Assembly (NCBI GenBank): GCA_035516255.1
Contig: DATJAL010000001.1
Coordinates: 1-64,000 of the forward strand
Direction of reading: 5' to 3'
Length of the DNA stretch: 64,000 nt
Origin: Chitinivibrionales bacterium
Lineage (GTDB): Bacteria > Fibrobacterota > Chitinivibrionia > Chitinivibrionales > FEN-1185
Numbering within the stretch: the stretch's first letter is position 1; each line of letters begins with the position of its first letter. Shown here in pieces: positions 1 to 64,000 of this stretch. The notes under the pieces were generated by a model that worked only from the letters and a program-made list of their open reading frames with translations, was not told where the DNA came from and made no database searches. A program made the translations under genes and the position numbers.

Positions 1-11
1 TATGGATAATT

Positions 12-998
12 TTAAAAAAGTAATCTTTTCATGAGAAACTTTGTTATTTCTGTGGCATTGTTGTGCGATTTGACGAGATCGCCCAGTGAAAAAAATTCCT
101 TCATGATGAATTTGAATGGTTTCCTCGGCAGTAATCGTGGAAAAAAGGTTATCGGATGCCACGGCGCCCAAAGCTCGCTTTTAAAAAGTGCCCTGAGCGA
201 TCCCCGGCGAACCATTGGTACAAATCGTATTTGTCCAAGGCCGGAATTCCGGTTCCGCCGCTCCAGAATGATTCCAAGAAGCTTTTCAAAGGAACTGGTG
301 TCCTCGCCTACCCAGAATTTCTGCGCCTCGCCGCCCGAAGGAAAAAGGAAAAGCGGTTTGCATGCTGCCAGTGTAATAATGATTTCCCTGATCGCCGATA
401 TTCTGGATGCTGAGCATTTTCGGATCGATACGTCGCCTTGCAGGTGCTTTACCACCTGATAGGTCAATATATTCGCCCACACAGTTTCCAAGATCCTCCG
501 CACGCCCTTGAATTTCTTGACATATTCAGCGGTTGCTTCTTTTGAGTCCCAAATGCCGATGATCCGCTTCGAAACGGGTTCACTGATATTTTGAAGCCAT
601 CCGGTGGCAACAACCGCAGGGTCGAAATCTTTTAACTCAGCAAGACATAAAAAGGGCTCTATGTATCCCGGGTGATTCGCGTAAAACAATACCGGATATC
701 CCTTGAGTTGATTTTTGTCGAAGCACCATTCCGCTTCCAGCGAAAAACCAACGCGGGCCAAGGTGTCCCATGCAGACTGCGACATGGAGATACTTGACAT
801 GTTTTTTAAACCAATGACAATTTCATTGATAAAACGATAAAACCTGAAACCGGTTAAAACGTACCACAAGGCTTGCTTGATACGGAATCCTGCAAATCGC
901 ATGTTGTTTTTATACGCATTGACCATTGCTTCAAGACCATATTGCCTGAATATGGGCAGTAATTTTTTGGGGGTGTCCGCGGATCGGGTTGATTCCAT
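12..998 (-). CDS. PlsC-like acyltransferase-fold protein, last gene of the B12 operon
   Basis: The 328-residue protein carries NHPGYIE at residues 108-114, which resembles the HxxxxD catalytic motif of glycerolipid acyltransferases with Glu in place of Asp, and FPSGGE at 219-224, which resembles their FPEG substrate motif. By family this would transfer an acyl chain to a lysophospholipid or related acceptor at the membrane. The Glu substitution and long N-terminal part make the exact substrate uncertain. It lies 41 bases downstream of the cysteine desulfurase gene on the same strand, so it is probably the distal gene of the riboswitch-led operon. I see no clear Shine-Dalgarno sequence before the ATG. 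A role in B12 metabolism is not implied by the sequence. Confidence 0.62.
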   Translation of the reverse strand: MESTRSADTPKKLLPIFRQYGLEAMVNAYKNNMRFAGFRIKQALWYVLTGFRFYRFINEIVIGLKNMSSISMSQSAWDTLARVGFSLEAEWCFDKNQLKGYPVLFYANHPGYIEPFLCLAELKDFDPAVVATGWLQNISEPVSKRIIGIWDSKEATAEYVKKFKGVRRILETVWANILTYQVVKHLQGDVSIRKCSASRISAIREIIITLAACKPLFLFPSGGEAQKFWVGEDTSSFEKLLGIILERRNRNSGLGQIRFVPMVRRGSLRALFKSELWAPWHPITFFPRLLPRKPFKFIMKEFFSLGDLVKSHNNATEITKFLMKRLLF

Positions 999-1039
999 GT
1001 GCGGATAAATCTGCTTGTTTTTAAATTTTAAGGCGTGGA

Positions 1040-2188
1040 TTACTTATTTACCGCTCGTATTCTTTTCACCGCTTTTACTAAAGCGTCAACTGCGGTGAGA
1101 ATGTTCTGTTTTGTATTCTCTCTGCCAAGCGAAAACCTGATCGCGCTGACCGCTTCGGCCTTTCTTCTTCCGAGGGCGAGCAGTGTCCGGGATGGACCGA
1201 TTGATCCGGAAGAGCAGGCTGCGCCCCCCGATACGCAAATGCCATCTTGGTCCAGCGATGCAAGGAGCGATTCAGTCTCGGCACCAGGAAAACAAAGGTT
1301 CAACGTGCCGGGAATCCTGTTTTGCGGATGGCCGTTTCTGATGACATTTTCTATCCTTGCGCAAATCTCCTTATACATTATTTCCGTCAGATCATACAGG
1401 CGTTTTGCTTCATTTTCCATGGCGCCGCAGGCGATTTCCGCGGCCTTGACAAATCCGAGTATCGCCGGAAGGTTTTCGGTGCCGGTCCTGATGTGCCGTT
1501 CCTGGTTTCCGCCGTGCGTTCTCGGGGCGATTTTCAGTCCGCTCCTGATATAGAGCGCCCCGCAGCCTTTGGGACCGTATATCTTATGCGAAGAAACCGA
1601 CAGTAACGACAGCCGCCCTTTACTGACATCAAGGGGTATTTTTCCAAAAGCCTGTACGGCGTCGCTGTGAAAAGCAATTTTCTTTTTTGCCAGTATTTCA
1701 CCGATTTCTTGAATCGGCTGTATGGTTCCTATCTCGTTGTGGGCAAAAATTATTGATACCAGCGCGGTTTTTTCATTTAGGGATTCTTCCAAGTCGTTCA
1801 TTTTGATGATGCCATGCTCGTCAACGGAGACTTGTTTGACTTCATAGCCTTTACCGGCCAAATAATTGGCGGCATCAAAAACCGCAGGGTGCTCCACGGA
1901 TGAAATAACTAATTCCCGGCCGGGGAACCTTTCCATAAATCCTAAAACGGCCAGATTGTCCGCCTCGGTGCCTCCCGAGGTAAAAAAAACTTCTTTGGGA
2001 GAAGCACCGATAAGTTCCGCAAAACGCGCGCGGGCATTTTCGAGTTTGGCAAAAGCTTTTTGGCCGACCGAATGGAGCGACGATGGATTACCCCAAAAAT
2101 CTTTCATCGCCTCATTCATGACATCCCGGACTTCAGGAAGCACCGGCGTCGTGGCGTTGTGGTCGAGATAAATAAGTGTTTTTTCCAT
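1040..2188 (-). CDS. Cysteine desulfurase, NifS/IscS family
   Basis: This is a fold-type I PLP enzyme that removes sulfur from cysteine and leaves a persulfide for iron-sulfur cluster or thiocofactor synthesis. The 382 residues show the start YLDHNATTP, the PLP-stacking His near 100, the HSDAVQA segment with the PLP-binding Asp near 176, the PLP lysine in SSHKIYGPKG at 202, and the active-site Cys in GGAACSSGS at 316. The length is normal for the family and matches the shorter NifS-like group. It follows the BtuC-like permease by 33 bases. No scaffold or SufE-type acceptor gene is adjacent, so its client is unknown. Placement behind a B12 importer is unusual, because cobalamin uptake itself does not need a desulfurase. 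Confidence 0.93.
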   Translation of the reverse strand: MEKTLIYLDHNATTPVLPEVRDVMNEAMKDFWGNPSSLHSVGQKAFAKLENARARFAELIGASPKEVFFTSGGTEADNLAVLGFMERFPGRELVISSVEHPAVFDAANYLAGKGYEVKQVSVDEHGIIKMNDLEESLNEKTALVSIIFAHNEIGTIQPIQEIGEILAKKKIAFHSDAVQAFGKIPLDVSKGRLSLLSVSSHKIYGPKGCGALYIRSGLKIAPRTHGGNQERHIRTGTENLPAILGFVKAAEIACGAMENEAKRLYDLTEIMYKEICARIENVIRNGHPQNRIPGTLNLCFPGAETESLLASLDQDGICVSGGAACSSGSIGPSRTLLALGRRKAEAVSAIRFSLGRENTKQNILTAVDALVKAVKRIRAVNK

Positions 2189-2221
2189 GGTTTCAATATA
2201 CTATTTCCATTTCTGTATCTT

Positions 2222-3220
2222 TCACTCCGGCGCGGTTCCTCCGGCCTTTTTAATAAAAAGCAGCCAAAGAAAAAACGGACCGCCAAGCAATGCGGTTATC
2301 ACACCCACCGGCATTTCCGCCGGAGCGATCACCACGCGCGCAGCCGCGTCGCAGAGAACAAGAAATATCCCTCCGCTCAAAAATGTTGCGGGGCCGAGGA
2401 TCGTATGCCGTGTTTTAAAAATCATTCTGCAGATGTGCGGCGTCATGAGGCCGACAAACCCGATGGGTCCGCACACCGATACAATGCTGCCGACAATAAG
2501 GGTGGCCGCGAGCAGAAGCAGGTTTTTTGTACGCGAGACCCTCACTCCCCTGCTTTTGGCCAAATCCTCACCGACGAGCAGGTGGTCAAGTTCAGGAAGC
2601 TTGAAAATCAGAATGAAAATGCCGCCCGCAAGAAAGGGAAGCATTGAATAAATTTGATTGTACCCCGTGATTTCGATGCCGCCCATGAGCCAGCGCACGA
2701 TATGAAACGAATCGCGCAAAGAGCTAATGTATTGCATGAACATGAGAATGCTGGAAAAAAGAAAACTGATGGCGATGCCGGCGAGAAGCATGGTGACACC
2801 CGAAGAGGTGCGACGCACTGATGAAAGCAAATAGACGCATGCCATTGAAATCGCAGCGCCTGCAAACGCACCGAATGTAATAAGGGGTATCCCGAAAACC
2901 GTGCCGCTGATGCCTGCAAGAATTATGGCCGCCGCCCCGCACGAGGAACCGCTCGCTATGCCGAGCGTGAACGGGTCTGCAAGAGGATTACGGAACATTG
3001 CCTGGAACACCAAGCCGCATAAGGCAAGTCCCGAACCCGCAAGAAACGCCGCAAGCACGCGCGGCACGCGCAGTGAAAAGAAAATCGCGGTCTGCAGGTC
3101 ATCCTTGAACAAGTTGCCGGGCGCAATAAAGTCCATGCCCACGAAGGGAGCGGTCAAAAGCACAAAAACAGTCGCGATAAAAAGGAGAAATAATTGGACA
3201 AGGCTTGATTTTGATATCAT
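2222..3220 (-). CDS. btuC: ABC transporter permease, FecCD/BtuC family
   Basis: This integral inner-membrane protein of 332 residues has about ten hydrophobic segments and the conserved family stretch RVPRVLAAFLAGSGLALCG followed by NPLADPFTLG, both typical of vitamin B12 and siderophore permeases. I chose the ATG at 3220 because it overlaps the stop codon of the ATPase gene in an ATGA arrangement, which indicates translational coupling. An upstream in-frame ATG at 3265 would lie inside the ATPase gene. With the ATPase and the binding lipoprotein it forms one importer, and the cobalamin riboswitch upstream of the operon makes B12 the likely substrate. Confidence 0.9.
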   Translation of the reverse strand: MISKSSLVQLFLLFIATVFVLLTAPFVGMDFIAPGNLFKDDLQTAIFFSLRVPRVLAAFLAGSGLALCGLVFQAMFRNPLADPFTLGIASGSSCGAAAIILAGISGTVFGIPLITFGAFAGAAISMACVYLLSSVRRTSSGVTMLLAGIAISFLFSSILMFMQYISSLRDSFHIVRWLMGGIEITGYNQIYSMLPFLAGGIFILIFKLPELDHLLVGEDLAKSRGVRVSRTKNLLLLAATLIVGSIVSVCGPIGFVGLMTPHICRMIFKTRHTILGPATFLSGGIFLVLCDAAARVVIAPAEMPVGVITALLGGPFFLWLLFIKKAGGTAPE

Positions 3221-4017
3221 GCCATTTCTCCCGGCACAATGATGCTTCGCTGTGAAGAAACACATTGCGCCCTTTCAAAACGTATGGAAAAAATTTCTTC
3301 GAGAATGGATGGACACCTTATTTTAAAATCGCTGGTGGTGCCGGCAAAAAATAAGCGCCCCTCATTGAGGGCCGCAATGTTGTCGTATTGCGAGATGGCG
3401 CTATTTGCGTCATGGGTTATGGTGATGATGACCGTGCCGTATTCATCGTGAATTCTTTTCAGGGACTGGTGCATGAGCTCCTGATGGAGCGGATCAAGAA
3501 ATGATGACGGTTCGTCAAGTAAAAGGATTTTACTTTGCTGCGCAACCGCGCCGGCAAGAAATGCCCTTTGCAGTTCGCCTCCCGACAGCGAGAAAAGCTG
3601 CCTCGATTCCAGATGTTCCATGTCGGCGAGGCGAAGAGCATCGCGAACGATCCGTCGGTCGTCCTGGCGCGGAATGGCCATCAGTCCCTGATACGGGAAA
3701 CGGCCGAGCATGACAAAATCAAAAACAGTGTAAGGGGCAAATCCCGGCGTCGCGGCCTGCGGCACATAAGCGATCTCCTTCGCCACGTCCCGCGGCTTGA
3801 GCCGGGTAATATCCTTTCCATTGATAAAGACGCATTCCTGCGTTACCGGCAGTAAACCCGCCATGCATTTTACCAGCGTTGATTTTCCCGCGCCGTTTTT
3901 TCCTATGATCGACCAGGTTTCTCCGCCGTAAATCGACATGGATATGTCTTTAAGCACGGATTTGTCCCGGTAGGAAAAACTCAGGTCTTTTATTTGTATC
4001 ATGGGAGCCATGGTCAT
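3217..4017 (-). CDS. btuD: ABC transporter ATP-binding protein, BtuD/FecE type
   Basis: This cytoplasmic ATPase energises the adjacent permease. The 266 residues contain Walker A GKNGAGKST at 39-47, the Q-loop in VPQAAT near 86, signature LSGGE at 144-148, and Walker B ILLLDEP at 164-170 followed by the switch His in TITHD. All key residues are present. Three in-frame ATGs lie in the first six codons, so the exact start could shift by a few residues. Its stop overlaps the start of the permease gene, and it begins 6 bases after the binding-protein gene. The tight spacing supports co-translation as a single importer. Confidence 0.93.
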   Translation of the reverse strand: MTMAPMIQIKDLSFSYRDKSVLKDISMSIYGGETWSIIGKNGAGKSTLVKCMAGLLPVTQECVFINGKDITRLKPRDVAKEIAYVPQAATPGFAPYTVFDFVMLGRFPYQGLMAIPRQDDRRIVRDALRLADMEHLESRQLFSLSGGELQRAFLAGAVAQQSKILLLDEPSSFLDPLHQELMHQSLKRIHDEYGTVIITITHDANSAISQYDNIAALNEGRLFFAGTTSDFKIRCPSILEEIFSIRFERAQCVSSQRSIIVPGEMA

Positions 4018-4023
4018 GCCGTT

Positions 4024-4917
4024 TTATTTCCGGTGTTGCTGCTGGAATTTCTGAACCGCTTTTCTGATATCATTGAAAACAAGTCCTAATCGAGGACCGG
4101 GAATGCTCAGGTAATCGCCCGCGGGGCAAAACACGAGGCCGTTTACCACTGCGGGCACCACTGCCAGTTCTTTCCAGTCATTTGTTGCCTTTTCCCGCGA
4201 TGTGCCTGATACGGACGCCATCACATCGATAATTATATCCGGCGCGAGCCTTATGACGCCTTCCGAAGAAAATGTCGGGTAGGAAAACAAGGAATCGCGA
4301 TACACGTTCTCCCCGCCCGCATCATGCATCAATTCGTTGTAGAAACTTTTAGGTCCTGCAAGATACACCTTGGAAATCCTGCCTGAACCGGGATTGTCCC
4401 TTCCGATGCAGAAAAGAATTTTCGGGCGGTGCTCCGGCGCACAAACGCCGGAGAGCTCCGCCATTATTGACGCCTTGATGGAATCAGCTTGTTTCGTTTT
4501 TCCGCAGATCTCCCCTATCACCGTAAAGGACTGCAGGATCTCCTTGACGTTTTCATTTTCAATGACCTTGCCGCTTATGCGGTTTACGGCAAGGAATTCC
4601 GACAGGGATGAATGCTGTTTCAGCAGCAGCACAAGGTCGGGTTTAAGCCTGAGTATCATTTCATAATTCGGATTAAGGTAATCCCCGATTTTCGGCAGGT
4701 TTTTCACCTGCGGAGGATAATTGCAGTACCGGGTGACGCCAACAACCCTGTCCCCCGCGCCGAGCGCGAAAAGCGTTTCGGTTATACTGGGCGCAAAGGA
4801 TATAATGCGGTGATATTCGCCTCTTGACTGCCGGATGCCCGGATTTTTCCCGGTACATCCTGCAAATGCAAGTATCAGCGATAGCAAGGCTAAACTGACG
4901 GGACGCATGTCGATCAT
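4024..4917 (-). CDS. btuF: Periplasmic cobalamin-type binding lipoprotein, BtuF family
   Basis: The 297-residue protein starts with a short hydrophobic signal ending in the lipobox AFAGC (Cys 21), so it is predicted to be lipid-anchored in the periplasm. The body matches helical-backbone metal-receptor binding proteins: RIISFAPSITETLFALGAGDRVVGVTRYCNYP near the start is close to the E. coli BtuF opening, and KPDLVLL lies downstream as in that family. It hands substrate to the BtuC/BtuD pair encoded immediately downstream. The upstream lipoprotein gene ends 7 bases before it. Two ATGs three codons apart can serve as start. Cobalamin specificity is inferred from the riboswitch rather than from binding residues. 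Confidence 0.88.
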   Translation of the reverse strand: MIDMRPVSLALLSLILAFAGCTGKNPGIRQSRGEYHRIISFAPSITETLFALGAGDRVVGVTRYCNYPPQVKNLPKIGDYLNPNYEMILRLKPDLVLLLKQHSSLSEFLAVNRISGKVIENENVKEILQSFTVIGEICGKTKQADSIKASIMAELSGVCAPEHRPKILFCIGRDNPGSGRISKVYLAGPKSFYNELMHDAGGENVYRDSLFSYPTFSSEGVIRLAPDIIIDVMASVSGTSREKATNDWKELAVVPAVVNGLVFCPAGDYLSIPGPRLGLVFNDIRKAVQKFQQQHRK

Positions 4918-4924
4918 CCGCTGC

Positions 4925-6043
4925 TCAATTCATATTCAGATATGCCAGTGAATTGGGCGGCAGTCCGACGTTTTTTGTCGTTCCGACCTTTGTGTCGCTC
5001 GCAGGGTCGATAATCACGATGCCCGGGTTCGATGCGCTCCGGTCGCCTATATACAAATCATTTCCGTCAAAGACCATGTGCCCGCTGCATGGCGCATCAA
5101 CACCCGCAATTTTTGCGCCGACGGTTTTAGCCTGCGGATTGAAGGAATGCAATTCAGTGGTGAACGTGGGCGTCGAAATCACCGCATATCCTTTTGCGTC
5201 GCTTATCACGATGATTGAGGATATATCGCCTCCGAAGTCGGATTCCGAAGCGACCGAGCCGAGGTTCGAACCAGTCGCGAGGTCGATGACTTCTATCCCG
5301 GCGTCGTTGACTGTCCAGATGCCCGCACCGCCCACATACAACTTCCCGTTGCAAATCGACAGCTCTTGTGGATTTTTATAAACAAGGTTGATGGATTTCA
5401 CGACACTGTCGGTCGCGGCGTCCACCACGACGATCTTGCTCGTGTCGGCCGCCTGGATATACCCGCCGGCCGGAGCCTTGAGCCGCTGGCAGGCAATATA
5501 CACCTTGCCGTTGTAATACAATTCCCTGCTCATGTACGGATACGCGTCCGCGCTGTCGGTATGCGCGTAGGTGTCGAAAGCAGAGAGGTCTATTGACGCG
5601 CCCGTCTTGACGCCCGTTTGCGGATCCACGACGGCAATTTGCGCGCTGTAAAGTTGCGTGACATAGGCCCTGGAGGAACTGATCACCGCGATGTCTTGGA
5701 TGTCAACAGATGCTCCGACGTTCTTTTCATAAACGACCGTGGATTCGGCGATGACCGGGCCGTTGATCCGCATCAGGTTGTCCTTGCCGTACCTTTCGAG
5801 GACGTAAATCGCCCCGTCGGAGCTCCTGATGTCGTTGTCCAACCATATGGACAAAAGGTTTTTGTATGCGATTGAATCCGAAATGCTGTACGAGCCCATG
5901 TTGCCCGACGAAAAGGTGTAATCGATGGTCACCGCGGCAACGGTCTCCGAAGCGGCGGCCTGCGGGATGTTCGGAGCATTTACTTTGCCGCATCCGGATA
6001 GGACCAGAAAAATACCGCACGCTGAAAAGAAAATCTTGTTCAT
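4925..6043 (-). CDS. BtuG-like surface beta-propeller lipoprotein (YncE-like)
   Basis: The protein of 372 residues begins MNKIFFSACGIFLVLSGCG, a lipoprotein signal with lipobox LSGC. I chose the start at 6043 because AAGGAG lies eight bases upstream; the longer reading frame adds a non-signal-like extension. The rest is a run of blade-like beta segments with recurring patterns such as KIVVVDAATDSVV and GIEVIDLATGSN, as in YncE-type propellers. In Bacteroides, BtuG is a surface lipoprotein propeller that binds cobalamin very tightly and sits on BtuB. The position here, between the TonB receptor and BtuF behind a B12 riboswitch, fits that role. The assignment rests on architecture and context, since I cannot align it. 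Confidence 0.75.
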   Translation of the reverse strand: MNKIFFSACGIFLVLSGCGKVNAPNIPQAAASETVAAVTIDYTFSSGNMGSYSISDSIAYKNLLSIWLDNDIRSSDGAIYVLERYGKDNLMRINGPVIAESTVVYEKNVGASVDIQDIAVISSSRAYVTQLYSAQIAVVDPQTGVKTGASIDLSAFDTYAHTDSADAYPYMSRELYYNGKVYIACQRLKAPAGGYIQAADTSKIVVVDAATDSVVKSINLVYKNPQELSICNGKLYVGGAGIWTVNDAGIEVIDLATGSNLGSVASESDFGGDISSIIVISDAKGYAVISTPTFTTELHSFNPQAKTVGAKIAGVDAPCSGHMVFDGNDLYIGDRSASNPGIVIIDPASDTKVGTTKNVGLPPNSLAYLNMN

Positions 6044-6180
6044 ACTACGCACTCCTTCTTTATTTGTTTGTGTATACGCCGACATTTACCAACCAATAGT
6101 TTCGAGTTGTTCGGGTCCTTCCGGCACTTTTCATATTCAAGAAAGGTGACACAACGGTCATCGTCCAGTTTCATCTCCAA

Positions 6181-8271
6181 TTAAAACGCACATTTTAAAA
6201 CCGCATATTGGGTGAGTCCGGGCAAAGGCCTTTGGAAATCGTAGTCGCGAACGTTGAGATAGTTTTCAATTCTATACGAAACATCGAAATGGTCTCCCAC
6301 CGTGCATCCGATGGCCGCGTTCAACTGCGGAACATCCTGAACCACGCTGTCCGTGTTGCCGAAGTTCGTGAAATATCGCGAAACAAAACGGGCCGAATGG
6401 CTGGCATACCAATTCTTGTATGTTAATTTGATGGTGAGGCAGTCCTTGAACCTCGGCTGCAGGGGTTCGTCCGTTCCGTTCCACGCGGAATAGAGGTCCG
6501 AACGCACGATGTTTTCCATATAGGTAACCGAATTTGAAATCGTGACCCAGGGCAAAGCCGTTACGGCGGCATCGCTTTCGATGCCCCAGCCCTGGACTTC
6601 AGACGCGTTCATGGGCGAAAAAACAAGGTTATGCCCGATGTACACGATCTTGTTCCTGGTGTCGTCCCAGAAGACCGAAGCCGACAGCGCAAGCCGCGGA
6701 CGAAGAACGGAAAGACCGACGTCGTATTCGAGCCTGGTTTCCGGAAGTAGCGCGGGGTTACCTCTTACGGTCGCGCTTTGAGAATACAATTCCGAGAACC
6801 CGGGGCTGCGGCTGGAATACTGGGCGCCGCCGAGAATGGAGAGCCAGGAACAGGGATGGTAATTGACTTCGGAAAAACCGTTCGGAAACCCCTTTTTCGA
6901 AATCCCGCCGCCGGCGACCGGGCCGTACGAAGAGATGCTGTCGTTAGTTGAATCGATCTGGTACCGGTATATGCCGCCGATGCGTGCGGAAAGGTTGTCC
7001 AGGAAATGGACGTCAGCTTCCGCGCCGGCCTTGCCGACAAGCCGGATGAAACGCGATTGTACCTGGCTTGCGGGCGCAAGCAGGTTTGTGTAATCGAATC
7101 CGTCGTAGCTTCCGCTGAGCAGACCAGTGGCGTTCACGCGGTTTCCCACCGTCCATTTTACCACGCCGTCAAGTGACCCGAACGGCTGGGACACATCGGT
7201 TGAAATCGGGGTGGTCAGATAATAAGGCCTGCTTCTTTGAAACTTCTGTTCATCGGTCTTTGCCTTGGCAGTCACCATGATCATCAATTTGGGATTGACG
7301 GTCGCCGCGTACGACTCCACAAGCGAAACCAGGTTATCTTTCACCGTTCCGTCGTTGAGCCCCGCCTGCGGAAGGTAGAAGAGGCCCTCGTTCGTAACGC
7401 GCGCCGAAACATGCGACGTGAGCGTGTTGCGGTCGTCAATCCTGAAGACGTTTGAATATGCCGACGAAAAAGTGGAAAAGAAATTATTGTCCATCGTTTT
7501 TTGCGAATCGTCGGCCGCGATGGTCTGGCCGTGCGTCACGGAGCTGTCCGTATAGGGGTAATTGTTGTCGGCCCATCCGCAGTTCACCGATAGCCGGTGG
7601 GTCATGCGCCCCAGAGTCTTCACCAGGACAGCGCTTCCAATGCGATACCCGAACGAACCCGCCTCCAATAAAACGCTCGCGGCGTCTTTCTTCGCGCCGG
7701 AGCTGAGCTCTATGACGCCGCCCGCGTTGTCGCCGAAAAATTCAAGGGGCGGCGCGGCCTTGTAAACGGTGACCGTCTCGAGCGACGGCAGCGGAATTTT
7801 GGAAATGTCGACCGATTCGCCGGTTGCGCCGTTGAGGGGCACGCCGTCGAGGTACACCTGCACTTGGCTCGGCGAACCGCCGCGGATGGATGCGTCGGCG
7901 TAGTGGCCGAACCCTCCCCTGTTGCCGACCGTCACGCCGGAAACCGTTTCGAGCGCGGACTGAAGGTCGGCGTATCTGCCGGAGAAATTTTTGGACTCCA
8001 TGATCACGCGCGAAGGGGTGAATTCCCTGACCCTGGCCCCGGTTACCACCATTCTGTCAATTGCCGTTTCGGAATCCGGTTTCGGAAGCGGTCGATGAAC
8101 GGGTGATGTGCCGGGCGCGGCAAACACCGCGCTGTCCCGCCATTGGACCGGTGCGGCGACCGTTTGCGCCCGCATCGAATCGGGCTGGCCGCGGGAGGGG
8201 TCGATGCCGGAGGCGGCGGCATGGACAAATGCGAAAACGCACGGACAGATCAGCAGCGTAAACTTGTGCAC
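6181..8271 (-). CDS. btuB: TonB-dependent outer-membrane receptor, BtuB-like
   Basis: The plug domain is visible from the TonB-box-like IDRMVVTGAR through ASIRGGSPSQVQVYLDGVPLNG and AGGVIELSSG, followed by a long beta-barrel ending in aromatic-rich strands and a terminal Phe. I favour the GTG start at 8271: AAAGGAA lies nine bases upstream, and the protein then begins with a compact signal peptide (HKFTLLICPCVFAFVHAAASG region). An ATG at 8331 would add about 20 polar residues and lie right at the 3' edge of the riboswitch. The product would be about 696 residues. The gene is directly controlled by the upstream cobalamin riboswitch, so cobalamin or a related corrinoid is the likely cargo. Confidence 0.9.
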   Translation of the reverse strand: MHKFTLLICPCVFAFVHAAASGIDPSRGQPDSMRAQTVAAPVQWRDSAVFAAPGTSPVHRPLPKPDSETAIDRMVVTGARVREFTPSRVIMESKNFSGRYADLQSALETVSGVTVGNRGGFGHYADASIRGGSPSQVQVYLDGVPLNGATGESVDISKIPLPSLETVTVYKAAPPLEFFGDNAGGVIELSSGAKKDAASVLLEAGSFGYRIGSAVLVKTLGRMTHRLSVNCGWADNNYPYTDSSVTHGQTIAADDSQKTMDNNFFSTFSSAYSNVFRIDDRNTLTSHVSARVTNEGLFYLPQAGLNDGTVKDNLVSLVESYAATVNPKLMIMVTAKAKTDEQKFQRSRPYYLTTPISTDVSQPFGSLDGVVKWTVGNRVNATGLLSGSYDGFDYTNLLAPASQVQSRFIRLVGKAGAEADVHFLDNLSARIGGIYRYQIDSTNDSISSYGPVAGGGISKKGFPNGFSEVNYHPCSWLSILGGAQYSSRSPGFSELYSQSATVRGNPALLPETRLEYDVGLSVLRPRLALSASVFWDDTRNKIVYIGHNLVFSPMNASEVQGWGIESDAAVTALPWVTISNSVTYMENIVRSDLYSAWNGTDEPLQPRFKDCLTIKLTYKNWYASHSARFVSRYFTNFGNTDSVVQDVPQLNAAIGCTVGDHFDVSYRIENYLNVRDYDFQRPLPGLTQYAVLKCAF

Positions 8272-8287
8272 CGGTCGAGATTCCTTT

Positions 8288-8307
8288 GATCCCTTACCTC
8301 GGGGATC
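8288..8307 (-). promoter_or_regulatory. Hairpin next to the btuB-like Shine-Dalgarno (likely expression platform)
   Basis: On the minus strand GATCCC and GGGATC form a six-base stem with an eight-base loop immediately before AAAGGAA, the ribosome binding site of the preferred GTG start. A second pairing between the leader (CGAGCGATCC) and the site itself (GGAATCTCG) is also possible. This is the layout of a translational riboswitch output, with two competing structures at the ribosome binding site. The pairing is visible; the switching is inferred. Confidence 0.5.
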
Positions 8308-8334
8308 GCTCGGATTAAGAGAAAACGTCATCTT

Positions 8335-8482
8335 CAGGTAGGTCTCCTGGCTCCCCCGTATCGCCTTCCCGTTTCCGTTTGGAAACAGTGGCACTGGTTT
8401 GAGACTGCCTCACGCACGCGCAAGGCGGGGTTACAGTGGCGGGTCCGCTCCCGATTTTAACGGGATTCCCTTGGCACCTGAA
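8335..8482 (-). promoter_or_regulatory. Cobalamin (adenosylcobalamin-type) riboswitch
   Basis: Read on the minus strand, the segment starts with the GGTGCC-type P1/P2 entry, continues through AAGGGAATCCCGT and the core GGACCCGCCACTGTAA (B12 box, 8431-8440), and ends with GCCAGGAGACC (8341-8351). These elements occur in the correct order and spacing for the cobalamin riboswitch class. The aptamer ends a few bases before the first possible start codon of the TonB receptor gene. It should repress the seven-gene operon when cobalamin is plentiful. Confidence 0.96.
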
Positions 8483-8587
8483 AATGAGAAAGAACGAGTA
8501 TTAATTTAATTAAAAAATCAAAATGAGGACAAGAAAAAAAATACCGGGGCATGAGATTACCTGCCGCTATATCATCAGCAAATAATT

Positions 8588-8603
8588 CCGGCCTCGGGGC
8601 CGG
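8588..8603 (-). terminator. GC hairpin downstream of the PIN toxin gene
   Basis: CCGGCC and GGCCGG form a six-base stem with a four-base loop, followed on the minus strand by AATTATTTG. It lies about 40 bases after the toxin gene and before the riboswitch leader, where a terminator is expected. The trailing run is not a pure U-tract, so termination strength is uncertain. Confidence 0.4.
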
Positions 8604-8640
8604 TGAGGTGAGCCGGGGTTTTGCCTGATGCCTGCTGTCT

Positions 8641-9114
8641 CTACTGTTTTTCTTTGTATTTCTCAGGATCAAGATAGATGACATCGAGGAAGACTTTATC
8701 GAAAATCAGAAAATCCTTGTCAGTAGTCAACAATGTCGCTTTGAGGACTGACGCGGTGGAGGCAATCCAAAGATCGTTGTCGCCAATGGCTCTGGCGGAT
8801 TGTCCGGGAGGAAGCTGCTTTTCAGGATGTTTACCCAGTCGATACGCATCAATCTCCGCGAACTGAGCCAAAATTGATGAATTATTGATATCAACGGCAG
8901 GGATAGATCTTAGAAGTTTCTTCAAGATATCTTTTCTCTGTTCACCCCATTTTCGACACACGGCAAGAGAGTACATTTCCCCTATCGATACGATCGAAAC
9001 AACCGTGTAATTCGGAGGCACCGACGGACCATATTGGTTATCGACAAGCAGAGCAAGTGTTGATCCGCGCACGTAATGAACCAAAACATTCGTGTCAAGA
9101 AGGTATTTGGCCAT
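8641..9114 (-). CDS. vapC: PIN-domain ribonuclease, VapC-type toxin
   Basis: This 157-residue protein has the PIN-fold acidic set: D7 in YLLDTNVLVHYVRG, the Glu of SIGEMY, the first Asp of NDLWIAS and the Asp of TTDKDF. By family it is a magnesium-dependent endoribonuclease that cuts tRNA or rRNA when freed from its antitoxin. It starts 5 bases after the end of the upstream 314-residue gene, the place normally held by a short VapB antitoxin. It is somewhat longer than typical VapC proteins (about 130 residues). Confidence 0.88.
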   Translation of the reverse strand: MAKYLLDTNVLVHYVRGSTLALLVDNQYGPSVPPNYTVVSIVSIGEMYSLAVCRKWGEQRKDILKKLLRSIPAVDINNSSILAQFAEIDAYRLGKHPEKQLPPGQSARAIGDNDLWIASTASVLKATLLTTDKDFLIFDKVFLDVIYLDPEKYKEKQ

Positions 9115-9119
9115 GGTGA

Positions 9120-10064
9120 TTACCGGTCTTCGAGTTCCCTTACAAGGTCATCGATGGATTCATCGCCAGGCCATTTTCCCCGGATGTCGTCGAGCCAGTT
9201 GCGGCGCACGGCCTCTGCCGTTAGTCCGCGCGTAAATTCAAACTCCGTTTGGACAACCGGCGCAGTCTCGAAGACTTCCTCACCTTCTTCCATGAGCTTG
9301 AGCATTTGCGCCTCAAGCAGTCTAACCTTGCCGGATGGCTTGTAGCTGACGATACCTTTTATGGTTACTTTTTTGCCCCAGAGGCGCCGCAAGTCTTCGA
9401 CGTCAAGGAACTCCTGGTCTATTTGTCCTTGAATAACCTGGCCATCCGCCATGTCGAGACGGAACCGTTTGCGGCTGTAGGCGACTTCTTCAAGTATTCC
9501 GGTCAACATGAACGCCTGAGGATCGGGAATCTTGATTTTGAGTTTCTCCACCTTTTCAATTGTTGGCATGTCAATTGAGAAATCCTCATTTTTGTTTTCT
9601 TCGCAATGAATCTTAATGCTCTTCGCATGCTCTGTAAGAAACGGCTTCATAGCCAAGAAACTCATGAGGACCCCGGAGTCGTAGTAATCGCTTTCGAGGT
9701 TCTCCGTAGATGTGTCGCGGACCGAACGGGAAATAAAAGAAATCGCGGTATCCCCAGGCTTAGGCGGATTGCCCCATATGTCTTGCTGAACCGCCTGATC
9801 AGGGATCGCATCCTTCAAATAGGGTGCTTCGATATTGAGTACCGTAGATCCCTTTTGAAGCCCTGTGAAGACAAAATCGGTCGCCTTTGCAAGCCATTTT
9901 GGAGCAGGGCCGGTTTTGGAACTTTGCCCCTCGATCGCCAGGCGCAATCCACGTTCGGCGCATGAGGTGAATTGCTCCAGAAAAGTAGATAGTTCGCGAG
10001 TGGAAATCGTCCCCGAGGGAGAATCCAACCCTTCGAGCTTGAGTTTATATTTTAGTGTTTTCAT
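9120..10064 (-). CDS. Large probable antitoxin partner of the PIN toxin
   Basis: I do not recognise the family. The 314 residues begin KTLKYKLKLEGLDSPSGTIS and include a segment resembling a small beta-barrel (GQVIQGQIDQEFLDVEDLRRLWGKKVTIKGIVSY). The acidic C-terminal tail, with KWPGDESIDDLVRELEDR at the very end, looks like the toxin-wrapping tails of VapB-type antitoxins. The next gene is the PIN toxin, 5 bases downstream. A strong site GGGGGTG lies five bases before the ATG, and a palindrome covers the probable promoter. I infer an antitoxin that is about four times the usual length, perhaps with an added sensor domain. The antitoxin role is not proven by sequence alone. Confidence 0.6.
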   Translation of the reverse strand: MKTLKYKLKLEGLDSPSGTISTRELSTFLEQFTSCAERGLRLAIEGQSSKTGPAPKWLAKATDFVFTGLQKGSTVLNIEAPYLKDAIPDQAVQQDIWGNPPKPGDTAISFISRSVRDTSTENLESDYYDSGVLMSFLAMKPFLTEHAKSIKIHCEENKNEDFSIDMPTIEKVEKLKIKIPDPQAFMLTGILEEVAYSRKRFRLDMADGQVIQGQIDQEFLDVEDLRRLWGKKVTIKGIVSYKPSGKVRLLEAQMLKLMEEGEEVFETAPVVQTEFEFTRGLTAEAVRRNWLDDIRGKWPGDESIDDLVRELEDR

Positions 10065-10076
10065 GTGTCACCCCCG

Positions 10077-10093
10077 TTTGGTATTATACCAAA
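10077..10093. promoter_or_regulatory. Palindromic operator over a TATAAT box upstream of the toxin-antitoxin pair
   Basis: TTTGGTAT and ATACCAAA form a perfect eight-base inverted repeat around a single central base, only 13 bases before the start codon of the putative antitoxin. On the minus strand the repeat contains TATAAT. No good -35 hexamer is seen 17 bases upstream. Toxin-antitoxin operons are usually autoregulated at such sites, so this is a likely self-operator. Confidence 0.55.
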
Positions 10094-10196
10094 TTATATA
10101 ACATTCGCGCAGAATCATGGGCAAATAAAACCAAGTTTCCGCGGAGCCGAGCATGCTTCTCCATGGCTATCACTTCGACTTCGCTCAGCGCAGGCG

Positions 10197-10232
10197 CACT
10201 GTCGGTAGAGACTACTGTCGAGGACGACAGTG
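10197..10232. repeat. Short hairpin with two competing left arms
   Basis: ACTGTCG occurs at 10198-10204 and again at 10214-10220. Both copies are complementary to the single CGACAGT at 10225-10231. This gives a tight hairpin (four-base loop) or a wider alternative. It lies in the gap between the exonuclease-fold gene and the toxin-antitoxin operon. No function is evident. Confidence 0.45.
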
Positions 10233-10326
10233 ACACACGGTTTTCATTCCTGGTCACGTAAGACACCCGTGCACGATGCACGATGTGCTGAAAACCTCGC
10301 CGAATTCCACATTTTATACGCCTTGA

Positions 10327-11310
10327 TTACTTCTTCCCGTCCTGCACGATCTGGTCAAGCCGCTCCCCATCTATGTTCGTCTTAATCTGTACCCACACGG
10401 GGAAATGATCGCTGAGCTGGAAACTGAATTTTTCCTTGGTATAATTACCGTCGGGAAACAAATCGGCTATCTTCGATTTGTTCAGGTAAAAGTCGAGCGT
10501 GCCGCCGAGGTTGCTGAAACGGTCTGCTACGGAGGGCATGTGCAGTATTTGATCGTATCTGGCGTTATTCGAAAGGTTGGAGCCGCCTATTGTCCGGTCG
10601 CCCACGGTGAGATTCCTGAGGGCTTCGGGTACGAGAAGCCCGCGGCTGGTAAGTGCCTTGAGAAGATCATCGTCCAGTGAAGGCGTGTTGAAATCACCCA
10701 GGACAATCAGGTCTTTGTCCTCCACGTTTTTGTCCTTGAACCTGGCGTCGATCCAGTCGGCAAGCATTTGCAGTTCCGCCTGCCTGCCGGCCAGGTCTTT
10801 TCCCCAGCGCGCGTGCTCCGCGATGGCGATAAAATCGAAATTGCCCGATCTGAAGGAACACATGTACGGCGCGCGCCAGAACGAATGTCCGGCAAGGTAT
10901 TCGTCCCCTTTCTTTGATCTTGGAGCGTCGATTTCGGCGGCAAGCCCGTTAAACGTCACCGCCCTTTCGTCGAAAAGAAAAGCAATCCGTTCCGAGTTTC
11001 CTCCGGAATCATCCATCCAATCGGAATACACCACGTCCCAACTTGGTCCCAGAATGGGCAGAACACGGCCCAGGTCCGTGAGATCGCTCCGCAGTTCCAC
11101 TAATGCAACAAGGTCGAACTGGCCCAATATTTCGGCAATGTAGTGTATGGCGGCATCAGTACGATGAACTTTGCCGAATTCCCGTATGTTCCAGATTGCC
11201 ACGTTAATAGTTTCGTCAAGTGTTGACGGAGGTATCTTTGCGGCATCGATACGTTGTTTTAGTTTGATAAGGCCCTGGGCGATCTGGGGAGAAACGTTGC
11301 CGTGATGCAT
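10327..11310 (-). CDS. Endonuclease/exonuclease/phosphatase-fold metal-dependent hydrolase
   Basis: The 327 residues show the EEP-superfamily signature in order: VAIWNIREFG near the start, LVALVELRSD with the metal-binding Glu, GDFNTPSLDD with the catalytic Asp/Asn pair, and LSDHFPVWV near the end with the catalytic Asp-His. Members cleave phosphodiester bonds in nucleic acids or in lipid or nucleotide phosphates. No signal peptide is seen, so it is probably cytoplasmic. It lies alone, with the toxin-antitoxin operon downstream and a repeat cluster upstream. Substrate cannot be deduced. Confidence 0.88.
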   Translation of the reverse strand: MHHGNVSPQIAQGLIKLKQRIDAAKIPPSTLDETINVAIWNIREFGKVHRTDAAIHYIAEILGQFDLVALVELRSDLTDLGRVLPILGPSWDVVYSDWMDDSGGNSERIAFLFDERAVTFNGLAAEIDAPRSKKGDEYLAGHSFWRAPYMCSFRSGNFDFIAIAEHARWGKDLAGRQAELQMLADWIDARFKDKNVEDKDLIVLGDFNTPSLDDDLLKALTSRGLLVPEALRNLTVGDRTIGGSNLSNNARYDQILHMPSVADRFSNLGGTLDFYLNKSKIADLFPDGNYTKEKFSFQLSDHFPVWVQIKTNIDGERLDQIVQDGKK

Positions 11311-11486
11311 GGAGAAGTCCTTTCCGTGAATTGGCGGTCAAAATTTGCATGAGGAAAATGAAAGAAACCCTTAGGAAAATGCACTTGTAAACCATGTTGA
11401 AGCCTTGATTCCTGTTGATAGAAATATAGAAAAAGCGTTGTGCAAAGAAAGGAACATCAAGTCCGATTTTGATTGAGGGTAAGTTT

Positions 11487-11820
11487 GGGCGTTCCCCCCA
11501 CTATACTGTAATAAAATAAATAAGAGCTGGGCGTTGCCCCGCTTCGCATGAAGATAAAAGGTTTGGGCGCCCCGCCGAGTACGGCGGCGGCCCTCGCTCC
11601 GGTCCACCCCTTCGGGTGCTTCCAAGGGTCGTCGGGCTTCGCCCTCGGGCTGCCTGCCACGAGGGCACTTAGTGCCGTGGTCAGGCAGCACCGCGCTCCA
11701 GCGCGGCCTCCAGTCCTGCCTAACGCGGGGCAAAGGAACATTCCCCACTTGTAAATAACCGCCTACGCAAATTTCATTTGGCTTGGCTTTGTTTTTTCAA
11801 CGCCACTGCAGGCGCGGCGT
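11487..11820. repeat. Repeat family A, copy 1 (two truncated heads plus one full unit)
   Basis: The unit opens with GGGCG-CCCC at 11565 and closes with CTAACGC-GGGGC at 11720-11731. Between them are several GC-rich hairpins such as CCGCCGAGTACGGCGG and GCGCTCCAGCGC. A tail containing CACTTGTAAAT, TACGCAAATTTCATTTG and a CGCCACTGCAGGCG remnant follows to about 11820. Two further unit heads, GGGCGTTCCCC at 11487 and GGGCGTTGCCCC at 11529, are cut short just upstream, as if new units had inserted beside old ones. Other copies lie at 29.3-31.4 kb. This repeat fills the gap between the exonuclease-fold gene and the next small membrane-protein gene. Confidence 0.85.
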
Positions 11821-11844
11821 CTCTTGCAACGCGGTGCAGACTTC

Positions 11845-12219
11845 TCACCCCTGCACTGTATCCACATCCGCCGGCCGCACCACAATCGGCACAATCAGCG
11901 TGAACAGCACCAGGAGAATCGACCCGATATACCCCTGATAGATTCCCCACGCTTCGAACGGACCGCCCAGCGTATAGGTCCAGATTACAAACGAGAATGC
12001 CGATACAACAAGCTGGGCGACGTTCTTGACACCCGAAATCTTCCACAAGTACAGCGGCACCAGCATGAGAAGGGCGGCCGCCGAGGCGGTGAGAACGACC
12101 TTTACCTGGTCTGCGGGAACAACCCCCGCGATCACGGTGTAGGCGCCCAGGATTTCGGTTGGAATAAGCTTGACCAGCTTGTCTACGTACGGCTGTGTAA
12201 CGGATACTTCGCGACCCAT
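11845..12219 (-). CDS. Small multi-pass membrane protein of unknown function
   Basis: The 124-residue product starts MGREVSVTQPYVDKLVKLIP, preceded by AAAGGACAAGG at suitable spacing; I prefer this ATG at 12219 over one 27 codons upstream. About four hydrophobic segments follow: residues near 20-35, 45-60, 70-90 and 100-118. I do not recognise a family. The C-terminal end RPADVDTVQG is hydrophilic. It is bounded by repeat family A downstream and the 21-bp tandem repeat upstream. Confidence 0.6.
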   Translation of the reverse strand: MGREVSVTQPYVDKLVKLIPTEILGAYTVIAGVVPADQVKVVLTASAAALLMLVPLYLWKISGVKNVAQLVVSAFSFVIWTYTLGGPFEAWGIYQGYIGSILLVLFTLIVPIVVRPADVDTVQG

Positions 12220-12353
12220 AATACCTTGTCCTTTCCGTTTGTGAGTGTTGTGATGGGGATTTTTTATGGTTTCATGCCTCAGCGAACATATCGGTAACAC
12301 GAAAAACCAAGTAAGGCAGCCCCAAAGTGCCTTTGGATAACCGAATTATTATT

Positions 12354-12560
12354 CTATCCAAGCACCTGACCCCATTTTTCGCCCACCTTACCCACCTTTT
12401 CGCTCACCTGACTTGCCTTTTTGGTCACCTGACCACACTTTTCGGTCGCCTGAGGCACATTTTTGATCGCCTGAACCACCAATTCGGGCACCTTAGGACT
12501 TGATTTGGCCACCTTAACCACTTATTCCGGCACCCTAGGACTTAATCCGGTTACCTTATT
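12354..12560. repeat. Degenerate 21-bp tandem repeat encoding heptads on the minus strand
   Basis: About nine imperfect copies of a 21-base unit of the form xCACCTGACCnCnTTTTCGG run head to tail. Because 21 is a multiple of three, the minus strand reads as seven-residue repeats such as TEKCGQV, TKKASQV, SEKVGKV and GEKWGQV, ending at a stop at 12354-12356. An in-frame TAA at 12522-12524 separates this from an upstream reading frame in the same phase. A GTG directly after that stop could start a 55-codon peptide. No confident gene can be called, but the preserved phase suggests a coding origin. Confidence 0.7.
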
Positions 12561-12589
12561 AACCTCATGCTGGGCCTTCTCACCAACGG

Positions 12590-12804
12590 GGTCGGGGCCT
12601 TCTGCCCCGAACCCCGACCAAGGGGCGCTCTGCAGCAAGCGCCCCTTGGATCCCCGTGCCGCGCCCGCAGCGCCGCCTTGTCCCTCGGCCTCCGGGCCGC
12701 TCATGAACTCACCCGGCAGGATATATGTCTTAATTGTAAAAAGATGCCGGGCTCGGACAGCACGAGCGGCCAATCCTTCGGCCTCGGGGGCGTCGCTGAT
12801 GGCG
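12590..12804 (-). repeat. Inverted copy of repeat families B and C
   Basis: The segment 12693-12804 is the reverse complement of the 112-base unit seen twice at 30.0 and 31.4 kb, diverged in the hairpin loop. It keeps the arms GCCGCTCGTG and (C)ATGAGCGGC and the CCCGGCA/TGCCGGG stem. Bases 12590-12692 match the C unit at 30.2 kb, including the CCAAGGGGCGCTTGCTG type stem that pairs with GCGCCCCTTGG. The whole block lies between the 21-bp tandem repeat and the next gene. Confidence 0.8.
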
Positions 12805-12904
12805 GTGGAAGAGAAATCCATGACGTTTGGTTGACTCCAGCTGCGTTACTAAGAGAGACTACTTCATTAAACACGCGACGCAAAATCTTCCTCAAGTGAA
12901 TAAC

Positions 12905-12927
12905 CGGCCGGGACAATTGCCCGGCCG
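12905..12927 (-). terminator. Strong GC hairpin after the 255-residue gene
   Basis: CGGCCGGG and CCCGGCCG form a perfect eight-base stem with a seven-base loop four bases past the stop codon. The following minus-strand bases are GTTATTC, so the U-run is poor. Position and stability favour a transcript end. Confidence 0.5.
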
Positions 12928-12931
12928 ATGT

Positions 12932-13699
12932 TTACTTGGCAGTTGCCGCAGTTTGGGCGGCGGCCGCGGGCGCAGGCTCGGGTTTAGCAGAAGACGAAGA
13001 CTGGCGGCTCCTGTATGTGCTGTAATAGTAATCGAGCTTTGTCTTGTCCTTGCGAAACGCATATTCGGCGGCGTCCAGCACCTCGGACATCACGGCACGC
13101 ATGTACGAGAACGCGCGGTCGCGAAGGTCCTTTGCGTCGGCAGTTCCCTTCTCGACAAATGCCTTCGCATACAATTGACCAAGATTTCCAGCCTTCTCCG
13201 TGGCCTGGTCCAGAAGCCCTGCATCAAAGTTGATGATCTTGAGCTCGCCGGGATACTTCTTTCCAAGCTGGGCAAGCGCGCTCAGGTCCTGTATCATGTC
13301 CGCACCGCCCGACCCCTCGCGGATGCGCCTCACCGCCTTCACCGCATCCGGCACCTTGCGCAAGCCGAACGACATGGCGGAAAGCAAATCGTCGCGCAGT
13401 GCATACGCCTGCGGCTCTTCCGTGGCCCACTGCTTCGACGCGTCCTTGAGCTCGCCTATCGCGGCAACATACTGGCCCTGCGCATAACGCAAGGCATTGA
13501 CCGACGCGCCAAGCTCGGTTATCACCGAGCCGTCCAGGCCCACGGCCTTAAGCGCATCCGCATCCTGTGAAGCCGCGGTCGCCATGATGGCCCCCTCGTT
13601 TACGGCCTGCTCCATGGGCATGTCCTGCTTGCGCAGGGCCTTTTTGTCCATCGCCTTGAGCTTGGGCAGCAACGCTTCGAAATCCTGCTGGTCCGACAT
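12932..13699 (-). CDS. Helical protein of unknown function with Ala/Pro-rich tail
   Basis: The start MSDQQDFEALLPKLKAMDKK at 13699 is supported by GGGAG five bases upstream; a longer frame starts 16 codons earlier without such a site. The 255 residues look mainly alpha-helical, with many Ala and Leu and a conserved-looking block YAFRKDKTKLDYYYSTYRSRQ before a low-complexity tail rich in Ser, Ala, Pro and Lys. No signal peptide or membrane segment is evident. I do not recognise the family. It stands alone between two repeat-bearing gaps. Confidence 0.65.
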   Translation of the reverse strand: MSDQQDFEALLPKLKAMDKKALRKQDMPMEQAVNEGAIMATAASQDADALKAVGLDGSVITELGASVNALRYAQGQYVAAIGELKDASKQWATEEPQAYALRDDLLSAMSFGLRKVPDAVKAVRRIREGSGGADMIQDLSALAQLGKKYPGELKIINFDAGLLDQATEKAGNLGQLYAKAFVEKGTADAKDLRDRAFSYMRAVMSEVLDAAEYAFRKDKTKLDYYYSTYRSRQSSSSAKPEPAPAAAAQTAATAK

Positions 13700-14004
13700 A
13701 GAGACTCCCTTCGAAAAAATGGTTTGATGTGGTTTACGGGTAACCATGCCATACGGGCCGGCATTCCGCTTACAAAGCGGAAAACAGCGCCTGCATCATA
13801 CCCGTTTTAAGAAATTTGATGAATGAAAGAAAAGAAACGGAGAAACGACACGAGTTTGAGGAAACGAGACGGAGGAAAGGAATTCGGGCCTTATTGACAA
13901 ATGTCCAAAGAGGACATGTTGTTGAGGTGGATGTTGATATTAATATGTTAAGTGGAAGGGAGGGATGCAAAGGATTTTTTTAGGAGAAAGGAAAGATTGT
14001 TTTG

Positions 14005-14109
14005 ATGATCACATTCGGTTTTGCCTTGACGCTTTTCCTGATGGTCCAGTCGATTGAGGCGTTTTCGATTTTGTGGCCGCCCAAGCCGCAGCGACAGAAT
14101 GCACGGTAA
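14005..14109 (+). CDS. Possible small hydrophobic peptide (34 residues)
   Basis: In the 420-base gap upstream of the helical protein gene, a short frame encodes a peptide with an N-terminal hydrophobic segment (ITFGFALTLFLMVQ) and a basic, Pro-rich end. AGGAG and AAAGGA lie about 12-20 bases before its ATG. The same gap holds TTGACA at 13893 overlapping an ATGTCC/GGACAT inverted repeat, but no matching -10 box. The peptide resembles type I toxin or leader peptides only in general form. It could be chance. Confidence 0.28.
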   Translation: MITFGFALTLFLMVQSIEAFSILWPPKPQRQNAR

Positions 14110-14120
14110 AGGATAATTCG

Positions 14121-14666
14121 TCATAATCCAAGTGTGATAATAAGACTATCGCCCTCAATCCTCGTATCTCTCAAGAAACATCTTGCCAGTCTTTGCTTGA
14201 AGGACGCAGAATCCAGCCGGTATACGGGAACACACCCCACATAACTGCCGGATACGACCAACCGCTGACCACTGAGCTTCCCCTTCTTCTTCGAAGAAGC
14301 CTTCTCCTCTATGACCATATTGACGATTCTGACTCTTGACAGGAAGAACTCGCCCTGTTTGCACGCAAGCAGGCCGTTGAGATCGACGACTCCGGCAATA
14401 CCGTTGCGCCAATTGGGTAAGAGAGGATTCGGATGGGCAGCCGACACACTTTCGCAGTACCTGCATTTCAAGCCTATATTCTTGCCCGAAAAATAGACGA
14501 TCGGCGAATCCAGGGTGAACCCCTTGCCAAGAATATTTCTCTCACAGGGAAACTGTTTGCCGACCATTTCCTGTATGCGAGTCCTGGGTATGGCAATTTC
14601 ACGCCGGAAGCGGGCGCAACTCACCAATAACAACAAGCACAGCGAAGCAACCACACATTTGCTCAT
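14121..14666 (-). CDS. Putative lipoprotein, DUF1439 (YceB)-like
   Basis: The 181-residue product begins with a signal ending LLLLVSC at Cys 17, a lipobox. After it come AIPRTRIQEMVGKQFPCER and a pattern of alternating beta-strands that resembles the DUF1439 family of small periplasmic lipoproteins (E. coli YceB type). That family's function is not established. Four further Cys residues in the mature part are more than usual. No operon partner: the flanking gaps are 246 and over 400 bases. Confidence 0.55.
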   Translation of the reverse strand: MSKCVVASLCLLLLVSCARFRREIAIPRTRIQEMVGKQFPCERNILGKGFTLDSPIVYFSGKNIGLKCRYCESVSAAHPNPLLPNWRNGIAGVVDLNGLLACKQGEFFLSRVRIVNMVIEEKASSKKKGKLSGQRLVVSGSYVGCVPVYRLDSASFKQRLARCFLRDTRIEGDSLIITLGL

Positions 14667-14912
14667 GTGATACTACACGGGGTCAAGGTCGGTGGGTCTG
14701 AACGGTCATGAGGGCTCCAAAGATTGGGAAATTATAACGTCGCAGCCGGGTTTAATAAAATAGGAATTGCGAGCGGCGGTTTGGAGAGATTTGTGAGGGC
14801 AACAAAAGTTGCCTCGCTGACTTTGGAAACGAGAATGATCATCCGGGAGCGGCGTTTATATTGAATTTATTTGAGGTCCTTTGTTTCCTGGTCAGGATCA
14901 ATAGCCAGCATG

Positions 14913-17645
14913 CTAGCGTACATACTGGTTCAGGATGGATTTGAGTCTATGGTCCTCACCGGATTCGTTCGTTTTGAATCTATAGAGCGGAATTCCGCAC
15001 AGTGCGAATGCTTTGTTTTTAATCGTGTCCCGCGCTGATTGTTCGATATTTTGCTCGTGATGCCTTATCCCGTCCACTTCAAGTGCAAATAACGGTTTCC
15101 TGCTTGTGCTGTTATAAAACAAAAAGTCCACATGCGTCCACGGATGGGTTATGTACTGTTTTTCCTTTTGATCCAGTCCCGTTAAATCGGTGATGAGTTT
15201 CCCGACTCTCGCATGCATTGCAAAAGAAATGTGTGGATAGTTCTCAAGCATGGCCGATATGAGTTGGTTCATCAGGAGTTCGGTAAAGTGTTCCCTGCTT
15301 TTTTTCCGATATTGCGCAATCAATTCATCCCTGTGTTCAACATAGAGCTTATCGAATATCGAGGTGATTTTCGATTCCCTCGTTACCGAATGGCCATACA
15401 GATACTCGATGTAATCGATAAGGTCTTTTATGGTGTTGTTTGATGAATGATAAACCTTGTCAGACACTACAATTGCGACCTTTTTAATTCCCCTCGATAT
15501 CGCCACATTCAAAAGTTCTTTGTTCGTCAGGAAATCATACAATCGATTCTCAGTGGTAATATCACTTTTGTCCAATGAGTTGACAACAAACGACAAAATT
15601 ACTTCTTTCTTCTGCCGGCCCTGAAATTTATGGACGGTGTCGGCTTCGATTCCGGTCTCCTTGAATTTTTCACGGATCAAATCCGCCTGACATCTGAACG
15701 GCGTTATCACACCCGTGTCTTTTAATGGGGCGCCCTGCAACAAGACGCCTATTTCATCAATCTCCCGCTCATTGTACTGGCCACTTCCATTGGGGTTTCT
15801 TCTTGCATGATTTCCTGGAACGGTTTTGACGATGTTCAGATGTATACCGTTGTTTTTCGTCATGACAATCAATTCATTTTCGTAGAACATTTTATTGCAG
15901 AAACCTATGATGTCGGGAGCACAGCGATAATGTTCTTTGAGCAAGGTCGTCGGTACATGGGGAACCGCGGTTTTCACGGACCTGAGTATGGAATTGGATT
16001 CATACCGGAAGCAGAAGTCTATGTCGAATTTTTTCGACAACTCCCTCGAATGCGGGACCAGACTTTCGTCTTCGATTTCCTGGAGTTGTTTTGAGTCGCC
16101 GACGACCACAAGGTTTCGTGCGCAACTGATGGCCAGAATACTGCTCAGCAGGTCGCCCTGGGACGCTTCATCGATGATCAGATAGTCGAGCAGAAGTCTT
16201 TGCCCGACATTGTTAAGCAACGAATGCGACGTACTTAAAATGACGGGATAGCGCCTTACAAAGTGGGCGAAATCCTTTTTATAGTTTTCAGGAGTGAATG
16301 ACGCCGTATCTTCGTTCTTGTATCGCTGATACAGCAAACCGTTAAAAACCTGGAGGGACAGGTTTTGAAGTTCTTCCTTGCGCCCGGCACCTTTGTTCTT
16401 GCGAATATATTTATTGTTTTCCTCAATCTGGCTCCTGATCTCCCGCCTTTTAGCAAGGTAAAACAATCTTTCAGCTGCATCCAGAAGTTCCCCATTGGCC
16501 TCCCTGCTGACCCGGGTCTTGAATTTTCTCCATAGCAGGTAACGTGCAAATATGCCGAGCGGCTTGCCCGATTCGAGTTTGATTTTCAGCTTCAGATATT
16601 CTTTTGACGCAAGACCGGGTTTTATTTGATAACCTTCCGGCCCGCCTGCCCTGAGATGTTCCAATTCTTTTTCGAGCTCGACCAGCTCAACCCTCTTTTT
16701 GGCCACCTCGTTCTCGGCTTCATGCACTTGTTTTAAAATTTTTCCGAGTTCGTCGATTCTCGCGCCGATGCTTTCCGGGAGGGGTTCGAAATCGCCGTCA
16801 AGGAAGGCCGTCAGTTCACTCCCGCCCGCCGACGAGAAAAAAGCGTCAACGCGTTCTTTGCTGCCCAGCAACGCAACGAAGAACGCGCGCTTTTCCTCGT
16901 TGAGTTTGTCATACACATTCTGGATCGCGGTATTGTTGTTCGATACAACGGCGCACGTACATCCCTTTGCCAGGATATTGGCGATCAGGTTCAATATCGT
17001 CTGTGTTTTTCCGGTTCCCGGTGGGCCTTCGATGACGGATATGTTATTGCCCAATGCATTTTCGATTGCCGCTCTTTGGCTTTGATTGAAGCTGAACGGG
17101 AGTATGATGGAGCGCTGTACCCCGGTCTTTCGGCAACGTCCATTGAGATAGTCAAAAAGACACGATTTCTCGCTGAAGGAAATTCTCTTGAAGTTTTTCG
17201 AAAGATAATGCAGCGGAGATGTTTCTTCCGCTATTTCCAATCCCTTTTCCGCGAGCTCGGCATAGTATTGAAAGATTTTTCTGTATCTATTGCTTTCGAA
17301 CCGGACCTGATCGGTCAGGAAGTCTTTATCTCCGGTATATACGCGATAGTATCCTTTCTCAAATTCGTCGACCCGGACCGCATCTACAAGCTTGTTATCA
17401 ACAAGGACCTCAATATTTTCAAGCGGGACCGTTCTCAGGAAGTCGAGGACATGAACGCGATTTTGCGCGTAAAAATACTTTTGCTTGCCCCCTCTGAAGT
17501 ATATGGTATAACCCGTAAATCTGCCATGCGAAAAGGCCTTATACAATGCCGATATTTGCTTTGTTTTGTCTTCCCATACACCAGTACCGCTTTTACAGAG
17601 AAGAATTCTCCTCTTTTGCGGGTCGATATTGAGTCTTTCAGACAA
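14913..17645 (-). CDS. SF1 (Upf1/Dna2-like) helicase with C-terminal DUF2726-like nuclease domain
   Basis: The 910-residue protein has Walker A VIEGPPGTGKTQT near residue 206, the Walker B-like LLDYLIIDEASQ, motif IV-VI segments (LKEHYRCAPDIIGFCN, TVHKFQGRQKKEVILSFV, LLNVAISRG) and so is an SF1B-type helicase. The insert between motifs Ia and II is rich in charged residues and probably coiled coil. The last 130 residues include THVDFLFYNS, FALEVDGIRHHEQN, RDTIKNKAFALCGIPLYRFK, matching the DUF2726 restriction-endonuclease-like fold. Helicase-nuclease fusions of this kind are common in defence islands. It stands alone at the start of the AT-richer defence region. Target nucleic acid is unknown. 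Confidence 0.85.
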   Translation of the reverse strand: MSERLNIDPQKRRILLCKSGTGVWEDKTKQISALYKAFSHGRFTGYTIYFRGGKQKYFYAQNRVHVLDFLRTVPLENIEVLVDNKLVDAVRVDEFEKGYYRVYTGDKDFLTDQVRFESNRYRKIFQYYAELAEKGLEIAEETSPLHYLSKNFKRISFSEKSCLFDYLNGRCRKTGVQRSIILPFSFNQSQRAAIENALGNNISVIEGPPGTGKTQTILNLIANILAKGCTCAVVSNNNTAIQNVYDKLNEEKRAFFVALLGSKERVDAFFSSAGGSELTAFLDGDFEPLPESIGARIDELGKILKQVHEAENEVAKKRVELVELEKELEHLRAGGPEGYQIKPGLASKEYLKLKIKLESGKPLGIFARYLLWRKFKTRVSREANGELLDAAERLFYLAKRREIRSQIEENNKYIRKNKGAGRKEELQNLSLQVFNGLLYQRYKNEDTASFTPENYKKDFAHFVRRYPVILSTSHSLLNNVGQRLLLDYLIIDEASQGDLLSSILAISCARNLVVVGDSKQLQEIEDESLVPHSRELSKKFDIDFCFRYESNSILRSVKTAVPHVPTTLLKEHYRCAPDIIGFCNKMFYENELIVMTKNNGIHLNIVKTVPGNHARRNPNGSGQYNEREIDEIGVLLQGAPLKDTGVITPFRCQADLIREKFKETGIEADTVHKFQGRQKKEVILSFVVNSLDKSDITTENRLYDFLTNKELLNVAISRGIKKVAIVVSDKVYHSSNNTIKDLIDYIEYLYGHSVTRESKITSIFDKLYVEHRDELIAQYRKKSREHFTELLMNQLISAMLENYPHISFAMHARVGKLITDLTGLDQKEKQYITHPWTHVDFLFYNSTSRKPLFALEVDGIRHHEQNIEQSARDTIKNKAFALCGIPLYRFKTNESGEDHRLKSILNQYVR

Positions 17646-17701
17646 AGAAGGAGCTCCTTAAGGATGAATAGGCACAATTATTCGCAGAGGGAAGGATAGG
17701 G

Positions 17702-17843
17702 CCAACGTGTGCCCCTTTGTGAAGTTGCCAGCGTTAGCCAGCGTGACGGAGCTTTGCGACATGACACGCTGGATTCAGACGGTGGCAATTTGCCGAAGGC
17801 CAAGGGCAAGCTCACTTGCCCGAAGCATCAAAGGGGCTGTTGG
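17702..17843 (+). ncRNA. Highly structured element, possible non-coding RNA
   Basis: The segment folds as nested stems: CCAAC plus CCCCTTTG (17702-17719) with CAAAGGGG plus GTTGG (17829-17843); TTGCCA (17725) with TGGCAA (17783); CAGCGTG (17739) with CACGCTG (17765); and GGGCAAG (17804) with CTTGCCC (17815). All four stems are perfect and mutually compatible, giving a branched fold. It fills the gap between the helicase and HEPN genes. The strand is a guess, based on a terminator-like hairpin 90 bases further along the plus strand. It could instead be a palindromic DNA repeat. Confidence 0.45.
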
Positions 17844-17935
17844 TGGCTGTGTTTGCGCTGGTACCATAGTGTAATGTCTTGTTTGCGCCGATCTTCTCTT
17901 TTGTCTTTGATTTGCCGCGCCCTTCTTTGGTTTTC

Positions 17936-17972
17936 AGCGCCGGAGCGGAGAATGAGCGACGGCGCTTTTGTT
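17936..17972 (+). terminator. Terminator-like hairpin after the structured element
   Basis: AGCGCCG and CGGCGCT form a seven-base stem, followed on the plus strand by TTTTGTT. No protein gene precedes it on this strand, so if it works it would end a transcript from the structured element at 17702. The loop is 17 bases, longer than ideal. Confidence 0.4.
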
Positions 17973-17997
17973 AAAATCTATATCTTCGCCTTTACTA

Positions 17998-18606
17998 TTA
18001 AGAAATTAATTTGTTGGATATTGAAACTAAATAATTTGAATAAAGTTGATATCTTGTTTCCCGAGGGGACGATCTATAAATTGATCGTAAATACCCAGTA
18101 GGCGTTTTTTCAATCGGAAGAACCCTATTATTTCCAATTACCTTATCTATAAATTGTTTCTTTGAATAAGCGCTGCAATGTGAAAGGCTGTTTCTAATAA
18201 TTGATATTTGCTTAAGCGCAGTTGTTTCGTGTTGATCCAGCTTGTCAAAAATACAATTACATTCTAAATAAATATCAAACCTATCTTTTAATTTATCATA
18301 AGGAAGCCAATCAAGATACTTCTTGTCTGCATGGACAATTTTCCTCGCGATATTGTTTGTTGAAAAAGAAGCTACAGGTTTAAATAGTTTTTTAACTTTT
18401 CTTGATTTTGACGAAATGATATGAAAGAAAGCATCTTCTAGATAGCTTTCAAATGCAACCACAAGTGATAAAAAAAGACCATGGTAACATTGATTAACAT
18501 CTCGTAATACAATGTCCTTTTTTGAAAACAGAAATTCTATTTTGCATCTTGTTGTTTCGAGTGTTTTAACTCTACTAACAAAGACATTTTGAATTTGGTG
18601 TAGCAT
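17998..18606 (-). CDS. HEPN-domain protein, probable RNase partner of DUF262
   Basis: The 202 residues are helical and contain RNSLSH near residue 138, matching the Rx4-6H motif that forms the HEPN ribonuclease active site. A second helix pair with LVVAFESYLEDAF resembles HEPN families associated with conflict systems (MAE_28990 or RiboL-PSP type). It starts 5 bases after the DUF262 gene, so the two are almost surely co-translated. The likely role is a toxic RNase released or guided by the DUF262 partner, but the sequence only shows the motif. Codon use is AT-rich compared with flanking metabolic genes. Confidence 0.72.
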   Translation of the reverse strand: MLHQIQNVFVSRVKTLETTRCKIEFLFSKKDIVLRDVNQCYHGLFLSLVVAFESYLEDAFFHIISSKSRKVKKLFKPVASFSTNNIARKIVHADKKYLDWLPYDKLKDRFDIYLECNCIFDKLDQHETTALKQISIIRNSLSHCSAYSKKQFIDKVIGNNRVLPIEKTPTGYLRSIYRSSPRETRYQLYSNYLVSISNKLIS

Positions 18607-18611
18607 ACCAT

Positions 18612-19673
18612 TTAAAGGCTTTGAAGGTATTCAAGAATATTTTTGCGAGATTCATGGTGCGTGGTGCGACGCGAAATAGCCTGAAGCACTTTCTCCGGGG
18701 CCTTACTATTCGACAATTCATAATCAGCCTTCTTAATGTTTGCGACAAACGAAGAACTCAATGATGAACCCTGTTTGCTTTCTAGCTTTGAGGAAAGGTT
18801 GAAGCAAATATCATAGGCAAAGGCAAATAATGGATAAAAAAGCGATCTTTTTCTAAAAGCCATATTCTTCATTGATGAGCCAAGTTTGCCATCAAGTTCA
18901 TTAAAAATATGGCGGAATCGAGATGCGACAATGTTTTTATTTGAAAAGAGATCGTCATGGTTTTTATAAAACGTCGTAATCGAAGATGGCGATTTGCCTC
19001 TAATGCCATCTACGATTAGCATTAATAGTTCACTTGTTAATTCGACTTCTTCCATTCTTGAAATATTGTATTCTGAAAAAATGTTCCAATCTCGCCATCT
19101 ATTCAACTGTTCAGTGGCAAGATCGTAACATGTTGTCTTAAATTCACCATAAAACTCTGCATTTCTAAGCTCTTGGTCATTTAGCTTAACACCTGTCGCA
19201 TTCATACGGGCAAATATTTCTAATACTTCTCTATCGTCAACTTCAGCAGGTAGAACGTGAACACTGAATTCATAATCAAGAATTCTTTGCTTGATGTCGT
19301 TTGGCAAGTCATTGTATGTTTTATCACCTAAATCCTTATTGTGGGTTTTTTTTAGAATAAAAAAATCAGTTTCCTTTTTATAACTAGGAAGGAAAGAAGG
19401 AGAAATGAATGTGATAAGAGTTCTTAGTCGTTGCTGACCGTCAACGATTTCACGTTTTGGTTCAAAGGATTCAAGACTAGATCTTTTTTCACGAATAAAA
19501 ATAATTGGAATTGGTAATCCGCGGATTATGGTATCGATAAGATATGATTTTGCGCCAGGTTTCCAGACGGGTCTACGCTGAAAGGATGGGCTAAGATCCA
19601 ATGTCTTTTGTTTTTGCCAGCTTAAAAAGTCACTAACTTTATATTGCGTTTTTTTCATGTCCCATGTTTTCAT
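18612..19673 (-). CDS. DUF262-domain protein (GmrS/ParB-like NTPase fold)
   Basis: The 353-residue product has the DUF262 core: LDLSPSFQRRPVWKPGAKSYLIDTIIRGLPIPIIFI, then the hallmark IVDGQQRLRTLITF, then LPAEVDDREVLEIFARMNATGVKLNDQELRNAEFYG. In the GmrSD type IV restriction systems this domain binds and hydrolyses NTP and gates a nuclease. No HNH nuclease domain follows here. AAAGGA lies about ten bases before the ATG. It lies between an HNH-bearing DUF262 gene (35 bases upstream) and the HEPN gene (5 bases downstream), so the HEPN protein may supply the missing effector. Confidence 0.88.
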   Translation of the reverse strand: MKTWDMKKTQYKVSDFLSWQKQKTLDLSPSFQRRPVWKPGAKSYLIDTIIRGLPIPIIFIREKRSSLESFEPKREIVDGQQRLRTLITFISPSFLPSYKKETDFFILKKTHNKDLGDKTYNDLPNDIKQRILDYEFSVHVLPAEVDDREVLEIFARMNATGVKLNDQELRNAEFYGEFKTTCYDLATEQLNRWRDWNIFSEYNISRMEEVELTSELLMLIVDGIRGKSPSSITTFYKNHDDLFSNKNIVASRFRHIFNELDGKLGSSMKNMAFRKRSLFYPLFAFAYDICFNLSSKLESKQGSSLSSSFVANIKKADYELSNSKAPEKVLQAISRRTTHHESRKNILEYLQSL

Positions 19674-19708
19674 GTTTGAAGTCCTTTCTTGAGACGCACG
19701 ACGCGGCT

Positions 19709-20791
19709 TTATTTACCAGATTTTCTTCTATTATCATCTTTGCATAGCATCTGACAGTTCTTCGCGTCTGTCTTACCGCCTTCGTGCCAGGGTTTGATAT
19801 GATCGCCTTCCATTTCTTCAAATGCAAACTTCTTCTTGCACTTCACGCAGAAACCCTTTTGCCTCTCATACGCTTCCCGCTTCATGTTGTCCGAGAAGGC
19901 CCGGATGTTAAGGTGCCTTTCATCGCTATCAAGCACATACGGGTAGATTCCCGATTTCCGCTCCACATCGTCATCCATCATCAGCTTAGAAATCTGCTTC
20001 TCTAGTTTGTCAGTATCGTATTCTCTATCTTTGAACTGATTGTATAGAACTCCCCAATCAACCCCTTTCATCTCTCGCCGATACTCCGGGAACGTCGCTT
20101 TGACCCAACCGATAACTTTCTGGAAGTATTGCCATAAGGGCGTTGCGTTCTTGTCGTGCTGGTGCTTCGACATGTAATCTTCGATCCCGCCATCCGAGCG
20201 CCATGCGATCGCCGTTTCCAGATATTCCTGCCGGATCGGGCTGCCCCGCAGATAATCGCTCGCCAACCCATAGGCAGCGCAACCCGTCTTGCTGAAATAC
20301 CGCTTGGCATCGGCCGTCCAAGGCCCGGCGTACACCGCGTTGCGCAATTCCTGATCAGTGTGTTCCTCGCCAGCGATGTTGATAGTTCTGAACCAGTCCA
20401 ACTTTTCGCTGTCAGTCCCTGAACAGAAATAAATCATCAACTTGTAGTCGAGAATCTGCTCTTGTTGGTCGTCTTTAAGATTGTGGAACGCCAGCCCTCC
20501 TATGGAGAAATCACCGTTGACGTACTGACAAACCGAAAGCGTGCGCTGTTGTCCATCGATAACTTCATAATCGCCGTCACTGCGCACCGCCCAGTACATT
20601 ACATTCAAGGGAAAGTTCTTTCGAACACTATCGATCACTGCATCCCGCTGCCTGTCATTGTATATGAATTCCCTTTGATACGGCGGGCGAATGTCGAGCT
20701 TCCCGCCGTAAGCGATCACGCCCTGCTCGGCATTGTCAGCAAAGCCGTCGGTTAAGTTCTTTACCGTGATTTCTTTGAGTTCGATCTTCAT
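19709..20791 (-). CDS. DUF262-HNH endonuclease, GmrSD-like
   Basis: The 360 residues start with a DUF262 domain (IRPPYQREFIYNDRQRDAVIDSV, YEVIDGQQRTLSVCQYV, LDWFRTINIAGEEHTDQELRNAVYAG). The C-terminal 70 residues form an HNH nuclease: FCVKCKKKF, then MEGDHIKPWHEGGKTDAKNC and MLCKDDNRRK, with the Zn-type Cys pairs and catalytic His in place. It is shorter than the two-part GmrSD of E. coli CT596. Its start codon overlaps the stop of the upstream EcoRI-type methylase in an ATGA overlap, which argues for a matched modification-restriction pair. Confidence 0.9.
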   Translation of the reverse strand: MKIELKEITVKNLTDGFADNAEQGVIAYGGKLDIRPPYQREFIYNDRQRDAVIDSVRKNFPLNVMYWAVRSDGDYEVIDGQQRTLSVCQYVNGDFSIGGLAFHNLKDDQQEQILDYKLMIYFCSGTDSEKLDWFRTINIAGEEHTDQELRNAVYAGPWTADAKRYFSKTGCAAYGLASDYLRGSPIRQEYLETAIAWRSDGGIEDYMSKHQHDKNATPLWQYFQKVIGWVKATFPEYRREMKGVDWGVLYNQFKDREYDTDKLEKQISKLMMDDDVERKSGIYPYVLDSDERHLNIRAFSDNMKREAYERQKGFCVKCKKKFAFEEMEGDHIKPWHEGGKTDAKNCQMLCKDDNRRKSGK

Positions 20792-21831
20792 GATTTTCTC
20801 CTGATGAGAAGGCGCGCGTAAGTCGGTCTGTATGTGGAACCGGTCCGAATTACGCCGCGCCGGTTCAGGTCGCCCGGGTTATTCACGTCCTCAAGGGTGT
20901 AAGTCTTGATTTTCAAACCGGAATTGTTGTCTCGGTCCGTTATGCCGAGAATCTCGAATTGGTCAGGGTTGTATTTGTCCAGAAAGGTGACGGGCACCCC
21001 CATCGCGCCGTCGTAGTCGATGGGAATATCTGCGGTCTTGCTGACCTCAATTGCATCATAGTTGTCGTAACTCGGGTATTTGGCGGGGTTATATTGGTTG
21101 AAGAGAACCATCTCTTCATGACGCTCATCGTAGTCCATGTTCGTCAGCCACCGCACGCCCTTTACCCTTATAAACTTCCTACCCGCAGAGTCCACTCTAA
21201 ATCCGGCGGCGGTAAGCGGGTAATGATCCGGTACGCCAAACTCTCTGTCGCCGCTGTGTATACTGGCGCCCAGCCAGATGCGGTTCTCCTTGATCAACTT
21301 AAAGACGTCCTTGTAGGAAATGGCGTTGATGTTGCCGATTATTAGAAACTTCTTCTGGTACTTCACCAACTGTCCAATGTACTCCCGAAACAACGAAAAC
21401 GGAGGATTGGTGACGACAATATCCGCTTGCTTGAGCAATTTGACGCATTCCTCGCTGCGAAAATCACCGTCGCCTTTTAACTTGTGAATGCCGATTTCGT
21501 CTGGGTCAGGGACTCGGTTGTTGTCTTTGTCGCCATCGTATTCGAGGTAGATTCCACTCTCCGCCGTGTGGTGGCTGAATAAATCTGCGTCGCAGTTCTT
21601 GTAACAGGTGGTCACTAGTCTTTTCAGCCCAAGTTTCTCGAAGTTGTGCGAGAAGTAGTGAAAGAAATTGCTGACCTTCGGATCGTCGCAGTTGCACAGG
21701 ACGGTCTTTTTCTTGAAATGCTTCGTGTAATGCCGCAGTTCCTTCTCGATGTCGGAGAGTTGCGTATAAAATTCATCTTTCTTGGCGGCACTAGCTTTTA
21801 TTAAATTCAAATTTGATGCTTTTTTTTGCAT
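20788..21831 (-). CDS. Adenine-specific DNA methyltransferase, EcoRI methylase family
   Basis: This 347-residue enzyme has the catalytic VTNPPFSLF motif (NPPF) and an upstream VLCNCDDPKVSNFF segment typical of M.EcoRI-family methylases, with GDREFGVPDHYPLT and RWLTNMDYDERHEEM further along as in that family. It should transfer a methyl group from S-adenosylmethionine to N6 of adenine at a short DNA site. Only DUF262-type partners follow, not an EcoRI-like nuclease. It is first in a four-gene operon with DUF262-HNH, DUF262 and HEPN genes. Recognition sequence is not deducible. Confidence 0.9.
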   Translation of the reverse strand: MQKKASNLNLIKASAAKKDEFYTQLSDIEKELRHYTKHFKKKTVLCNCDDPKVSNFFHYFSHNFEKLGLKRLVTTCYKNCDADLFSHHTAESGIYLEYDGDKDNNRVPDPDEIGIHKLKGDGDFRSEECVKLLKQADIVVTNPPFSLFREYIGQLVKYQKKFLIIGNINAISYKDVFKLIKENRIWLGASIHSGDREFGVPDHYPLTAAGFRVDSAGRKFIRVKGVRWLTNMDYDERHEEMVLFNQYNPAKYPSYDNYDAIEVSKTADIPIDYDGAMGVPVTFLDKYNPDQFEILGITDRDNNSGLKIKTYTLEDVNNPGDLNRRGVIRTGSTYRPTYARLLIRRKS

Positions 21832-22118
21832 ATTGTTTCACTTTTCTTCTGCCGCCATAGAGGGCGACAATATTTGGGCGCAGCTCATATGCTTAAAATG
21901 GTATTTGCCTTTCATGTCTTCGGCGCAAACCTATAATTTCATTCAACGCAAACATTGACACCAACGTTCCACGCAATGCCCGCCGTGCCCGCGTATAGTC
22001 TCGCCACCCGACGGAAGACACTGAGCAGAGCGCTGCACTGGGTTTATCAAAGTGTGTCGACGTGACAGCAGTGGCACAAGAATGTGATTCTTGATAACAC
22101 GGGGCCACCTGTGCGGAA

Positions 22119-23354
22119 TCAAAATACAGGAAGATGAGACAATATCTGTTTAACCTTGGCGTTTTGTTCATCGTACGTTTGAATATCAAAGGGGCCCATG
22201 GAATATTTTCTAGCCTTTACATCAAAGGCTGCAAAAGCACTTTGATTTCTCAGTCCAAGATATGATTGAGCCAATGATTGATAAATCCAATTTCTATCCG
22301 ATCGCTCATAAAACCCTTTTCTCTTAATCACGTCCTCGCAAATTTGAACAGTCTTTTGCCTTATTATTGTGGCACAGGAATGATTTAATATTTTTGATCG
22401 CTTGTCTTTAGCCAAATTTGCCTTCATGTCATACAAAAAAGCGGCGTTGACACCATTATAATAATCCTGGGCAATATAGAAACCTCTCTCATAGTACCAT
22501 ATAGCTCTTTCCAAATGGGCTACTCTGCCCGTAACTTCAAATAACCTTTTAAAAATAGCTCCCGAGAGGCCAAGAGTCTCAGGATCATTGGTTTCATCGG
22601 GTCGCAATGGCCGAAGAATATCTATCGCCTTCTTCAGTGCGCGAAGCGGACTGGGTCGTTTTAATTTGTAAGTTACGAGAGCGAGTCTCTGGCGAATAAA
22701 CGAGTTGTTAGTATCAAGTTTCAGGCTTGCATCTAGCAGTTTTTCAGACAAACTCAGGTCGTTGTTGTTTTTCGCTGTCTCGGCATCGGCCAAAAGATCC
22801 GAAATTGATGGATAATTCTTGAGAGCATGTCGTAATTTATCAATGTCATCAGTTTCGAATTTGGGCGGTTTCAAGTTCTTCAAATATGTGTAGACTGGGC
22901 TGTCAGGTGTCTTCTTTCCAAGGACCGTTTTGATCTTCTTCTTCAATTCTTGCTTGAATCGGCTTGCCTCTGATACACCAATGTCTTTGCCTAAATGTTC
23001 GTACGGTTCAATAATTGTGTGATTTACATCAAATGGATATTTAAGGTCTTGCTCAGATATAACGATTGTACTGAAAGGTCTAAGTGCATGCCTAACACCT
23101 AATTCGTAAAGGGCGTTCGGATTTAGTGTGGTAATGTCTGCAATTACAATGTCCGCTTTATAGAGCCACTCATACATGGGTATGTCAATCACTCCAGAAT
23201 GTACGATGTCCTTGGCCCGATAACAGTCTATCTTCAGGGCCTTGCATACCGGCTTGATAACATTCGCATATGTTTTATCTAAATCGAATACCTTGCCGGT
23301 GGAATAGTCTGTTTTCGTACCGAATCCAATAACCACGAAGCATGTTTTATTCAT
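22119..23354 (-). CDS. TIR-like/nucleoside-deoxyribosyltransferase-fold protein with TPR-like DUF4071 region
   Basis: The first 130 residues (CFVVIGFGTKTDYSTGKVFDLD, KADIVIADITTLNPNALYELGVRHAL, STIVIS) have the order seen in deoxyribosyltransferase/TIR-like NAD- or nucleotide-processing domains, with the probable catalytic Glu in YELG. The remaining 270 residues are helical repeats similar to the DUF4071 (MAP3K TRAF-binding-like) region of bacterial conflict proteins. The gene is last in the TIR cluster, 9 bases after a ThsB-like gene, and is 411 residues long. A nucleotide-signal generator or cleaver is likely. Catalysis is unproven. Confidence 0.75.
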   Translation of the reverse strand: MNKTCFVVIGFGTKTDYSTGKVFDLDKTYANVIKPVCKALKIDCYRAKDIVHSGVIDIPMYEWLYKADIVIADITTLNPNALYELGVRHALRPFSTIVISEQDLKYPFDVNHTIIEPYEHLGKDIGVSEASRFKQELKKKIKTVLGKKTPDSPVYTYLKNLKPPKFETDDIDKLRHALKNYPSISDLLADAETAKNNNDLSLSEKLLDASLKLDTNNSFIRQRLALVTYKLKRPSPLRALKKAIDILRPLRPDETNDPETLGLSGAIFKRLFEVTGRVAHLERAIWYYERGFYIAQDYYNGVNAAFLYDMKANLAKDKRSKILNHSCATIIRQKTVQICEDVIKRKGFYERSDRNWIYQSLAQSYLGLRNQSAFAAFDVKARKYSMGPFDIQTYDEQNAKVKQILSHLPVF

Positions 23355-23363
23355 GTTATTTAC

Positions 23364-23762
23364 CTATGCATTATCTATTGCGTTCTTTATCGAATCAAAT
23401 GTGAAGCTAAGAGCCCATGAGGCTCCAATGTTGAGGAGTTCGTTTGGTGACTGGTTCTCCCGATCAATCTTTACCGCGATAATCTTCTTCCCAAGTTCGC
23501 TTGCCTTTTCGATTTCCCACCGAACCCATCTGCTTCTGTAGGTGTTTTTTCCAACAATACAAAGGAAATAGTTGACGGAGTTGATTTTCGCGGAAATAGC
23601 CCGCTTAATTGCGGTTGCATTAGTACTATCAATTGATACGTCCGCAGATGCATCACCGATATAGAAATCAAAAAGGCTGTTTGCGTCCCACGCCAACAGC
23701 AAATTCTTGTACTGCCTGTCATTCTCATAGTCGTAACTGACAAATACTTGTTTCTTGGCCAT
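23364..23762 (-). CDS. ThsB-like TIR-domain protein, copy 1 (Thoeris type, DUF1863)
   Basis: The 132 residues begin KKQVFVSYDYENDRQYKNLL and continue AWDANSLFDFYIGDAS, the characteristic opening of the ThsB/DUF1863 TIR-like family, then IVGKNTYRSRWVRWEIEKA with the conserved Glu. In Thoeris, ThsB senses phage and makes a cyclic ADP-ribose-type messenger that activates ThsA. A strong AAAGGAGG lies eight bases before the ATG, so it is probably translated at high level. It stands between a SLATT gene (92 bases away) and the TPR-bearing protein (9 bases). No ThsA is encoded nearby. Confidence 0.85.
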   Translation of the reverse strand: MAKKQVFVSYDYENDRQYKNLLLAWDANSLFDFYIGDASADVSIDSTNATAIKRAISAKINSVNYFLCIVGKNTYRSRWVRWEIEKASELGKKIIAVKIDRENQSPNELLNIGASWALSFTFDSIKNAIDNA

Positions 23763-23854
23763 GACTAGTCCCTCCTTTGAATTTGAAATAAACTGTAATT
23801 TATAATCGCAGAAAGCAACATAACATCTTGCTTAGGATTCAACTCTTTAAGCAA

Positions 23855-24307
23855 TTAGGTTTCTTTCTTCCTGTGCTTATCGTCTTTTTTCTGCAAATGT
23901 GTTGTAACCCACAGGCTATTTTCTCTCGAAATTAAGGATTCCACGCGGTCGACAAAAGTTGCCTCCTTGTCCTGTGCGCCTTTGTATGCGTCTAGCCCCG
24001 CATCATAAAAATGCTTCTCTTTCTTTAGTGTTTCAGATATTGTTCTATAGTTTACCCAAATTTCTTGAAATTTGAATGTTTTCAATGCTGTTGTACCAAT
24101 ACCGAGTATGATCGATAAGATTATCGAAATCCATTTGATTTCTTCTGGTAGGAATCCGATCAATACAGGAATACAAGCAGAGAGAACAATAACGCCCCAT
24201 TGAAAGACATTGTAAAATCGTTTGTTCGTAGACGAATGAACACTATACCATTTTATCTGTTCCTCATATCGGTTTTTAATATAGCTTGAAAAATCTGCTG
24301 CATTCAT
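23855..24307 (-). CDS. SLATT-type two-helix membrane protein (DUF4231)
   Basis: The 150 residues contain two transmembrane segments, WGVIVLSACIPVLIGFL and WISIILSIILGIGTTAL, separated by a very short PEEIK turn. They are flanked by a helical N-terminus (IKNRYEEQIKWYSVHS) and a helical amphipathic C-terminus. This is the SLATT/DUF4231 layout, a family proposed to form membrane pores as the killing step of nucleotide-signalled defence. The stop of the preceding TIR-like gene forms part of its ribosome site (GAGGTGAACGATG), so the two are coupled. It is the most plausible membrane effector of this operon. Confidence 0.82.
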   Translation of the reverse strand: MNAADFSSYIKNRYEEQIKWYSVHSSTNKRFYNVFQWGVIVLSACIPVLIGFLPEEIKWISIILSIILGIGTTALKTFKFQEIWVNYRTISETLKKEKHFYDAGLDAYKGAQDKEATFVDRVESLISRENSLWVTTHLQKKDDKHRKKET

Positions 24308-24310
24308 CGT

Positions 24311-24715
24311 TCACCTCGCGTTTCTACGTATTGCGTCGATAATGCTTTGTGTATTCCATCCAACAATTTCCGTTGCGGTTTGTTGAACAATTTGCGGAAG
24401 ATTTATTGCACCCCAAGGTTTTACTGCAATAATTGGTTTCTCAAGCTCGTTGCAAAAATCAATTTCGAATTGTATCCAGGTGCTATGACTTACATAAATC
24501 CCAGAGAGGATGAGAATGACCTGTGCTGGTCGAATTTGTTCTCTTAAATTCTCTCGCAACTGGTTGTTTGTCGCTAACGGGTCATGTTCGGGCACGCTGT
24601 AATTGGAATATCTAAAATTGGCAGCAGCATCAAGATATTCAATCAAACGATAATATTCATCATCATAGTTCCATGCATGGGCGATGAAAAGTCGATAGGT
24701 AACTAGAATTGGCAT
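24311..24715 (-). CDS. ThsB-like TIR-domain protein, copy 2 (Thoeris type)
   Basis: The 134 residues include YRLFIAHAWNYDDEYYRLI, FRYSNYSVPEHDPL, AQVILILSGIYVSHSTWIQFEI and KPIIAVKPWG, an almost textbook ThsB-family series, quite different in sequence from copy 1. The Glu of IQFEID is the probable catalytic residue. Thoeris loci often carry more than one ThsB, each tuned to different phages. AAAGG lies seven bases before the ATG. It directly precedes and overlaps translation signals with the SLATT gene. Confidence 0.88.
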   Translation of the reverse strand: MPILVTYRLFIAHAWNYDDEYYRLIEYLDAAANFRYSNYSVPEHDPLATNNQLRENLREQIRPAQVILILSGIYVSHSTWIQFEIDFCNELEKPIIAVKPWGAINLPQIVQQTATEIVGWNTQSIIDAIRRNAR

Positions 24716-24742
24716 AAGAATGCCTTTCTGAAAATATGAGTA

Positions 24743-25300
24743 CTAATTCCGCCAAGTTTCATATTTTCGACTTTCTTCTTTGTCGTAATTAATCCATAAG
24801 AATTCTTGCCCGGTGCCTTTAGCTTGTGCTTTGTCAACTAATGGATAAAGCCGCAAGTATGCTGGGGGGTTAAAAGTGAGTTCATTATCCTCTAACACTG
24901 GGAAAACAGCAACTTTTCCGTTGTGGCCATCGAAATAGCCCAGTTCCCAAGGCATCCATTTTGACGTCTTTGAATTATTTGATATCGCATAGAACATTGA
25001 TTTTGATTGCTTCATGCGAGTTCTCAATAATTGCGCCGTTTCCTTAGTGACATTGTCTCTATCAAGTTCCTTATCGACAATCCAGTCGACGTATATCGAG
25101 TACCCAAGAGACGTTAACTCCTTGTAGATGCCGAAGATTGTCTTTTTGTCTTGATAACTATGGGAAATGAAGATGTCGAAGGTTGTCAGCTTTGTCGAGG
25201 CTGTTTTCACGGAAGCAAGTGCTTCATCCTTAATTTCGTTCAAAATAGTAAAACTTTGAGACGCGATCCTCTGGAGATAGCTCCTTTTGTAAAATGCCAT
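24743..25300 (-). CDS. TIR-domain protein with N-terminal helical segment
   Basis: The 185-residue product starts MAFYKRSYLQRIASQSF, chosen because GGGGGA lies before this ATG at 25300. After about 45 helical residues comes FDIFISHSYQDKKTIFGIYKEL, then YVDWIVD, SKSMFYAISNNSKTSKWMPWELGYFDG and KVAVFPVL. This is a bacterial TIR domain with the Glu of PWELGYFDG in the NADase position. It begins the tightly packed TIR-TIR-SLATT part of the operon, 27 bases before the copy-2 ThsB gene. NAD cleavage or messenger synthesis is expected by family, not shown. Confidence 0.85.
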   Translation of the reverse strand: MAFYKRSYLQRIASQSFTILNEIKDEALASVKTASTKLTTFDIFISHSYQDKKTIFGIYKELTSLGYSIYVDWIVDKELDRDNVTKETAQLLRTRMKQSKSMFYAISNNSKTSKWMPWELGYFDGHNGKVAVFPVLEDNELTFNPPAYLRLYPLVDKAQAKGTGQEFLWINYDKEESRKYETWRN

Positions 25301-25392
25301 AATGTTATCCCCCTTCGTCATACAGTATGTCAATATATTGGTTCTGCACTATTATTTCCCATCTTTTGTCCTATAATTAAAGCAATGCTTTT

Positions 25393-25968
25393 TTAACGTG
25401 CCTTAACCTGCTCAAGACGCTTAATCATATCCAATGCCGTGTCTGCATAGCTAAGCGCTTGGTCCTGAGTTGTTGATAACATTGCATCCTTGTCGTGGGC
25501 TACCCTGTTTCGCAGTCTTCTCATCCCTTGGAGCAGACCTGTATCTCTATCAGAAAGTGATGCAAATTTAGCCAACTGTTCAATATTGTGAGTAGGAGCG
25601 CGATATGAAGGTGGTTCAGGCGAGATGGCCAGGCGAGATACAGCGTCGGCCATCGCTGTCTCCAATGCAGACCAGGCCAAAAGGATAGCAGCAGAGGGTG
25701 CCCTGTCGACCGCATCGAGAATTTGCTCTTCAAGCGAAGTAAAAATGGGCCCTCTTATCTCCAGCCTTTCACTTTCAACTTCCCTATGAAGTTCTTTCGC
25801 TTGCTGGCTAAATTTCTCAAAGTCTAACTCAACATCTTTATATTTAACGCGAGCAATTCTGCCCAATATTTTTGCCAACTCATTTTTGAATATTAGTAAT
25901 GCAATACCAGTCACCAGCGGCCAGGCTGTTGCACTGATTATCTGGGCGATGAACTGTTTCCAATCCAT
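25393..25968 (-). CDS. Membrane-anchored HEPN-type protein
   Basis: The 191 residues begin MDWKQFIAQIISATAWPLVTGIALLIF, an N-terminal membrane segment; I chose the ATG at 25968 because AGGAG is five bases upstream. The cytoplasmic part has a coiled-coil-like stretch (FEKFSQQAKELHREVESERLEI) and then a helical domain with RLRNRVAHD near 160. RNRVAH fits the Rx4H HEPN motif and also resembles DUF4145. It is the first gene on the minus strand of the TIR cluster, with 92 bases before the TIR gene. It may be a membrane sensor or a second effector. Confidence 0.68.
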   Translation of the reverse strand: MDWKQFIAQIISATAWPLVTGIALLIFKNELAKILGRIARVKYKDVELDFEKFSQQAKELHREVESERLEIRGPIFTSLEEQILDAVDRAPSAAILLAWSALETAMADAVSRLAISPEPPSYRAPTHNIEQLAKFASLSDRDTGLLQGMRRLRNRVAHDKDAMLSTTQDQALSYADTALDMIKRLEQVKAR

Positions 25969-26065
25969 AAGTCTCCTCTCCAAACTGTACACGGCCAGTC
26001 CTTTGGCCGCTCTTTTATGATCACAGTCTTGTTCTGCATGTTTATGTTGATCAATATGGTCATGG

Positions 26066-26077
26066 GTAAACGTTTAC
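26066..26077. promoter_or_regulatory. GTAAACGTTTAC palindrome upstream of the TIR/HEPN operon
   Basis: A perfect 12-base palindrome lies about 100 bases before the first gene of the operon, in an AT-rich stretch without other features. Its form resembles the core of LacI-family operators. No regulator gene is next to it. I cannot see a convincing promoter overlapping it. Confidence 0.35.
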
Positions 26078-26167
26078 TTTGTTAGCAATAGGTCAGCGTA
26101 TTTATTGAATGCATATTTATTTTATTTCATATCAAGGAGTCTATGAAGAACTTCAATAATAGATAAT

Positions 26168-26345
26168 TCACCCCCCACATCTCCCCATCTCCTCCGCAAT
26201 AATCTTCCCCAGCACTTTCAGCGGCACCGGCTTTCCCCGCACGGTCATATTGCGCGCCTTCATTTCCTGTTCCGCAATTTCCGGGACAAACCCAGATAAC
26301 GTTTGCGCCGCCTTTTTCTTCGCGGGGCTTTTCGTATAAAAGAAG
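26168..26345 (-). pseudogene. C-terminal remnant of a response-regulator receiver domain
   Basis: The minus strand, reading up from the stop at 26168-26170, encodes LSGFVPEIAEQEMKAR, then a GKPVPLKVLGKIIAEEMG ending. This parallels the end of the receiver gene at 28.7 kb (VSGYVSKISGEELKDL, AKPASMKVIVGIVSEEMG). The frame has no start and runs into the 3' end of the neighbouring propeller gene, so the N-terminal two thirds with the phospho-acceptor Asp are lost. It fills most of the gap before the TIR operon. Confidence 0.7.
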
Positions 26346-28493
26346 CTAGCGCAAAATCTGAAAAAATGTTGAAAAGCTATTGGCTGCTGTCTTCATTCTC
26401 ATGATATAGCAGCCTGCCGCAACATTCGGGATATCGAATGACAGCCGGTGCGGTCCTGGTTCCAAATGTCTGTTGCAAAGAGACGCCAGTTCGTGTCCGG
26501 AGGTGTTATACATGGTGAAGGATACTTTTTCTGAATGAGATAGAGAGCATTGGATGATTATGCTGCGGTTAAAATGAGTTGGAGGTAATATCTTGAAAGC
26601 TTCCTGTTGAAACATTGCCTGCAGCGATTTCGGAATAATTAGGCCCACTGTTTCCGAAAGCGGCCTGTGCCATACGCCGTTGGATCTGGTCGCGGCGAAG
26701 ATATCGTTTTTCCCTACTGCAAGGGACTTGACTACGGTATTCGGCGGGAGGCCTGCGTCGATTGCATCCCAGCTTGCGCCGTTATCAGATGAGAGGAAAA
26801 CGCCGCCGAGGTCGGATGCGGCAAAAACATTGTTTCCGTTTACGGCAAGGGAATTAACAAAACCATTTGGAAGGCCCCTATCTGCCGCGGTCCAGGTTGC
26901 TCCATTGTTCGTCGAAAGGAAGACGCCGCCGCCCCACATGCCCCAGAGTCCGGCAAAAATGTTGCCGTTGCTCGCGGCAAGGGCCGTAACAGAGGTATTC
27001 GCCGGGAATCCGGAATCGAGCGCAGTCCAGCTTGCACCCTTATTGGTTGTTCTGTAGACACAAAAATCACTCCCGGCAAAAATATTGCCGTCGCTTACGG
27101 CAAGAGAACTGATATAGGCAATCCGGGGAAGTCCTGAATTGACCGCAGTCCAGGTCGTACCGTTATCTGCAGACCGGAAAATGCCGCCGCCATCAGTCCC
27201 GGCAAAAATATCAGTGCCGCTTATGGCGAGACAGTTGACCAAAGAATCCGTGAGGCCGGAATCGACCAAAGTCCATGTTGCGCCATTATTGATGGAAAGG
27301 AAAATGCCCCCATGCCATCCGCCACAAGACCCGGCAAACACATTGCCGCCGCTTGCGGCAAGAGAGGTAAAAGTGGTATTTGTGAAACCGCCTCTCACGG
27401 ATGTCCAACTCTTGCCGTTATTGGTGGATAGAAAAATGCCAAGAAAGCCTGCGGCAAAAATATTGGTGTCGCTCACGGCCACAGCATTGAAGCTGTTGTT
27501 TACGGGGAGCCCGGAGTTGACGAAAGTCCAACTTGAACCGTTGTCGGCGGACAAGAAAACGCCGCCGCAACCGGTCCCTGCGTAGATGTTGTTGCCGTCA
27601 ACAACAAGACATTTGACGGAAGTATCCGCAAGCCCCGAATTGACCGCGGTCCAGCTCGTGCCGCCATTGGCGGACAGAAAGACGCCGCCGGACGTCCCGG
27701 CATAAATGGTACCGCCGTTCACCGCAAGAGACATGACGTACATATTCGAAAGACCGTTGTTTGCAGGCGCCCAGCTTGCGCCGCTATTGGTGGAAAGAAT
27801 AATCCCGCCGCCATTAGTTCCGGCAAAGATAGTATCTCCGCTCACTGCAAAAGACACGGCATATGCGCTCCCAAGGCTGGTGTCGACCGCTATCCATCGT
27901 GCACCGTTGTCGGTGGACAAAAAGATACCTCCACTGCGATAGCCGGCATAGGTCATTGTCCAGCGGGCCCCGGCAAAAATATTGCCGCCGCTTACTATAA
28001 GAGAATAGACCGCACTTCCGGGAGGCAGGCCTGAATCGACCGCCGTCCAGGAACCACCGTTATCGGTGGAACGAAAAATACCGTTGCCGCCGCTGGCGGC
28101 AAAAACATTGATGCCGACCACTGCAAGAGAGTAAACACCGGTATTCGAGGGAAGACCTGAATTTATCGCAGCCCAGGTTGCCCCGTTATTTGCCGAAACG
28201 AAAACGCCAGTGGACTGAGTGCCGGCAAGAATATTGCCGCCGTTCACGGCAAGAGTCAGGATGGTTAGGTCCGCAAGGCCGGAGTCGACCGAAGTCCAGC
28301 TTGCACCGTTGTTTGCGGAACGGAAAATACCGCTACCCGAAGTCCCGGTGAAAATATTGCCGCTGTTCGCACAAAGCGCGGAAATACCCTTCATCCACGG
28401 CCCTTGGCCTTGCGCCCACTGGGCGTTTCCCGAATGGAAAGACACAATCAGAAAGACCGCCCAAACGGCAAACCTTATCATGTCATTTTTCAT
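26346..28493 (-). CDS. Secreted repeat beta-propeller protein with T9SS-like C-terminal tail
   Basis: The 715 residues open with a signal peptide (IRFAVWAVFLIVSFHSGNAQ) and continue with about fourteen copies of a unit of roughly 43 residues: GNIFAGT-GGIFLSTNNGASWT-VDSGLP-VNSLAVSG. This is the sialidase/photosystem-assembly BNR-type repeat that forms propellers. The last 75 residues (FTMYNTSGHELASL, LSFDIPNVAAGCYIMRMKT) resemble the type A sorting tail of type IX secretion cargo. It is therefore predicted to be exported to the cell surface or medium. No carbohydrate-binding or catalytic residues are recognisable. It is monocistronic. Confidence 0.82.
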   Translation of the reverse strand: MKNDMIRFAVWAVFLIVSFHSGNAQWAQGQGPWMKGISALCANSGNIFTGTSGSGIFRSANNGASWTSVDSGLADLTILTLAVNGGNILAGTQSTGVFVSANNGATWAAINSGLPSNTGVYSLAVVGINVFAASGGNGIFRSTDNGGSWTAVDSGLPPGSAVYSLIVSGGNIFAGARWTMTYAGYRSGGIFLSTDNGARWIAVDTSLGSAYAVSFAVSGDTIFAGTNGGGIILSTNSGASWAPANNGLSNMYVMSLAVNGGTIYAGTSGGVFLSANGGTSWTAVNSGLADTSVKCLVVDGNNIYAGTGCGGVFLSADNGSSWTFVNSGLPVNNSFNAVAVSDTNIFAAGFLGIFLSTNNGKSWTSVRGGFTNTTFTSLAASGGNVFAGSCGGWHGGIFLSINNGATWTLVDSGLTDSLVNCLAISGTDIFAGTDGGGIFRSADNGTTWTAVNSGLPRIAYISSLAVSDGNIFAGSDFCVYRTTNKGASWTALDSGFPANTSVTALAASNGNIFAGLWGMWGGGVFLSTNNGATWTAADRGLPNGFVNSLAVNGNNVFAASDLGGVFLSSDNGASWDAIDAGLPPNTVVKSLAVGKNDIFAATRSNGVWHRPLSETVGLIIPKSLQAMFQQEAFKILPPTHFNRSIIIQCSLSHSEKVSFTMYNTSGHELASLCNRHLEPGPHRLSFDIPNVAAGCYIMRMKTAANSFSTFFQILR

Positions 28494-28595
28494 TTGGGTT
28501 CCTTAGTTGCACCCTACTTCGTACAATATACTAAACCGGTAAATTTTCCGCAGGTCATACAATGTAAAAGCCAAACGTCAAACTGTCCCGGTATT

Positions 28596-28635
28596 GGAAA
28601 AACAAAACCTGCACGCTCATCTCATCATGCAGGTT
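28596..28635 (-). terminator. Rho-independent terminator of the response-regulator gene
   Basis: On the minus strand AACCTGCA and TGCAGGTT form a perfect eight-base stem with a 14-base loop, followed by TTGTTTTTC. It lies 30 bases past the stop of the receiver gene. Stem and U-run are both in the right order for this strand only. Confidence 0.72.
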
Positions 28636-28665
28636 CATAACATCGTCCGATTTTATTCCAAACCC

Positions 28666-29037
28666 TCATATCCCCACCTTCCCCATTTCCTCGCTCACTA
28701 TCCCCACTATCACCTTCATCGAGGCGGGTTTCGCGATCACCACCGCGTTCAGGTCCTTCAGTTCTTCCCCGGATATTTTCGACACGTATCCCGACACCAC
28801 CACTTTTCTCACGTGTTTCGGCGTTGCCCCGGCCAGGAGTATCCCGTCGAGATTCGGCATGACGTGGTCGGTGATGAGCAGGTCCACGCGGTTGGCCAGG
28901 ATGTAGCTGCGCGCCGCGAGCGGGTATGAAAAGCCGTGTATCCGCGCATTGGGTGCGGCAATGAGGACGAAGTTGCTCAGGATGTCCACCACCGTGGGTT
29001 CGTCGTCCACGATCACCACTTCGAGTTCGTTCTTCAT
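28666..29037 (-). CDS. Single-domain response regulator (receiver only)
   Basis: The product has 123 residues from MKNELEVVIVDDEP: acidic pair D11/D12, phospho-acceptor D57 in LLITDHVMPN, the Ser of VVVSGY and the Lys of AKPAS. There is no output domain, so it works like CheY or Spo0F, as a phospho-relay or protein-binding switch. I chose the ATG at 29037; an earlier ATG adds 11 residues before the first beta-strand. No kinase is adjacent. It carries its own terminator, and a degenerate relative lies 2.3 kb away. Confidence 0.88.
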   Translation of the reverse strand: MKNELEVVIVDDEPTVVDILSNFVLIAAPNARIHGFSYPLAARSYILANRVDLLITDHVMPNLDGILLAGATPKHVRKVVVSGYVSKISGEELKDLNAVVIAKPASMKVIVGIVSEEMGKVGI

Positions 29038-29200
29038 TTTTCTTTGGCTTTCCAAGCAAAGATCCGTCATAGGGGCTTGCGCCGGGCCGCATCAAAGCGC
29101 GCGCACGTCGCAAAGAAACGAAAAGGGCCGTGCAACGGGATCGGATTGCTTCACGCGTTCGTTATAAATGGAGTATACCCGGAAGTGTGGCCAGTGTCAA

Positions 29201-29214
29201 CGAAATCGATTTCG
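29201..29214. promoter_or_regulatory. 14-base perfect palindrome upstream of the receiver gene
   Basis: CGAAATCGATTTCG is fully self-complementary and lies about 165 bases upstream of the receiver start codon. It could be an operator. The rest of the stretch from 29038 to 29314 holds nothing else I can support. Confidence 0.3.
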
Positions 29215-29314
29215 CCCTCCCCTAACCTCGGTTAATTCAATCTAATAACGCCAATATTTAATTACAGTCTTCACGGTTTCTGTTGTCAAGCAGCCAATTA
29301 ATTAGAATAAGTCA

Positions 29315-29580
29315 GGGCGTTACCCTCGCCTTCGGCTCGGGTCGGTTCTCCCTCCGGTCCACCCCTTCGGGTGCTTCCAAGGGTCGTCGGCCTTGGCCTC
29401 GGGCTGCCACGGCGCTAGGCCGCTTCGCGGGGCGCCGGGCAGCACCGCGCCCCAGCGCGGCCTCCGGTCGCCCCTAACGCTGGGCATAAGAACGTTGCCT
29501 ACTTGTAAACAACTGCTTGCGCAAATTCGATTTTGTTTTGGTCTTGCTCCTCGCCATCAACGCCGCCCCTGAGGCCGGGG
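29315..29580. repeat. Repeat family A, copy 2
   Basis: The unit runs from GGGCGTTACCC at 29315 to CTAACGCTGGGCATAAG ending at 29490. Inside are hairpins such as CTCGCCTTCGGCTCGGG, CCGCTTCGCGG and CGCGCCCCAGCGCG. A tail of about 90 bases follows with CTACTTGTAAAC, GCGCAAATTCGATTTTG and CGCCATCAACGCC, the last being the beginning of a family B unit. GCGTTA at the head and TAACGC at the close are complementary, so the whole unit can close into one stem. Confidence 0.88.
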
Positions 29581-29625
29581 AAATAAAATTCTGGTGGGGC
29601 AACTCATGCATAAAGTAGAAAGATT

Positions 29626-29872
29626 GGGCGTTCCCCCGCTTCGCGGGGTCGGCCCTCCTTCCGGTCTCGCCTTCGGCTCGGGCTGCCACGGCGCGAGGCC
29701 GCTTCGCGGGGCGCCGGGCAGCACCGCGCTTTAGCGCGGCCTACAGTCCTGCCTAACGCCGGGCATAAGAACTCTACCCACTTGTCAATAATGGCTTGCG
29801 CCGAATTCGATTTGATTTATCTTTGTTTTTCTTCCGCTATCAGCGACGGCCTGCAGTCCGGCCTGGCGCGCG
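29626..29872. repeat. Repeat family A, copy 3
   Basis: Head GGGCGTTCCCCCGCTTCGCGGGG at 29626 and close CTAACGCCGGGCATAAG at 29753 enclose hairpins shared with copy 2, including CGCGAGGCCGCTTCGCGGGGCG-type stems. The tail (CCACTTGTCAAT, GCGCCGAATTCGATTTG) ends in a short family B start, ATCAGCGACGGCC. Spacing to copy 2 is about 45 bases, so the copies are near-tandem. Confidence 0.88.
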
Positions 29873-30000
29873 GCAAAAGGTAATATTCCGCATTTGTAAA
29901 TCCCTTATCAAAAAATGGCCCCTCTCCTGGCGGAGAGGGGTTGGGGTGAGGTCTAAACGGACAGTACAACTCAACAGCTCATCGTTTGATATTCTCCCCC

Positions 30001-30112
30001 CGCCATCAGCGACGGCCTGAGGGCCCAAGGATTGGCCGCTCGTGCTGTTTGAGCCCGGCATCTTTTAACAAGTACGACCCTTGTCCTGCCGGGTGAGTTC
30101 ACGAGCGGCCCG
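30001..30112 (+). repeat. Repeat family B, copy 2 (112 bases)
   Basis: This unit is identical by eye over all 112 bases to the copy at 31434. It is one long interrupted hairpin: GCCGCTCGTG pairs with CACGAGCGGC, CCCGGCA pairs with TGCCGGG, and ACAAG pairs with CTTGT near the loop. No start codon or convincing protein is encoded. It is followed directly by family C sequence. Confidence 0.9.
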
Positions 30113-30590
30113 GAGGCCGAGGGACAGGGCAAACGACACAATATCTGGCGCGAAGCGCCAACTACCTCTCCCTGGGGAACGAAGTGACACAAGGCGGTGC
30201 TGCGGGCGCGGCATGGGGTTCCAAGGGGTGCTTGCTGGCACAGGGCAAAAGACATAATATCTGGTGCGCAGCACCAACTACTTTGCCCTGGGGAACGCAA
30301 GTGACAAAGCACCCCTTGGTCGGGGGTGCCGGGGGCCGACGCCCCCGGCCCCGTTGTCAAGCAAACCCGACGGCTATGGGACCGGACGGCGCTAACCGCA
30401 TGCAGGCGCGGGCGCGGGGTCCATGCCTGGGGTGCCGGGGGCCGACGCTCCCGGCTTCTGTTGACAAGCGGCTGGAGGCCGAGGGACAAGGCGGCGCTGC
30501 AGGCGCGGCGCGGGGTTCCAAGGGTGCTCGCTGGCACAGGGCAAAAGACATGATATCCTGTGCGCAGCAACACTACCGCGACGGAGACCT
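30113..30590. repeat. Repeat family C: nested hairpins with internal direct repeats
   Basis: A subunit of about 70 bases (CAGGGCAAAnGACAnAATATCTGG and so on to CCCTGGGGAACG) occurs at 30130 and 30238, with a degraded third copy near 30536. In copy two, CCAAGGGGTGCTT (30221-30233) pairs with AAGCACCCCTTGG (30307-30319), CAGGGCAAA (30241) with TTTGCCCTG (30282), and TGGTGC with GCACCA. In copy one the innermost stem is TGGCGC with GCGCCA, a compensatory change. A GGGGGCCGACGCCCCC hairpin follows at 30328. Long frames across this stretch reflect its GC content and are not called as genes. Confidence 0.82.
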
Positions 30591-30864
30591 AATACTTTTT
30601 ATGATGTTTTACAGGAGGCTGGGTATACACGCAGAACAAGGGGTTTAGTTTAGGCTTTGCGCTGGTGCAATACCGTTTGTTGATGGAGTCCACGATTGCA
30701 GGCACCGCATCCTCAAATTCTGTCCTTACCCTTATGAAATTTTTATGCATGGTGACCACGGAAACGTGCGCTAGTGCGCCGATCCACTTCATGTCCTCAT
30801 CGGCAAAATCGCACTTTTCGACTATCTTGAAGGTCCTTGTTTGTGAGGGATCGTTATAAGACAT
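30589..30864 (-). CDS. Small hypothetical protein of 91 residues
   Basis: The start MSYNDPSQTRTFKIVEKCD is backed by GGAGG with six bases before the ATG, the best ribosome site in this part of the window; an ATG 16 codons upstream has none. The product looks mixed alpha/beta with a segment HVSVVTMHKNFIRVRTEFEDAVPAIVDSINKRY. I do not recognise a family. It lies between family C and family A repeats and may be carried with them. Confidence 0.55.
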   Translation of the reverse strand: MSYNDPSQTRTFKIVEKCDFADEDMKWIGALAHVSVVTMHKNFIRVRTEFEDAVPAIVDSINKRYCTSAKPKLNPLFCVYTQPPVKHHKKY

Positions 30865-30992
30865 TTCGTCCTCCGGGTAGGTTAAAGGACTCGGCTGTCT
30901 GGGGGGTACCATTTAACATAAGTCATTCAGCCAATAGTAAAGTGGTAAATCGCATTTATTTTGGCCGGCTTATCATTTGTGATAATAAGCCT

Positions 30993-31243
30993 GGGCGTTC
31001 CCCGGCCTTCGGCCGGGTCGGTCTTCCTCCGGGCTCGGCTGTTCGCCTCGTTGCCGGACCGCCCAGATGGCCTTTGGCCGGGGTCGGCCGGCAACGCGCT
31101 CTGGCGCGCCCTTCGGTCCACCTAACGCTGGGCATAGGTCCTCTTCCCCACATGTAAATTTTCGCCTACACAAATTTGATTTAGTTTGTTTGGTTTCCAA
31201 CGCCATCAGCGCCGTCCCTGAGGCCGGAGGATTGGCCGCTCGA
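30993..31243. repeat. Repeat family A, copy 4, joined to a family B fragment
   Basis: Head GGGCGTTCCCCGGCCTTCGGCCGGG at 30993 and close CTAACGCTGGGCATAGG at 31122 match the family. The interior differs from copies 2 and 3, with a GTTGCCGG arm at about 31058 pairing with CCGGCAAC. The tail holds CACATGTAAAT and TACACAAATTTGATTTAG. It runs into CGCCATCAGCGCCGTCC at 31201, the start of a B unit that stops after GGCCGCTCG. Confidence 0.86.
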
Positions 31244-31259
31244 AAATAAGTCAAAATCT

Positions 31260-31410
31260 GGGCGCCCCGCCGAAGGCGGCGGCCCTCCTTCCGGTCTCGG
31301 CCTTCGGCCTCGGGCTGCCTCGGCCCGAGGCCGCGAGACGCGGCGGGGTCCGGGCAGCACCGCGTTCCTACGCGGCCTCCAGTCCTGCCTGGCGCCGGGC
31401 AGAGGTACCT
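31260..31410. repeat. Repeat family A, copy 5 (diverged close, no tail)
   Basis: The head is GGGCGCCCCGCCGAAGGCGGCGG at 31260, near-identical in layout to copy 1. The close is CCTGGCGCCGGGC at 31388 instead of CTAACGC. Most of the usual A tail is missing, and a complete family B unit follows after 24 bases. Confidence 0.82.
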
Positions 31411-31433
31411 ATGCCGTTTTTGCCTTTTTTAAT

Positions 31434-31545
31434 CGCCATCAGCGACGGCCTGAGGGCCCAAGGATTGGCCGCTCGTGCTGTTTGAGCCCGGCATCTTTTA
31501 ACAAGTACGACCCTTGTCCTGCCGGGTGAGTTCACGAGCGGCCCG
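31434..31545 (+). repeat. Repeat family B, copy 3 (112 bases)
   Basis: All 112 bases match the copy at 30001 by eye, then similarity stops abruptly 13 bases before the stop codon of yraN. The exact identity beside diverged A units implies recent copying or gene conversion. Confidence 0.9.
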
Positions 31546-31558
31546 AATGATCTTTTTT

Positions 31559-31921
31559 TCACGCGGTAAAGGCGTTTTTGATGTGATCGATTTTGCCTTT
31601 GTAAATGGTTATCACATCAAACCTGCACGGCCGCCCGGTGATGTCGTGTTCGGCGAGATACAGCCGGGCGAGTGTTGCGATCTTCCTTTGCTTGGCGCGG
31701 TTTACCCAGAACGCGGGATGGCCGAAAGTGTCGGTGGACGCCGCCTTTACTTCCACAAACACCAGGGTACCGGACGGGTCTTCGGCGATGCAGTCAATTT
31801 CGCCGCGTTTTGTCTGGCAATTTCTGGAGATGATGCGGTAGCCGTTGGAAATAAGGAATTCGGCGGCCTCGTTTTCCCCGAGCCGCCCTTTGCGGCGGGT
31901 ATTATCCTGTTCACCGTTCAT
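31559..31921 (-). CDS. yraN: YraN family protein (UPF0102), endonuclease-like fold
   Basis: The 120 residues include RRKGRLGENEAAEFLISNGYRIISRN, then RGEIDCIAED and LVFVEVKA, the conserved core of the UPF0102 family. The E-D-ExK arrangement is that of a PD-(D/E)XK nuclease. The family is widespread but its role is not settled. I chose the ATG at 31921, 16 bases after the kinase gene; an ATG at 31978 would overlap that gene. The end lies only 13 bases from a family B repeat. Confidence 0.92.
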   Translation of the reverse strand: MNGEQDNTRRKGRLGENEAAEFLISNGYRIISRNCQTKRGEIDCIAEDPSGTLVFVEVKAASTDTFGHPAFWVNRAKQRKIATLARLYLAEHDITGRPCRFDVITIYKGKIDHIKNAFTA

Positions 31922-31937
31922 AGCGATGCAGCGGAGT

Positions 31938-33044
31938 TCATTTATGGCCGGCCAGATGGAAGAAAAGGATGGCGGCAAGGATGGCGATCAGGCAGAGTGA
32001 CAGCCACTGGGTTTCTATGAGGTCGAGCCAGTATCCCTTGTCAAAAAGAAAAAATGTCCCCTGGGTCCGGCGTACATATCTGCGGTCGCCTGACCTGCGA
32101 TCGGTGATCCGTTTGTCAACGTATTTATCGTCGGCATCACCCTCGTTGCGCAAATCCTTTTGAAGGGAAAACGAAATCGTTGTCTTGTCAACGATCTCGT
32201 TGATATCGACCGAATCCAGGTGCTCGAGCATTTCCTCAACCGACGAATACCGTTCATTTTTGTCTTTTTTGAGCGCCTTGAGCACAATGAGCTCGAGGCG
32301 TTTTGGAGTATCGCGTCGTTTAACGGACGGCGTCACCGGGATCTCATGCACGTGCTTGTAGGCGGTGGCGACCGCATTATTGGCGAGAAACGGCGGCCGC
32401 TTGGTGAGCATCTCATACATCACGATTCCCATGGAATAGATGTCGGTCTTCGAGTCAACCTCCTCGCCCGAGGCCTGCTCGGGAGACATATATTCGGGAG
32501 TGCCGACCGTAACGCCGGTCATGGTGATGTTGCTTGAAGAGAATATTTTAGCAATGCCGAAATCAGAAAGCCGCGCGACATTCTCTTTGTCGATGAGAAT
32601 GTTCTGCGGCTTGATGTCGCGGTGGATCACGTTCTGGCTGTGCGCATAGCGCAGGCCCCTGCAAATTTGTTTTGAAATGTCGATGATTTCGGAGGCGGAC
32701 ATGACTTTTTTACCTTGAATCCTGCTCGATAGATTTTCACCGTCAACGAACTGCATGGCGAAAAACCGGTATCCCTTGTCTTCGCCGTATTCATAGATGC
32801 TCACAATGTTCTGGTGCTGCAGCAGCGAAATGGCCTTGGCCTCCACCTCAAAGCGTTTGGAGAGCTCCTCGTTGATGGAAAGCTGCGGCGGAAGCACCTT
32901 GAGCGCCACGATCCTGTTCAGGGGCTCCTGCATCGCCTTGTAAATGACGCCCATCCCGCCCATCCCGACGATCTGCAGCACCTTGTAATGTCCGATATAG
33001 TCCGGAAGGTAGGACGCATCTTTTTCGTTGGTTTCCTTGAGCAT
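31938..33044 (-). CDS. Hanks-type Ser/Thr protein kinase with C-terminal membrane anchor
   Basis: The kinase domain occupies about residues 18-290: glycine loop GMGGMGVIYKA, ALKVL lysine, catalytic loop HRDIKPQNIL, DFGIAKIF and PEYMSPEQAS, all intact. A linker rich in Arg and Asp (KRITDRRSGDRRYVRR) leads to one membrane helix at the very end (LCLIAILAAILFFHLAG). No extracellular sensor domain follows. GGAG lies nine bases before the ATG. It is 18 bases after a transporter carrying two FHA domains, the phosphothreonine-binding module, so that transporter is a likely substrate or partner. Confidence 0.95.
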   Translation of the reverse strand: MLKETNEKDASYLPDYIGHYKVLQIVGMGGMGVIYKAMQEPLNRIVALKVLPPQLSINEELSKRFEVEAKAISLLQHQNIVSIYEYGEDKGYRFFAMQFVDGENLSSRIQGKKVMSASEIIDISKQICRGLRYAHSQNVIHRDIKPQNILIDKENVARLSDFGIAKIFSSSNITMTGVTVGTPEYMSPEQASGEEVDSKTDIYSMGIVMYEMLTKRPPFLANNAVATAYKHVHEIPVTPSVKRRDTPKRLELIVLKALKKDKNERYSSVEEMLEHLDSVDINEIVDKTTISFSLQKDLRNEGDADDKYVDKRITDRRSGDRRYVRRTQGTFFLFDKGYWLDLIETQWLSLCLIAILAAILFFHLAGHK

Positions 33045-33062
33045 GATGGGTACTCCGCTTGG

Positions 33063-35240
33063 TTAAAAGCCGCTTCCGCGCACGATCCTGTGGAAACGTA
33101 TCCCCGTGAAAAGTAAAATAATTAATCCGGCGCAGAGAAGGAACAGGCCCAGCCAGTCGTCGAGTCGCCATAGTGACTGGTCGAAGAAGCTCATTTTTTT
33201 GAACAGGGAAAACACCGGTCTCGCCACGGTGAGGTGCGAAAGCGCGGTGCCGGCACCGGGCATTTCGTCGAACGGCATAAGGATGCCGGAGAAGAAAATC
33301 TGGGGTATGAATATGATCGGGAGAAAACTGATCGCCATGTTGACGTTGCGCGAAAAAACGCTGATGCTCAGCCCGAGCAGCGATCCCGCGGCACACGCCG
33401 TGCACAGCAGGGTGCCGGTGCTCAGGTTGAAACTGAAGTTGGCAAATAGGAAATGCAGGCATGCCCCGAAAACCATTGCCTGCGCGGCGCCCATGACGCA
33501 GAATACGATCATTTTGGAAATGCCATAGGCCGCTTTTGACAACCCTATCCTGAATTCCCTCTCGATAAGCGGCCACTCGCGGGCAATTTCCCGCACCGAA
33601 TTCATGCCGCCGATCCAGATGACGGAAATGGAAATGCAAAAATAAAACGACAGCGGCAAAAAATTGCTGTCGTGCTTGAACACCAAGGCAAGCAGGACGG
33701 CGATGAGCGGTGCCTGCATAAACATCAGTCCGAGCGTTCTCGTGTCCCTCAACAAGACCTTTTGGTAGCGCGACACAAGAAGGAATATCTGCCTTACGAA
33801 TGAAACTGTTTTCGGTTTGTACAACCGGGCGGCCGCGTAGCCGGCGCCCGACATTTTGTATGTTATATCGCTTCTCGTTCCCGCAGTCGGGGCCGCCATG
33901 GTATCAAGCTGCAGGCTTCTTGCCTTTTCGTATACGTTTGAAAGGGCAAGCGTTCCGAATCTTTCACGCATTTCATTGGGCGATCCCGAAAAAACAAGCT
34001 TTCCTTTCGACACGAAAAACAGCCTGTTGCAAAGTTCTATCTGCTCGAGCGTGTGCGTGGTGAGAAGAATGGTGTGTCCCTTGTTGCAGATGGCGCGGAA
34101 CAATTCCATGAATTTGTGCGTAAGGCCGGGATCGAGGCCCGCAAGCGGCTCGTCAAGAAAAATCACCGTGGGCGAAGAAAGCAGCTCGATGCCGAAATGC
34201 ACGCGCTTCGCCTCCCCGCCCGACAGGTCGGCTATCCTGCGGTTTTTAAGGCCGGACAGATCGAGCATGTCCATCACCTCGCGGATGCGCTCCCGGTGCT
34301 CGGCGGGCACGCTGTCGCGCGGAAGCCGGAGCGTGCTCTGTTCCGTAAATGTCTCAAGCACCGTGAGTTCCGGCCTGAGCAGGTTTTCCTGCGACACGAA
34401 CCCGATCGCCGAATTAAACGCAGAGCAAAATTTCTTCATGGGCAGGCCGTTATAGAAAATGCTTCCGCCGGAAAGCGGGATCTGGCCCGTGAGCGCATAC
34501 GCCAGCGTTGATTTTCCCGCGCCGGACGGCCCGAGGATGGCAACGAATTCGCCCGGTTCAATGGACAGCGAGATGTTGCTGATGAGCGTGTGGTTACGCC
34601 GCGAGACCGAAAGGTTGAATGCCTCCATGGTGATACGGTTGAAATCCTGCGCCTGCTGCAGTGTCCCGTTGTCAAGGAAGAACCGGTACGGGCCGATCTG
34701 GACAATATCGCCTTCGTCAAGATGGCCGGTGTGCACCGGGCCGCCGTTGACAAAGGTGCCGTTGGTGCTGCCGTGGTCTTCAATGACAAAACGCCCTCGG
34801 CCGTCGGCAGTGAAGGTGGCGTGAAAGCGCGACACGAGCGGATGAGAAAGGCATATCGCGTTGGCGGGATCGCGGCCGATGGTGACTGCAGCCGATGTTT
34901 CCTTCTGATGCGGTGTGTCCCGGGCCCGTTCAAGGTCCTTTACCGGCACCAGCGCAATGTTTTGGGCGTCGATCTGTACCTTGAATTTGCAAACGCCTGC
35001 GGCAATCATGGAACCGTCGGCAAGCGCCGCCTTCGCAACGGGCTTTCCGTCAACGCGAGTTCCGAAGGTGCTGCCGCAGTCCTCGATGGTCACGTGGCCG
35101 CCGGCAATGGTGATTACCGCATGGACCCGCGATGACCCGATGCCTTTTAACGGCACGTTGCAGGATGGGTCCCTGCCGAGGGTGATTCTGCCCGTGGTTT
35201 TCGGGTAGACATACGAAGGGGTTGCAAGTGTTTCGGCCAT
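33063..35240 (-). CDS. FHA-FHA-ABC exporter (ABC-2/ABCG-like half transporter)
   Basis: The 725 residues start with two FHA domains (residues about 15-75 with GRDPSC and RVHAVITI, and about 95-165 with GRDPANAIC, SRFHATF and HGSTNGTFVN). An ABC domain follows with Walker A ILGPSGAGKST, LSGGEAKRVHFGIEL and FLDEPLAGLD. The C-terminal 250 residues form about six membrane segments of the ABC-2 type. It probably exports a lipid or polymer under control of phosphorylation by the kinase encoded next. The gene starts 8 bases after gmk. Cargo is unknown. Confidence 0.93.
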   Translation of the reverse strand: MAETLATPSYVYPKTTGRITLGRDPSCNVPLKGIGSSRVHAVITIAGGHVTIEDCGSTFGTRVDGKPVAKAALADGSMIAAGVCKFKVQIDAQNIALVPVKDLERARDTPHQKETSAAVTIGRDPANAICLSHPLVSRFHATFTADGRGRFVIEDHGSTNGTFVNGGPVHTGHLDEGDIVQIGPYRFFLDNGTLQQAQDFNRITMEAFNLSVSRRNHTLISNISLSIEPGEFVAILGPSGAGKSTLAYALTGQIPLSGGSIFYNGLPMKKFCSAFNSAIGFVSQENLLRPELTVLETFTEQSTLRLPRDSVPAEHRERIREVMDMLDLSGLKNRRIADLSGGEAKRVHFGIELLSSPTVIFLDEPLAGLDPGLTHKFMELFRAICNKGHTILLTTHTLEQIELCNRLFFVSKGKLVFSGSPNEMRERFGTLALSNVYEKARSLQLDTMAAPTAGTRSDITYKMSGAGYAAARLYKPKTVSFVRQIFLLVSRYQKVLLRDTRTLGLMFMQAPLIAVLLALVFKHDSNFLPLSFYFCISISVIWIGGMNSVREIAREWPLIEREFRIGLSKAAYGISKMIVFCVMGAAQAMVFGACLHFLFANFSFNLSTGTLLCTACAAGSLLGLSISVFSRNVNMAISFLPIIFIPQIFFSGILMPFDEMPGAGTALSHLTVARPVFSLFKKMSFFDQSLWRLDDWLGLFLLCAGLIILLFTGIRFHRIVRGSGF

Positions 35241-35248
35241 GGGGCTGT

Positions 35249-35857
35249 TTACAGGGAGGATATTTCTTTTTTGACAATTTCCGTGATTTCGGATTTCGTT
35301 TTTTCGATGTCGTCGTTGATGACGATATATTCGTATTTCCCTTCTTTTTTCGCGAATTCAATTTCTTTGATGGCGTTTTCGATCCTGACGGTTATCGTTT
35401 TCTCGGAATCGGTTTTACGGTCCACGAGCCGTTGCCGCAGGACCTTCATGGAGGGCGGAATAATGAAAATGCCGACGGCATGGGGATAAAGAACGTCAAA
35501 CTTCTTTTTTCCGACCACATCAATATCCATGACGATATTCTTCCCGGACAAAACGGTCTCATCGATAAATTTTCTCGGGGTGCCGTAATAGTGGCCGTGC
35601 ACAACGGCCCATTCGGCAAATTCTCCTTTTGAAATCCCCTGTTTGAATTCGGCCTCGCTGAGGAAAAAATAATGGACCCCGTTTTTCTCGCCATTTCGCG
35701 GGGCCCGTGTCGTCGCGGAAATTGAATACACCAAGTTGGGAATTGTTTCTCTAAGATAATTGATAAGAGTGGTCTTCCCCGCGCCAGATGCTGCGGAAAA
35801 GACGAAGATTTTTCCACTTTTTTTGGAAATGTTGGACTTTCCAAAGCTAGTCATCAT
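35249..35857 (-). CDS. gmk: Guanylate kinase
   Basis: This essential enzyme converts GMP to GDP with ATP. The 202 residues show the P-loop FSAASGAGKTT near residue 20, the GMP-binding SISATTRAPRNGEKNGVHYFFLS, EFAEWAVVHGHYYGTP, and the lid region RLVDRKTDSEKTITVRIENA. Length and motifs are normal. Two ATGs are adjacent at the start. It leads the gmk, FHA-transporter, kinase and yraN operon, an unusual setting, since gmk more often adjoins rpoZ or yicC. Confidence 0.96.
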   Translation of the reverse strand: MMTSFGKSNISKKSGKIFVFSAASGAGKTTLINYLRETIPNLVYSISATTRAPRNGEKNGVHYFFLSEAEFKQGISKGEFAEWAVVHGHYYGTPRKFIDETVLSGKNIVMDIDVVGKKKFDVLYPHAVGIFIIPPSMKVLRQRLVDRKTDSEKTITVRIENAIKEIEFAKKEGKYEYIVINDDIEKTKSEITEIVKKEISSL

Positions 35858-36048
35858 AAAATGATAATAATTCTTTTTAATGGACCGCGAAATATGAAAC
35901 TCATAAAATTAAATAAAAAATATCAGAGGATCCCGGTGCGTTACCGCCTTTAATATAAAACCAGGACAAACAGCATGAGGTTTTTCTTTCTTGGATTCGG
36001 TGTTTTTTAATCACTGAATTTTATCGGATACTATTTTATTCCCATCCG

Positions 36049-38247
36049 ATGAAAAACATGCCCTTCTTCCCTTCTTTTCTTCAGCCATTGGTTTTGGTAC
36101 TTTTTTTATCAGGCTGTTTTTCATTATATGCACAGAAGGATTCCGCCTCAACAGGTCCCCAGGATACGCTGCCTGTAAAAAAGAAAATCACCCTTTGGGA
36201 TAGCACCGTTAGCGTGGACAAAATGGTGGTCACCGGCACCCGCACTCGAAGGTCGATAAAGGACAACCCCGCAAATGTCACGGTGATCACGCGGGAACAG
36301 ATAGAATCTTCCCCTGCCAAAAACGTTGGGGATTTGCTGCCGTACGAGCCGGGCATCATTGTGAAGCGGCCGGTGGGCATCGGTGAAGGAGTGCCCACCG
36401 ACATCTGCATGCGGGGAGTTCCGGGCGCTACCGCGGCATCCAGAACACTCATCCTCATCGATGGCATACCGACAAACGCTGCTGGAACACCGTTTCTGAT
36501 AATGAACGAAGTCCCCATGGACGCCATTGACCGGGTGGAAATCGTGCGCGGGCCTTATTCAAATCTGTACGGTGCAAACGCGTTCGGCGGCGTGGTCAAC
36601 ATCATCACAAAAAATCCCGGTCAGGGCATTCACGGCGGAGTAGACGGCGCCGGGTATTTAAATTATTATGACCTCGGCGGCAACCTTAACGGCGGCATTG
36701 GCCGGTTTTCTTTCCTGGCCGATGCCGCGACACGCGGCATCGTTAATTACTATCTCAGCGATTCAATATTTCATCATTACGGCAATTTAAGCAGAATGAG
36801 CAATGCCGACAATTACGGATACTACGAAAAAAGATTCTTCGGCAAATTCAATTATGCTTTCTCCGGCAATGCAACGCTGACCTTGAATGCCCGGTACTTT
36901 GACAGTAATCTTGGATTCGGCGAATCCGAATACGGACATCCGCCCGCGCCCATCACCACGCAAGGGCAGAAATATTTGATCGGACCCAGCCTCAAAATCA
37001 ACCTTACCCCTGCGATAGACCTCAAAGTCGGCGGCTATTTCCGGCACCTGACGGGAAAATTCTACGACTGGGGAGTTGATACCATAAGAGGTATCGTTAC
37101 AGTAAAAGATACCAGCACCGGCCTTTTTGACACTTTAAAACATGATACCGTCGGCACGGTCTGGACTTCATCATCAAATGATTGGCAGGTCGAGGCGCAA
37201 TCTTCGTTCAAGTTCGGCAATGATAACACCCTTACCGCCGGTTTTGACCTGCTCGACAACTCCATTGATTTCGGACCGAGGGTATCCACAAAAACAGGCG
37301 AACTGCTGCTCAATGCATTCGGCGCAAATAAAGCGATGCTTAATGGCGGGTTATATGTGCAGGATGAACAGAAACTTTGGAAACAGCTCATCGCAATCGC
37401 GGGATTAAGGGTTGATTATAATTCCATTTTCGGATTTGTTCCTTGTCCCCGGGTAGGATTTGTTTACACGCCGATTAACCTGCTGCGCCTCAGAATCTCG
37501 GCAGGAAGGGCATTTCGCGCACCGTCTCTCGGCGAACTGTACATGCCCGACATGCCGGTAAGTTCAAGCGCCACCATTGTTTCGAACCCGGACCTTAAGC
37601 CCGAATATATCTGGTCCGTTGACGGCGGACCGGAAATGGACATCGGCAAATTGCTGACCCTGCGGATTTCACCATTTTACAATTCGATGGACCAATTGAT
37701 CACCCAGAAAATCATCAACGAATATTATCAAGATATCTTGATGAATGAGACGAAACTCAGTCATAGAAACATACAAAAGGCCTGGTCCGCCGGTCTTGAA
37801 AATGCCCTTGAAGTGCATCTGGCGAATTGGGGCACATTATTCTTCAATTACACGTACACTAAGTCGGAAGATGAGGAATTGAAAAGCAGGCTGGAATACA
37901 TTCCCGACCATAATTTCAACACGGGCATATATTTCAAAAAAGCTTTCGGGCCTGTCACCCTGAGCGGCTCAATTTTGGAAAACTATGTTGGTACACGATA
38001 TTATGTCGCTTGGCAGGTGGACTCGACTACCATTAAATACCTTCCGCCGACTCCTTCGGATTTCATTCCGCCCGTTGATTCACTTGCCTCCTATTTTCGC
38101 ACCGATGCGGCATTGAAAATATCTTACAATGACTTTGTCTGGATCGGAATTGACGGCATGAACATTTTCGGCGCGACCATAGAAGAAACAGTCGGCACCT
38201 TTTCACCGAAAAGGTTCATTTCCGTGCGCGCGGGAATCAAATTTTAG
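36049..38247 (+). CDS. TonB-dependent outer-membrane receptor
   Basis: The 732-residue protein has an N-terminal hydrophobic signal ending near SLYAQ, a TonB-box-like VDKMVVTGTRTRR, and a plug domain (VTVITREQIESSPAKNVGDLL, ICMRGVPGATAASRTLILIDGIPTN, VEIVRGPYSNLYGANAFGGVVNIIT). The barrel ends with ISVRAGIKF. The plug is closest in style to siderophore and cobalamin receptors. No riboswitch of the cobalamin class is seen in the 190 bases upstream, and no transporter genes adjoin it. The convergent gene 10 bases downstream encodes a lipoprotein. Substrate unknown. Confidence 0.93.
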   Translation: MKNMPFFPSFLQPLVLVLFLSGCFSLYAQKDSASTGPQDTLPVKKKITLWDSTVSVDKMVVTGTRTRRSIKDNPANVTVITREQIESSPAKNVGDLLPYEPGIIVKRPVGIGEGVPTDICMRGVPGATAASRTLILIDGIPTNAAGTPFLIMNEVPMDAIDRVEIVRGPYSNLYGANAFGGVVNIITKNPGQGIHGGVDGAGYLNYYDLGGNLNGGIGRFSFLADAATRGIVNYYLSDSIFHHYGNLSRMSNADNYGYYEKRFFGKFNYAFSGNATLTLNARYFDSNLGFGESEYGHPPAPITTQGQKYLIGPSLKINLTPAIDLKVGGYFRHLTGKFYDWGVDTIRGIVTVKDTSTGLFDTLKHDTVGTVWTSSSNDWQVEAQSSFKFGNDNTLTAGFDLLDNSIDFGPRVSTKTGELLLNAFGANKAMLNGGLYVQDEQKLWKQLIAIAGLRVDYNSIFGFVPCPRVGFVYTPINLLRLRISAGRAFRAPSLGELYMPDMPVSSSATIVSNPDLKPEYIWSVDGGPEMDIGKLLTLRISPFYNSMDQLITQKIINEYYQDILMNETKLSHRNIQKAWSAGLENALEVHLANWGTLFFNYTYTKSEDEELKSRLEYIPDHNFNTGIYFKKAFGPVTLSGSILENYVGTRYYVAWQVDSTTIKYLPPTPSDFIPPVDSLASYFRTDAALKISYNDFVWIGIDGMNIFGATIEETVGTFSPKRFISVRAGIKF

Positions 38248-38257
38248 TCTAACGGTT

Positions 38258-38758
38258 TTATTCCTTTATGAACGTTCCCGGCGGGAGCGGAAAGCCCTGC
38301 GGAATGATGCCGGGCGGCATGTATTTTACAAAATCCCCGAGAGGAATTATCCACTGTATTTGGTTGGACGCGGATGGTGAAATGTTCACGCGAATTCCCG
38401 CCGTGTCAATGCCGCAATCTATGGAATCCAACGTATTGGTGGTGAGGTTGATCTGGTGACAGTTCTTCCTGTTCATCCAGACCGTGTCCGCGTTTGTCGC
38501 GCTGTCGGTGACGACCCGCCATGTGCCCGTTTCCCGGTGCATGGTATCGGTATGATTTATGTTCACGTTAATGCCGTACATGAGGCTGCTGTCGAAATGC
38601 ATGACGATGTAAAACGTCGTGTCGAGGTTATAGGGCATGGAAAATGACCAAGTGCCGATCACTTGCGAGTCATTTTTTGGAATAGGGTTATTCACTTTGT
38701 CATTGCCGCATTGCAGAAGAAGAACAGCCGCGATAAAAACAAAAATTATTTTTTCCAT
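38258..38758 (-). CDS. Hypothetical lipoprotein with lipocalin-like GTW motifs
   Basis: The start MEKIIFVFIAAVLLLQCG at 38758 gives a standard signal with lipobox LLLQC (Cys 17) and a 166-residue product. The mature part has VIGTWSFSMPY and ETGTWRVVTD, separated by beta-strands, reminiscent of small lipocalin-like lipoproteins of the FCB group. No binding site can be inferred. It converges on the TonB receptor gene, so any functional link is speculative. Confidence 0.68.
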   Translation of the reverse strand: MEKIIFVFIAAVLLLQCGNDKVNNPIPKNDSQVIGTWSFSMPYNLDTTFYIVMHFDSSLMYGINVNINHTDTMHRETGTWRVVTDSATNADTVWMNRKNCHQINLTTNTLDSIDCGIDTAGIRVNISPSASNQIQWIIPLGDFVKYMPPGIIPQGFPLPPGTFIKE

Positions 38759-38976
38759 ATGATTGCTCTCCATGCGCTTAAACAATCATTCGATCATGTT
38801 AATGCGTGTGGCTGCAAACGCCTCATATGCTTAGTAAATATACCCTAAATAGACAATTATTTCATAAATTGTTTATCTGACAATTCAGTCAAAGGCTTTT
38901 ACAATGCACATTGTTTCAAAAATACTTATGATTAAATCCTATTTGTAAAGCCTGTAAAAAGGTAAGTCGCATTACA

Positions 38977-40536
38977 ATGGCTTTTTCTCTTCTCCACCCT
39001 GAAAATATCACCGCGGTCGTGGCAATACCACCTATTTGTGATTTCTATTTTACCCCGCACAGATTTTCATCCCTTGGCGCTAAAATAGTCTGTAACATTC
39101 TTTTGGAAAAAGGAATCAAGGTGGATTTTTTTAATTTCCCAATCATGGAAGAAAAGACCAAAGTCATTGATATGCCTTCAGAACTGTCTTATTTAAAAAA
39201 AAATATCATACCAAATGAAACCGGAAAATTGTCATATTTCACAAAATATCAGCGATTTGGACCTTCCCCGGAAGAATGTGCAACCATTATTTTTTCTTTA
39301 AAACCATCCATTTGTTTTCTCAGTTGTTTTGCCTATTCCTACGCTAAAGAACTCATTGATTTGGCAACAGATATCAAGAAATTACAACCGAATATTCTCG
39401 TTGTTGCCGGAGGTGCCGGCGTCAGCGCATATCCCCATTTCTTTATCAGGAATAAACACATAGACTTTGTTATGACAGGAGAAGCAGAAGTAAGCTTAGC
39501 CACATTTATCAATTCGCTTCTCAGCACCGATCATGATTTTGAACTGGTCCCGAATTTGTTCTGGAAGAAAAACACCTTTATCATTGAAAATCATGTCAAG
39601 TCATTCGCAGCGTCAAAAGAAATACAGCCTGTTATTGCTAAAGTTTTTGAAACCCCGAACAGGGTCTATTTTTCTACCAGTTTTAGCAGGGGTTGTCCAA
39701 AAGGATGCAGGTTCTGCTCAAACTTTTTAACGCATGGCAAAATTTTTCGGACAATTCCTTTAGATAAGGTCTTCCAGAACATTGATACGTTTTTGATCGA
39801 TGAAAAAACTCAAAAAAAGGCCATTTTCTTCAATTTTGAGGATGATAACCTTCTTTTGGCGCCTGAATATTTTTTAAATATAATGCAGGTAATTCGCGGA
39901 AAATACCCCGGAATCCGGTTCCTGGCTGAAAATGGCATTGATTATAACTTACTTTCTCATGACTTAGCCGAAAGATTGATCAAGGCTGGAATGTCGGGTT
40001 TCAACTTTACCCTGGTTTCACTGAAATATGAGATTTTAAAATACCAAAACAGAGGTTCATCCCTCTCACATTTTAAATCAATACTCAATCATGTAAATGA
40101 CCTTGGAATTCCTGTCCTTTCTTATTTCATTTGCGGCTTGAAAGGTGATAGCAAACAAGATGTGGTGAAAGTACTCTCTTATTTAAGAAATCTTCCGACA
40201 ACAGTTGGAATATCAATGTTTTATGGTATTCCAAATCTCCCGGATTTTAGCGAAATGACTTTATTCGATAATCTTGTCCCATGTATCAGCAATGGTTCTT
40301 CAGCATATCCGTGGAGCGATACTTTGTCAACTACTGAGCTCGTAACAGCTTTTAGAATAAGCAGATACGTAAATCTTCTCAAATCTTCAAGCAAAACGAA
40401 ATTGGATTTTCAATTAATTGGAAAAATTGAAAAGGAGAAAAAATTATTTACTTTAATGAAAGAAAAAAAAGAAATAAAAATAGCTGAGGTGCCGGAATAT
40501 GATAAAGAAATGGTGAGCCTGTTTTTAAAAGAGTAG
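38977..40536 (+). CDS. B12-binding-type radical SAM protein
   Basis: The 519 residues carry the radical SAM cluster motif C240-x3-C244-x2-C247 in SRGCPKGCRFCSNF, preceded by a Rossmann-like N-terminal domain with LVVAGGAGVSAYPHFF and a VMTGEAEVSLATFI segment. This is the layout of class B (cobalamin-domain) radical SAM enzymes. The N-terminal domain lacks a DxHxxG motif, so base-off cobalamin ligation may be altered. Reactions of this class include methyl transfer to inert carbon and ring changes. It stands alone on the plus strand, and its Lys-rich AT-rich codon use differs from neighbours. Confidence 0.88.
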   Translation: MAFSLLHPENITAVVAIPPICDFYFTPHRFSSLGAKIVCNILLEKGIKVDFFNFPIMEEKTKVIDMPSELSYLKKNIIPNETGKLSYFTKYQRFGPSPEECATIIFSLKPSICFLSCFAYSYAKELIDLATDIKKLQPNILVVAGGAGVSAYPHFFIRNKHIDFVMTGEAEVSLATFINSLLSTDHDFELVPNLFWKKNTFIIENHVKSFAASKEIQPVIAKVFETPNRVYFSTSFSRGCPKGCRFCSNFLTHGKIFRTIPLDKVFQNIDTFLIDEKTQKKAIFFNFEDDNLLLAPEYFLNIMQVIRGKYPGIRFLAENGIDYNLLSHDLAERLIKAGMSGFNFTLVSLKYEILKYQNRGSSLSHFKSILNHVNDLGIPVLSYFICGLKGDSKQDVVKVLSYLRNLPTTVGISMFYGIPNLPDFSEMTLFDNLVPCISNGSSAYPWSDTLSTTELVTAFRISRYVNLLKSSSKTKLDFQLIGKIEKEKKLFTLMKEKKEIKIAEVPEYDKEMVSLFLKE

Positions 40537-40548
40537 TTCTTGACCTTG

Positions 40549-40890
40549 TCACGCCTTGAAAATGAAATACACCGCCCCCAACAAACACAAACCGGCCCAA
40601 AGGAAATTGAGCTTAACAGGCTGACGCATATAAAGAACTGCAAACGGCACGAATACCGAGAGCGTTATCACCTCTTGAAGAATCTTCAGCTGGCCCAAGT
40701 TAAGCGCTGAATATCCGATCCTGTTTGCAGGCACCTGTATCATATATTCAAAAAAAGCGATGGTCCAGCTTATAATGGCCGCGATGTACCATTTCCTGTC
40801 TAACAGGTTCCGGAGATGCGCGTACCATGCAAACGTCATAAACACGTTTGAAAGAATCAACAGGGCCGTTGTTTTAAGAACTACAGGCAT
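40549..40890 (-). CDS. DUF486 (DMT-like) small membrane protein
   Basis: The 113-residue product has four membrane segments and the conserved WYAHL, FEYMIQVPANRIGY and LGQLKILQEVITL stretches of DUF486, a small relative of the drug/metabolite transporter fold. AAAGGAG lies about 11 bases before the ATG. It ends 12 bases from the converging radical SAM gene. Transport substrate is not known for this family. Confidence 0.92.
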   Translation of the reverse strand: MPVVLKTTALLILSNVFMTFAWYAHLRNLLDRKWYIAAIISWTIAFFEYMIQVPANRIGYSALNLGQLKILQEVITLSVFVPFAVLYMRQPVKLNFLWAGLCLLGAVYFIFKA

Positions 40891-40965
40891 AGTAAAAATT
40901 CTCCTTTGGAAAAAGGCATTTAAAATAATTGAACCGGAAGAAAAAAGAAAGTTGCTGGATAAAAT

Positions 40966-43900
40966 CTATGCGAGGATGGAAACGGGAACCGGCAGAACTT
41001 TGTTCTTAAAGGCAAGTTTGAAATAATTACCTTTTTCATCAGTATCAAGCCAGATACGGCCCTGATGGGCATTCATCACCATTTTGCAGAAGAAAAGGCC
41101 AAGCCCTTTGGAATATTGGGAACCTTTGCTTTCGAGGCGCGAGTATTTATCAAATATGGTAATCTTTTCTTCGTCGGGTATTGGATTCCCTGAATTGAAG
41201 AAGCACAGAACATTCTCATCATTCCGGATTTCAAGAGTCAGCACAACAGTGCCGGCCCGCGGAACGTACTTTGCCGCATTGCTGAAAAGGTTCTGCATTA
41301 TCCGTTCCACAAGGTAATAGTCCGCCTCTATGGTAAACGAACCCTTTGTGTTGTCCACTAAATCCACGGAAATATTCTTTTCTTCAAACATGACGTTCTG
41401 ACGCAGTAAATCCGCGATATCAAACAAAACGTCCTTGGTAAGGATTTCCTTTTTGATGCGGAGCTTGCCCTCTTCCATCTTTCCGATATCAAGCAGGTTT
41501 GATGCAAGGCTGACAATGCTCGAGCAGCAATCGCCCACGATCCGCGCCGTTTTAAGCACTTTTGGATCTTCCGGATATTGTTTGGCAAGCAACGTGGAGT
41601 TACCCTCGATTCCGGCCGCAAAATTCTTAATATCGTGCACGATCGTGCCCGCAAAAAGCCCTCGCATGCGCTCGGCGTCCACCAGTTTTACGTTATTTTC
41701 CGCGAGCTGCTTGTTTTTTTCCTGAATGTCGTTTGTCTGTTCCTTCACCTTCTTTTCCAGGTTCCTGTTGAGGCGTTTGAATTCCTCCATGAGATAAGCG
41801 TTTTGAAGGAGGATGTCGGCCTGCGCGGACAGGATCTGCGCCGTTTTTTTCGCGCTTTCCGAGAAAAGGCCGCTTACCATGTCGTTGCCGAGGTAAACGC
41901 AGCCTTGGTATTTGTCGCCATGGCACAACGGCACGCAAAGGACCGAACGGACCCTGTCGGTATCGCCTTTATCAAGATCTTCTTTTGGAGCATTTTTAAC
42001 AAGGACGATTGCTTTCTGCTTTTTTGTTTCCTCAACTACTTTATCCATAAAACGGATGTCTGAAGGTTTTATCATCGTGCCGTCAAAATTCATGGCAAGC
42101 GATTTACCGGTGAAATCATTCTCGCTGTTCCCGTCTAAAAACACGCATCCGTACTGCGCGCCCGTCGCCTTGATCATCGCGGACAGAACCTGCTTGAGCA
42201 GGACATCAATGTCATCAATCTTCCTTATTGATGCGCTTACCTCATAAAGTGTATCAAGCCGTACCTGGCTTATTTCCGAGGCCGATTCGGATAATTGGAT
42301 TTCCTGGGGAGCCGCGTGAGGCCTATGTTCAAAAATAACGATGTCCGCTTTGTCTTTAAGCCGGTCGGTCTCCAGTACCGCGCCGCATTGATGAAAAAGC
42401 TTATAAGCGGCGTTGAACTGGTCACGGGCCTGACCGGGCAGGTTGCAATCCTCAAGAAACAAGCCATAATCGCGCAGCGACTTGGCTTCCTCGTACCGCA
42501 TGTCGAGAACGTGGTGTCTCTTGATGGCCTTCTTAAAAAGATAATTGGCAATGCGGCGGCGGCCTTTAAAGGCGCTGTACCAGGCAAGGCAGCGGAGGGC
42601 GGCGCCCATGTGTGGCGGATAAACAATACCCTGGAAAAAGGCTTTTCTGCAATTGATAATGAGTTCTTTAAGGAGTTTTTTTTCTGAAAGATCCAGTTGC
42701 TTGGCTAATTCGTTGTTTAGCCTGTTTCGCAATTCGATAGTAAGTATTTCGCAATGGGTAGAAAAAGCGAAGGCTACATATTCCTGGTTAAGATTTTTTT
42801 CTTTAATGGTTGTGGCAATATTGGTGCTGATTTTGTAAGATTCTCTTAGTTGATTTCGCAAGATTCCTGTTTTTAAAAGATATCCACTAATGATTGTCTG
42901 AACAAGAGAATCGTGAATTTTAGTTCTTTCATTTTCAATATTTAAAATATCATCTTCATTCTTGACATTTTGTAACTCATAGAGAAATACTTTAGTACTC
43001 CTAGCATTCAAGAAACCTCTCAAATCACCACATTCTTGACATAGTTCAATTTCCTTTTCAAATAACTCAATACTTTCTTTTAACATTCCTTTTTTTTCTT
43101 GAATCCAGCCCATATTTTCTATTGGGACAATTTGACCCCAGAAATCTCCAGCGGAACGGTATTTTTCAATGGAACTGTACAGCATTTTTATGGCGTTTTT
43201 CCATTTGCCCCAATACGCATAAATGATTCCACAAAAACATTCTGCAGTAGCAAACAGGTCTTTGCGATTTATCTTTCCAAGTATTTTAATTGATTTATCA
43301 AAATAAATTAATGATCTGTTCTTCATTAGTGAAACATAGGCGCCAACAATATGAAAAATGTAGGTTTCTGCTTTTTCGTAACAATCCGGCAATCTGTCTG
43401 CAAGGTTCATTGCTTTAAGATGTATATACATTGCCAGAACCATGTCTTTAAAAAATAACGAGTAAGATAATTTATTAGATATTGTCAAGGTAAGCCTAAT
43501 ATTTTCGGTAATGTTTTTGGGAATTAAATGCTTTAAACCAATTGAATAAATAAATTGTATTATTGCTTGCAATAAAAGTAAAATGCTGGCCAGAGCCTTA
43601 CTTTGTGGCAACTTAGCATTCATCTGTTTTAAAGTATCAGTGAAAAATTTTATAGAGCTATCAAACTCCCCCATGTTATGATAAATCGACCCAACTCTAT
43701 ATTTTATTTCCAGTTGTTGGTACTTCTCAAGCGCCTCGGGTTTTTCCAGCAATTTCAAAAACGTATTCAGCGCCTGCTGGTTCCTTCCGGTCATCATGAG
43801 CACGTTTCCGAACTCCATCTGTACTTTGATCAAGTCCACGGGAACAGGCAGGCCAAGAGCCGGACATTGCGACGCCATGATGGAAGTGTTCATGAAATAA

Positions 43901-46104
43901 CGCGTGGCAATGTCGAACGTGATTTTTTCAGATGCGTATCGAGCAGCTTCGTAGCAGACCTTTATGGCTTTTGCCAGGTTTTTGCTCTTCAGATAATATT
44001 CCGCCGCGTTGAATATTAATTCCTTATTCAAGGCTAATTTTTCTTCATAAACAACCGCTATTTTTTCATTAAGCGTAAAAGCATCATTCTTTGGCAGGCG
44101 CAGAACTATGGATTCCTGGACTTTATCATGCCTGAAGTAAAAGTGATTTTCGGATTTCCTTATTATAAATCCCAGATTTTCGAGCTTGCGGAGAATACGG
44201 CTCACTTCCTTTATTTCAAAACCACCGATTTTTTCTACAATGTCTGTTTCGATTTTTCCCTGAATAAGCGACGCAAGCATGAGATACCGTTTTTCGTTCT
44301 CATTCAATATTTCCAATCTGGAAAGCACGAGAGAGACGGGGTCGAATTTTTCCGGCAGCGATTTAATGTCCGGTTTGCTGTAAACCCATCCCGAAGAAGA
44401 AGGTTTGAGAATGGAAGCATTCACCAGATACTGCACTGCTTCTGAAACCGTGAATGGATTGCCGTCCGTTTTAGCGCACAGCACATCAATAAGGCCGCCC
44501 GCGTCCTGAATATCGCCTATTCGGGACGAAACAAGCTCTTTGATGTCCGCACGGGAAAACGGCCTGACGTGAAGCAGCTTTCTTATCCCGATTTTCCTGA
44601 GGTCCGCGCCGTATGCGAAAACGTCGGTGTCAGATTTTTCCGTCCTGAACGAAATCACGAGCATGCATGAGGGCTGCATGCCGAGAAATTTTTTAAGCAC
44701 TTGAAATGAAATCTGGTCTATCCATTGGAAATCATCAACGAATACGATTGATTGCTTAAAAAGGCCGATCGCGGCGAAAAGCAATGAAAGGACATGGATG
44801 ATGCGCTCCGCTTCTTTTTCCTTTTCTACCTTGTCTATCTCCCCCACTTTTTCAAAATGTCCGTGAAGCTCCGGGATTATCGAGCATATAACGCCCGAAT
44901 AGTCGGTAAGATATTTCTGCAGCGTTTCCTTGAACAGGTTTTTTTCATTGGGACTGCATAGCGCGATTTTCGAAAGCAGTTGAAGAATGAGATGGCGGAC
45001 AACGGAATAAGGCTGGGTCGAGCTGAACTTGTTGCATTTCGAGGAAAGAAACATTGTTCTTTCTTCATTTACCTTTACACTGAACCGGCCGACTATCTCG
45101 GTCTTGCCCACGCCCGACTTTCCGAAAATCAGGAATGAGGAACCATTTCCCGACTCCAATTGTTCCAGCCCCCGGTTAAGAGCCTCGATTTCGGCATCGC
45201 GGCCGACAAATATTTTTGAGCGGCCGGCAGCTATTATGGCGTCTCTTTCGCCGGGGACAAAGGTGGTTTTTCCTTCTTCCTTAATGCTGAGAATTGCCTG
45301 TTCTATATCGTGTTTGAACCCGCTTGCGGTCTGATAACGGTCATCCGGAGAGGGTTTTAAGGATTTCAGAAGAATAGTGTTAAGATAGCCGGGAATATTT
45401 TTGACGGGTTTGACTTCGGTCTTAAGGGTAAATTTAAGAAGTTCTTCAAGAGAATCTTTGTAATCGGGAAACGGCAGACTCCCCGAGATCATCCTGTAGA
45501 GCATAATTCCGACGCAGAAAAGGTCTGACCTGGGATCAATTTTGAAATCCGTAAACCCCATTTGCTCGGGCGAAAGATACGGCATGGTGCCCACTATCCT
45601 GTTTTCCGGCACCTTTCGCGCCTCTTCTTCGAACATGGAAAGACCGAAATCAAGGAGTTCCAGGCCCCGCTCTTCATTGATGTAAATGTTGTTAGGGTTC
45701 AGGTCGCAATGGATAATGCCCCGCGCATGCACATATTCAAGCGCGTCCAGGACATGTTGGACGTACAACAAGGCTTCATCGGGAGCAATTGCACCCTTGG
45801 CTTCGAAGATTTTTGCAAGGGTGGTTCCGCGGCGGTAGGGATACAGGATCGAATAGCTGATTTCGTCGGCAAATGTGAGTACCGGCTTGGCAATGTTCGG
45901 GTGGTCGAGCGAAGAAACCGTGTCCACTTCTTTTCTGAAACGTATTTTCCTTTGAATGGCCTCACCCGAGACGCCTTTTTGCTCCTTTAGCGATTTAAGC
46001 AGGAAACGCTCCCCTGTTTCCTTTTTTTTCACCAGAAACACGTCGCTGTCATGGCTGGAGGAAACAAGATTGATGGTGTCGAATTTTTGCTGAAGGGCTT
46101 CCAT
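40966..46104 (-). CDS. Giant hybrid: Ser/Thr kinase, AAA-type ATPase, helical repeats, GAF and histidine kinase
   Basis: The 1712 residues have, in order: a Ser/Thr kinase domain (Lys 37, HCDLNPNN at 132-139 in place of HRDxxxxN, DFG at 152); an ATPase with Walker A GKSGVGKT at 328-335 and Walker B SIVFVDDFQWID; a long helical-repeat region of about 600 residues; a GAF domain (LYEVSASIRKIDDID, AQYGCVFLDG); a coiled coil; and a histidine kinase with IVHDIKNFAAG and ATP-binding NLFSNAAKYV and GLGLFFCKM. This matches the trifunctional sensor kinases known from myxobacteria and cyanobacteria. No response regulator is adjacent. The His-to-Cys change in the first kinase loop is in the sequence. Confidence 0.93.
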   Translation of the reverse strand: MEALQQKFDTINLVSSSHDSDVFLVKKKETGERFLLKSLKEQKGVSGEAIQRKIRFRKEVDTVSSLDHPNIAKPVLTFADEISYSILYPYRRGTTLAKIFEAKGAIAPDEALLYVQHVLDALEYVHARGIIHCDLNPNNIYINEERGLELLDFGLSMFEEEARKVPENRIVGTMPYLSPEQMGFTDFKIDPRSDLFCVGIMLYRMISGSLPFPDYKDSLEELLKFTLKTEVKPVKNIPGYLNTILLKSLKPSPDDRYQTASGFKHDIEQAILSIKEEGKTTFVPGERDAIIAAGRSKIFVGRDAEIEALNRGLEQLESGNGSSFLIFGKSGVGKTEIVGRFSVKVNEERTMFLSSKCNKFSSTQPYSVVRHLILQLLSKIALCSPNEKNLFKETLQKYLTDYSGVICSIIPELHGHFEKVGEIDKVEKEKEAERIIHVLSLLFAAIGLFKQSIVFVDDFQWIDQISFQVLKKFLGMQPSCMLVISFRTEKSDTDVFAYGADLRKIGIRKLLHVRPFSRADIKELVSSRIGDIQDAGGLIDVLCAKTDGNPFTVSEAVQYLVNASILKPSSSGWVYSKPDIKSLPEKFDPVSLVLSRLEILNENEKRYLMLASLIQGKIETDIVEKIGGFEIKEVSRILRKLENLGFIIRKSENHFYFRHDKVQESIVLRLPKNDAFTLNEKIAVVYEEKLALNKELIFNAAEYYLKSKNLAKAIKVCYEAARYASEKITFDIATRYFMNTSIMASQCPALGLPVPVDLIKVQMEFGNVLMMTGRNQQALNTFLKLLEKPEALEKYQQLEIKYRVGSIYHNMGEFDSSIKFFTDTLKQMNAKLPQSKALASILLLLQAIIQFIYSIGLKHLIPKNITENIRLTLTISNKLSYSLFFKDMVLAMYIHLKAMNLADRLPDCYEKAETYIFHIVGAYVSLMKNRSLIYFDKSIKILGKINRKDLFATAECFCGIIYAYWGKWKNAIKMLYSSIEKYRSAGDFWGQIVPIENMGWIQEKKGMLKESIELFEKEIELCQECGDLRGFLNARSTKVFLYELQNVKNEDDILNIENERTKIHDSLVQTIISGYLLKTGILRNQLRESYKISTNIATTIKEKNLNQEYVAFAFSTHCEILTIELRNRLNNELAKQLDLSEKKLLKELIINCRKAFFQGIVYPPHMGAALRCLAWYSAFKGRRRIANYLFKKAIKRHHVLDMRYEEAKSLRDYGLFLEDCNLPGQARDQFNAAYKLFHQCGAVLETDRLKDKADIVIFEHRPHAAPQEIQLSESASEISQVRLDTLYEVSASIRKIDDIDVLLKQVLSAMIKATGAQYGCVFLDGNSENDFTGKSLAMNFDGTMIKPSDIRFMDKVVEETKKQKAIVLVKNAPKEDLDKGDTDRVRSVLCVPLCHGDKYQGCVYLGNDMVSGLFSESAKKTAQILSAQADILLQNAYLMEEFKRLNRNLEKKVKEQTNDIQEKNKQLAENNVKLVDAERMRGLFAGTIVHDIKNFAAGIEGNSTLLAKQYPEDPKVLKTARIVGDCCSSIVSLASNLLDIGKMEEGKLRIKKEILTKDVLFDIADLLRQNVMFEEKNISVDLVDNTKGSFTIEADYYLVERIMQNLFSNAAKYVPRAGTVVLTLEIRNDENVLCFFNSGNPIPDEEKITIFDKYSRLESKGSQYSKGLGLFFCKMVMNAHQGRIWLDTDEKGNYFKLAFKNKVLPVPVSILA

Positions 46105-46301
46105 ACTCGCTTAAAGGATAAATTAATTGAAGGGAAAACTACACAAGAACCGATCAGAATAGGTAAGTTAAATTCTATTATTGAAAAGGCTTTTCTGTCA
46201 AGAAGAAAAAGGATGGGGATCAGGCTCAGTTTGGACGAAACAGAAAAATATCACGGACGGACTTATCTTACGGAAAGACAGCCTCTATTTGTCGCCCCAG
46301 A

Positions 46302-48074
46302 TCAGACCTTCTCCTGAAATACTTTTTTTAACGCCTTCATAAGCGCCGATGTAGGCTTGAAATCTTCCAGGTTCTTAATGTCCTGAATGAATTTTACAGT
46401 TCGCGGTTTAAGAGGCAGCATCTCCTCTTTATCATAGTTAATTTCAATTATGGAGGATGATTTTTCATTTTCATAATATGTTATTGCTTCTTTAAACGAG
46501 GAACGGATAGAAGCAACATCTATCGCCTTGAAATAGTGTATGCCAAATGATTCGGAAAATAGCCTAAGATCTGGCATGAAAAACGATGTACAATAACCAA
46601 GGTCGCCATAAATTAGCTTTTGCGCCCACTCCACAACATTATAACGATTCTCTACAAAAATGACCCAAATAACCGGTAACGCATATTGCCGGGCGGTTGC
46701 GATTTCCATGCCATGCATCAGGAATGCCCCATCGCCGGAAATCGAGAACACCATTTTTGAAGGAAATGCCTTTTTTCCGCCAAGGCATCCAGCAATGGCT
46801 TGTCCCAGGGTATAATTGCTCATGGTTATGGAATATGCATTCTTACGGGTCTTCAGGTTTCGTAATGAGAAATAGCCATTCGCCCCAATATCGCAAAACA
46901 CCATTGAGTTCAACGGCAAAATTTCGGAGATCTCTTTGAAGACTCGTTGGGGCCGCAATGGTGTCGCGGAATCATTCATTTCGGCTATACTTGCCTTATT
47001 ATCCAGAGCAATCTTTTCTTTCACATCTTCGCCAAAATATTTCTTTGTAACAACCTTTCCCATTTCGACGGTGATTCTTGAGAGAATTTCCCCCAGGTCG
47101 CCGGTTGTCGCGAGAAAGACGGGGTAGTTGCGTGCGATGTCGTAGCCGTCGATATCGACTTGAATCAATTTTTTCCCGGAAAATAAATCCGGATCGAATT
47201 TTAACGTGGCAAACTCGCCGAAATCCTCTCCTATCGCGACTATTGTGTCGCTTTCCTTGACCAGCACCTCTGCGCTTCTGTGACCGTACAAATCCAATAC
47301 CCCGCCGAAAAAGGGAGAAAACTCGTCAACAAGGCCTTTGGCGCTCGCGGTAACAATAACCGGAATGCCAAATGTTTCAAAAAGCTCTTGAACCTTGTCG
47401 GATACGTCCGGGCACCAGCATCTTTGACCTATAAGAAGAAGTGGTTTCGTAGAGTTCTTGAGCTCCTCGACTATCTTGAAAATTTGTTTTGTTTCCGCCC
47501 TCACACTTTCTGTGCAACGGTATTCTTTCATAGAAATAGAAGAGAAGTCTATCTGTTTCTCAAAATGGTCCGTTGGAACCAGTAGATGAACCGGGCCTTT
47601 TCGCCCGTATGAAGAACACCTGCATAAGTCACGTATGTGGAAAGGTATGTTCTCGGGATCTATGGCGGTAATCGTCTTTTTAGTAACCTCTTTCATTATG
47701 CTGGAAATTGAATAGGTGTTTCCAATTCCGGAATCTTCCTGGAAAGAATTTCGGCCCCATAAGTATGTCGGGACTATCGGGGTAAGCACAAAGCATGGGA
47801 TATTTGCCTTGTGCATCTCGGCTATTCCGGCAAGCAGATTCATTGCGCCGGGACCCGCTGTACCAAGAATTAAGGCAGGCTTTTGCGCAAACTTTGCGTA
47901 GTTTAACGCCATAAGACTCGCCGCGCCTTCATGCTTGACAGAAATGAATTCTATTCTTGAGCCTCTTAAAGCATTGAAGAACGCAAGATAATGTGAACCG
48001 GTTATTCCAAAAGCACACTCCACGCCTTCTTCTTCTAAACACTTAACAATGGCTTGCGCGACAGTTATTTTCAT
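46302..48074 (-). CDS. Thiamine-diphosphate-dependent enzyme, acetolactate synthase-like
   Basis: The 590 residues form three domains of the acetohydroxyacid synthase/benzoylformate decarboxylase family: the catalytic Glu in VKHEGAASLMA near 49, a central domain (KPLLLIGQRCW), and the TPP-binding motif SGDGAFLMHGMEIATARQY to ENRYN near 455-480. The FAD-binding signature of true acetolactate synthase is not evident. It sits by two radical SAM genes and an acyl-ACP reductase cluster, so a carboligase or decarboxylase acting on a specialised substrate is plausible. GGAG eight bases before the ATG supports the start. The natural substrate cannot be read. Confidence 0.88.
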   Translation of the reverse strand: MKITVAQAIVKCLEEEGVECAFGITGSHYLAFFNALRGSRIEFISVKHEGAASLMALNYAKFAQKPALILGTAGPGAMNLLAGIAEMHKANIPCFVLTPIVPTYLWGRNSFQEDSGIGNTYSISSIMKEVTKKTITAIDPENIPFHIRDLCRCSSYGRKGPVHLLVPTDHFEKQIDFSSISMKEYRCTESVRAETKQIFKIVEELKNSTKPLLLIGQRCWCPDVSDKVQELFETFGIPVIVTASAKGLVDEFSPFFGGVLDLYGHRSAEVLVKESDTIVAIGEDFGEFATLKFDPDLFSGKKLIQVDIDGYDIARNYPVFLATTGDLGEILSRITVEMGKVVTKKYFGEDVKEKIALDNKASIAEMNDSATPLRPQRVFKEISEILPLNSMVFCDIGANGYFSLRNLKTRKNAYSITMSNYTLGQAIAGCLGGKKAFPSKMVFSISGDGAFLMHGMEIATARQYALPVIWVIFVENRYNVVEWAQKLIYGDLGYCTSFFMPDLRLFSESFGIHYFKAIDVASIRSSFKEAITYYENEKSSSIIEINYDKEEMLPLKPRTVKFIQDIKNLEDFKPTSALMKALKKVFQEKV

Positions 48075-48136
48075 GCATGCTCTCCATCATGTTTTTTATT
48101 TACTTTTAATATAATTATTCCCAGGGAAAATCCACT

Positions 48137-49438
48137 ATGCGAATTGGACTTATATCTCCCAAAGGAAATTTCAGCAGCAATGACCCAGAATTTAGAAAAT
48201 TCTGGGACGACTCACCTTATACAATAACATACCGTCAAAATTGGTCCGGCCTAGGGACAGGTTTATTGATAGTTGCCGCATTGACGCCACCTGAATATGA
48301 TGTGAAACTTATCGACGAAAATATTGAACCAATAAATTTTTCCGATAAATATGATCTTGTCGGAATCACTGCAATGACCCAGCAAGCAACCAGGGCATAC
48401 CAGATTGCGGATGAATTTAGGAAAAGAAATATACCAGTCACTATTGGAGGAATTCATGCTACGATTTTGCCGGAAGAAGCTAAAGAACATTGTGATAGTG
48501 TTGTAATCGGTGAATCTGAAAACACTTGGCCGATATTGTTAACGGATTTGGGAAGAAATACATTATTACCCTTTTATAGGGCAGATAAGGCAGTAAACCT
48601 TAAAGATTCACCATTACCAAGATATGATCTGTTAAAAAAACATTTCTATTCGATTGTCTGGCTTCAAACCACACGCGGATGTCCGCACGATTGTGATTTT
48701 TGCGCTGCATCAAAGATTTTTGGTGCAAAATACAGATTTAAAGATATAAGTCAGTTAAAGCAAGAAATAGAATTGATCCGAAAAGAACTGGGGGATATTC
48801 TGATTGGTATTGCTGATGACAATATTGCCGTAAATAAAAACTACCTTACCCTATTGCTAGATTATTTCAAACAATCTGGCATTAGATGGTTAGGCCAATC
48901 TGACATTTCCATTGCCCAGGATAACGAAATGTTAAGAATGGTTCGAAAAAGTAATTGCAAATTTCTTTTATTGGGGCTTGAAAGTATATCAGCAAAAAAC
49001 TTAAAAGCAATTAATAATAACTCCTGGAAATATGACAGATTATCTAATTATTCGACATATACACGAAGAATTCAGGAAACCGGCATTGGTGTAATGGGTT
49101 CTTTTATTTTCGGCTTCGACCATGATGATATTACTATTTTTAAAAAAACCGCCGAATTTGTCTTAGAAAACAATCTTTATTATGGGAATTTCAGCATCCT
49201 TACCCCCTATCCAGGTACAAGATTAAGGGAGAGATTATTAAAAGAAAACAGATTATTAACTACTCCTTGGGAAAAATATACCCTTTGGGATGTGAATTTT
49301 ATTCCTAAAAAAATGAGCGCCTCGGAATTACAATCAGGATTGTTTGATGCGTATAAAATGATAAATACGAGAGAAGCCTTTGAAAAAAGAGCAACTTATT
49401 TTAAAAATATTTTTAAAAAACAAATCAATATTTTATAA
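48137..49438 (+). CDS. B12-binding-type radical SAM protein, second copy
   Basis: The 433-residue enzyme has the motif C172-x3-C176-x2-C179 in TRGCPHDCDFCAAS, an N-terminal cobalamin-type fold (LVGITAMTQQATRAYQIAD and VTIGGIHATILPEEA), and IGESENTWP. It is distinct in sequence from the copy at 39 kb. It is transcribed divergently from the thiamine-diphosphate enzyme, with a 62-base gap that contains TATAAT at 48110-48115, and AGGG lies ten bases before the ATG. Its 3' end converges with the acyl-adenylate ligase gene by 7 bases. The strongly AT-rich sequence suggests later acquisition. Confidence 0.9.
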   Translation: MRIGLISPKGNFSSNDPEFRKFWDDSPYTITYRQNWSGLGTGLLIVAALTPPEYDVKLIDENIEPINFSDKYDLVGITAMTQQATRAYQIADEFRKRNIPVTIGGIHATILPEEAKEHCDSVVIGESENTWPILLTDLGRNTLLPFYRADKAVNLKDSPLPRYDLLKKHFYSIVWLQTTRGCPHDCDFCAASKIFGAKYRFKDISQLKQEIELIRKELGDILIGIADDNIAVNKNYLTLLLDYFKQSGIRWLGQSDISIAQDNEMLRMVRKSNCKFLLLGLESISAKNLKAINNNSWKYDRLSNYSTYTRRIQETGIGVMGSFIFGFDHDDITIFKKTAEFVLENNLYYGNFSILTPYPGTRLRERLLKENRLLTTPWEKYTLWDVNFIPKKMSASELQSGLFDAYKMINTREAFEKRATYFKNIFKKQINIL

Positions 49439-49445
49439 AAATTAT

Positions 49446-50807
49446 TTATACGAATTTAATTTTCTGCGGTAGCTTATATTTGGAAATATATTCCTCACAC
49501 CAAGTTTGATACTTTTTTTTATCATTCTCATTCTTATTATTAAGTTCAACATTTACACGTAGAATATTATATAGCAATTCATCTGGTTCACACTCAACGG
49601 TTGCCTTGATAACATTCCCAGGTATCTTCAGTAGTCGTTCCAATTCGGCAGGATATACTTTATTTCCGCCCAAATTATACATTCGTTTTTTGCACTCAAT
49701 GAAATAGAGATACCCTTCCTCATCCATTTTACCTATGTCTCCTGAATGGAGCCATCCATTTTTTAAAATCAAATGCGTAGCTTTCGGATTATTATAATAT
49801 CCTTTCATTACATTCATACCTTTAATACATATCTCTCCGACTTGTCCGATGGGCAGGACTTGGTCCCTCAGATCAAAAATCCTCACTTCGCAACAAGGCA
49901 AAGCGCGTCCTACCGAACCTTGCTTTACTTTGTCTCCAGGATAATGAAATGTACAGATTGGCGATGCTTCCGTAAGACCATAGCCTATTTGTATTTCAAT
50001 ATTGAAGTTGCTTTTAAATAGATTGAATATTTTATCGGAAAGCGGCACGCCGCCACAGACACAACTTCTTAATGTAGTTGGGAAGCCTTTAGTTTTATAA
50101 AATTTCCCCAGAGGATAAAAAATGGCGGGAATGCTGTAAATGTGCGACACGCTCAGCTTATTTATCTGATCGGCAATTATTTTTATTTTCAGGAATTCTT
50201 CTAGCTCAACTATAAATATGGAAGTTTTTGAGAGACTTGGGATAAAAATGCCTGTTTGCAAAGCAAATAAATGGCAATAAGATATCAATGCGCAAGATAT
50301 TGCACCAGTTGTGACTTTATTAGCCAACATACCTGCCTTTGCATTGGCAAACAAGCTCTCATTTGTCAGCATCGCCGCCTTTGCGAACCCGTCGGATGCG
50401 TTCGTATACAGCATCAGGCACACGTCTTCCAGCCCTTCCAGTCGTTTTTCCTCCAACCTGCAGTCCCTGAATTCGAATTCTTTTTCAAAATCAAACGCGT
50501 CGGTCGTTTTATCAATGCGAATGAGGGCGCCCGGGACGGTATCGGCCATCATTTCGACAAGCTCCAGTCTGCCTATGGCAGGGTCCACCAGCACGCAGAT
50601 GCGCCCGGACTTGATGATGCCGAACAGCGCATAAACCATCTTGATGTGGTTAGGGGCGAAAAGATAGACAAAAGGAGAGTTTGAAACGGAACGCTTATTA
50701 AGTCGGTCGGACACGGCGTCAATGCTTCGACTTACCGTGTCGGGCGTGTAGGTTTTGTCCCTGAAATAGATGTTGCCGAAATTGAGTCTGTCGGTGAGAA
50801 GCGGCAT
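49446..50807 (-). CDS. AMP-dependent acyl ligase-like protein, C-terminally short and with a degenerate P-loop
   Basis: The 453 residues belong to the ANL adenylating family by GYGLTEASPICTF (motif A5), GEICIKGMNVMKGYY, GWLHSGDIGKMDEEGYLYFIE and KKRMYNLGGNKVYPAELE. However, the usual TSGTTGxPKG loop is LYTNASDGFAKAA, and the frame stops at KLPQKIKFV, before the catalytic A10 lysine (GK) region. Normal members are 500-550 residues. It could still bind an acyl group, or it could be inactive. The ACP gene lies 54 bases upstream. ATG at 50807 is preferred over in-frame TTG and CTG just upstream. Confidence 0.8.
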   Translation of the reverse strand: MPLLTDRLNFGNIYFRDKTYTPDTVSRSIDAVSDRLNKRSVSNSPFVYLFAPNHIKMVYALFGIIKSGRICVLVDPAIGRLELVEMMADTVPGALIRIDKTTDAFDFEKEFEFRDCRLEEKRLEGLEDVCLMLYTNASDGFAKAAMLTNESLFANAKAGMLANKVTTGAISCALISYCHLFALQTGIFIPSLSKTSIFIVELEEFLKIKIIADQINKLSVSHIYSIPAIFYPLGKFYKTKGFPTTLRSCVCGGVPLSDKIFNLFKSNFNIEIQIGYGLTEASPICTFHYPGDKVKQGSVGRALPCCEVRIFDLRDQVLPIGQVGEICIKGMNVMKGYYNNPKATHLILKNGWLHSGDIGKMDEEGYLYFIECKKRMYNLGGNKVYPAELERLLKIPGNVIKATVECEPDELLYNILRVNVELNNKNENDKKKYQTWCEEYISKYKLPQKIKFV

Positions 50808-50861
50808 CAGCAAGTGTTCCGGTTCAAGAGCGCACCAATGTTAGTTTGACTCAGGCGGGCG

Positions 50862-51119
50862 TTATTTTGAAACGGCCCCGGCCTTTTCGATTTCGCCATC
50901 CAGCACTGCAAGAAAATCGTTGAACGTTTTTGCCTCCATTGCGGAAATCGGAAGCTCGATGTTGAATTCCGTTTCGAGTCTTGCCAACACCGCCACAAAT
51001 TGCATGGAGTCGAGATTCACCTGCTCCCGCAGGTTTTTTTCAGGATCAATGGTGGCGGGATCGACATTTACCGCGCTCCGGATGGCATTGTAGATTCTTT
51101 TTTTTAAAGCTTCGGTCAT
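50862..51119 (-). CDS. Acyl carrier protein
   Basis: The 85 residues contain NLDSMQFVAVLARLETEF with the phosphopantetheine-accepting Ser 38 in DSM, and an acidic, four-helix ACP layout. GGGGGAAGAGGAG precedes the ATG. It lies between an acyl ligase-like protein and an acyl-ACP reductase homologue, so it is probably the dedicated carrier for that pathway and not the housekeeping ACP of fatty-acid synthesis. Confidence 0.94.
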   Translation of the reverse strand: MTEALKKRIYNAIRSAVNVDPATIDPEKNLREQVNLDSMQFVAVLARLETEFNIELPISAMEAKTFNDFLAVLDGEIEKAGAVSK

Positions 51120-51224
51120 CTCCTCTTCCCCCCGGAATAAAGTTGATTTGCACTATGCTTGTTTTTATTATTGTTGATTCACCGGCCTGAAACTTTTGCA
51201 TCAAAGGTTTTGGATTTCTTTCTA

Positions 51225-52385
51225 TTATGCAACGGTTGCGGGAATATTGCAAGGTCTTTGTTCTTTATTGAGTTCCATCAAACATTTCTTGTATCGGTTT
51301 AAATCCTCATCCGTATAAACATGCTTTCCGGCAGAAAAAGAAATGCCTAAATTCTGAAATGCATCCAGCTTTTTGAGAAATAAATTTATTTTTTCCGAAG
51401 TGATGTTTCCCCTGCCCCAGGAGCATGGCAGCGAATCATCAAGTGCAATCAATATGCCCTCCACCTGGCACCCGTAAAACGTATCCGGGGCGGCAAGCCC
51501 GATGTCGAACCCGGGGTCCAGATTGAACGGCAGAGATACAATTCCGCCGTGATAAATAAAAACATCTTTCCGCAACGGCTCAGTCACCTTCACATTTTGC
51601 GGGGCTGAAGCGTCGCAGATAATGGTGCCCGGCCTGAAATCGTCCTGTACATATATTGGGACATAGGCGCTTGTCACAAAAATGACTATATCGGACCATT
51701 GCACCGCCTTGTTGTTATCGGTTGATATTTCAACCTCGCAAGTCATCAGGTCTTTCCGGCTTTGCAGCAGGGTCTCTAATGATCCCGTACTGCGCGCGGT
51801 AAGGATCATCTTCTTCACTCTGTTGCCAAAATAAGAAACACATCCGCTGCCGATATCACCGGATGCACCAACAATACCCAGGGTTATCTTACCTAAATCG
51901 ACGCCGAATTCAGCGGCTGCCTTCTCCACGGAGCGCACAATGACCGCGGCGGTAAGGGAATTGCCGGAAGTGAGCTTTATCTCGTGTTTTTGGGCGAAAT
52001 CCTTTTCCTGCCCCTGCAGCACAATCGAGGTGAAAGCGCCCAAAGCGGCCACACTGCATCCGCTTTGTGAAGCGATGGAAAGGGCCATGTCGATCTTTTC
52101 AACCACTTTTCGGAGACGAATGTCTTTCATGTCGGGCAAAAACGGGACCATGATGAGATGCGCGTCGAAAAAGTCTTTGCCGTCGAAAGTCAGGCCGCGC
52201 CATTCGGTCACCTTGTATGAGGGCGCCCATTCGAAAAGTTTGATCAGAAGTTTGTCGCTGTAGGTCTTATTGGGCTTGAGATGGCGTATGTAGGCACGGT
52301 AAAGATCCATGTCGGCTGGATGGCCTATGAAGGCAACTGAGCCCTTGTAATGCGGGTCCACGGCTGAATCCTTTTCACGGAGCAT
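51225..52385 (-). CDS. Acyl-ACP reductase homologue (cyanobacterial AAR-like)
   Basis: The 386 residues follow the cyanobacterial long-chain acyl-ACP reductase in order: GHPADMD near the start, FLPDM, ALGAFTSI, LTSGNSLTAA, the nucleotide-binding GASGDIGSG, GGIVSLPFNLDPGFD, and FYGCQVEGILIALDDSLPCSWGRGNITSEKI. The Cys of FYGCQ aligns by position with the acyl-accepting Cys of that enzyme, and the SWGRG-IT end is retained. The reaction would reduce an acyl-ACP to a fatty aldehyde with NADPH. A TTG start at 52406 is possible, but the ATG at 52385 gives a normal length. The preceding gene ends 4 bases before that TTG. Confidence 0.85.
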   Translation of the reverse strand: MLREKDSAVDPHYKGSVAFIGHPADMDLYRAYIRHLKPNKTYSDKLLIKLFEWAPSYKVTEWRGLTFDGKDFFDAHLIMVPFLPDMKDIRLRKVVEKIDMALSIASQSGCSVAALGAFTSIVLQGQEKDFAQKHEIKLTSGNSLTAAVIVRSVEKAAAEFGVDLGKITLGIVGASGDIGSGCVSYFGNRVKKMILTARSTGSLETLLQSRKDLMTCEVEISTDNNKAVQWSDIVIFVTSAYVPIYVQDDFRPGTIICDASAPQNVKVTEPLRKDVFIYHGGIVSLPFNLDPGFDIGLAAPDTFYGCQVEGILIALDDSLPCSWGRGNITSEKINLFLKKLDAFQNLGISFSAGKHVYTDEDLNRYKKCLMELNKEQRPCNIPATVA

Positions 52386-52410
52386 GTCGCTATTGCTGCA
52401 GACCAAAGCC

Positions 52411-53430
52411 CTACTCTTTGATTCTTTTTAACAGAGCCGCATATTCGGTTTCGCCGAGCGCGTTGGTGAATTGGATGCGCACGGTTCTTGATGCGATATC
52501 ATGGTGCATTTCCCGCGCAGTCAGTTTTATGCCGGCCAGATCGAACGGTTCGTCATGCCACTCAAAATGATCGTCGTATTTAAAGAGCATGCCTTTGGGA
52601 GAAATGTTGATGAGAAAGATCGGCAACGCACGGCCACCTGACACGATCGAAACATGTTTCTCGACCAACTGGCGTTCCCAGGTTCTCGTCGAGGTCGTGG
52701 TGAGCAGTTTCACCATTTCCTCGATTTGCTGCACACTGACGGCTTTTTTAAAAATGATCCGCGAGTTTTTGTGCTTGAGATCGTTGAACAGCGACTCCGC
52801 TTCGATGACCATGTTCCCTATCTTGACCGTCACGTTGGCGGCGTCGAACTCGCCGTCGTAGTAAAACATCATGCCCATCTGTGAAATGTTCACCACATAG
52901 GCGCGGATGTCTTTCCCGTTGAGGTTGATGTTGTTGTATCTGCCAACGTTGAAACGCCGGAATTTCCTGTCGTCGGCCTGCGTTCTTGTCAATTCCTCCT
53001 TTATCGCATGGATCATGGAATCGATGTTGGTCTTCATTTTTTCCTTGAGGATATGCCCGAGCACCTCCTCGATGACGGGAATGCCGAGGTTGTAATCGAT
53101 GGAGAAGTAGATTTTTATCCCCTCGTTCTGAAAATCCTCGACCTTCCATTTGCCGTTGATGTTCTCAAAATCGCCGTCAATGGACTCGAACCGGAGTTCG
53201 TAATTGTCAACGTCGTAATAGTCGCGTTCCACCCATTTGAGGGGTGCCTCCTCTACGGTCACGAACCATTCGGATTTTCCCTCGGTGGCGGATTTTTCAA
53301 TGATATTAACGCGGTCGACGTTTTCCATGATGTTCTCGTACCGTGAATAATCGGAAATGATGGTCCACGCAAATTCCTTTCTCACTTTGCCTTTCAGGAT
53401 CGCCTCTGTCGAAACGCGTTCGTAACCCAT
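52411..53430 (-). CDS. START/SRPBCC-like domain joined to two PilZ-like domains
   Basis: Residues 1-150 (MGYERVSTEAILKGKVRKEFAW, YDVDNYELRFESIDGDFENINGKWKVED) form an SRPBCC/polyketide-cyclase-like lipid-binding fold. The rest has two PilZ-like segments: FRRFNVGRYNNINL with NISQMGMMFY, and SIVSGGRALPIFLINISPKGMLFKYD. The NxSxxG parts are kept, but the Arg motif is irregular, so c-di-GMP binding is possible only. The gene begins 1 base after the receiver-histidine kinase gene and ends next to the acyl-ACP reductase gene, so it probably links signalling with the lipid product. Confidence 0.68.
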   Translation of the reverse strand: MGYERVSTEAILKGKVRKEFAWTIISDYSRYENIMENVDRVNIIEKSATEGKSEWFVTVEEAPLKWVERDYYDVDNYELRFESIDGDFENINGKWKVEDFQNEGIKIYFSIDYNLGIPVIEEVLGHILKEKMKTNIDSMIHAIKEELTRTQADDRKFRRFNVGRYNNINLNGKDIRAYVVNISQMGMMFYYDGEFDAANVTVKIGNMVIEAESLFNDLKHKNSRIIFKKAVSVQQIEEMVKLLTTTSTRTWERQLVEKHVSIVSGGRALPIFLINISPKGMLFKYDDHFEWHDEPFDLAGIKLTAREMHHDIASRTVRIQFTNALGETEYAALLKRIKE

Positions 53431-53431
53431 C

Positions 53432-54532
53432 TCAATTGTCCCCGATGTTTTTTATTGTGTAAATAAACGTCGTCTGCGGCACGCTCTTGTCCGATTCCAC
53501 GCGGATTTTTCCACCCATGGCCTCAACCGCCATTTTGCAGAAGGTAAGTCCCAGGCCGAAATTCCTGACGCCGGCAGACTGTTTTACCAATTGAACGCTG
53601 GAAAACTTATCGAATATCATGTTTCTCTGGTCCTCTTCAATGTACGAGCCTGAATTGCTCACGCTTGTCTGCACAGCGCCGTCCGCACATTCCTGATAGG
53701 ACACGGCGATTCTGCCCTCAGCGGGTGTGTAAAAAACGGCGTTGGAGACAATGTTAAAAAGGATTCGCGAGTACAGATCCCGATCTGCAACCAGGAAAAG
53801 AGGGGGGTTCTCCCTGGGTTCTATTGAAAAAGCTCTATTAGAAGATAGAATTTGCTGGCGCAGCGGCGCAAGCGTCGCCTCAACTTCGTTGTTGACGCAA
53901 AACTTTTCCCGGGATAGAGAAATCGAGCCCGCCTCGAACTTGGCCACGCTCAATATGTTCTCTATCATTGTTTTCATTTGCAAGACGCCCGAATCGCACG
54001 TGGTGACGATTCTCTGTTGGTTTTGATTAAGCGATTCGGGAAGATACCGTTTCGCGAGTTCCCACGCACCCATGATGCATTGCAAGGGACTTTTCAGATC
54101 ATGGATAAGAATCCCGAAATAGAGTGCATTGAGCTTTGCAATATTTTTCTTGGCTATGACATCAGGGACTTTTTTAAGAAATTCCTTTTCGTTGAAAGGT
54201 TTTGTCAAGTAATCCGCGGCGCCCTTTTTCATGCACTCCAGGCCCGTGCTGAGTGAATCGTGCGACGTGAACATCATTACTTGGACATATTTGTGACGCT
54301 CCCGTATATCGGGCAGCAGTTCGATGCCATTCTTGCCGGGGCCGAGGTTTATATCGAGCAGAACGATGTCGGTTTCAGGGTGGGAATCAAGATATTGGAT
54401 GCCTTCTTCCCCGCTAAGGGCGTATTGCGCAGTGAATCCCATGGTCTCCAAAAGGCCGGACACGCCTATGCATATCGGCATTTCGTCATCGACGAGAAGG
54501 ATGTGTGCGCGGGGAATCTTTTCAGATGCCAT
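53432..54532 (-). CDS. Receiver domain fused upstream of a histidine kinase
   Basis: Residues 1-125 form a receiver (HILLVDDEMP, phospho-Asp in IVLLDINLGPGKNG, TKPFNEKEF), then a short linker leads to LIHDLKSPLQCIMGAW with the phospho-His and a HATPase domain (NIVSNAVFYTP, NFGLGLTFCKMAVEAMGGKIRV). No membrane segment exists, so it is a cytosolic kinase that receives before it sends. I prefer the ATG at 54532; one at 54544 adds four residues. It is translationally adjacent to the SRPBCC/PilZ protein. Confidence 0.92.
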   Translation of the reverse strand: MASEKIPRAHILLVDDEMPICIGVSGLLETMGFTAQYALSGEEGIQYLDSHPETDIVLLDINLGPGKNGIELLPDIRERHKYVQVMMFTSHDSLSTGLECMKKGAADYLTKPFNEKEFLKKVPDVIAKKNIAKLNALYFGILIHDLKSPLQCIMGAWELAKRYLPESLNQNQQRIVTTCDSGVLQMKTMIENILSVAKFEAGSISLSREKFCVNNEVEATLAPLRQQILSSNRAFSIEPRENPPLFLVADRDLYSRILFNIVSNAVFYTPAEGRIAVSYQECADGAVQTSVSNSGSYIEEDQRNMIFDKFSSVQLVKQSAGVRNFGLGLTFCKMAVEAMGGKIRVESDKSVPQTTFIYTIKNIGDN

Positions 54533-54640
54533 GACAAGACCCATTGCTATGGATTATCCGCTGAAATAAAAATAAATATAATTAATAATTTTATAGGTTC
54601 CTTCAAATAACATGATTCCTGTCCGGATATAAACTTCCTG

Positions 54641-54660
54641 CCGGTTTTATAAAATACCGG
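54641..54660. repeat. Imperfect palindrome in the divergent promoter gap
   Basis: CCGGTTTTATAAAATACCGG has complementary CCGG ends and TTTTA/TAAAA interior arms offset by one base. It lies between the receiver-kinase gene and the STAS gene, 54 bases before the latter. Possibly a regulator site. Confidence 0.35.
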
Positions 54661-54713
54661 ATAAAATCTTTGTTGAAAACAGTTGCGAAATCTATTTTGA
54701 AAAAGTTCAGGCA

Positions 54714-55100
54714 ATGGTCAAGTCGGATAGAAAGCTGCCAATGAAACTTGAAGTCTATAAAAAGAACGGCTACCTTGTCATACGCCTAAAAGAGGATGTG
54801 GGCCTCAACAGCGATCTCACCGGGTTGAAATCTGTTATAGAGCAGCGTCTGGCCCAGGGCGCGCGTCTGATTGCGATTGCGTTTACACCATCATCCTACC
54901 TGTATACTAAGTCTATTTCTGTTCTCATCGCCTGCTCCGAATTGATTAAAGACGCTGGCGGACGGCTTGCCATCGTCGAAGCTAACAGGGACATCCTGGA
55001 TATTTTGTCGGTTATCGACTTTGATAAGGTGATAAAAATATTCGCAGATGAAAATGATTTGGTATCCGACACTGTTTCTGCCCCATCTTCTTCTATTTGA
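54714..55100 (+). CDS. STAS-domain anti-anti-sigma-like protein
   Basis: The 128 residues (KLEVYKKNGYLVIRLKEDVG, GARLIAIAFTPSSYLYTKSISVLIACSELIKDAGGRLAIVEANRDILDILSVIDFDKVIKIF) match the STAS fold of anti-sigma factor antagonists. The usual phosphorylated Ser lies in SSYLYTKSIS, and the STAS DSxGxxxL core is altered to TKSISVLI. No partner anti-sigma kinase is adjacent, though the histidine kinases nearby share the ATPase fold. A second in-frame ATG nine codons in could also be the start. Confidence 0.82.
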   Translation: MVKSDRKLPMKLEVYKKNGYLVIRLKEDVGLNSDLTGLKSVIEQRLAQGARLIAIAFTPSSYLYTKSISVLIACSELIKDAGGRLAIVEANRDILDILSVIDFDKVIKIFADENDLVSDTVSAPSSSI

Positions 55101-55270
55101 CTTACTCATCCTGCGACAAGATGATCATGTGAAATGACATTATAAGAAATTGTGAAGTTCTTTCCGTTCTTCAATAAAAATCATCACTAATTTCGAATGC
55201 ATAATTTCAGGGATTGGATAATAAATAATAGCATCCTTAATCCATCACACTGAAATTGTTTTTCTTTCCA

Positions 55271-55299
55271 TTGACATCAAATTAACTTAATTATATAAT
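55271..55299 (+). promoter_or_regulatory. Near-perfect sigma-70-type promoter of the receiver gene
   Basis: TTGACA (55271-55276) and TATAAT (55294-55299) match both consensus hexamers exactly with a 17-base spacer. The transcript would start near 55306, about 65 bases before the receiver ATG, in an otherwise empty 270-base gap. FCB-group genomes often use a different promoter form, so this match is informative. Confidence 0.72.
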
Positions 55300-55370
55300 C
55301 AATCTTCTTGATTTTATTGACCTTAAATCATGCAAAGTTAAATAGATATCTTTAAAATTATCTTCCTTAA

Positions 55371-55751
55371 ATGAAAAAAATCCTTATTGTTGATGACAGT
55401 AAAGACATCAGGGAGCTTGTAATCGCCACCCTTGACACGGCCGAATACAAAGTTTTCGAAGCTGCCGATGCCATGCGCGCCATCGCCGTAGCCACGGTGG
55501 AAAAACCCGATTTCATCATTATGGACGTGATGCTTCCGGGAAAGGTAAACGGCATCGAAGCGACAAAAGCAATAAAAGCGAATCCGCTCACCAAAGAATG
55601 CACAGTAATAATATTAACCGGTACAAGCGAGAAGTGGGCGCAGAAAGAAGCGACAAAAGCGGGCGCAGCATGTTACTTTATCAAGCCGTTCAGCCCCCTC
55701 GATTTGCTGCAGTGGGTTGAAGATATTGCCCTCCGCCGTGAAACTGTTTGA
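55371..55751 (+). CDS. Response regulator receiver protein (single domain)
   Basis: The 126 residues contain VDDSKD (acid pair 8-9), the phospho-acceptor D52 in FIIMDVMLPGKVNG, the Thr of IILTGTSE and the Lys of IKPFSP. No output domain is attached. The HD-GYP gene follows after 43 bases, so the two may form a split receiver/HD-GYP pair. A consensus promoter lies upstream. Confidence 0.93.
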   Translation: MKKILIVDDSKDIRELVIATLDTAEYKVFEAADAMRAIAVATVEKPDFIIMDVMLPGKVNGIEATKAIKANPLTKECTVIILTGTSEKWAQKEATKAGAACYFIKPFSPLDLLQWVEDIALRRETV

Positions 55752-55794
55752 CTTTTACGGCCCTGCCGTCGCCCCGTCTTCCAAGGATTGATGA

Positions 55795-56610
55795 ATGCTG
55801 TTGAAATCTAAAAAAACCAGGTTCATGGAAAACGAGCTCGCGCTCGCCTCGTCGCAATCCATCAAATACGCCCGCGATTTCGCGCGCCTGTATCGGGAAA
55901 CCAAAGCGCAGAAGAATGAATTGCGCGACGCGAACAATCAGCTTAAAAAATATGCTGCCGACCTCCGCAGGAGTGTTACCCTTCTCAAATCGGTGAATAA
56001 TGAGCTCCAGGAGGCTTATTACGACACGGTGCAGAGGCTTGTTCTTGCCGTCGAATACAAAGACCGATTCACGGGGCAGCATATTATACGCATGAGCCGT
56101 TACAGTGCGCTCATCGCGGAAAAATACGGGCTTGACGAGCGCGAGGTACTCACCGTCTTGTATGCGGCGCCCATGCACGACGTGGGCAAAATCGGTATTC
56201 CCGATCACATCATCACCTCGCCGGGCAAACTGTCAAACGAAGAATTTTCCGTCATGAAGCGGCATACCATCATTGGCGCGGAAATCCTGGACAACGCAAA
56301 ATCACAAATCCTCAGGACCGCGTGCAAGATCGCACTTTCACACCATGAAAAATGGGACGGAAGCGGATATCCCTACGGCCTCGAGCGTGATGCCATTCCG
56401 CTCGAAGGCAGGATTGTCGCGCTGGCGGACACCTTTGACGCAATCACGTCACGGCGCTCATACAAAGACCCTTTGCCCGTCTCTCACGCCTTTAACATCA
56501 TCAAGAGGGAAAAAGGAAAGCATTTTGACCCGGAGCTTGCGGAGGTATTTCTGCAGCATTCGAGCGAGGTCATGAAAATCAATGCAGAAGTTAACACGGC
56601 AGCGGTTTGA
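55795..56610 (+). CDS. HD-GYP cyclic-di-GMP phosphodiesterase
   Basis: The N-terminal 90 residues are coiled coil (KAQKNELRDANNQLKKYAADL). The HD-GYP domain follows: EYKDRFTGQHIIRMSRYSALIA, MHDVGKIGIPDHI, and HHEKWDGSGYPYGL, then GRIVALADTFDAITSRRSYKDP. All metal ligands and the GYP motif are kept, so degradation of cyclic di-GMP is likely. AAGGA lies seven bases before the ATG. It is encoded with the receiver just upstream and converges with the membrane histidine kinase by 23 bases. Confidence 0.95.
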   Translation: MLLKSKKTRFMENELALASSQSIKYARDFARLYRETKAQKNELRDANNQLKKYAADLRRSVTLLKSVNNELQEAYYDTVQRLVLAVEYKDRFTGQHIIRMSRYSALIAEKYGLDEREVLTVLYAAPMHDVGKIGIPDHIITSPGKLSNEEFSVMKRHTIIGAEILDNAKSQILRTACKIALSHHEKWDGSGYPYGLERDAIPLEGRIVALADTFDAITSRRSYKDPLPVSHAFNIIKREKGKHFDPELAEVFLQHSSEVMKINAEVNTAAV

Positions 56611-56633
56611 TAGTGTGTTTATCGCAGCCTCCG

Positions 56634-58094
56634 CTAACCCGCCTTGACGGTAAAGTAAAAAACCGTTCCGATTTCCACGGTTGAATCAAACCAGATCCTG
56701 CCGCCGTGCGCCTCGACAATGCTTTTAGCAATTGTCAACCCAAGCCCGGTGCCGGTGACATCCCCCACGTTGCTGCCGCGCTTGAATTTTGAAAAAAGCG
56801 CGGCCTGCGAATCGACGGGAATGCCGATGCCGTTGTCGGAGACCGCCACTACCACCTCATCGGCCTTCTTTTCGCATCGTATCGAAATGAAGCAATTAGG
56901 CCCCTTGCCGATGTAGGCCACCGAATTAGCAACAAGGTTCATGAGCACCCTGGAAATCTGGTTTCTGTCCGCAGAAATCAAGAAATCGCATTCGCCAAGT
57001 GAAAATGAAACGTTTTTCTCCTTTATCTGATATTCAAACCGTTTGCGTATTTGCGCGAACAGCTCGTTAAGGGGAAATATTTCCCTGTGCAGGGGCTGGA
57101 TTCCCGTTTCGAGCCGTGCGCATTCTAAAAGATTATCCAGCAATTCCTGCATGTAGGAAATTGTTTTCATTCCGGCCGCGACCGATTCCTTCCCGTCGGC
57201 GGAAAGCTCGCCGAACATGCCCTTGTCCAGCATCGAAACGATCACCTTGAGCGCGGTGAGCGGTTTCCGAAGGTCGTGCGTCACATCATTGGTGAAATTG
57301 AGAATGTCGATGTTTTTTTTCTTGAGCTGTTCCTGAAACTTTTTCTGCGGCGTGATGTCGCGGTAAGTGGTGTAAATGACGTCCTCGCCATTCCAGGAAA
57401 TCTTGCGCGAAGAAAGGAACAAATCGAGCCGTGTGCCGCTTTTGGAAATGCCGATCCCTTCCCTGTCCGGGATTGAGCCGTCCGCGGCAAGGGAGGTCAC
57501 TGCTTTTTTCAAATGTTCATGGGTTTCGGGCGCTGCAATGGTCAGAGGATCCATGCCGACGAATTCCTGCTCTGTATAACCGAACATTTTACAGATCGAT
57601 GGATTTGCGGCGACGATTTTACCGTTAGTAATGCTCACGAGAGTGACACCTTCGCTGGTAACATCGAACATCGCGTGGAAACTCACCTCTACCTTTTTCT
57701 TTTCTTCAAGCTGCGCATTGACCTTTTCCCGCAAGTCGCGAAGGTAGCCGACGATTGCTCCTATGGTCAACGAAGCGATGCTGCCCGGAATTCCGTGGTG
57801 CCTGAATAAGGTATCCCAGCTGTGGTCGTCAGCGATAACGAACAGCAACGTTGTGAAAAGGATTGTGGCCGCGCCTGCTATCAATCCGTTGGCAACCCCT
57901 CCCCACGACCATGCGATGATAATGATGGGTAAAAAAGAAAATGATGCCACTCCGGGGCCGAAAAAACGGTACATCAGAATAAAAATTGCTCCGTATGCAA
58001 GGAACGACAGAAAAATGATCCCATGAAGCCACAGGAACTTCTCGGCGCTCATCTTCAGACGGTTCCGCAGGAATTTCTCGAATACAGACGTCAT
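56634..58094 (-). CDS. Membrane sensor histidine kinase with PAS domain
   Basis: Residues 20-115 contain four hydrophobic segments (WLHGIIFLSFLAYGAIFILMY, VASFSFLPIIIIAWSWGG) resembling MASE-type membrane sensors. A PAS domain follows (GVTLVSITNGKIVAANPSICKMFGYTE), then the phosphohistidine box VTHDLRKPLTALKVI and a HATPase domain (NLVANSVAYIG, GTGLGLTIAKSIVEAHGG). All catalytic motifs are present. It starts 7 bases after the giant activase gene, so the two are probably one transcript. Confidence 0.94.
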   Translation of the reverse strand: MTSVFEKFLRNRLKMSAEKFLWLHGIIFLSFLAYGAIFILMYRFFGPGVASFSFLPIIIIAWSWGGVANGLIAGAATILFTTLLFVIADDHSWDTLFRHHGIPGSIASLTIGAIVGYLRDLREKVNAQLEEKKKVEVSFHAMFDVTSEGVTLVSITNGKIVAANPSICKMFGYTEQEFVGMDPLTIAAPETHEHLKKAVTSLAADGSIPDREGIGISKSGTRLDLFLSSRKISWNGEDVIYTTYRDITPQKKFQEQLKKKNIDILNFTNDVTHDLRKPLTALKVIVSMLDKGMFGELSADGKESVAAGMKTISYMQELLDNLLECARLETGIQPLHREIFPLNELFAQIRKRFEYQIKEKNVSFSLGECDFLISADRNQISRVLMNLVANSVAYIGKGPNCFISIRCEKKADEVVVAVSDNGIGIPVDSQAALFSKFKRGSNVGDVTGTGLGLTIAKSIVEAHGGRIWFDSTVEIGTVFYFTVKAG

Positions 58095-58101
58095 AACTTT
58101 A

Positions 58102-61100
58102 TCAGGCTTTTATAAATGATTTGATTGCCATTTTTTCCCTTGATCCCTGGTGATGGCTTTTCATTTTATCGTACACCCTTCGTGCCTGTACGACAAACGC
58201 CTCAAGGTTCGCTTCGATAAGCTGGGGAAAAGGGCTGCCGTCGGTTTCAACGGCCAGAAAGGGAAATTCCGATAAATCTTCGAGCAAGGCCTTACCGCGA
58301 AAAGTCGTGTTCATCCGCAGTTTGCCTTTGACGTTCATCTCCTTCTTGAGCACCGCCTCTGCAACGCGCGACGGCATGCAGCCAAAGGGGCCGATTGAAA
58401 CGACGCCGCAGGAATCATGCAGTATCTCCCGCAAACCGAGGCCCACCGTAAGGATGCATTCTCCCCTGAAGTGTTCATTCATCAAATGGCCTGCGGATGC
58501 CATGGTCTTGTCCACCTCAATCATTTCGAATTTATAGCAACCGCTTTTTGCGAGAACGGTTTTGATTCTTCTCTCCCACCATTCCTGGACTCCGGTGATG
58601 ACCCGCAGCTTCATCAGCTCTTTAAGCGGAAATTCTTTTTCGCCGAACCCCTGGTTCACGATGTAGTTGCTGTAGGCAAGATACTCGGAGACCGGCGCAA
58701 CCTTTACCATGAACCCGCGCCTTTCGAGATAATCGATGAGGTTTTTCCGGGAAAATTCGTCCTGGCGCACGAAAATTTCGCCGATGAGCGAAACGACGGG
58801 GACATCCCCCATGTTCATCGCCAGAGGAATTTGTTTGAGCTTCCGGCTTATCAAGGAGAGCAGGATGGAAAATCGAATCGAAAGCTTGCCCTCAAAATAG
58901 CGGACGAGCTCCTGCCAGCATTCTTCAAGGATTTTCTGCGCGAAATCCCGGTCACGCGCCGCAACAGCGAGAAAGCTCCGTATCTCGCAGAACACGTCCG
59001 CAGCCATGATCGCCTGCGATGCGGAGAGCAGTGCCCGCCCGCCGAGTCCCGCGTAGCCGTTCTCGTTTGTCATGGGAAATGCCGCGGCATTCTTTACGCC
59101 GTTGGTGTGGAACAACTGATCCATGGCGGTGCAATACTGGCCGAGCCTGCACGGTCCGCCTCCGGATGCCATGAAAAACAGCGATATTTTATCCGAAGGC
59201 CTTTGTGTTTTGCAATAATGCATGAACGAGCCGGTGGTCACGATGTACGGCAGGCATTCCTTGCACGACGTGTTTTTTCTTCCTTCGAGCAGCACCTCCT
59301 TGTCCGATATAGGGAGTGCCTTTGCCGCAATGCCGATGCTCCGCATCACCGCGGCAACTCCCTCGGTGGCGTAGCGTCCCATCGACGGCAAAACAACTTC
59401 GACATCGGAATGGTAAATGGAGCGAACGCGGCCGTCAGACGCATGCACGACCGGCACCTTGCCCTGGAAGTCGACCCACGTGGGCAGAAGAACGGTATCG
59501 CCCCTCCGGCGCCCGCCGGTTGCCGTCCTGCAATAACTTTTCATGATGTCAAGCGCCGCCTCCACGCGCGTGTCGATGCCCGCGTCCGCCGTGTGCTGGT
59601 CGAGCTCCAGGGTGAGCGACGGCTTTCGCCCCATGAGGTTGCGGAAATAGGTGAGAAGGAATGAATCGGGTCCGCAGGAGAAGTTGGTGATGTAAAATCC
59701 GAACAGTCGGGCATGCTCCTTCACCATCTGCGCCGATTTCATTATCTTCTGGCCCATGGCCCAGAACATCTGGCTGTCCACCTCGTATTCGTCGGACGGA
59801 AGCATGTCGTGGGGAATCAAGAGATGTCCGCGGGAGGCGATTTTATGCGGAATACCCATGTTCGCGTCGTTGGTGAACGAATTGTAGGGCCTGCCGAACA
59901 GGACGACGCCGAAAGTTTCCGGATGCGAATCGAGCCAGCTGAGCGCTTCCCTTCCCGCCTCGAGCAATTTCTTGTCAAACGCAAGCTGCACGCCGCAGGC
60001 CTTTGCATACGCCTCGCGTGCGACCGGTTCGGCAATTCCCATCTCCACTGCCATTGCCGCAAGCGTTTTTTGCGCCTGCCGGTATCCTTTTTTCATCGCG
60101 ATAACCGGAGAAAGGATGATCGTCGGTGAAGCTTCCAGCTCCTTGCGAAATGTTGTCTTCAGATAATAGGATTCACCTTGGACAAAAATGCAGAGCCTGC
60201 TGTAGGTGGGGACGTTCCTGACATGCAGCTGTGTAATGTGCGGCAGGAAAATATAGTCGAGATTTTTCTGCAGAAGATTGTAAAAACTTCCATGCGCTAT
60301 TTCCCCCGGCAGGCAAAAACCGGACTCGATGCGCGAAATGCCCTTCGGGTCAATCTCATCGGAAAGAACGACGGTAAATCCCATCTCCGAGAAGAAATGC
60401 GAGTAAAGAGGATACAGCGTATGGGTGAGAAACGACCTGCACAGACCAACGGTGCGGCCGTTGTTAAAGGCACCGGCAGGCGCGCCATAGGTTTCAAACA
60501 ATAATTTTTCGCGGATGGCGACAAAATCAAGGCTTCCCGTTTCGACCTTTTTCTTTATCCTCAGGTTGTAATATTTGTTGCAAATGCCGCCGAACGAATG
60601 CACGGTTCCATTGATGCGGATCTTCGCAATCTCGCATTTCCGGTCGCATTTTTCCCTTCCGCCTGCACAGGTGAAAGTCCCTTCTTTTACCGCTTCGCGA
60701 TTGGCGAGATCTTCAAGATCGAACGCCTGCGGCGCTGAAAACCCGAGTGAAAGACGATTGTTAACCTCGAGGGCCACGCCGAGAGCGCCCATGAGGCCGG
60801 GCTCCGGCGGTACGATGATGGGCATTTTTAACAGCGACGCCATGGCCACAGGCACGGCCCTGTTATAACAGACGCCGCCCTGCATGAAGATTTTCTTTCC
60901 CACCGGCCTGGAACCTTTGACGCGGTTGAGGTAATTGAGGCAGATCGAATAGACAAGTCCGGCAAGGATATTGTTTTTGTCAATGCCGTCCTGTCCGGCC
61001 AGCTTGATGTCGCTGGAAATGAATGCCGCGCATTGGTCGGTGAAATTGGGCGGGTTACCGGCGGCAAGCGCGCGATCGCCGATGTCCTCCATTTTAACGT

Positions 61101-62430
61101 TCAATGATTCGAGCGCCGATTCTTCGAGAAAAGAGCCTGTGCCCGCGCTGCATGCTTCGTTCATCGCGTAGTCAGAGGGCACGCCGCCGGTGAGAAAGGT
61201 GTATTTTGCGTCTTGGCCGCCTATTTCGAAAATGGTGTCCACGTCCTTGTCAAAATGCGCTGCAGCCGTCGCGTGCGCGATGATTTCGTTGATGACATTG
61301 TCGGTGAGCGCATGCAGTCCCGCGATTTGGCGTCCTGACCCTGTCACGCCGAGCGCGACGATGCGGGCTTTTTTCCTGCCGATGCGCTCGCGGATTGCCG
61401 CATAGCATTTCCGCGAAGCCTCAACCGGGTTGCCGTTGGTGCGAAGATATACGGAGGCTGTAATTTTTTTGTCCCGCCGCATGAGCACGGCCTTTGTGGT
61501 GGTGGAGCCTACGTCGAGGCCGATGATGTATTCAGCTTCCGGATCAAATCCTGCGCGGCTGTCTTTCTCAAACGTAACCAGATGATGGCCCTTTGACAAT
61601 GGGGTATGATGGCCAAAGGACGCCCTGGCTCCAAGCACCAGCTTGCGGATGTCACCAGGTACCTTTCTGCATCGGTTTATCATGGCCCACAGCGCAGCTC
61701 CATAGGCTTCGTAAAAAGCCGCAGTTTCCGGCACCTGCAGCGAGGAAAAACGCTTGGACAATATCGAGACGACGGCGGTGTTAAGCGCCCCGCCGCCGAC
61801 CAGCATGACCCTGTCACACTCCATGTCCTTGATAAGATCCGCAATTTTGTCCGCGACCATGGAGCAAAGGCCTGCGGCGATGTTCGCGATTGGTTCGCCT
61901 TTGTTAAGTGCGTGCGTGCAGTCACTCTTGCAGAAAACGCTGCAGCGGCCCGCGATTTTGTGCGGCATGCCCTGCCCCGCCAGCTCGACCGCATTGTCAA
62001 GGGACAGCCCCATACGCCTGATCTGCTGCAAGAAAAACTCCCCTGTTCCCGAAGCACACTTGTTGCCTGAATGGAGCGATACGATCCCTCCCCGCTCGCC
62101 GATTTTATAAACAAGCGTTGTTTCACCGCCAAGCGAGACCACGAGGTTGGGAAATTCCTTATTTTTAAAGTCTTCAAAAAGTGCGGTCTCCAGCGCCTCA
62201 GGCTCTGAAACGCCGGTAAGCGCCACATTGTTGCGGAAGCTGCGGCCCGTGACCGCAACAGCGTCTATTTCAAATAAATTCAGACCGGAAAGCAGGTTTT
62301 GCAAAATCTGACCGGGATTTCCCTCATGGGCAATCCTGCCGGATTGCTCAATGATTTTAAACTCAGCGTCGCCCTTGACAACCGCATACTGGACGGTCGT
62401 GGCGCCAAAGCAGATGCCAAGGGATTTCAT
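58102..62430 (-). CDS. Giant 2-hydroxyacyl-CoA dehydratase activase-type protein (two BcrA/BadF ATPase domains plus DUF2229)
   Basis: From MKSLGICFGATTVQYAVVKG at 62430 the product has 1442 residues; the longer open frame extends into the divergent purC region and shows no family features. Two ASKHA ATPase domains follow, the second with YIIGLDVGSTTTKAVLM, TGSGRQIAG, IFEIGGQDAKYTFL, NEACSAGTGSFLE and FTDQCAAFISSD, whose Cys residues bind a 4Fe-4S cluster between subunits in HgdC-type activases. Then come DUF2229 segments (VGLCRSFLTHTLYPLYSHFF, RPYNSFTNDANMGIPHK) and a dehydratase-like C-terminal region (SCKECLPYIVTTGSF, ASGGGPCRLGQY). It probably drives an ATP-dependent low-potential electron transfer; the acceptor is unknown. 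Confidence 0.92.
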   Translation of the reverse strand: MKSLGICFGATTVQYAVVKGDAEFKIIEQSGRIAHEGNPGQILQNLLSGLNLFEIDAVAVTGRSFRNNVALTGVSEPEALETALFEDFKNKEFPNLVVSLGGETTLVYKIGERGGIVSLHSGNKCASGTGEFFLQQIRRMGLSLDNAVELAGQGMPHKIAGRCSVFCKSDCTHALNKGEPIANIAAGLCSMVADKIADLIKDMECDRVMLVGGGALNTAVVSILSKRFSSLQVPETAAFYEAYGAALWAMINRCRKVPGDIRKLVLGARASFGHHTPLSKGHHLVTFEKDSRAGFDPEAEYIIGLDVGSTTTKAVLMRRDKKITASVYLRTNGNPVEASRKCYAAIRERIGRKKARIVALGVTGSGRQIAGLHALTDNVINEIIAHATAAAHFDKDVDTIFEIGGQDAKYTFLTGGVPSDYAMNEACSAGTGSFLEESALESLNVKMEDIGDRALAAGNPPNFTDQCAAFISSDIKLAGQDGIDKNNILAGLVYSICLNYLNRVKGSRPVGKKIFMQGGVCYNRAVPVAMASLLKMPIIVPPEPGLMGALGVALEVNNRLSLGFSAPQAFDLEDLANREAVKEGTFTCAGGREKCDRKCEIAKIRINGTVHSFGGICNKYYNLRIKKKVETGSLDFVAIREKLLFETYGAPAGAFNNGRTVGLCRSFLTHTLYPLYSHFFSEMGFTVVLSDEIDPKGISRIESGFCLPGEIAHGSFYNLLQKNLDYIFLPHITQLHVRNVPTYSRLCIFVQGESYYLKTTFRKELEASPTIILSPVIAMKKGYRQAQKTLAAMAVEMGIAEPVAREAYAKACGVQLAFDKKLLEAGREALSWLDSHPETFGVVLFGRPYNSFTNDANMGIPHKIASRGHLLIPHDMLPSDEYEVDSQMFWAMGQKIMKSAQMVKEHARLFGFYITNFSCGPDSFLLTYFRNLMGRKPSLTLELDQHTADAGIDTRVEAALDIMKSYCRTATGGRRRGDTVLLPTWVDFQGKVPVVHASDGRVRSIYHSDVEVVLPSMGRYATEGVAAVMRSIGIAAKALPISDKEVLLEGRKNTSCKECLPYIVTTGSFMHYCKTQRPSDKISLFFMASGGGPCRLGQYCTAMDQLFHTNGVKNAAAFPMTNENGYAGLGGRALLSASQAIMAADVFCEIRSFLAVAARDRDFAQKILEECWQELVRYFEGKLSIRFSILLSLISRKLKQIPLAMNMGDVPVVSLIGEIFVRQDEFSRKNLIDYLERRGFMVKVAPVSEYLAYSNYIVNQGFGEKEFPLKELMKLRVITGVQEWWERRIKTVLAKSGCYKFEMIEVDKTMASAGHLMNEHFRGECILTVGLGLREILHDSCGVVSIGPFGCMPSRVAEAVLKKEMNVKGKLRMNTTFRGKALLEDLSEFPFLAVETDGSPFPQLIEANLEAFVVQARRVYDKMKSHHQGSREKMAIKSFIKA

Positions 62431-62692
62431 GTTGCGATCTCCACGATGAATCCTACAAACCTGTTTTCGAAAAACGGCTGCGAAAGGCACGGCACAGGTA
62501 ACCTGAATAGAAGATATATTTTGAAAGCGGCACAAACAAAATGCCATGGAATGAGAATGTAATAATGGTAAAACAACCATTCCATTGCGTGAAGACTGCG
62601 CGAATCCCTGTTTCCTTTCCCGCAGAACCCGACATAAACTATTTTGGATCATTATTTTCTGCTTTTTTTTTGGGATCTGAGAGGAACCGGAC

Positions 62693-63664
62693 ATGATTTC
62701 AAAAGATTTCATCGGAAAAAACCTCAATAACTGCCTCGACGACACATCATTTTTGAAATTTCCGAACAGAAAAAAAGGCAAGGTTCGCGACATTTATGAT
62801 CTTGGGGACAAATTACTCCTCGTTACCACGGACCGGCAGAGCGCATTCGACCGCATTCTGGCAACCATTCCATTCAAAGGACAGGTTCTTAACCAGGTGA
62901 GTTCTTTCTGGTTCAACACGACAAATGATATTGTCGCAAACGCGGTGCTCGACGTTCCCGATCCAAATGCGACCGTTGCGAAAAAATGCAGCGTTTTTCC
63001 CGTTGAATTCGTGGTGCGGGGCTACCTCACAGGCTCCACTGATACGGCGGCATGGACGCAGTATTCAAAAGGCATCCGCAACATCTGCGGAAATGTTCTT
63101 CCCGAAGGCATGGTGAAAAATCAGAAATTCGACAAGCCCATTCTGACGCCGACGACGAAATCCGAACTGCATGACGAGTCAATTTCCGCCGCGGAAATTG
63201 TTCATCGGGGATTGATCAAGGAAGATGTTTGGAAAAATCTTGAAAAAATTGTTTTCGGACTTTTCAAGCGCGGCACCGAAATTGCCGGAAAAAACGGGCT
63301 CATTCTCGTTGACACGAAATATGAACTCGGCATTGACAAGAAGGGCGAAATCCTCCTGATTGACGAAATCCATACGCCCGATTCGTCAAGATATTGGCTC
63401 AAGGCAACCTATGCGGATCGGATTGCCCAAAAATTAGAACCCGAAAATATCGACAAGGAATTCCTTCGATTGTGGTTTAAGGAACATTGCGACCCATACA
63501 ACGATACGGTTCTGCCCAAGGCACCGGACGAACTCGTTACTGAGCTTTCAAGCCGATATATCAGGCTGTTTGAAATGATTACAGGAACTAATTTCGTTGT
63601 TGATACTTCAAAACCTATCAAGGAAAGAATGACGAATAACCTTAAAAAGTATTTAATTAAATAA
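62693..63664 (+). CDS. purC: Phosphoribosylaminoimidazole-succinocarboxamide synthase (SAICAR synthetase)
   Basis: This enzyme joins aspartate to CAIR in purine synthesis. The 323 residues contain GKVRDIYDLGDKLLLVTTDRQSAFDRIL, then VVRGYLTGSTDTAAW, PILTPTTKSELHDESIS and LILVDTKYELGIDKKGEILLIDEIHTPDSSRYW, the complete motif set. It is of the longer bacterial/eukaryotic length class. AGAGGAAC precedes the ATG. It is divergent from the activase gene, with a 262-base gap and an AATGGT/ACCATT hairpin at 62564-62581 in it. Confidence 0.97.
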   Translation: MISKDFIGKNLNNCLDDTSFLKFPNRKKGKVRDIYDLGDKLLLVTTDRQSAFDRILATIPFKGQVLNQVSSFWFNTTNDIVANAVLDVPDPNATVAKKCSVFPVEFVVRGYLTGSTDTAAWTQYSKGIRNICGNVLPEGMVKNQKFDKPILTPTTKSELHDESISAAEIVHRGLIKEDVWKNLEKIVFGLFKRGTEIAGKNGLILVDTKYELGIDKKGEILLIDEIHTPDSSRYWLKATYADRIAQKLEPENIDKEFLRLWFKEHCDPYNDTVLPKAPDELVTELSSRYIRLFEMITGTNFVVDTSKPIKERMTNNLKKYLIK

Positions 63665-63700
63665 TAACGAGTTACCGCTGTCATCTAAAGGAATTAATTA

Positions 63701-64000
63701 ATGACATCAAAGCCTCCGGATTTAATGTCCATCATTGTTTCCCTTTCAAAAAGAAGGGGGTTTGTTTTTCAATCAAGCGAAATTTACGGGGGCCTCACCA
63801 GTTGCTGGGACTATGGCCCGCTCGGCGTTGAGCTCAAGCGTAATGTGAAAGAAGCCTGGTGGAAGGCAATGGTCACCAATCGCCGGGACATTGTCGGGCT
63901 GGACGCCGCTATTCTCATGCATCCCAAGGTGTGGGAAGCGTCGGGCCATCTTGCCGGTTTCACCGACCCGCTGGTGGACTGCAAATCCTGCAAGGAACGT
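63701..64000 (+). CDS. glyQS: Glycyl-tRNA synthetase (alpha2 type), 5' part only
   Basis: Translation from the ATG at 63701 gives [20 protein letters not shown], then [22 protein letters not shown] and [30 protein letters not shown]. These are the opening and motif 1 region of class II glycyl-tRNA synthetases of the single-chain type. The frame is still open at the end of the window. It follows purC by 36 bases on the same strand. Confidence 0.96.

Follow-up and report, generated by a model that had tools for sequence, protein, structure and literature searches.

We propose, at about even odds (a probability of roughly 0.5), that the window, by which we mean the whole analyzed stretch of 64,000 nucleotides from a bacterium of the Fibrobacterota, carries a locus that makes a fatty-aldehyde-derived product through an acyl-ACP reductase (AAR) homolog followed by a thiamine-diphosphate (ThDP) enzyme, within a lipid- and c-di-GMP-responsive circuit. 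The module comprises a REC-histidine kinase, a START-PilZ protein, the AAR homolog, an acyl carrier protein (ACP), a ligase-like protein, a B12-radical SAM enzyme, the ThDP enzyme and a PknB/AAA/TPR/GAF/histidine multikinase (table 1). The region 49446-53430 covers four ORFs, all on the minus strand, and these were present as the earlier note had it, but the module proved larger than described there, since the START-PilZ gene within that same span had been passed over and the REC-histidine kinase and multikinase had been missed. AAR chemistry has been described chiefly in the alkane synthesis of cyanobacteria and in domains of larger biosynthetic enzymes (PigE, KecF and the carmabin TAD). Here, a free-standing AAR is packaged with its own ACP, an apparently non-adenylating ligase relative, a remodeled ThDP enzyme and a conserved kinase/START-PilZ circuit, and has no alkane-making partner, which suggests an uncharacterized and unstudied fatty-aldehyde-derived product, possibly a signal. 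A literature search covering BbmA/CsmA, START plus PilZ proteins and AAR/kinase clusters returned nothing describing the present locus, and no description of such a pathway in these bacteria.

Table 1. Coordinates of the features discussed (positions in the window)
Feature	Position	Strand	Basis
1712-aa multikinase, Ser/Thr kinase - AAA_16 - TPR - GAF - HATPase	40966..46104	-	Pfam
ThDP-dependent C-C bond enzyme, acetolactate-synthase superfamily	46302..48074	-	PF02776/PF00205/PF02775
B12-binding radical SAM enzyme, CxxxCxxC = CPHDCDFC	48137..49438	+	PF02310, PF04055
ANL-superfamily ligase-like protein, 455 aa	49446..50813	-	PF00501 E 1.5e-49; P-loop rewritten, A10 Lys region absent
ACP, 85 aa	50862..51119	-	PF00550 E 3.7e-11, DS motif
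Ser38 codon of ACP, predicted phosphopantetheine attachment site (DSM)	51006..51008	-	Sequence
AAR-like acyl-ACP (thioester) reductase, 393 aa	51225..52406	-	TIGR04058; PDB 6jzq/6jzu by sequence and fold
Cys313 codon, predicted acyl-accepting cysteine of AAR homolog	51468..51470	-	6jzq-aligned region; invariant in homologs
Nucleotide-binding motif GASGDIGSG, residues 180-188 of AAR homolog	51843..51869	-	Alignments
START/Bet v1-fold domain, then two PilZ-like repeats (RxxxR...NxSxxG)	52411..53430	-	PF03364 E 2.3e-15, PF07238
REC-HisKA-HATPase protein, first gene of run	53432..54544	-	PF00072, PF00512, PF02518
BcrA/BadF-DUF2229 activase-type protein	58102-62793		

The reductase is a divergent AAR homolog that lies outside the cyanobacterial equivalog. 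In the profile search it matched TIGR04058 with an E-value of 5.2e-31 and 108.2 bits, against an equivalog cut-off of 449.7 bits, and it also matched PDB 6jzq by sequence (E 1.6e-23), its identity to the cyanobacterial AAR being approximately 24%. The AlphaFold model was confident (pLDDT 87.1), and its best Foldseek matches were all AAR structures (TMt 0.80-0.82, E down to 5e-24), ranked above glutamyl-tRNA reductase and other dehydrogenases. The structure prediction, for which another dehydrogenase family had been named as the refuting outcome, came out for AAR, and the "cyanobacterial-type" label given previously holds for the fold and fails for the equivalog. All three signatures reported from the first inspection were recovered, namely the nucleotide-binding motif, the acyl-accepting cysteine, here Cys313 of FYGCQVEG, located where the protein aligns with the catalytic end of 6jzq, and the terminal SWGRGNIT. 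Additionally, Gly180, Ser182, Gly183, Ile185, Gly186 and Cys313 were invariant in the nine aligned AAR sequences, consisting of the window sequence and eight others 42-52% identical to it. As modeled, the protein combines the AAR fold with the nucleotide motif and the catalytic Cys. The start of the gene may lie further downstream, as an in-frame ATG occurs at 52385.

With the cyanobacterial AAR (TIGR04058; 6jzq/6jzu) the window protein shares the fold over nearly its whole length, GxxGxIG, the acyl-accepting Cys and the SWGRGxIT end, whereas it differs in being accompanied by its own ACP, a ligase-like protein and a ThDP enzyme. Homology including the active-site Cys extends to the wider superfamily of AAR-like thioester reductases (AAR, the PigE N-terminal domain, KecF and TAD). 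In PigE, TamH, KecF and the TAD of the carmabin NRPS biosynthetic pathway (entry named amino acid adenylation domain protein), an AAR-fold domain likewise frees a carrier-bound chain as an aldehyde within a biosynthetic cluster. In contrast to PigE and KecF, which are fused to aminotransferases, the window AAR is a stand-alone protein with linked signaling genes, and none of the module genes was found to encode an aminotransferase. Reductase chemistry is a well-supported prediction for this protein: an acyl chain would pass from the ACP to Cys313 and leave as a fatty aldehyde with NAD(P)H, the fold, motifs and conservation being observed and the activity and chain length presumed.

A single-sequence scan of the genome contigs gave no confirmed AAR relative, an alignment-based scan of them gave eight loci, the viral contigs scanned held no AAR relative, and plasmid records yielded only weak ones, those with an annotated gene at the match being labeled class III aminotransferases, of the PigE kind. 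Within the order, the gene is patchy (8/40 genomes). The module set recurs, rearranged, in other Chitinivibrionales, with ligase-ACP-AAR-START-REC/HK in the window, multikinase-rSAM-AAR-START-ligase-ACP-REC/HK in L015 and REC/HK-START-AAR-ACP-ligase-ThDP-multikinase in L017, so the search for the same set in anaerobic FCB genomes that the earlier note recommended found it again in Fibrobacterota. Beyond these, a Polyangiaceae MAG (L030, GC 0.64) carries AAR-ACP-ligase-rSAM together with a hybrid histidine kinase and a ThDP gene, and a third lineage (L083) carries AAR-ThDP-PknB/AAA/TPR kinase, this kinase sharing 23% identity and its architecture with the window multikinase. The possibility that L030 is a misbinned low-GC Fibrobacterota contig was rejected, as its GC stays at 0.60-0.69 throughout. 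L023, from a Latescibacterota bin, was left out as independent evidence because it is 75-85% identical to G027, comes from a like-named sample (Zod_Metabat) and may be a misbin. Since the same neighbors surround the AAR gene in other genomes, the locus is not a chance arrangement.

The ACP predicted beside the reductase was confirmed by its Pfam domain, and its homologs adjoin AAR in L015-L018, L020, L021, L023 and L030; in those of G006 and G015, Thr replaces Ser38. The adjacent ligase-like protein has the PF00501 domain of ANL acyl-CoA/acyl-ACP ligases; the ATP P-loop, [ST]SG[ST]TGxPKG, reads TNASDGFAKA in the window protein. Across the seven module homologs examined, including that of the window, the P-loop is rewritten to T-[AN]-A-[DES]-D-G-x-A-K and the sequence ends before the A10 Gly-Lys, the PF13193 match of the L030 homolog reaching only position 63 of 76. 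In the same genomes, most ordinary ligase paralogs retain at least one of the two motifs, the P-loop being complete in several and the A10 Gly-Lys present in five (L107, L108, L112, L118 and L119). Lacking both the P-loop motif and the C-terminal catalytic Lys, this protein and its six module homologs are unlikely to carry out normal adenylation, and the earlier proposal that it supplies activated fatty acid was set aside on these motif grounds. It would more likely bind or transfer acyl groups or ACP than adenylate free fatty acid, in which case fatty-acid synthase, or a reducing PKS in related genomes, would supply the acyl groups. The family offers a good case for the role of an ANL fold without ATP-binding motifs.

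The link to the ThDP enzyme and radical SAM that lay in the earlier suggestion on the fate of the aldehyde was supported by co-recurrence, because AAR, ACP, ligase, radical SAM and ThDP genes occur together in L030, and AAR, ThDP and kinase genes in L083. In the window, a convergent radical SAM gene parts the ThDP gene from the AAR run; its homologs show 49% identity in L030, 36% in L015 and 54% (partial) in L058. The ThDP enzyme shares with BbmA/CsmA and acetohydroxyacid synthase (AHAS) the three-domain architecture, the catalytic Glu (Glu49) and the GDG motif, BbmA (8x3x) being its nearest PDB structure, whereas its TIGR00118 score is 280 bits against a cut-off of 538, its gene is AAR-linked and the AHAS acceptor motif GARFDDR is replaced. 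In all five AAR-linked enzymes GARFDDRVTG gives way to GExFxExx(S/C)-like sequences and the Trp of RQWQ is lost, the missing Arg and Trp being residues that we take to bind the acceptor in AHAS. Loss of this 2-oxoacid-acceptor Arg motif fits an aldehyde acceptor, as far as the alignments indicate. The tree placed the AAR-linked enzymes in one group (84/88, under the strong threshold, with a long-branched Polyangiaceae paralog adjoining it), apart from acetolactate-synthase paralogs of the same genomes, and a separate ALS-type gene is found on contig C39. The ThDP step, which is moderately supported, would join to the aldehyde an acyl anion of two or more carbons, with pyruvate as its probable source. 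The long-chain alpha-hydroxyketone (acyloin) so formed may be methylated or otherwise tailored by the B12-radical SAM enzyme in genomes that encode one. Only three of the eight AAR genomes of the order have a ThDP homolog, hence in the others the fate of the aldehyde differs; G001 has radical SAM only, and G027 radical SAM and an SDR.

Precedents exist for such a step. PigD adds acetyl to an aldehyde carbonyl and its partner is an AAR-domain enzyme (PMC8341465), so that in prodigiosin synthesis, as predicted for the window, an AAR fold works beside a ThDP enzyme; alpha-hydroxyketones have also been made with an acetohydroxyacid synthase (PMC7505981). The same pair raises the reverse order, in which a Stetter addition of an acyl anion to an enoyl-ACP, carried out by the ThDP enzyme, comes first and yields a gamma-keto thioester, from which the AAR-like enzyme would make a keto-aldehyde by reduction. 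With unsaturated thioesters PigD indeed favors attack at the beta position, and the PigE AAR domain reduces the product (PMC8341465); a match to the PigE model was likewise obtained for the window AAR (E 2.9e-21). The module, however, holds neither an enoyl-forming enzyme nor an aminotransferase, the annotated PigE-like relatives on plasmids are fused to aminotransferases, unlike the window AAR, and the window ThDP enzyme fell on the ALS/BbmA side in a comparison that left out PigD; we regard this order as unlikely.

Fatty aldehydes and alcohols are used by anaerobes in ether lipids, and the aldehyde might be formed on the way to a structural lipid (a plasmalogen, an alkyl ether, a wax or a fatty alcohol), with the kinases doing no more than regulate it. 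The window also encodes a BcrA/BadF-DUF2229 activase-type protein, a type of protein associated with plasmalogen formation in anaerobes, but this gene is outside the set conserved around AAR in relatives, the annotated module genes include no recognized ether-lipid synthase or alcohol dehydrogenase, and the patchiness of AAR is unlike a core membrane lipid, which makes this explanation rather improbable.

Returning to the AAR gene itself, its most consistent companion in the order is the regulatory half (REC-histidine kinase, START-PilZ and multikinase). The START gene starts directly after the REC-HisKA-HATPase gene, and homologs of the two adjoin each other in genomes of the order with and without AAR. 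Residues R155, R159, S183 and G186 are invariant in 12 START-PilZ homologs and supply the RxxxR and [DN]xSxxG signature of PilZ; the model, of moderate confidence, matched the fold of 2d4r (TMt 0.80), and the protein is a putative binder of lipid and c-di-GMP. START-PilZ occurs in 8/8 AAR genomes against 12/40 in the order (hypergeometric 6e-6; by genus, 6e-4) and the multikinase in 7/8 against 13/40 (6e-4; by genus, 0.004), p-values that ignore shared ancestry. A multikinase homolog is linked to AAR or ThDP in G001, G011, G027, G030 and G035. The biosynthetic and signaling genes could still be unrelated and merely occupy the same genomic hot spot: genomes without AAR also carry START, REC-HK and multikinase, which so have a life of their own, and in G027 the START/REC-HK pair and AAR lie on different contigs. 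Against this, adjacency is repeated in different gene orders, signaling genes adjoin AAR in 8/8 AAR genomes of the order, and the PknB/AAA/TPR kinase stands next to AAR-ThDP in another lineage (L083), so we give a hot spot little credence. Alkane synthesis of the cyanobacterial style, for which the AAR homology speaks, was rejected as very improbable, since the aldehyde-deformylating oxygenase noted as missing nearby (TIGR04059) was not found in a search of the entire 96.6% complete genome with a positive Synechococcus control, leaving only a non-homologous deformylase to rescue it, and since the AAR score is far under the equivalog cut-off.

From genomic linkage, START-PilZ, the REC-histidine kinase and the multikinase may form a lipid- and c-di-GMP-responsive circuit that controls the AAR-to-ThDP pathway or senses its product. 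A signal role for that product is speculative. The bolder proposal, which we hold doubtful, is a new class of lipid signaling, in Fibrobacterota and shared horizontally with other phyla, in which a long-chain alpha-hydroxyketone made by reductase plus ThDP enzyme is read by START-PilZ and the Ser/Thr-His multikinase, so that a diffusible lipid signal would be coupled to c-di-GMP. The window system resembles CqsA/CqsS and LqsA/LqsS in its predicted product class and in having its synthesis genes linked with genes for histidine kinases and receivers. CqsA and LqsA, however, are PLP enzymes acting on acyl-CoA (PMC3376566), whereas the window route would be AAR plus ThDP, with no PLP-dependent synthase of that type among the annotated module genes, and the window kinases, in which no transmembrane sensor was recognized, are multidomain proteins of another architecture than CqsS and LqsS. 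If the product were an acyloin signal, a known autoinducer type would gain a second route built from unrelated enzymes, and lipid would be linked directly to c-di-GMP.

Four minus-strand genes lie within 49446-53430 of the window and, as the gene for a REC-HisKA-HATPase protein (REC/HK) abuts that for START-PilZ, the run reads REC/HK, START-PilZ, acyl-ACP reductase (AAR) homologue, ACP and ligase-like protein. The AAR gene is single-copy in this genome (4.28 Mb, 96.6% complete), which also yielded no aldehyde-deformylating oxygenase, the AAR partner in cyanobacterial alkane synthesis. Judged by its relatives, the genome falls within Fibrobacterota, probably in the order Chitinivibrionales. A GC drop over part of the region constitutes a composition break within a single gene.

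Features of the window and gene content of loci in relatives (L-numbers)
Location	Strand	Feature	Remark
38977-40536	+	Second B12-radical SAM protein	Adjoins multikinase
40966-46104		Multikinase, 1712 aa	Ser/Thr kinase-AAA_16-TPR-GAF-HATPase
46302-48074		Thiamine-diphosphate (ThDP) enzyme	Near AAR run
48137-49438	+	B12-radical SAM	Adjoins five-gene run
49000-50500		GC drop, about 0.5 to 0.30-0.41	Over radical SAM gene and 3' half of ligase gene
49446-50813	-	Ligase-like protein	AMP-binding
50862-51119	-	ACP
51225-52406	-	AAR homologue
52411-53430	-	START-PilZ
53432-54544		REC/HK	Directly upstream of START-PilZ, hardly any gap
58102-62793	-	1563-aa protein	DUF2229, two BcrA/BadF ATPase matches
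L015		Multikinase, radical SAM, AAR, START, ligase, ACP, REC/HK
L016		AAR, ACP, SDR, ligase, radical SAM, multikinase
L017		REC/HK, START-PilZ, AAR, ACP, ligase, ThDP, multikinase
L018 + L058		Ligase, ACP, AAR, START, REC/HK + multikinase, ThDP, radical SAM	One genome
L019		AAR, reducing PKS, multikinase
L019:7263-13544; L051:13093-19443		Reducing type I PKS	Near multikinase
L020/L021		Two AARs flanking an ACP, START-PilZ, REC/HK
L020:1464-1730; L021:644-955		ACP-like	Between two AAR copies
L030		AAR (53%), ACP, ligase (42%), radical SAM (49%), hybrid histidine kinase, ThDP (36%)	Contig GC 0.64
L083		AAR (35%), ThDP (32%), PknB-AAA_16-TPR kinase	Side by side; GC 0.68
L043:1393-3834		NRPS-like: AMP-binding, ACP, AAR-like C-terminal region	G003
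L065:8946-11843		Aminotransferase class III + AAR-like domain fusion	G029

The earlier note had read the reductase as an AAR, and structure prediction favoured this over another dehydrogenase family: the AlphaFold model (built from nine sequences; pLDDT 87.1, pTM 0.86) had AAR chains as its top matches (TMt about 0.80; E as low as 5e-24) and the carmabin TAD domain next, both well ahead of glutamyl-tRNA reductase and other dehydrogenases. The nearest solved protein by sequence is likewise an AAR (6jzq, E 1.6e-23), and Cys313 and the nucleotide-motif residues are invariant across nine homologues. The protein is a member of the AAR-like thioester reductase superfamily (AAR, PigE, carmabin TAD and KecF; PMC6498172), although it lies outside the cyanobacterial AAR equivalog, its TIGR04058 match (108 bits, E 5e-31) falling well below the 449.7-bit cut-off. 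We infer thioester-to-aldehyde activity.

Eight of the 40 genomes from the order Chitinivibrionales carry an AAR gene; an alignment model run on 168 genomes of the phylum gave no full match outside those eight, and weak matches within longer proteins in two further genomes of the same order. Gene order varies among the loci, which indicates that the linkage is kept by more than the inheritance of one block. The ThDP enzyme and radical SAM protein are counted as module parts mainly because of L030, from a Polyangiaceae MAG outside the order, and L083, from another genome of the phylum to which the L030 genome belongs. START-PilZ is present in 8/8 AAR genomes (chance 6e-6; 6e-4 by genus, finer kinship ignored) and the multikinase in 7/8 (chance 6e-4; 0.004 by genus, with the same simplification), the sole genome lacking it being 77% complete. 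Since some genomes carry the multikinase and START-PilZ/REC-HK pairs without AAR, these form a standing unit that AAR cassettes join. Residues R155, R159, S183 and G186 of the PilZ part are invariant across 12 homologues, and for the START part, modelled at moderate confidence, the matches are Bet v1/START proteins.

The ThDP enzyme retains the catalytic Glu and GDG motifs, its nearest solved relatives being BbmA and CsmA, followed by acetolactate synthases. In a tree of 15 enzymes from six searched genomes and genome G035, the five AAR-linked enzymes formed one group (84/88), separate from same-genome paralogues, with moderate support and one long branch adjacent. In place of the acetohydroxyacid synthase (AHAS) motif G(A/M)RFDDRVTG, all five have GExFxExx(S/C) or something very similar, and they lack the Trp of RQWQ. 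AHAS binds its 2-oxoacid acceptor through these residues, so enzymes that have lost them may instead take an acceptor without charge, for instance an aldehyde. Within the order, only three of the AAR genomes have the window's ThDP homologue, and G001 carries radical SAM without it, so aldehyde fates across the AAR family must be more than one.

In the ligase-like protein, YTNASDGFAKAAMLTN stands opposite YTSGSTGRPKGAMLTH of a feruloyl/fatty-acyl-CoA synthetase in the PDB alignment, where the solved chain also runs more than 20 residues beyond its C-terminus. Seven module homologues share the early end and the altered motif (T137, A139, D141, G142, A144 and K145 invariant), and neither the canonical P-loop nor A10 Gly-Lys turned up in any of the seven on a motif scan, whereas most same-genome paralogues keep one or both. 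Being shared and conserved, the loss argues for altered function rather than decay. In the ANL superfamily, ATP-dependent adenylation should be crippled without the A10 Lys and phosphate-binding Thr.

The module's gene content, fold, active-site residues and recurrent linkage are established. In the proposed route, the AAR homologue would form an aldehyde, the ThDP enzyme would carboligate it to an acyloin, the radical SAM protein would tailor the product, and START-PilZ and the kinases would act in sensing or control. Prodigiosin synthesis offers a precedent for an AAR-domain enzyme acting beside a ThDP enzyme, there PigD, which places acetyl onto the carbonyl in aldehydes but onto the beta carbon in unsaturated thioesters (PMC8341465). 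A signal role is one among several options: the product may be a structural lipid, or PigD/PigE-like chemistry may operate here. Alpha-hydroxyketone signalling (PMC3376566) is alike in predicted product and histidine kinase linkage, but shares no synthase with the module, which is not a member of that system. The literature searched gave no description of the module's gene context.

The reducing PKSs come from two genomes of another family; that of L019 (annotated KS-AT-DH-ER-KR-ACP) is encoded between AAR and kinase, and they are a possible alternative acyl source. In the ACP-like proteins of L020/L021, Thr replaces the phosphopantetheine Ser (DTM/DTL), so they may be non-functional as carriers; the C-terminal motif of the second AAR copy has diverged there. 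The PigE/KecF-like fusion of L065 ends a gene run, one member of which is similar to the ABC transporter gene of the window, and is a different AAR-type cluster within the order, and the AAR-like region of L043 is reminiscent of the carmabin release domain. L023, a 4.9-kb contig in a Latescibacterota MAG, has 75-85% protein identity to the cluster of the Chitinispirillaceae genome G027, from a like-named sample, reflecting either recent transfer or binning error. In the window, the second B12-radical SAM protein is conserved at 53% identity, along with its small neighbours, in the same-genus genome G001. The BcrA/BadF-DUF2229 protein, whose adjacency to AAR is not conserved in relatives, is of the 2-hydroxyacyl-CoA dehydratase activase kind, also tied to anaerobic plasmalogen synthesis.
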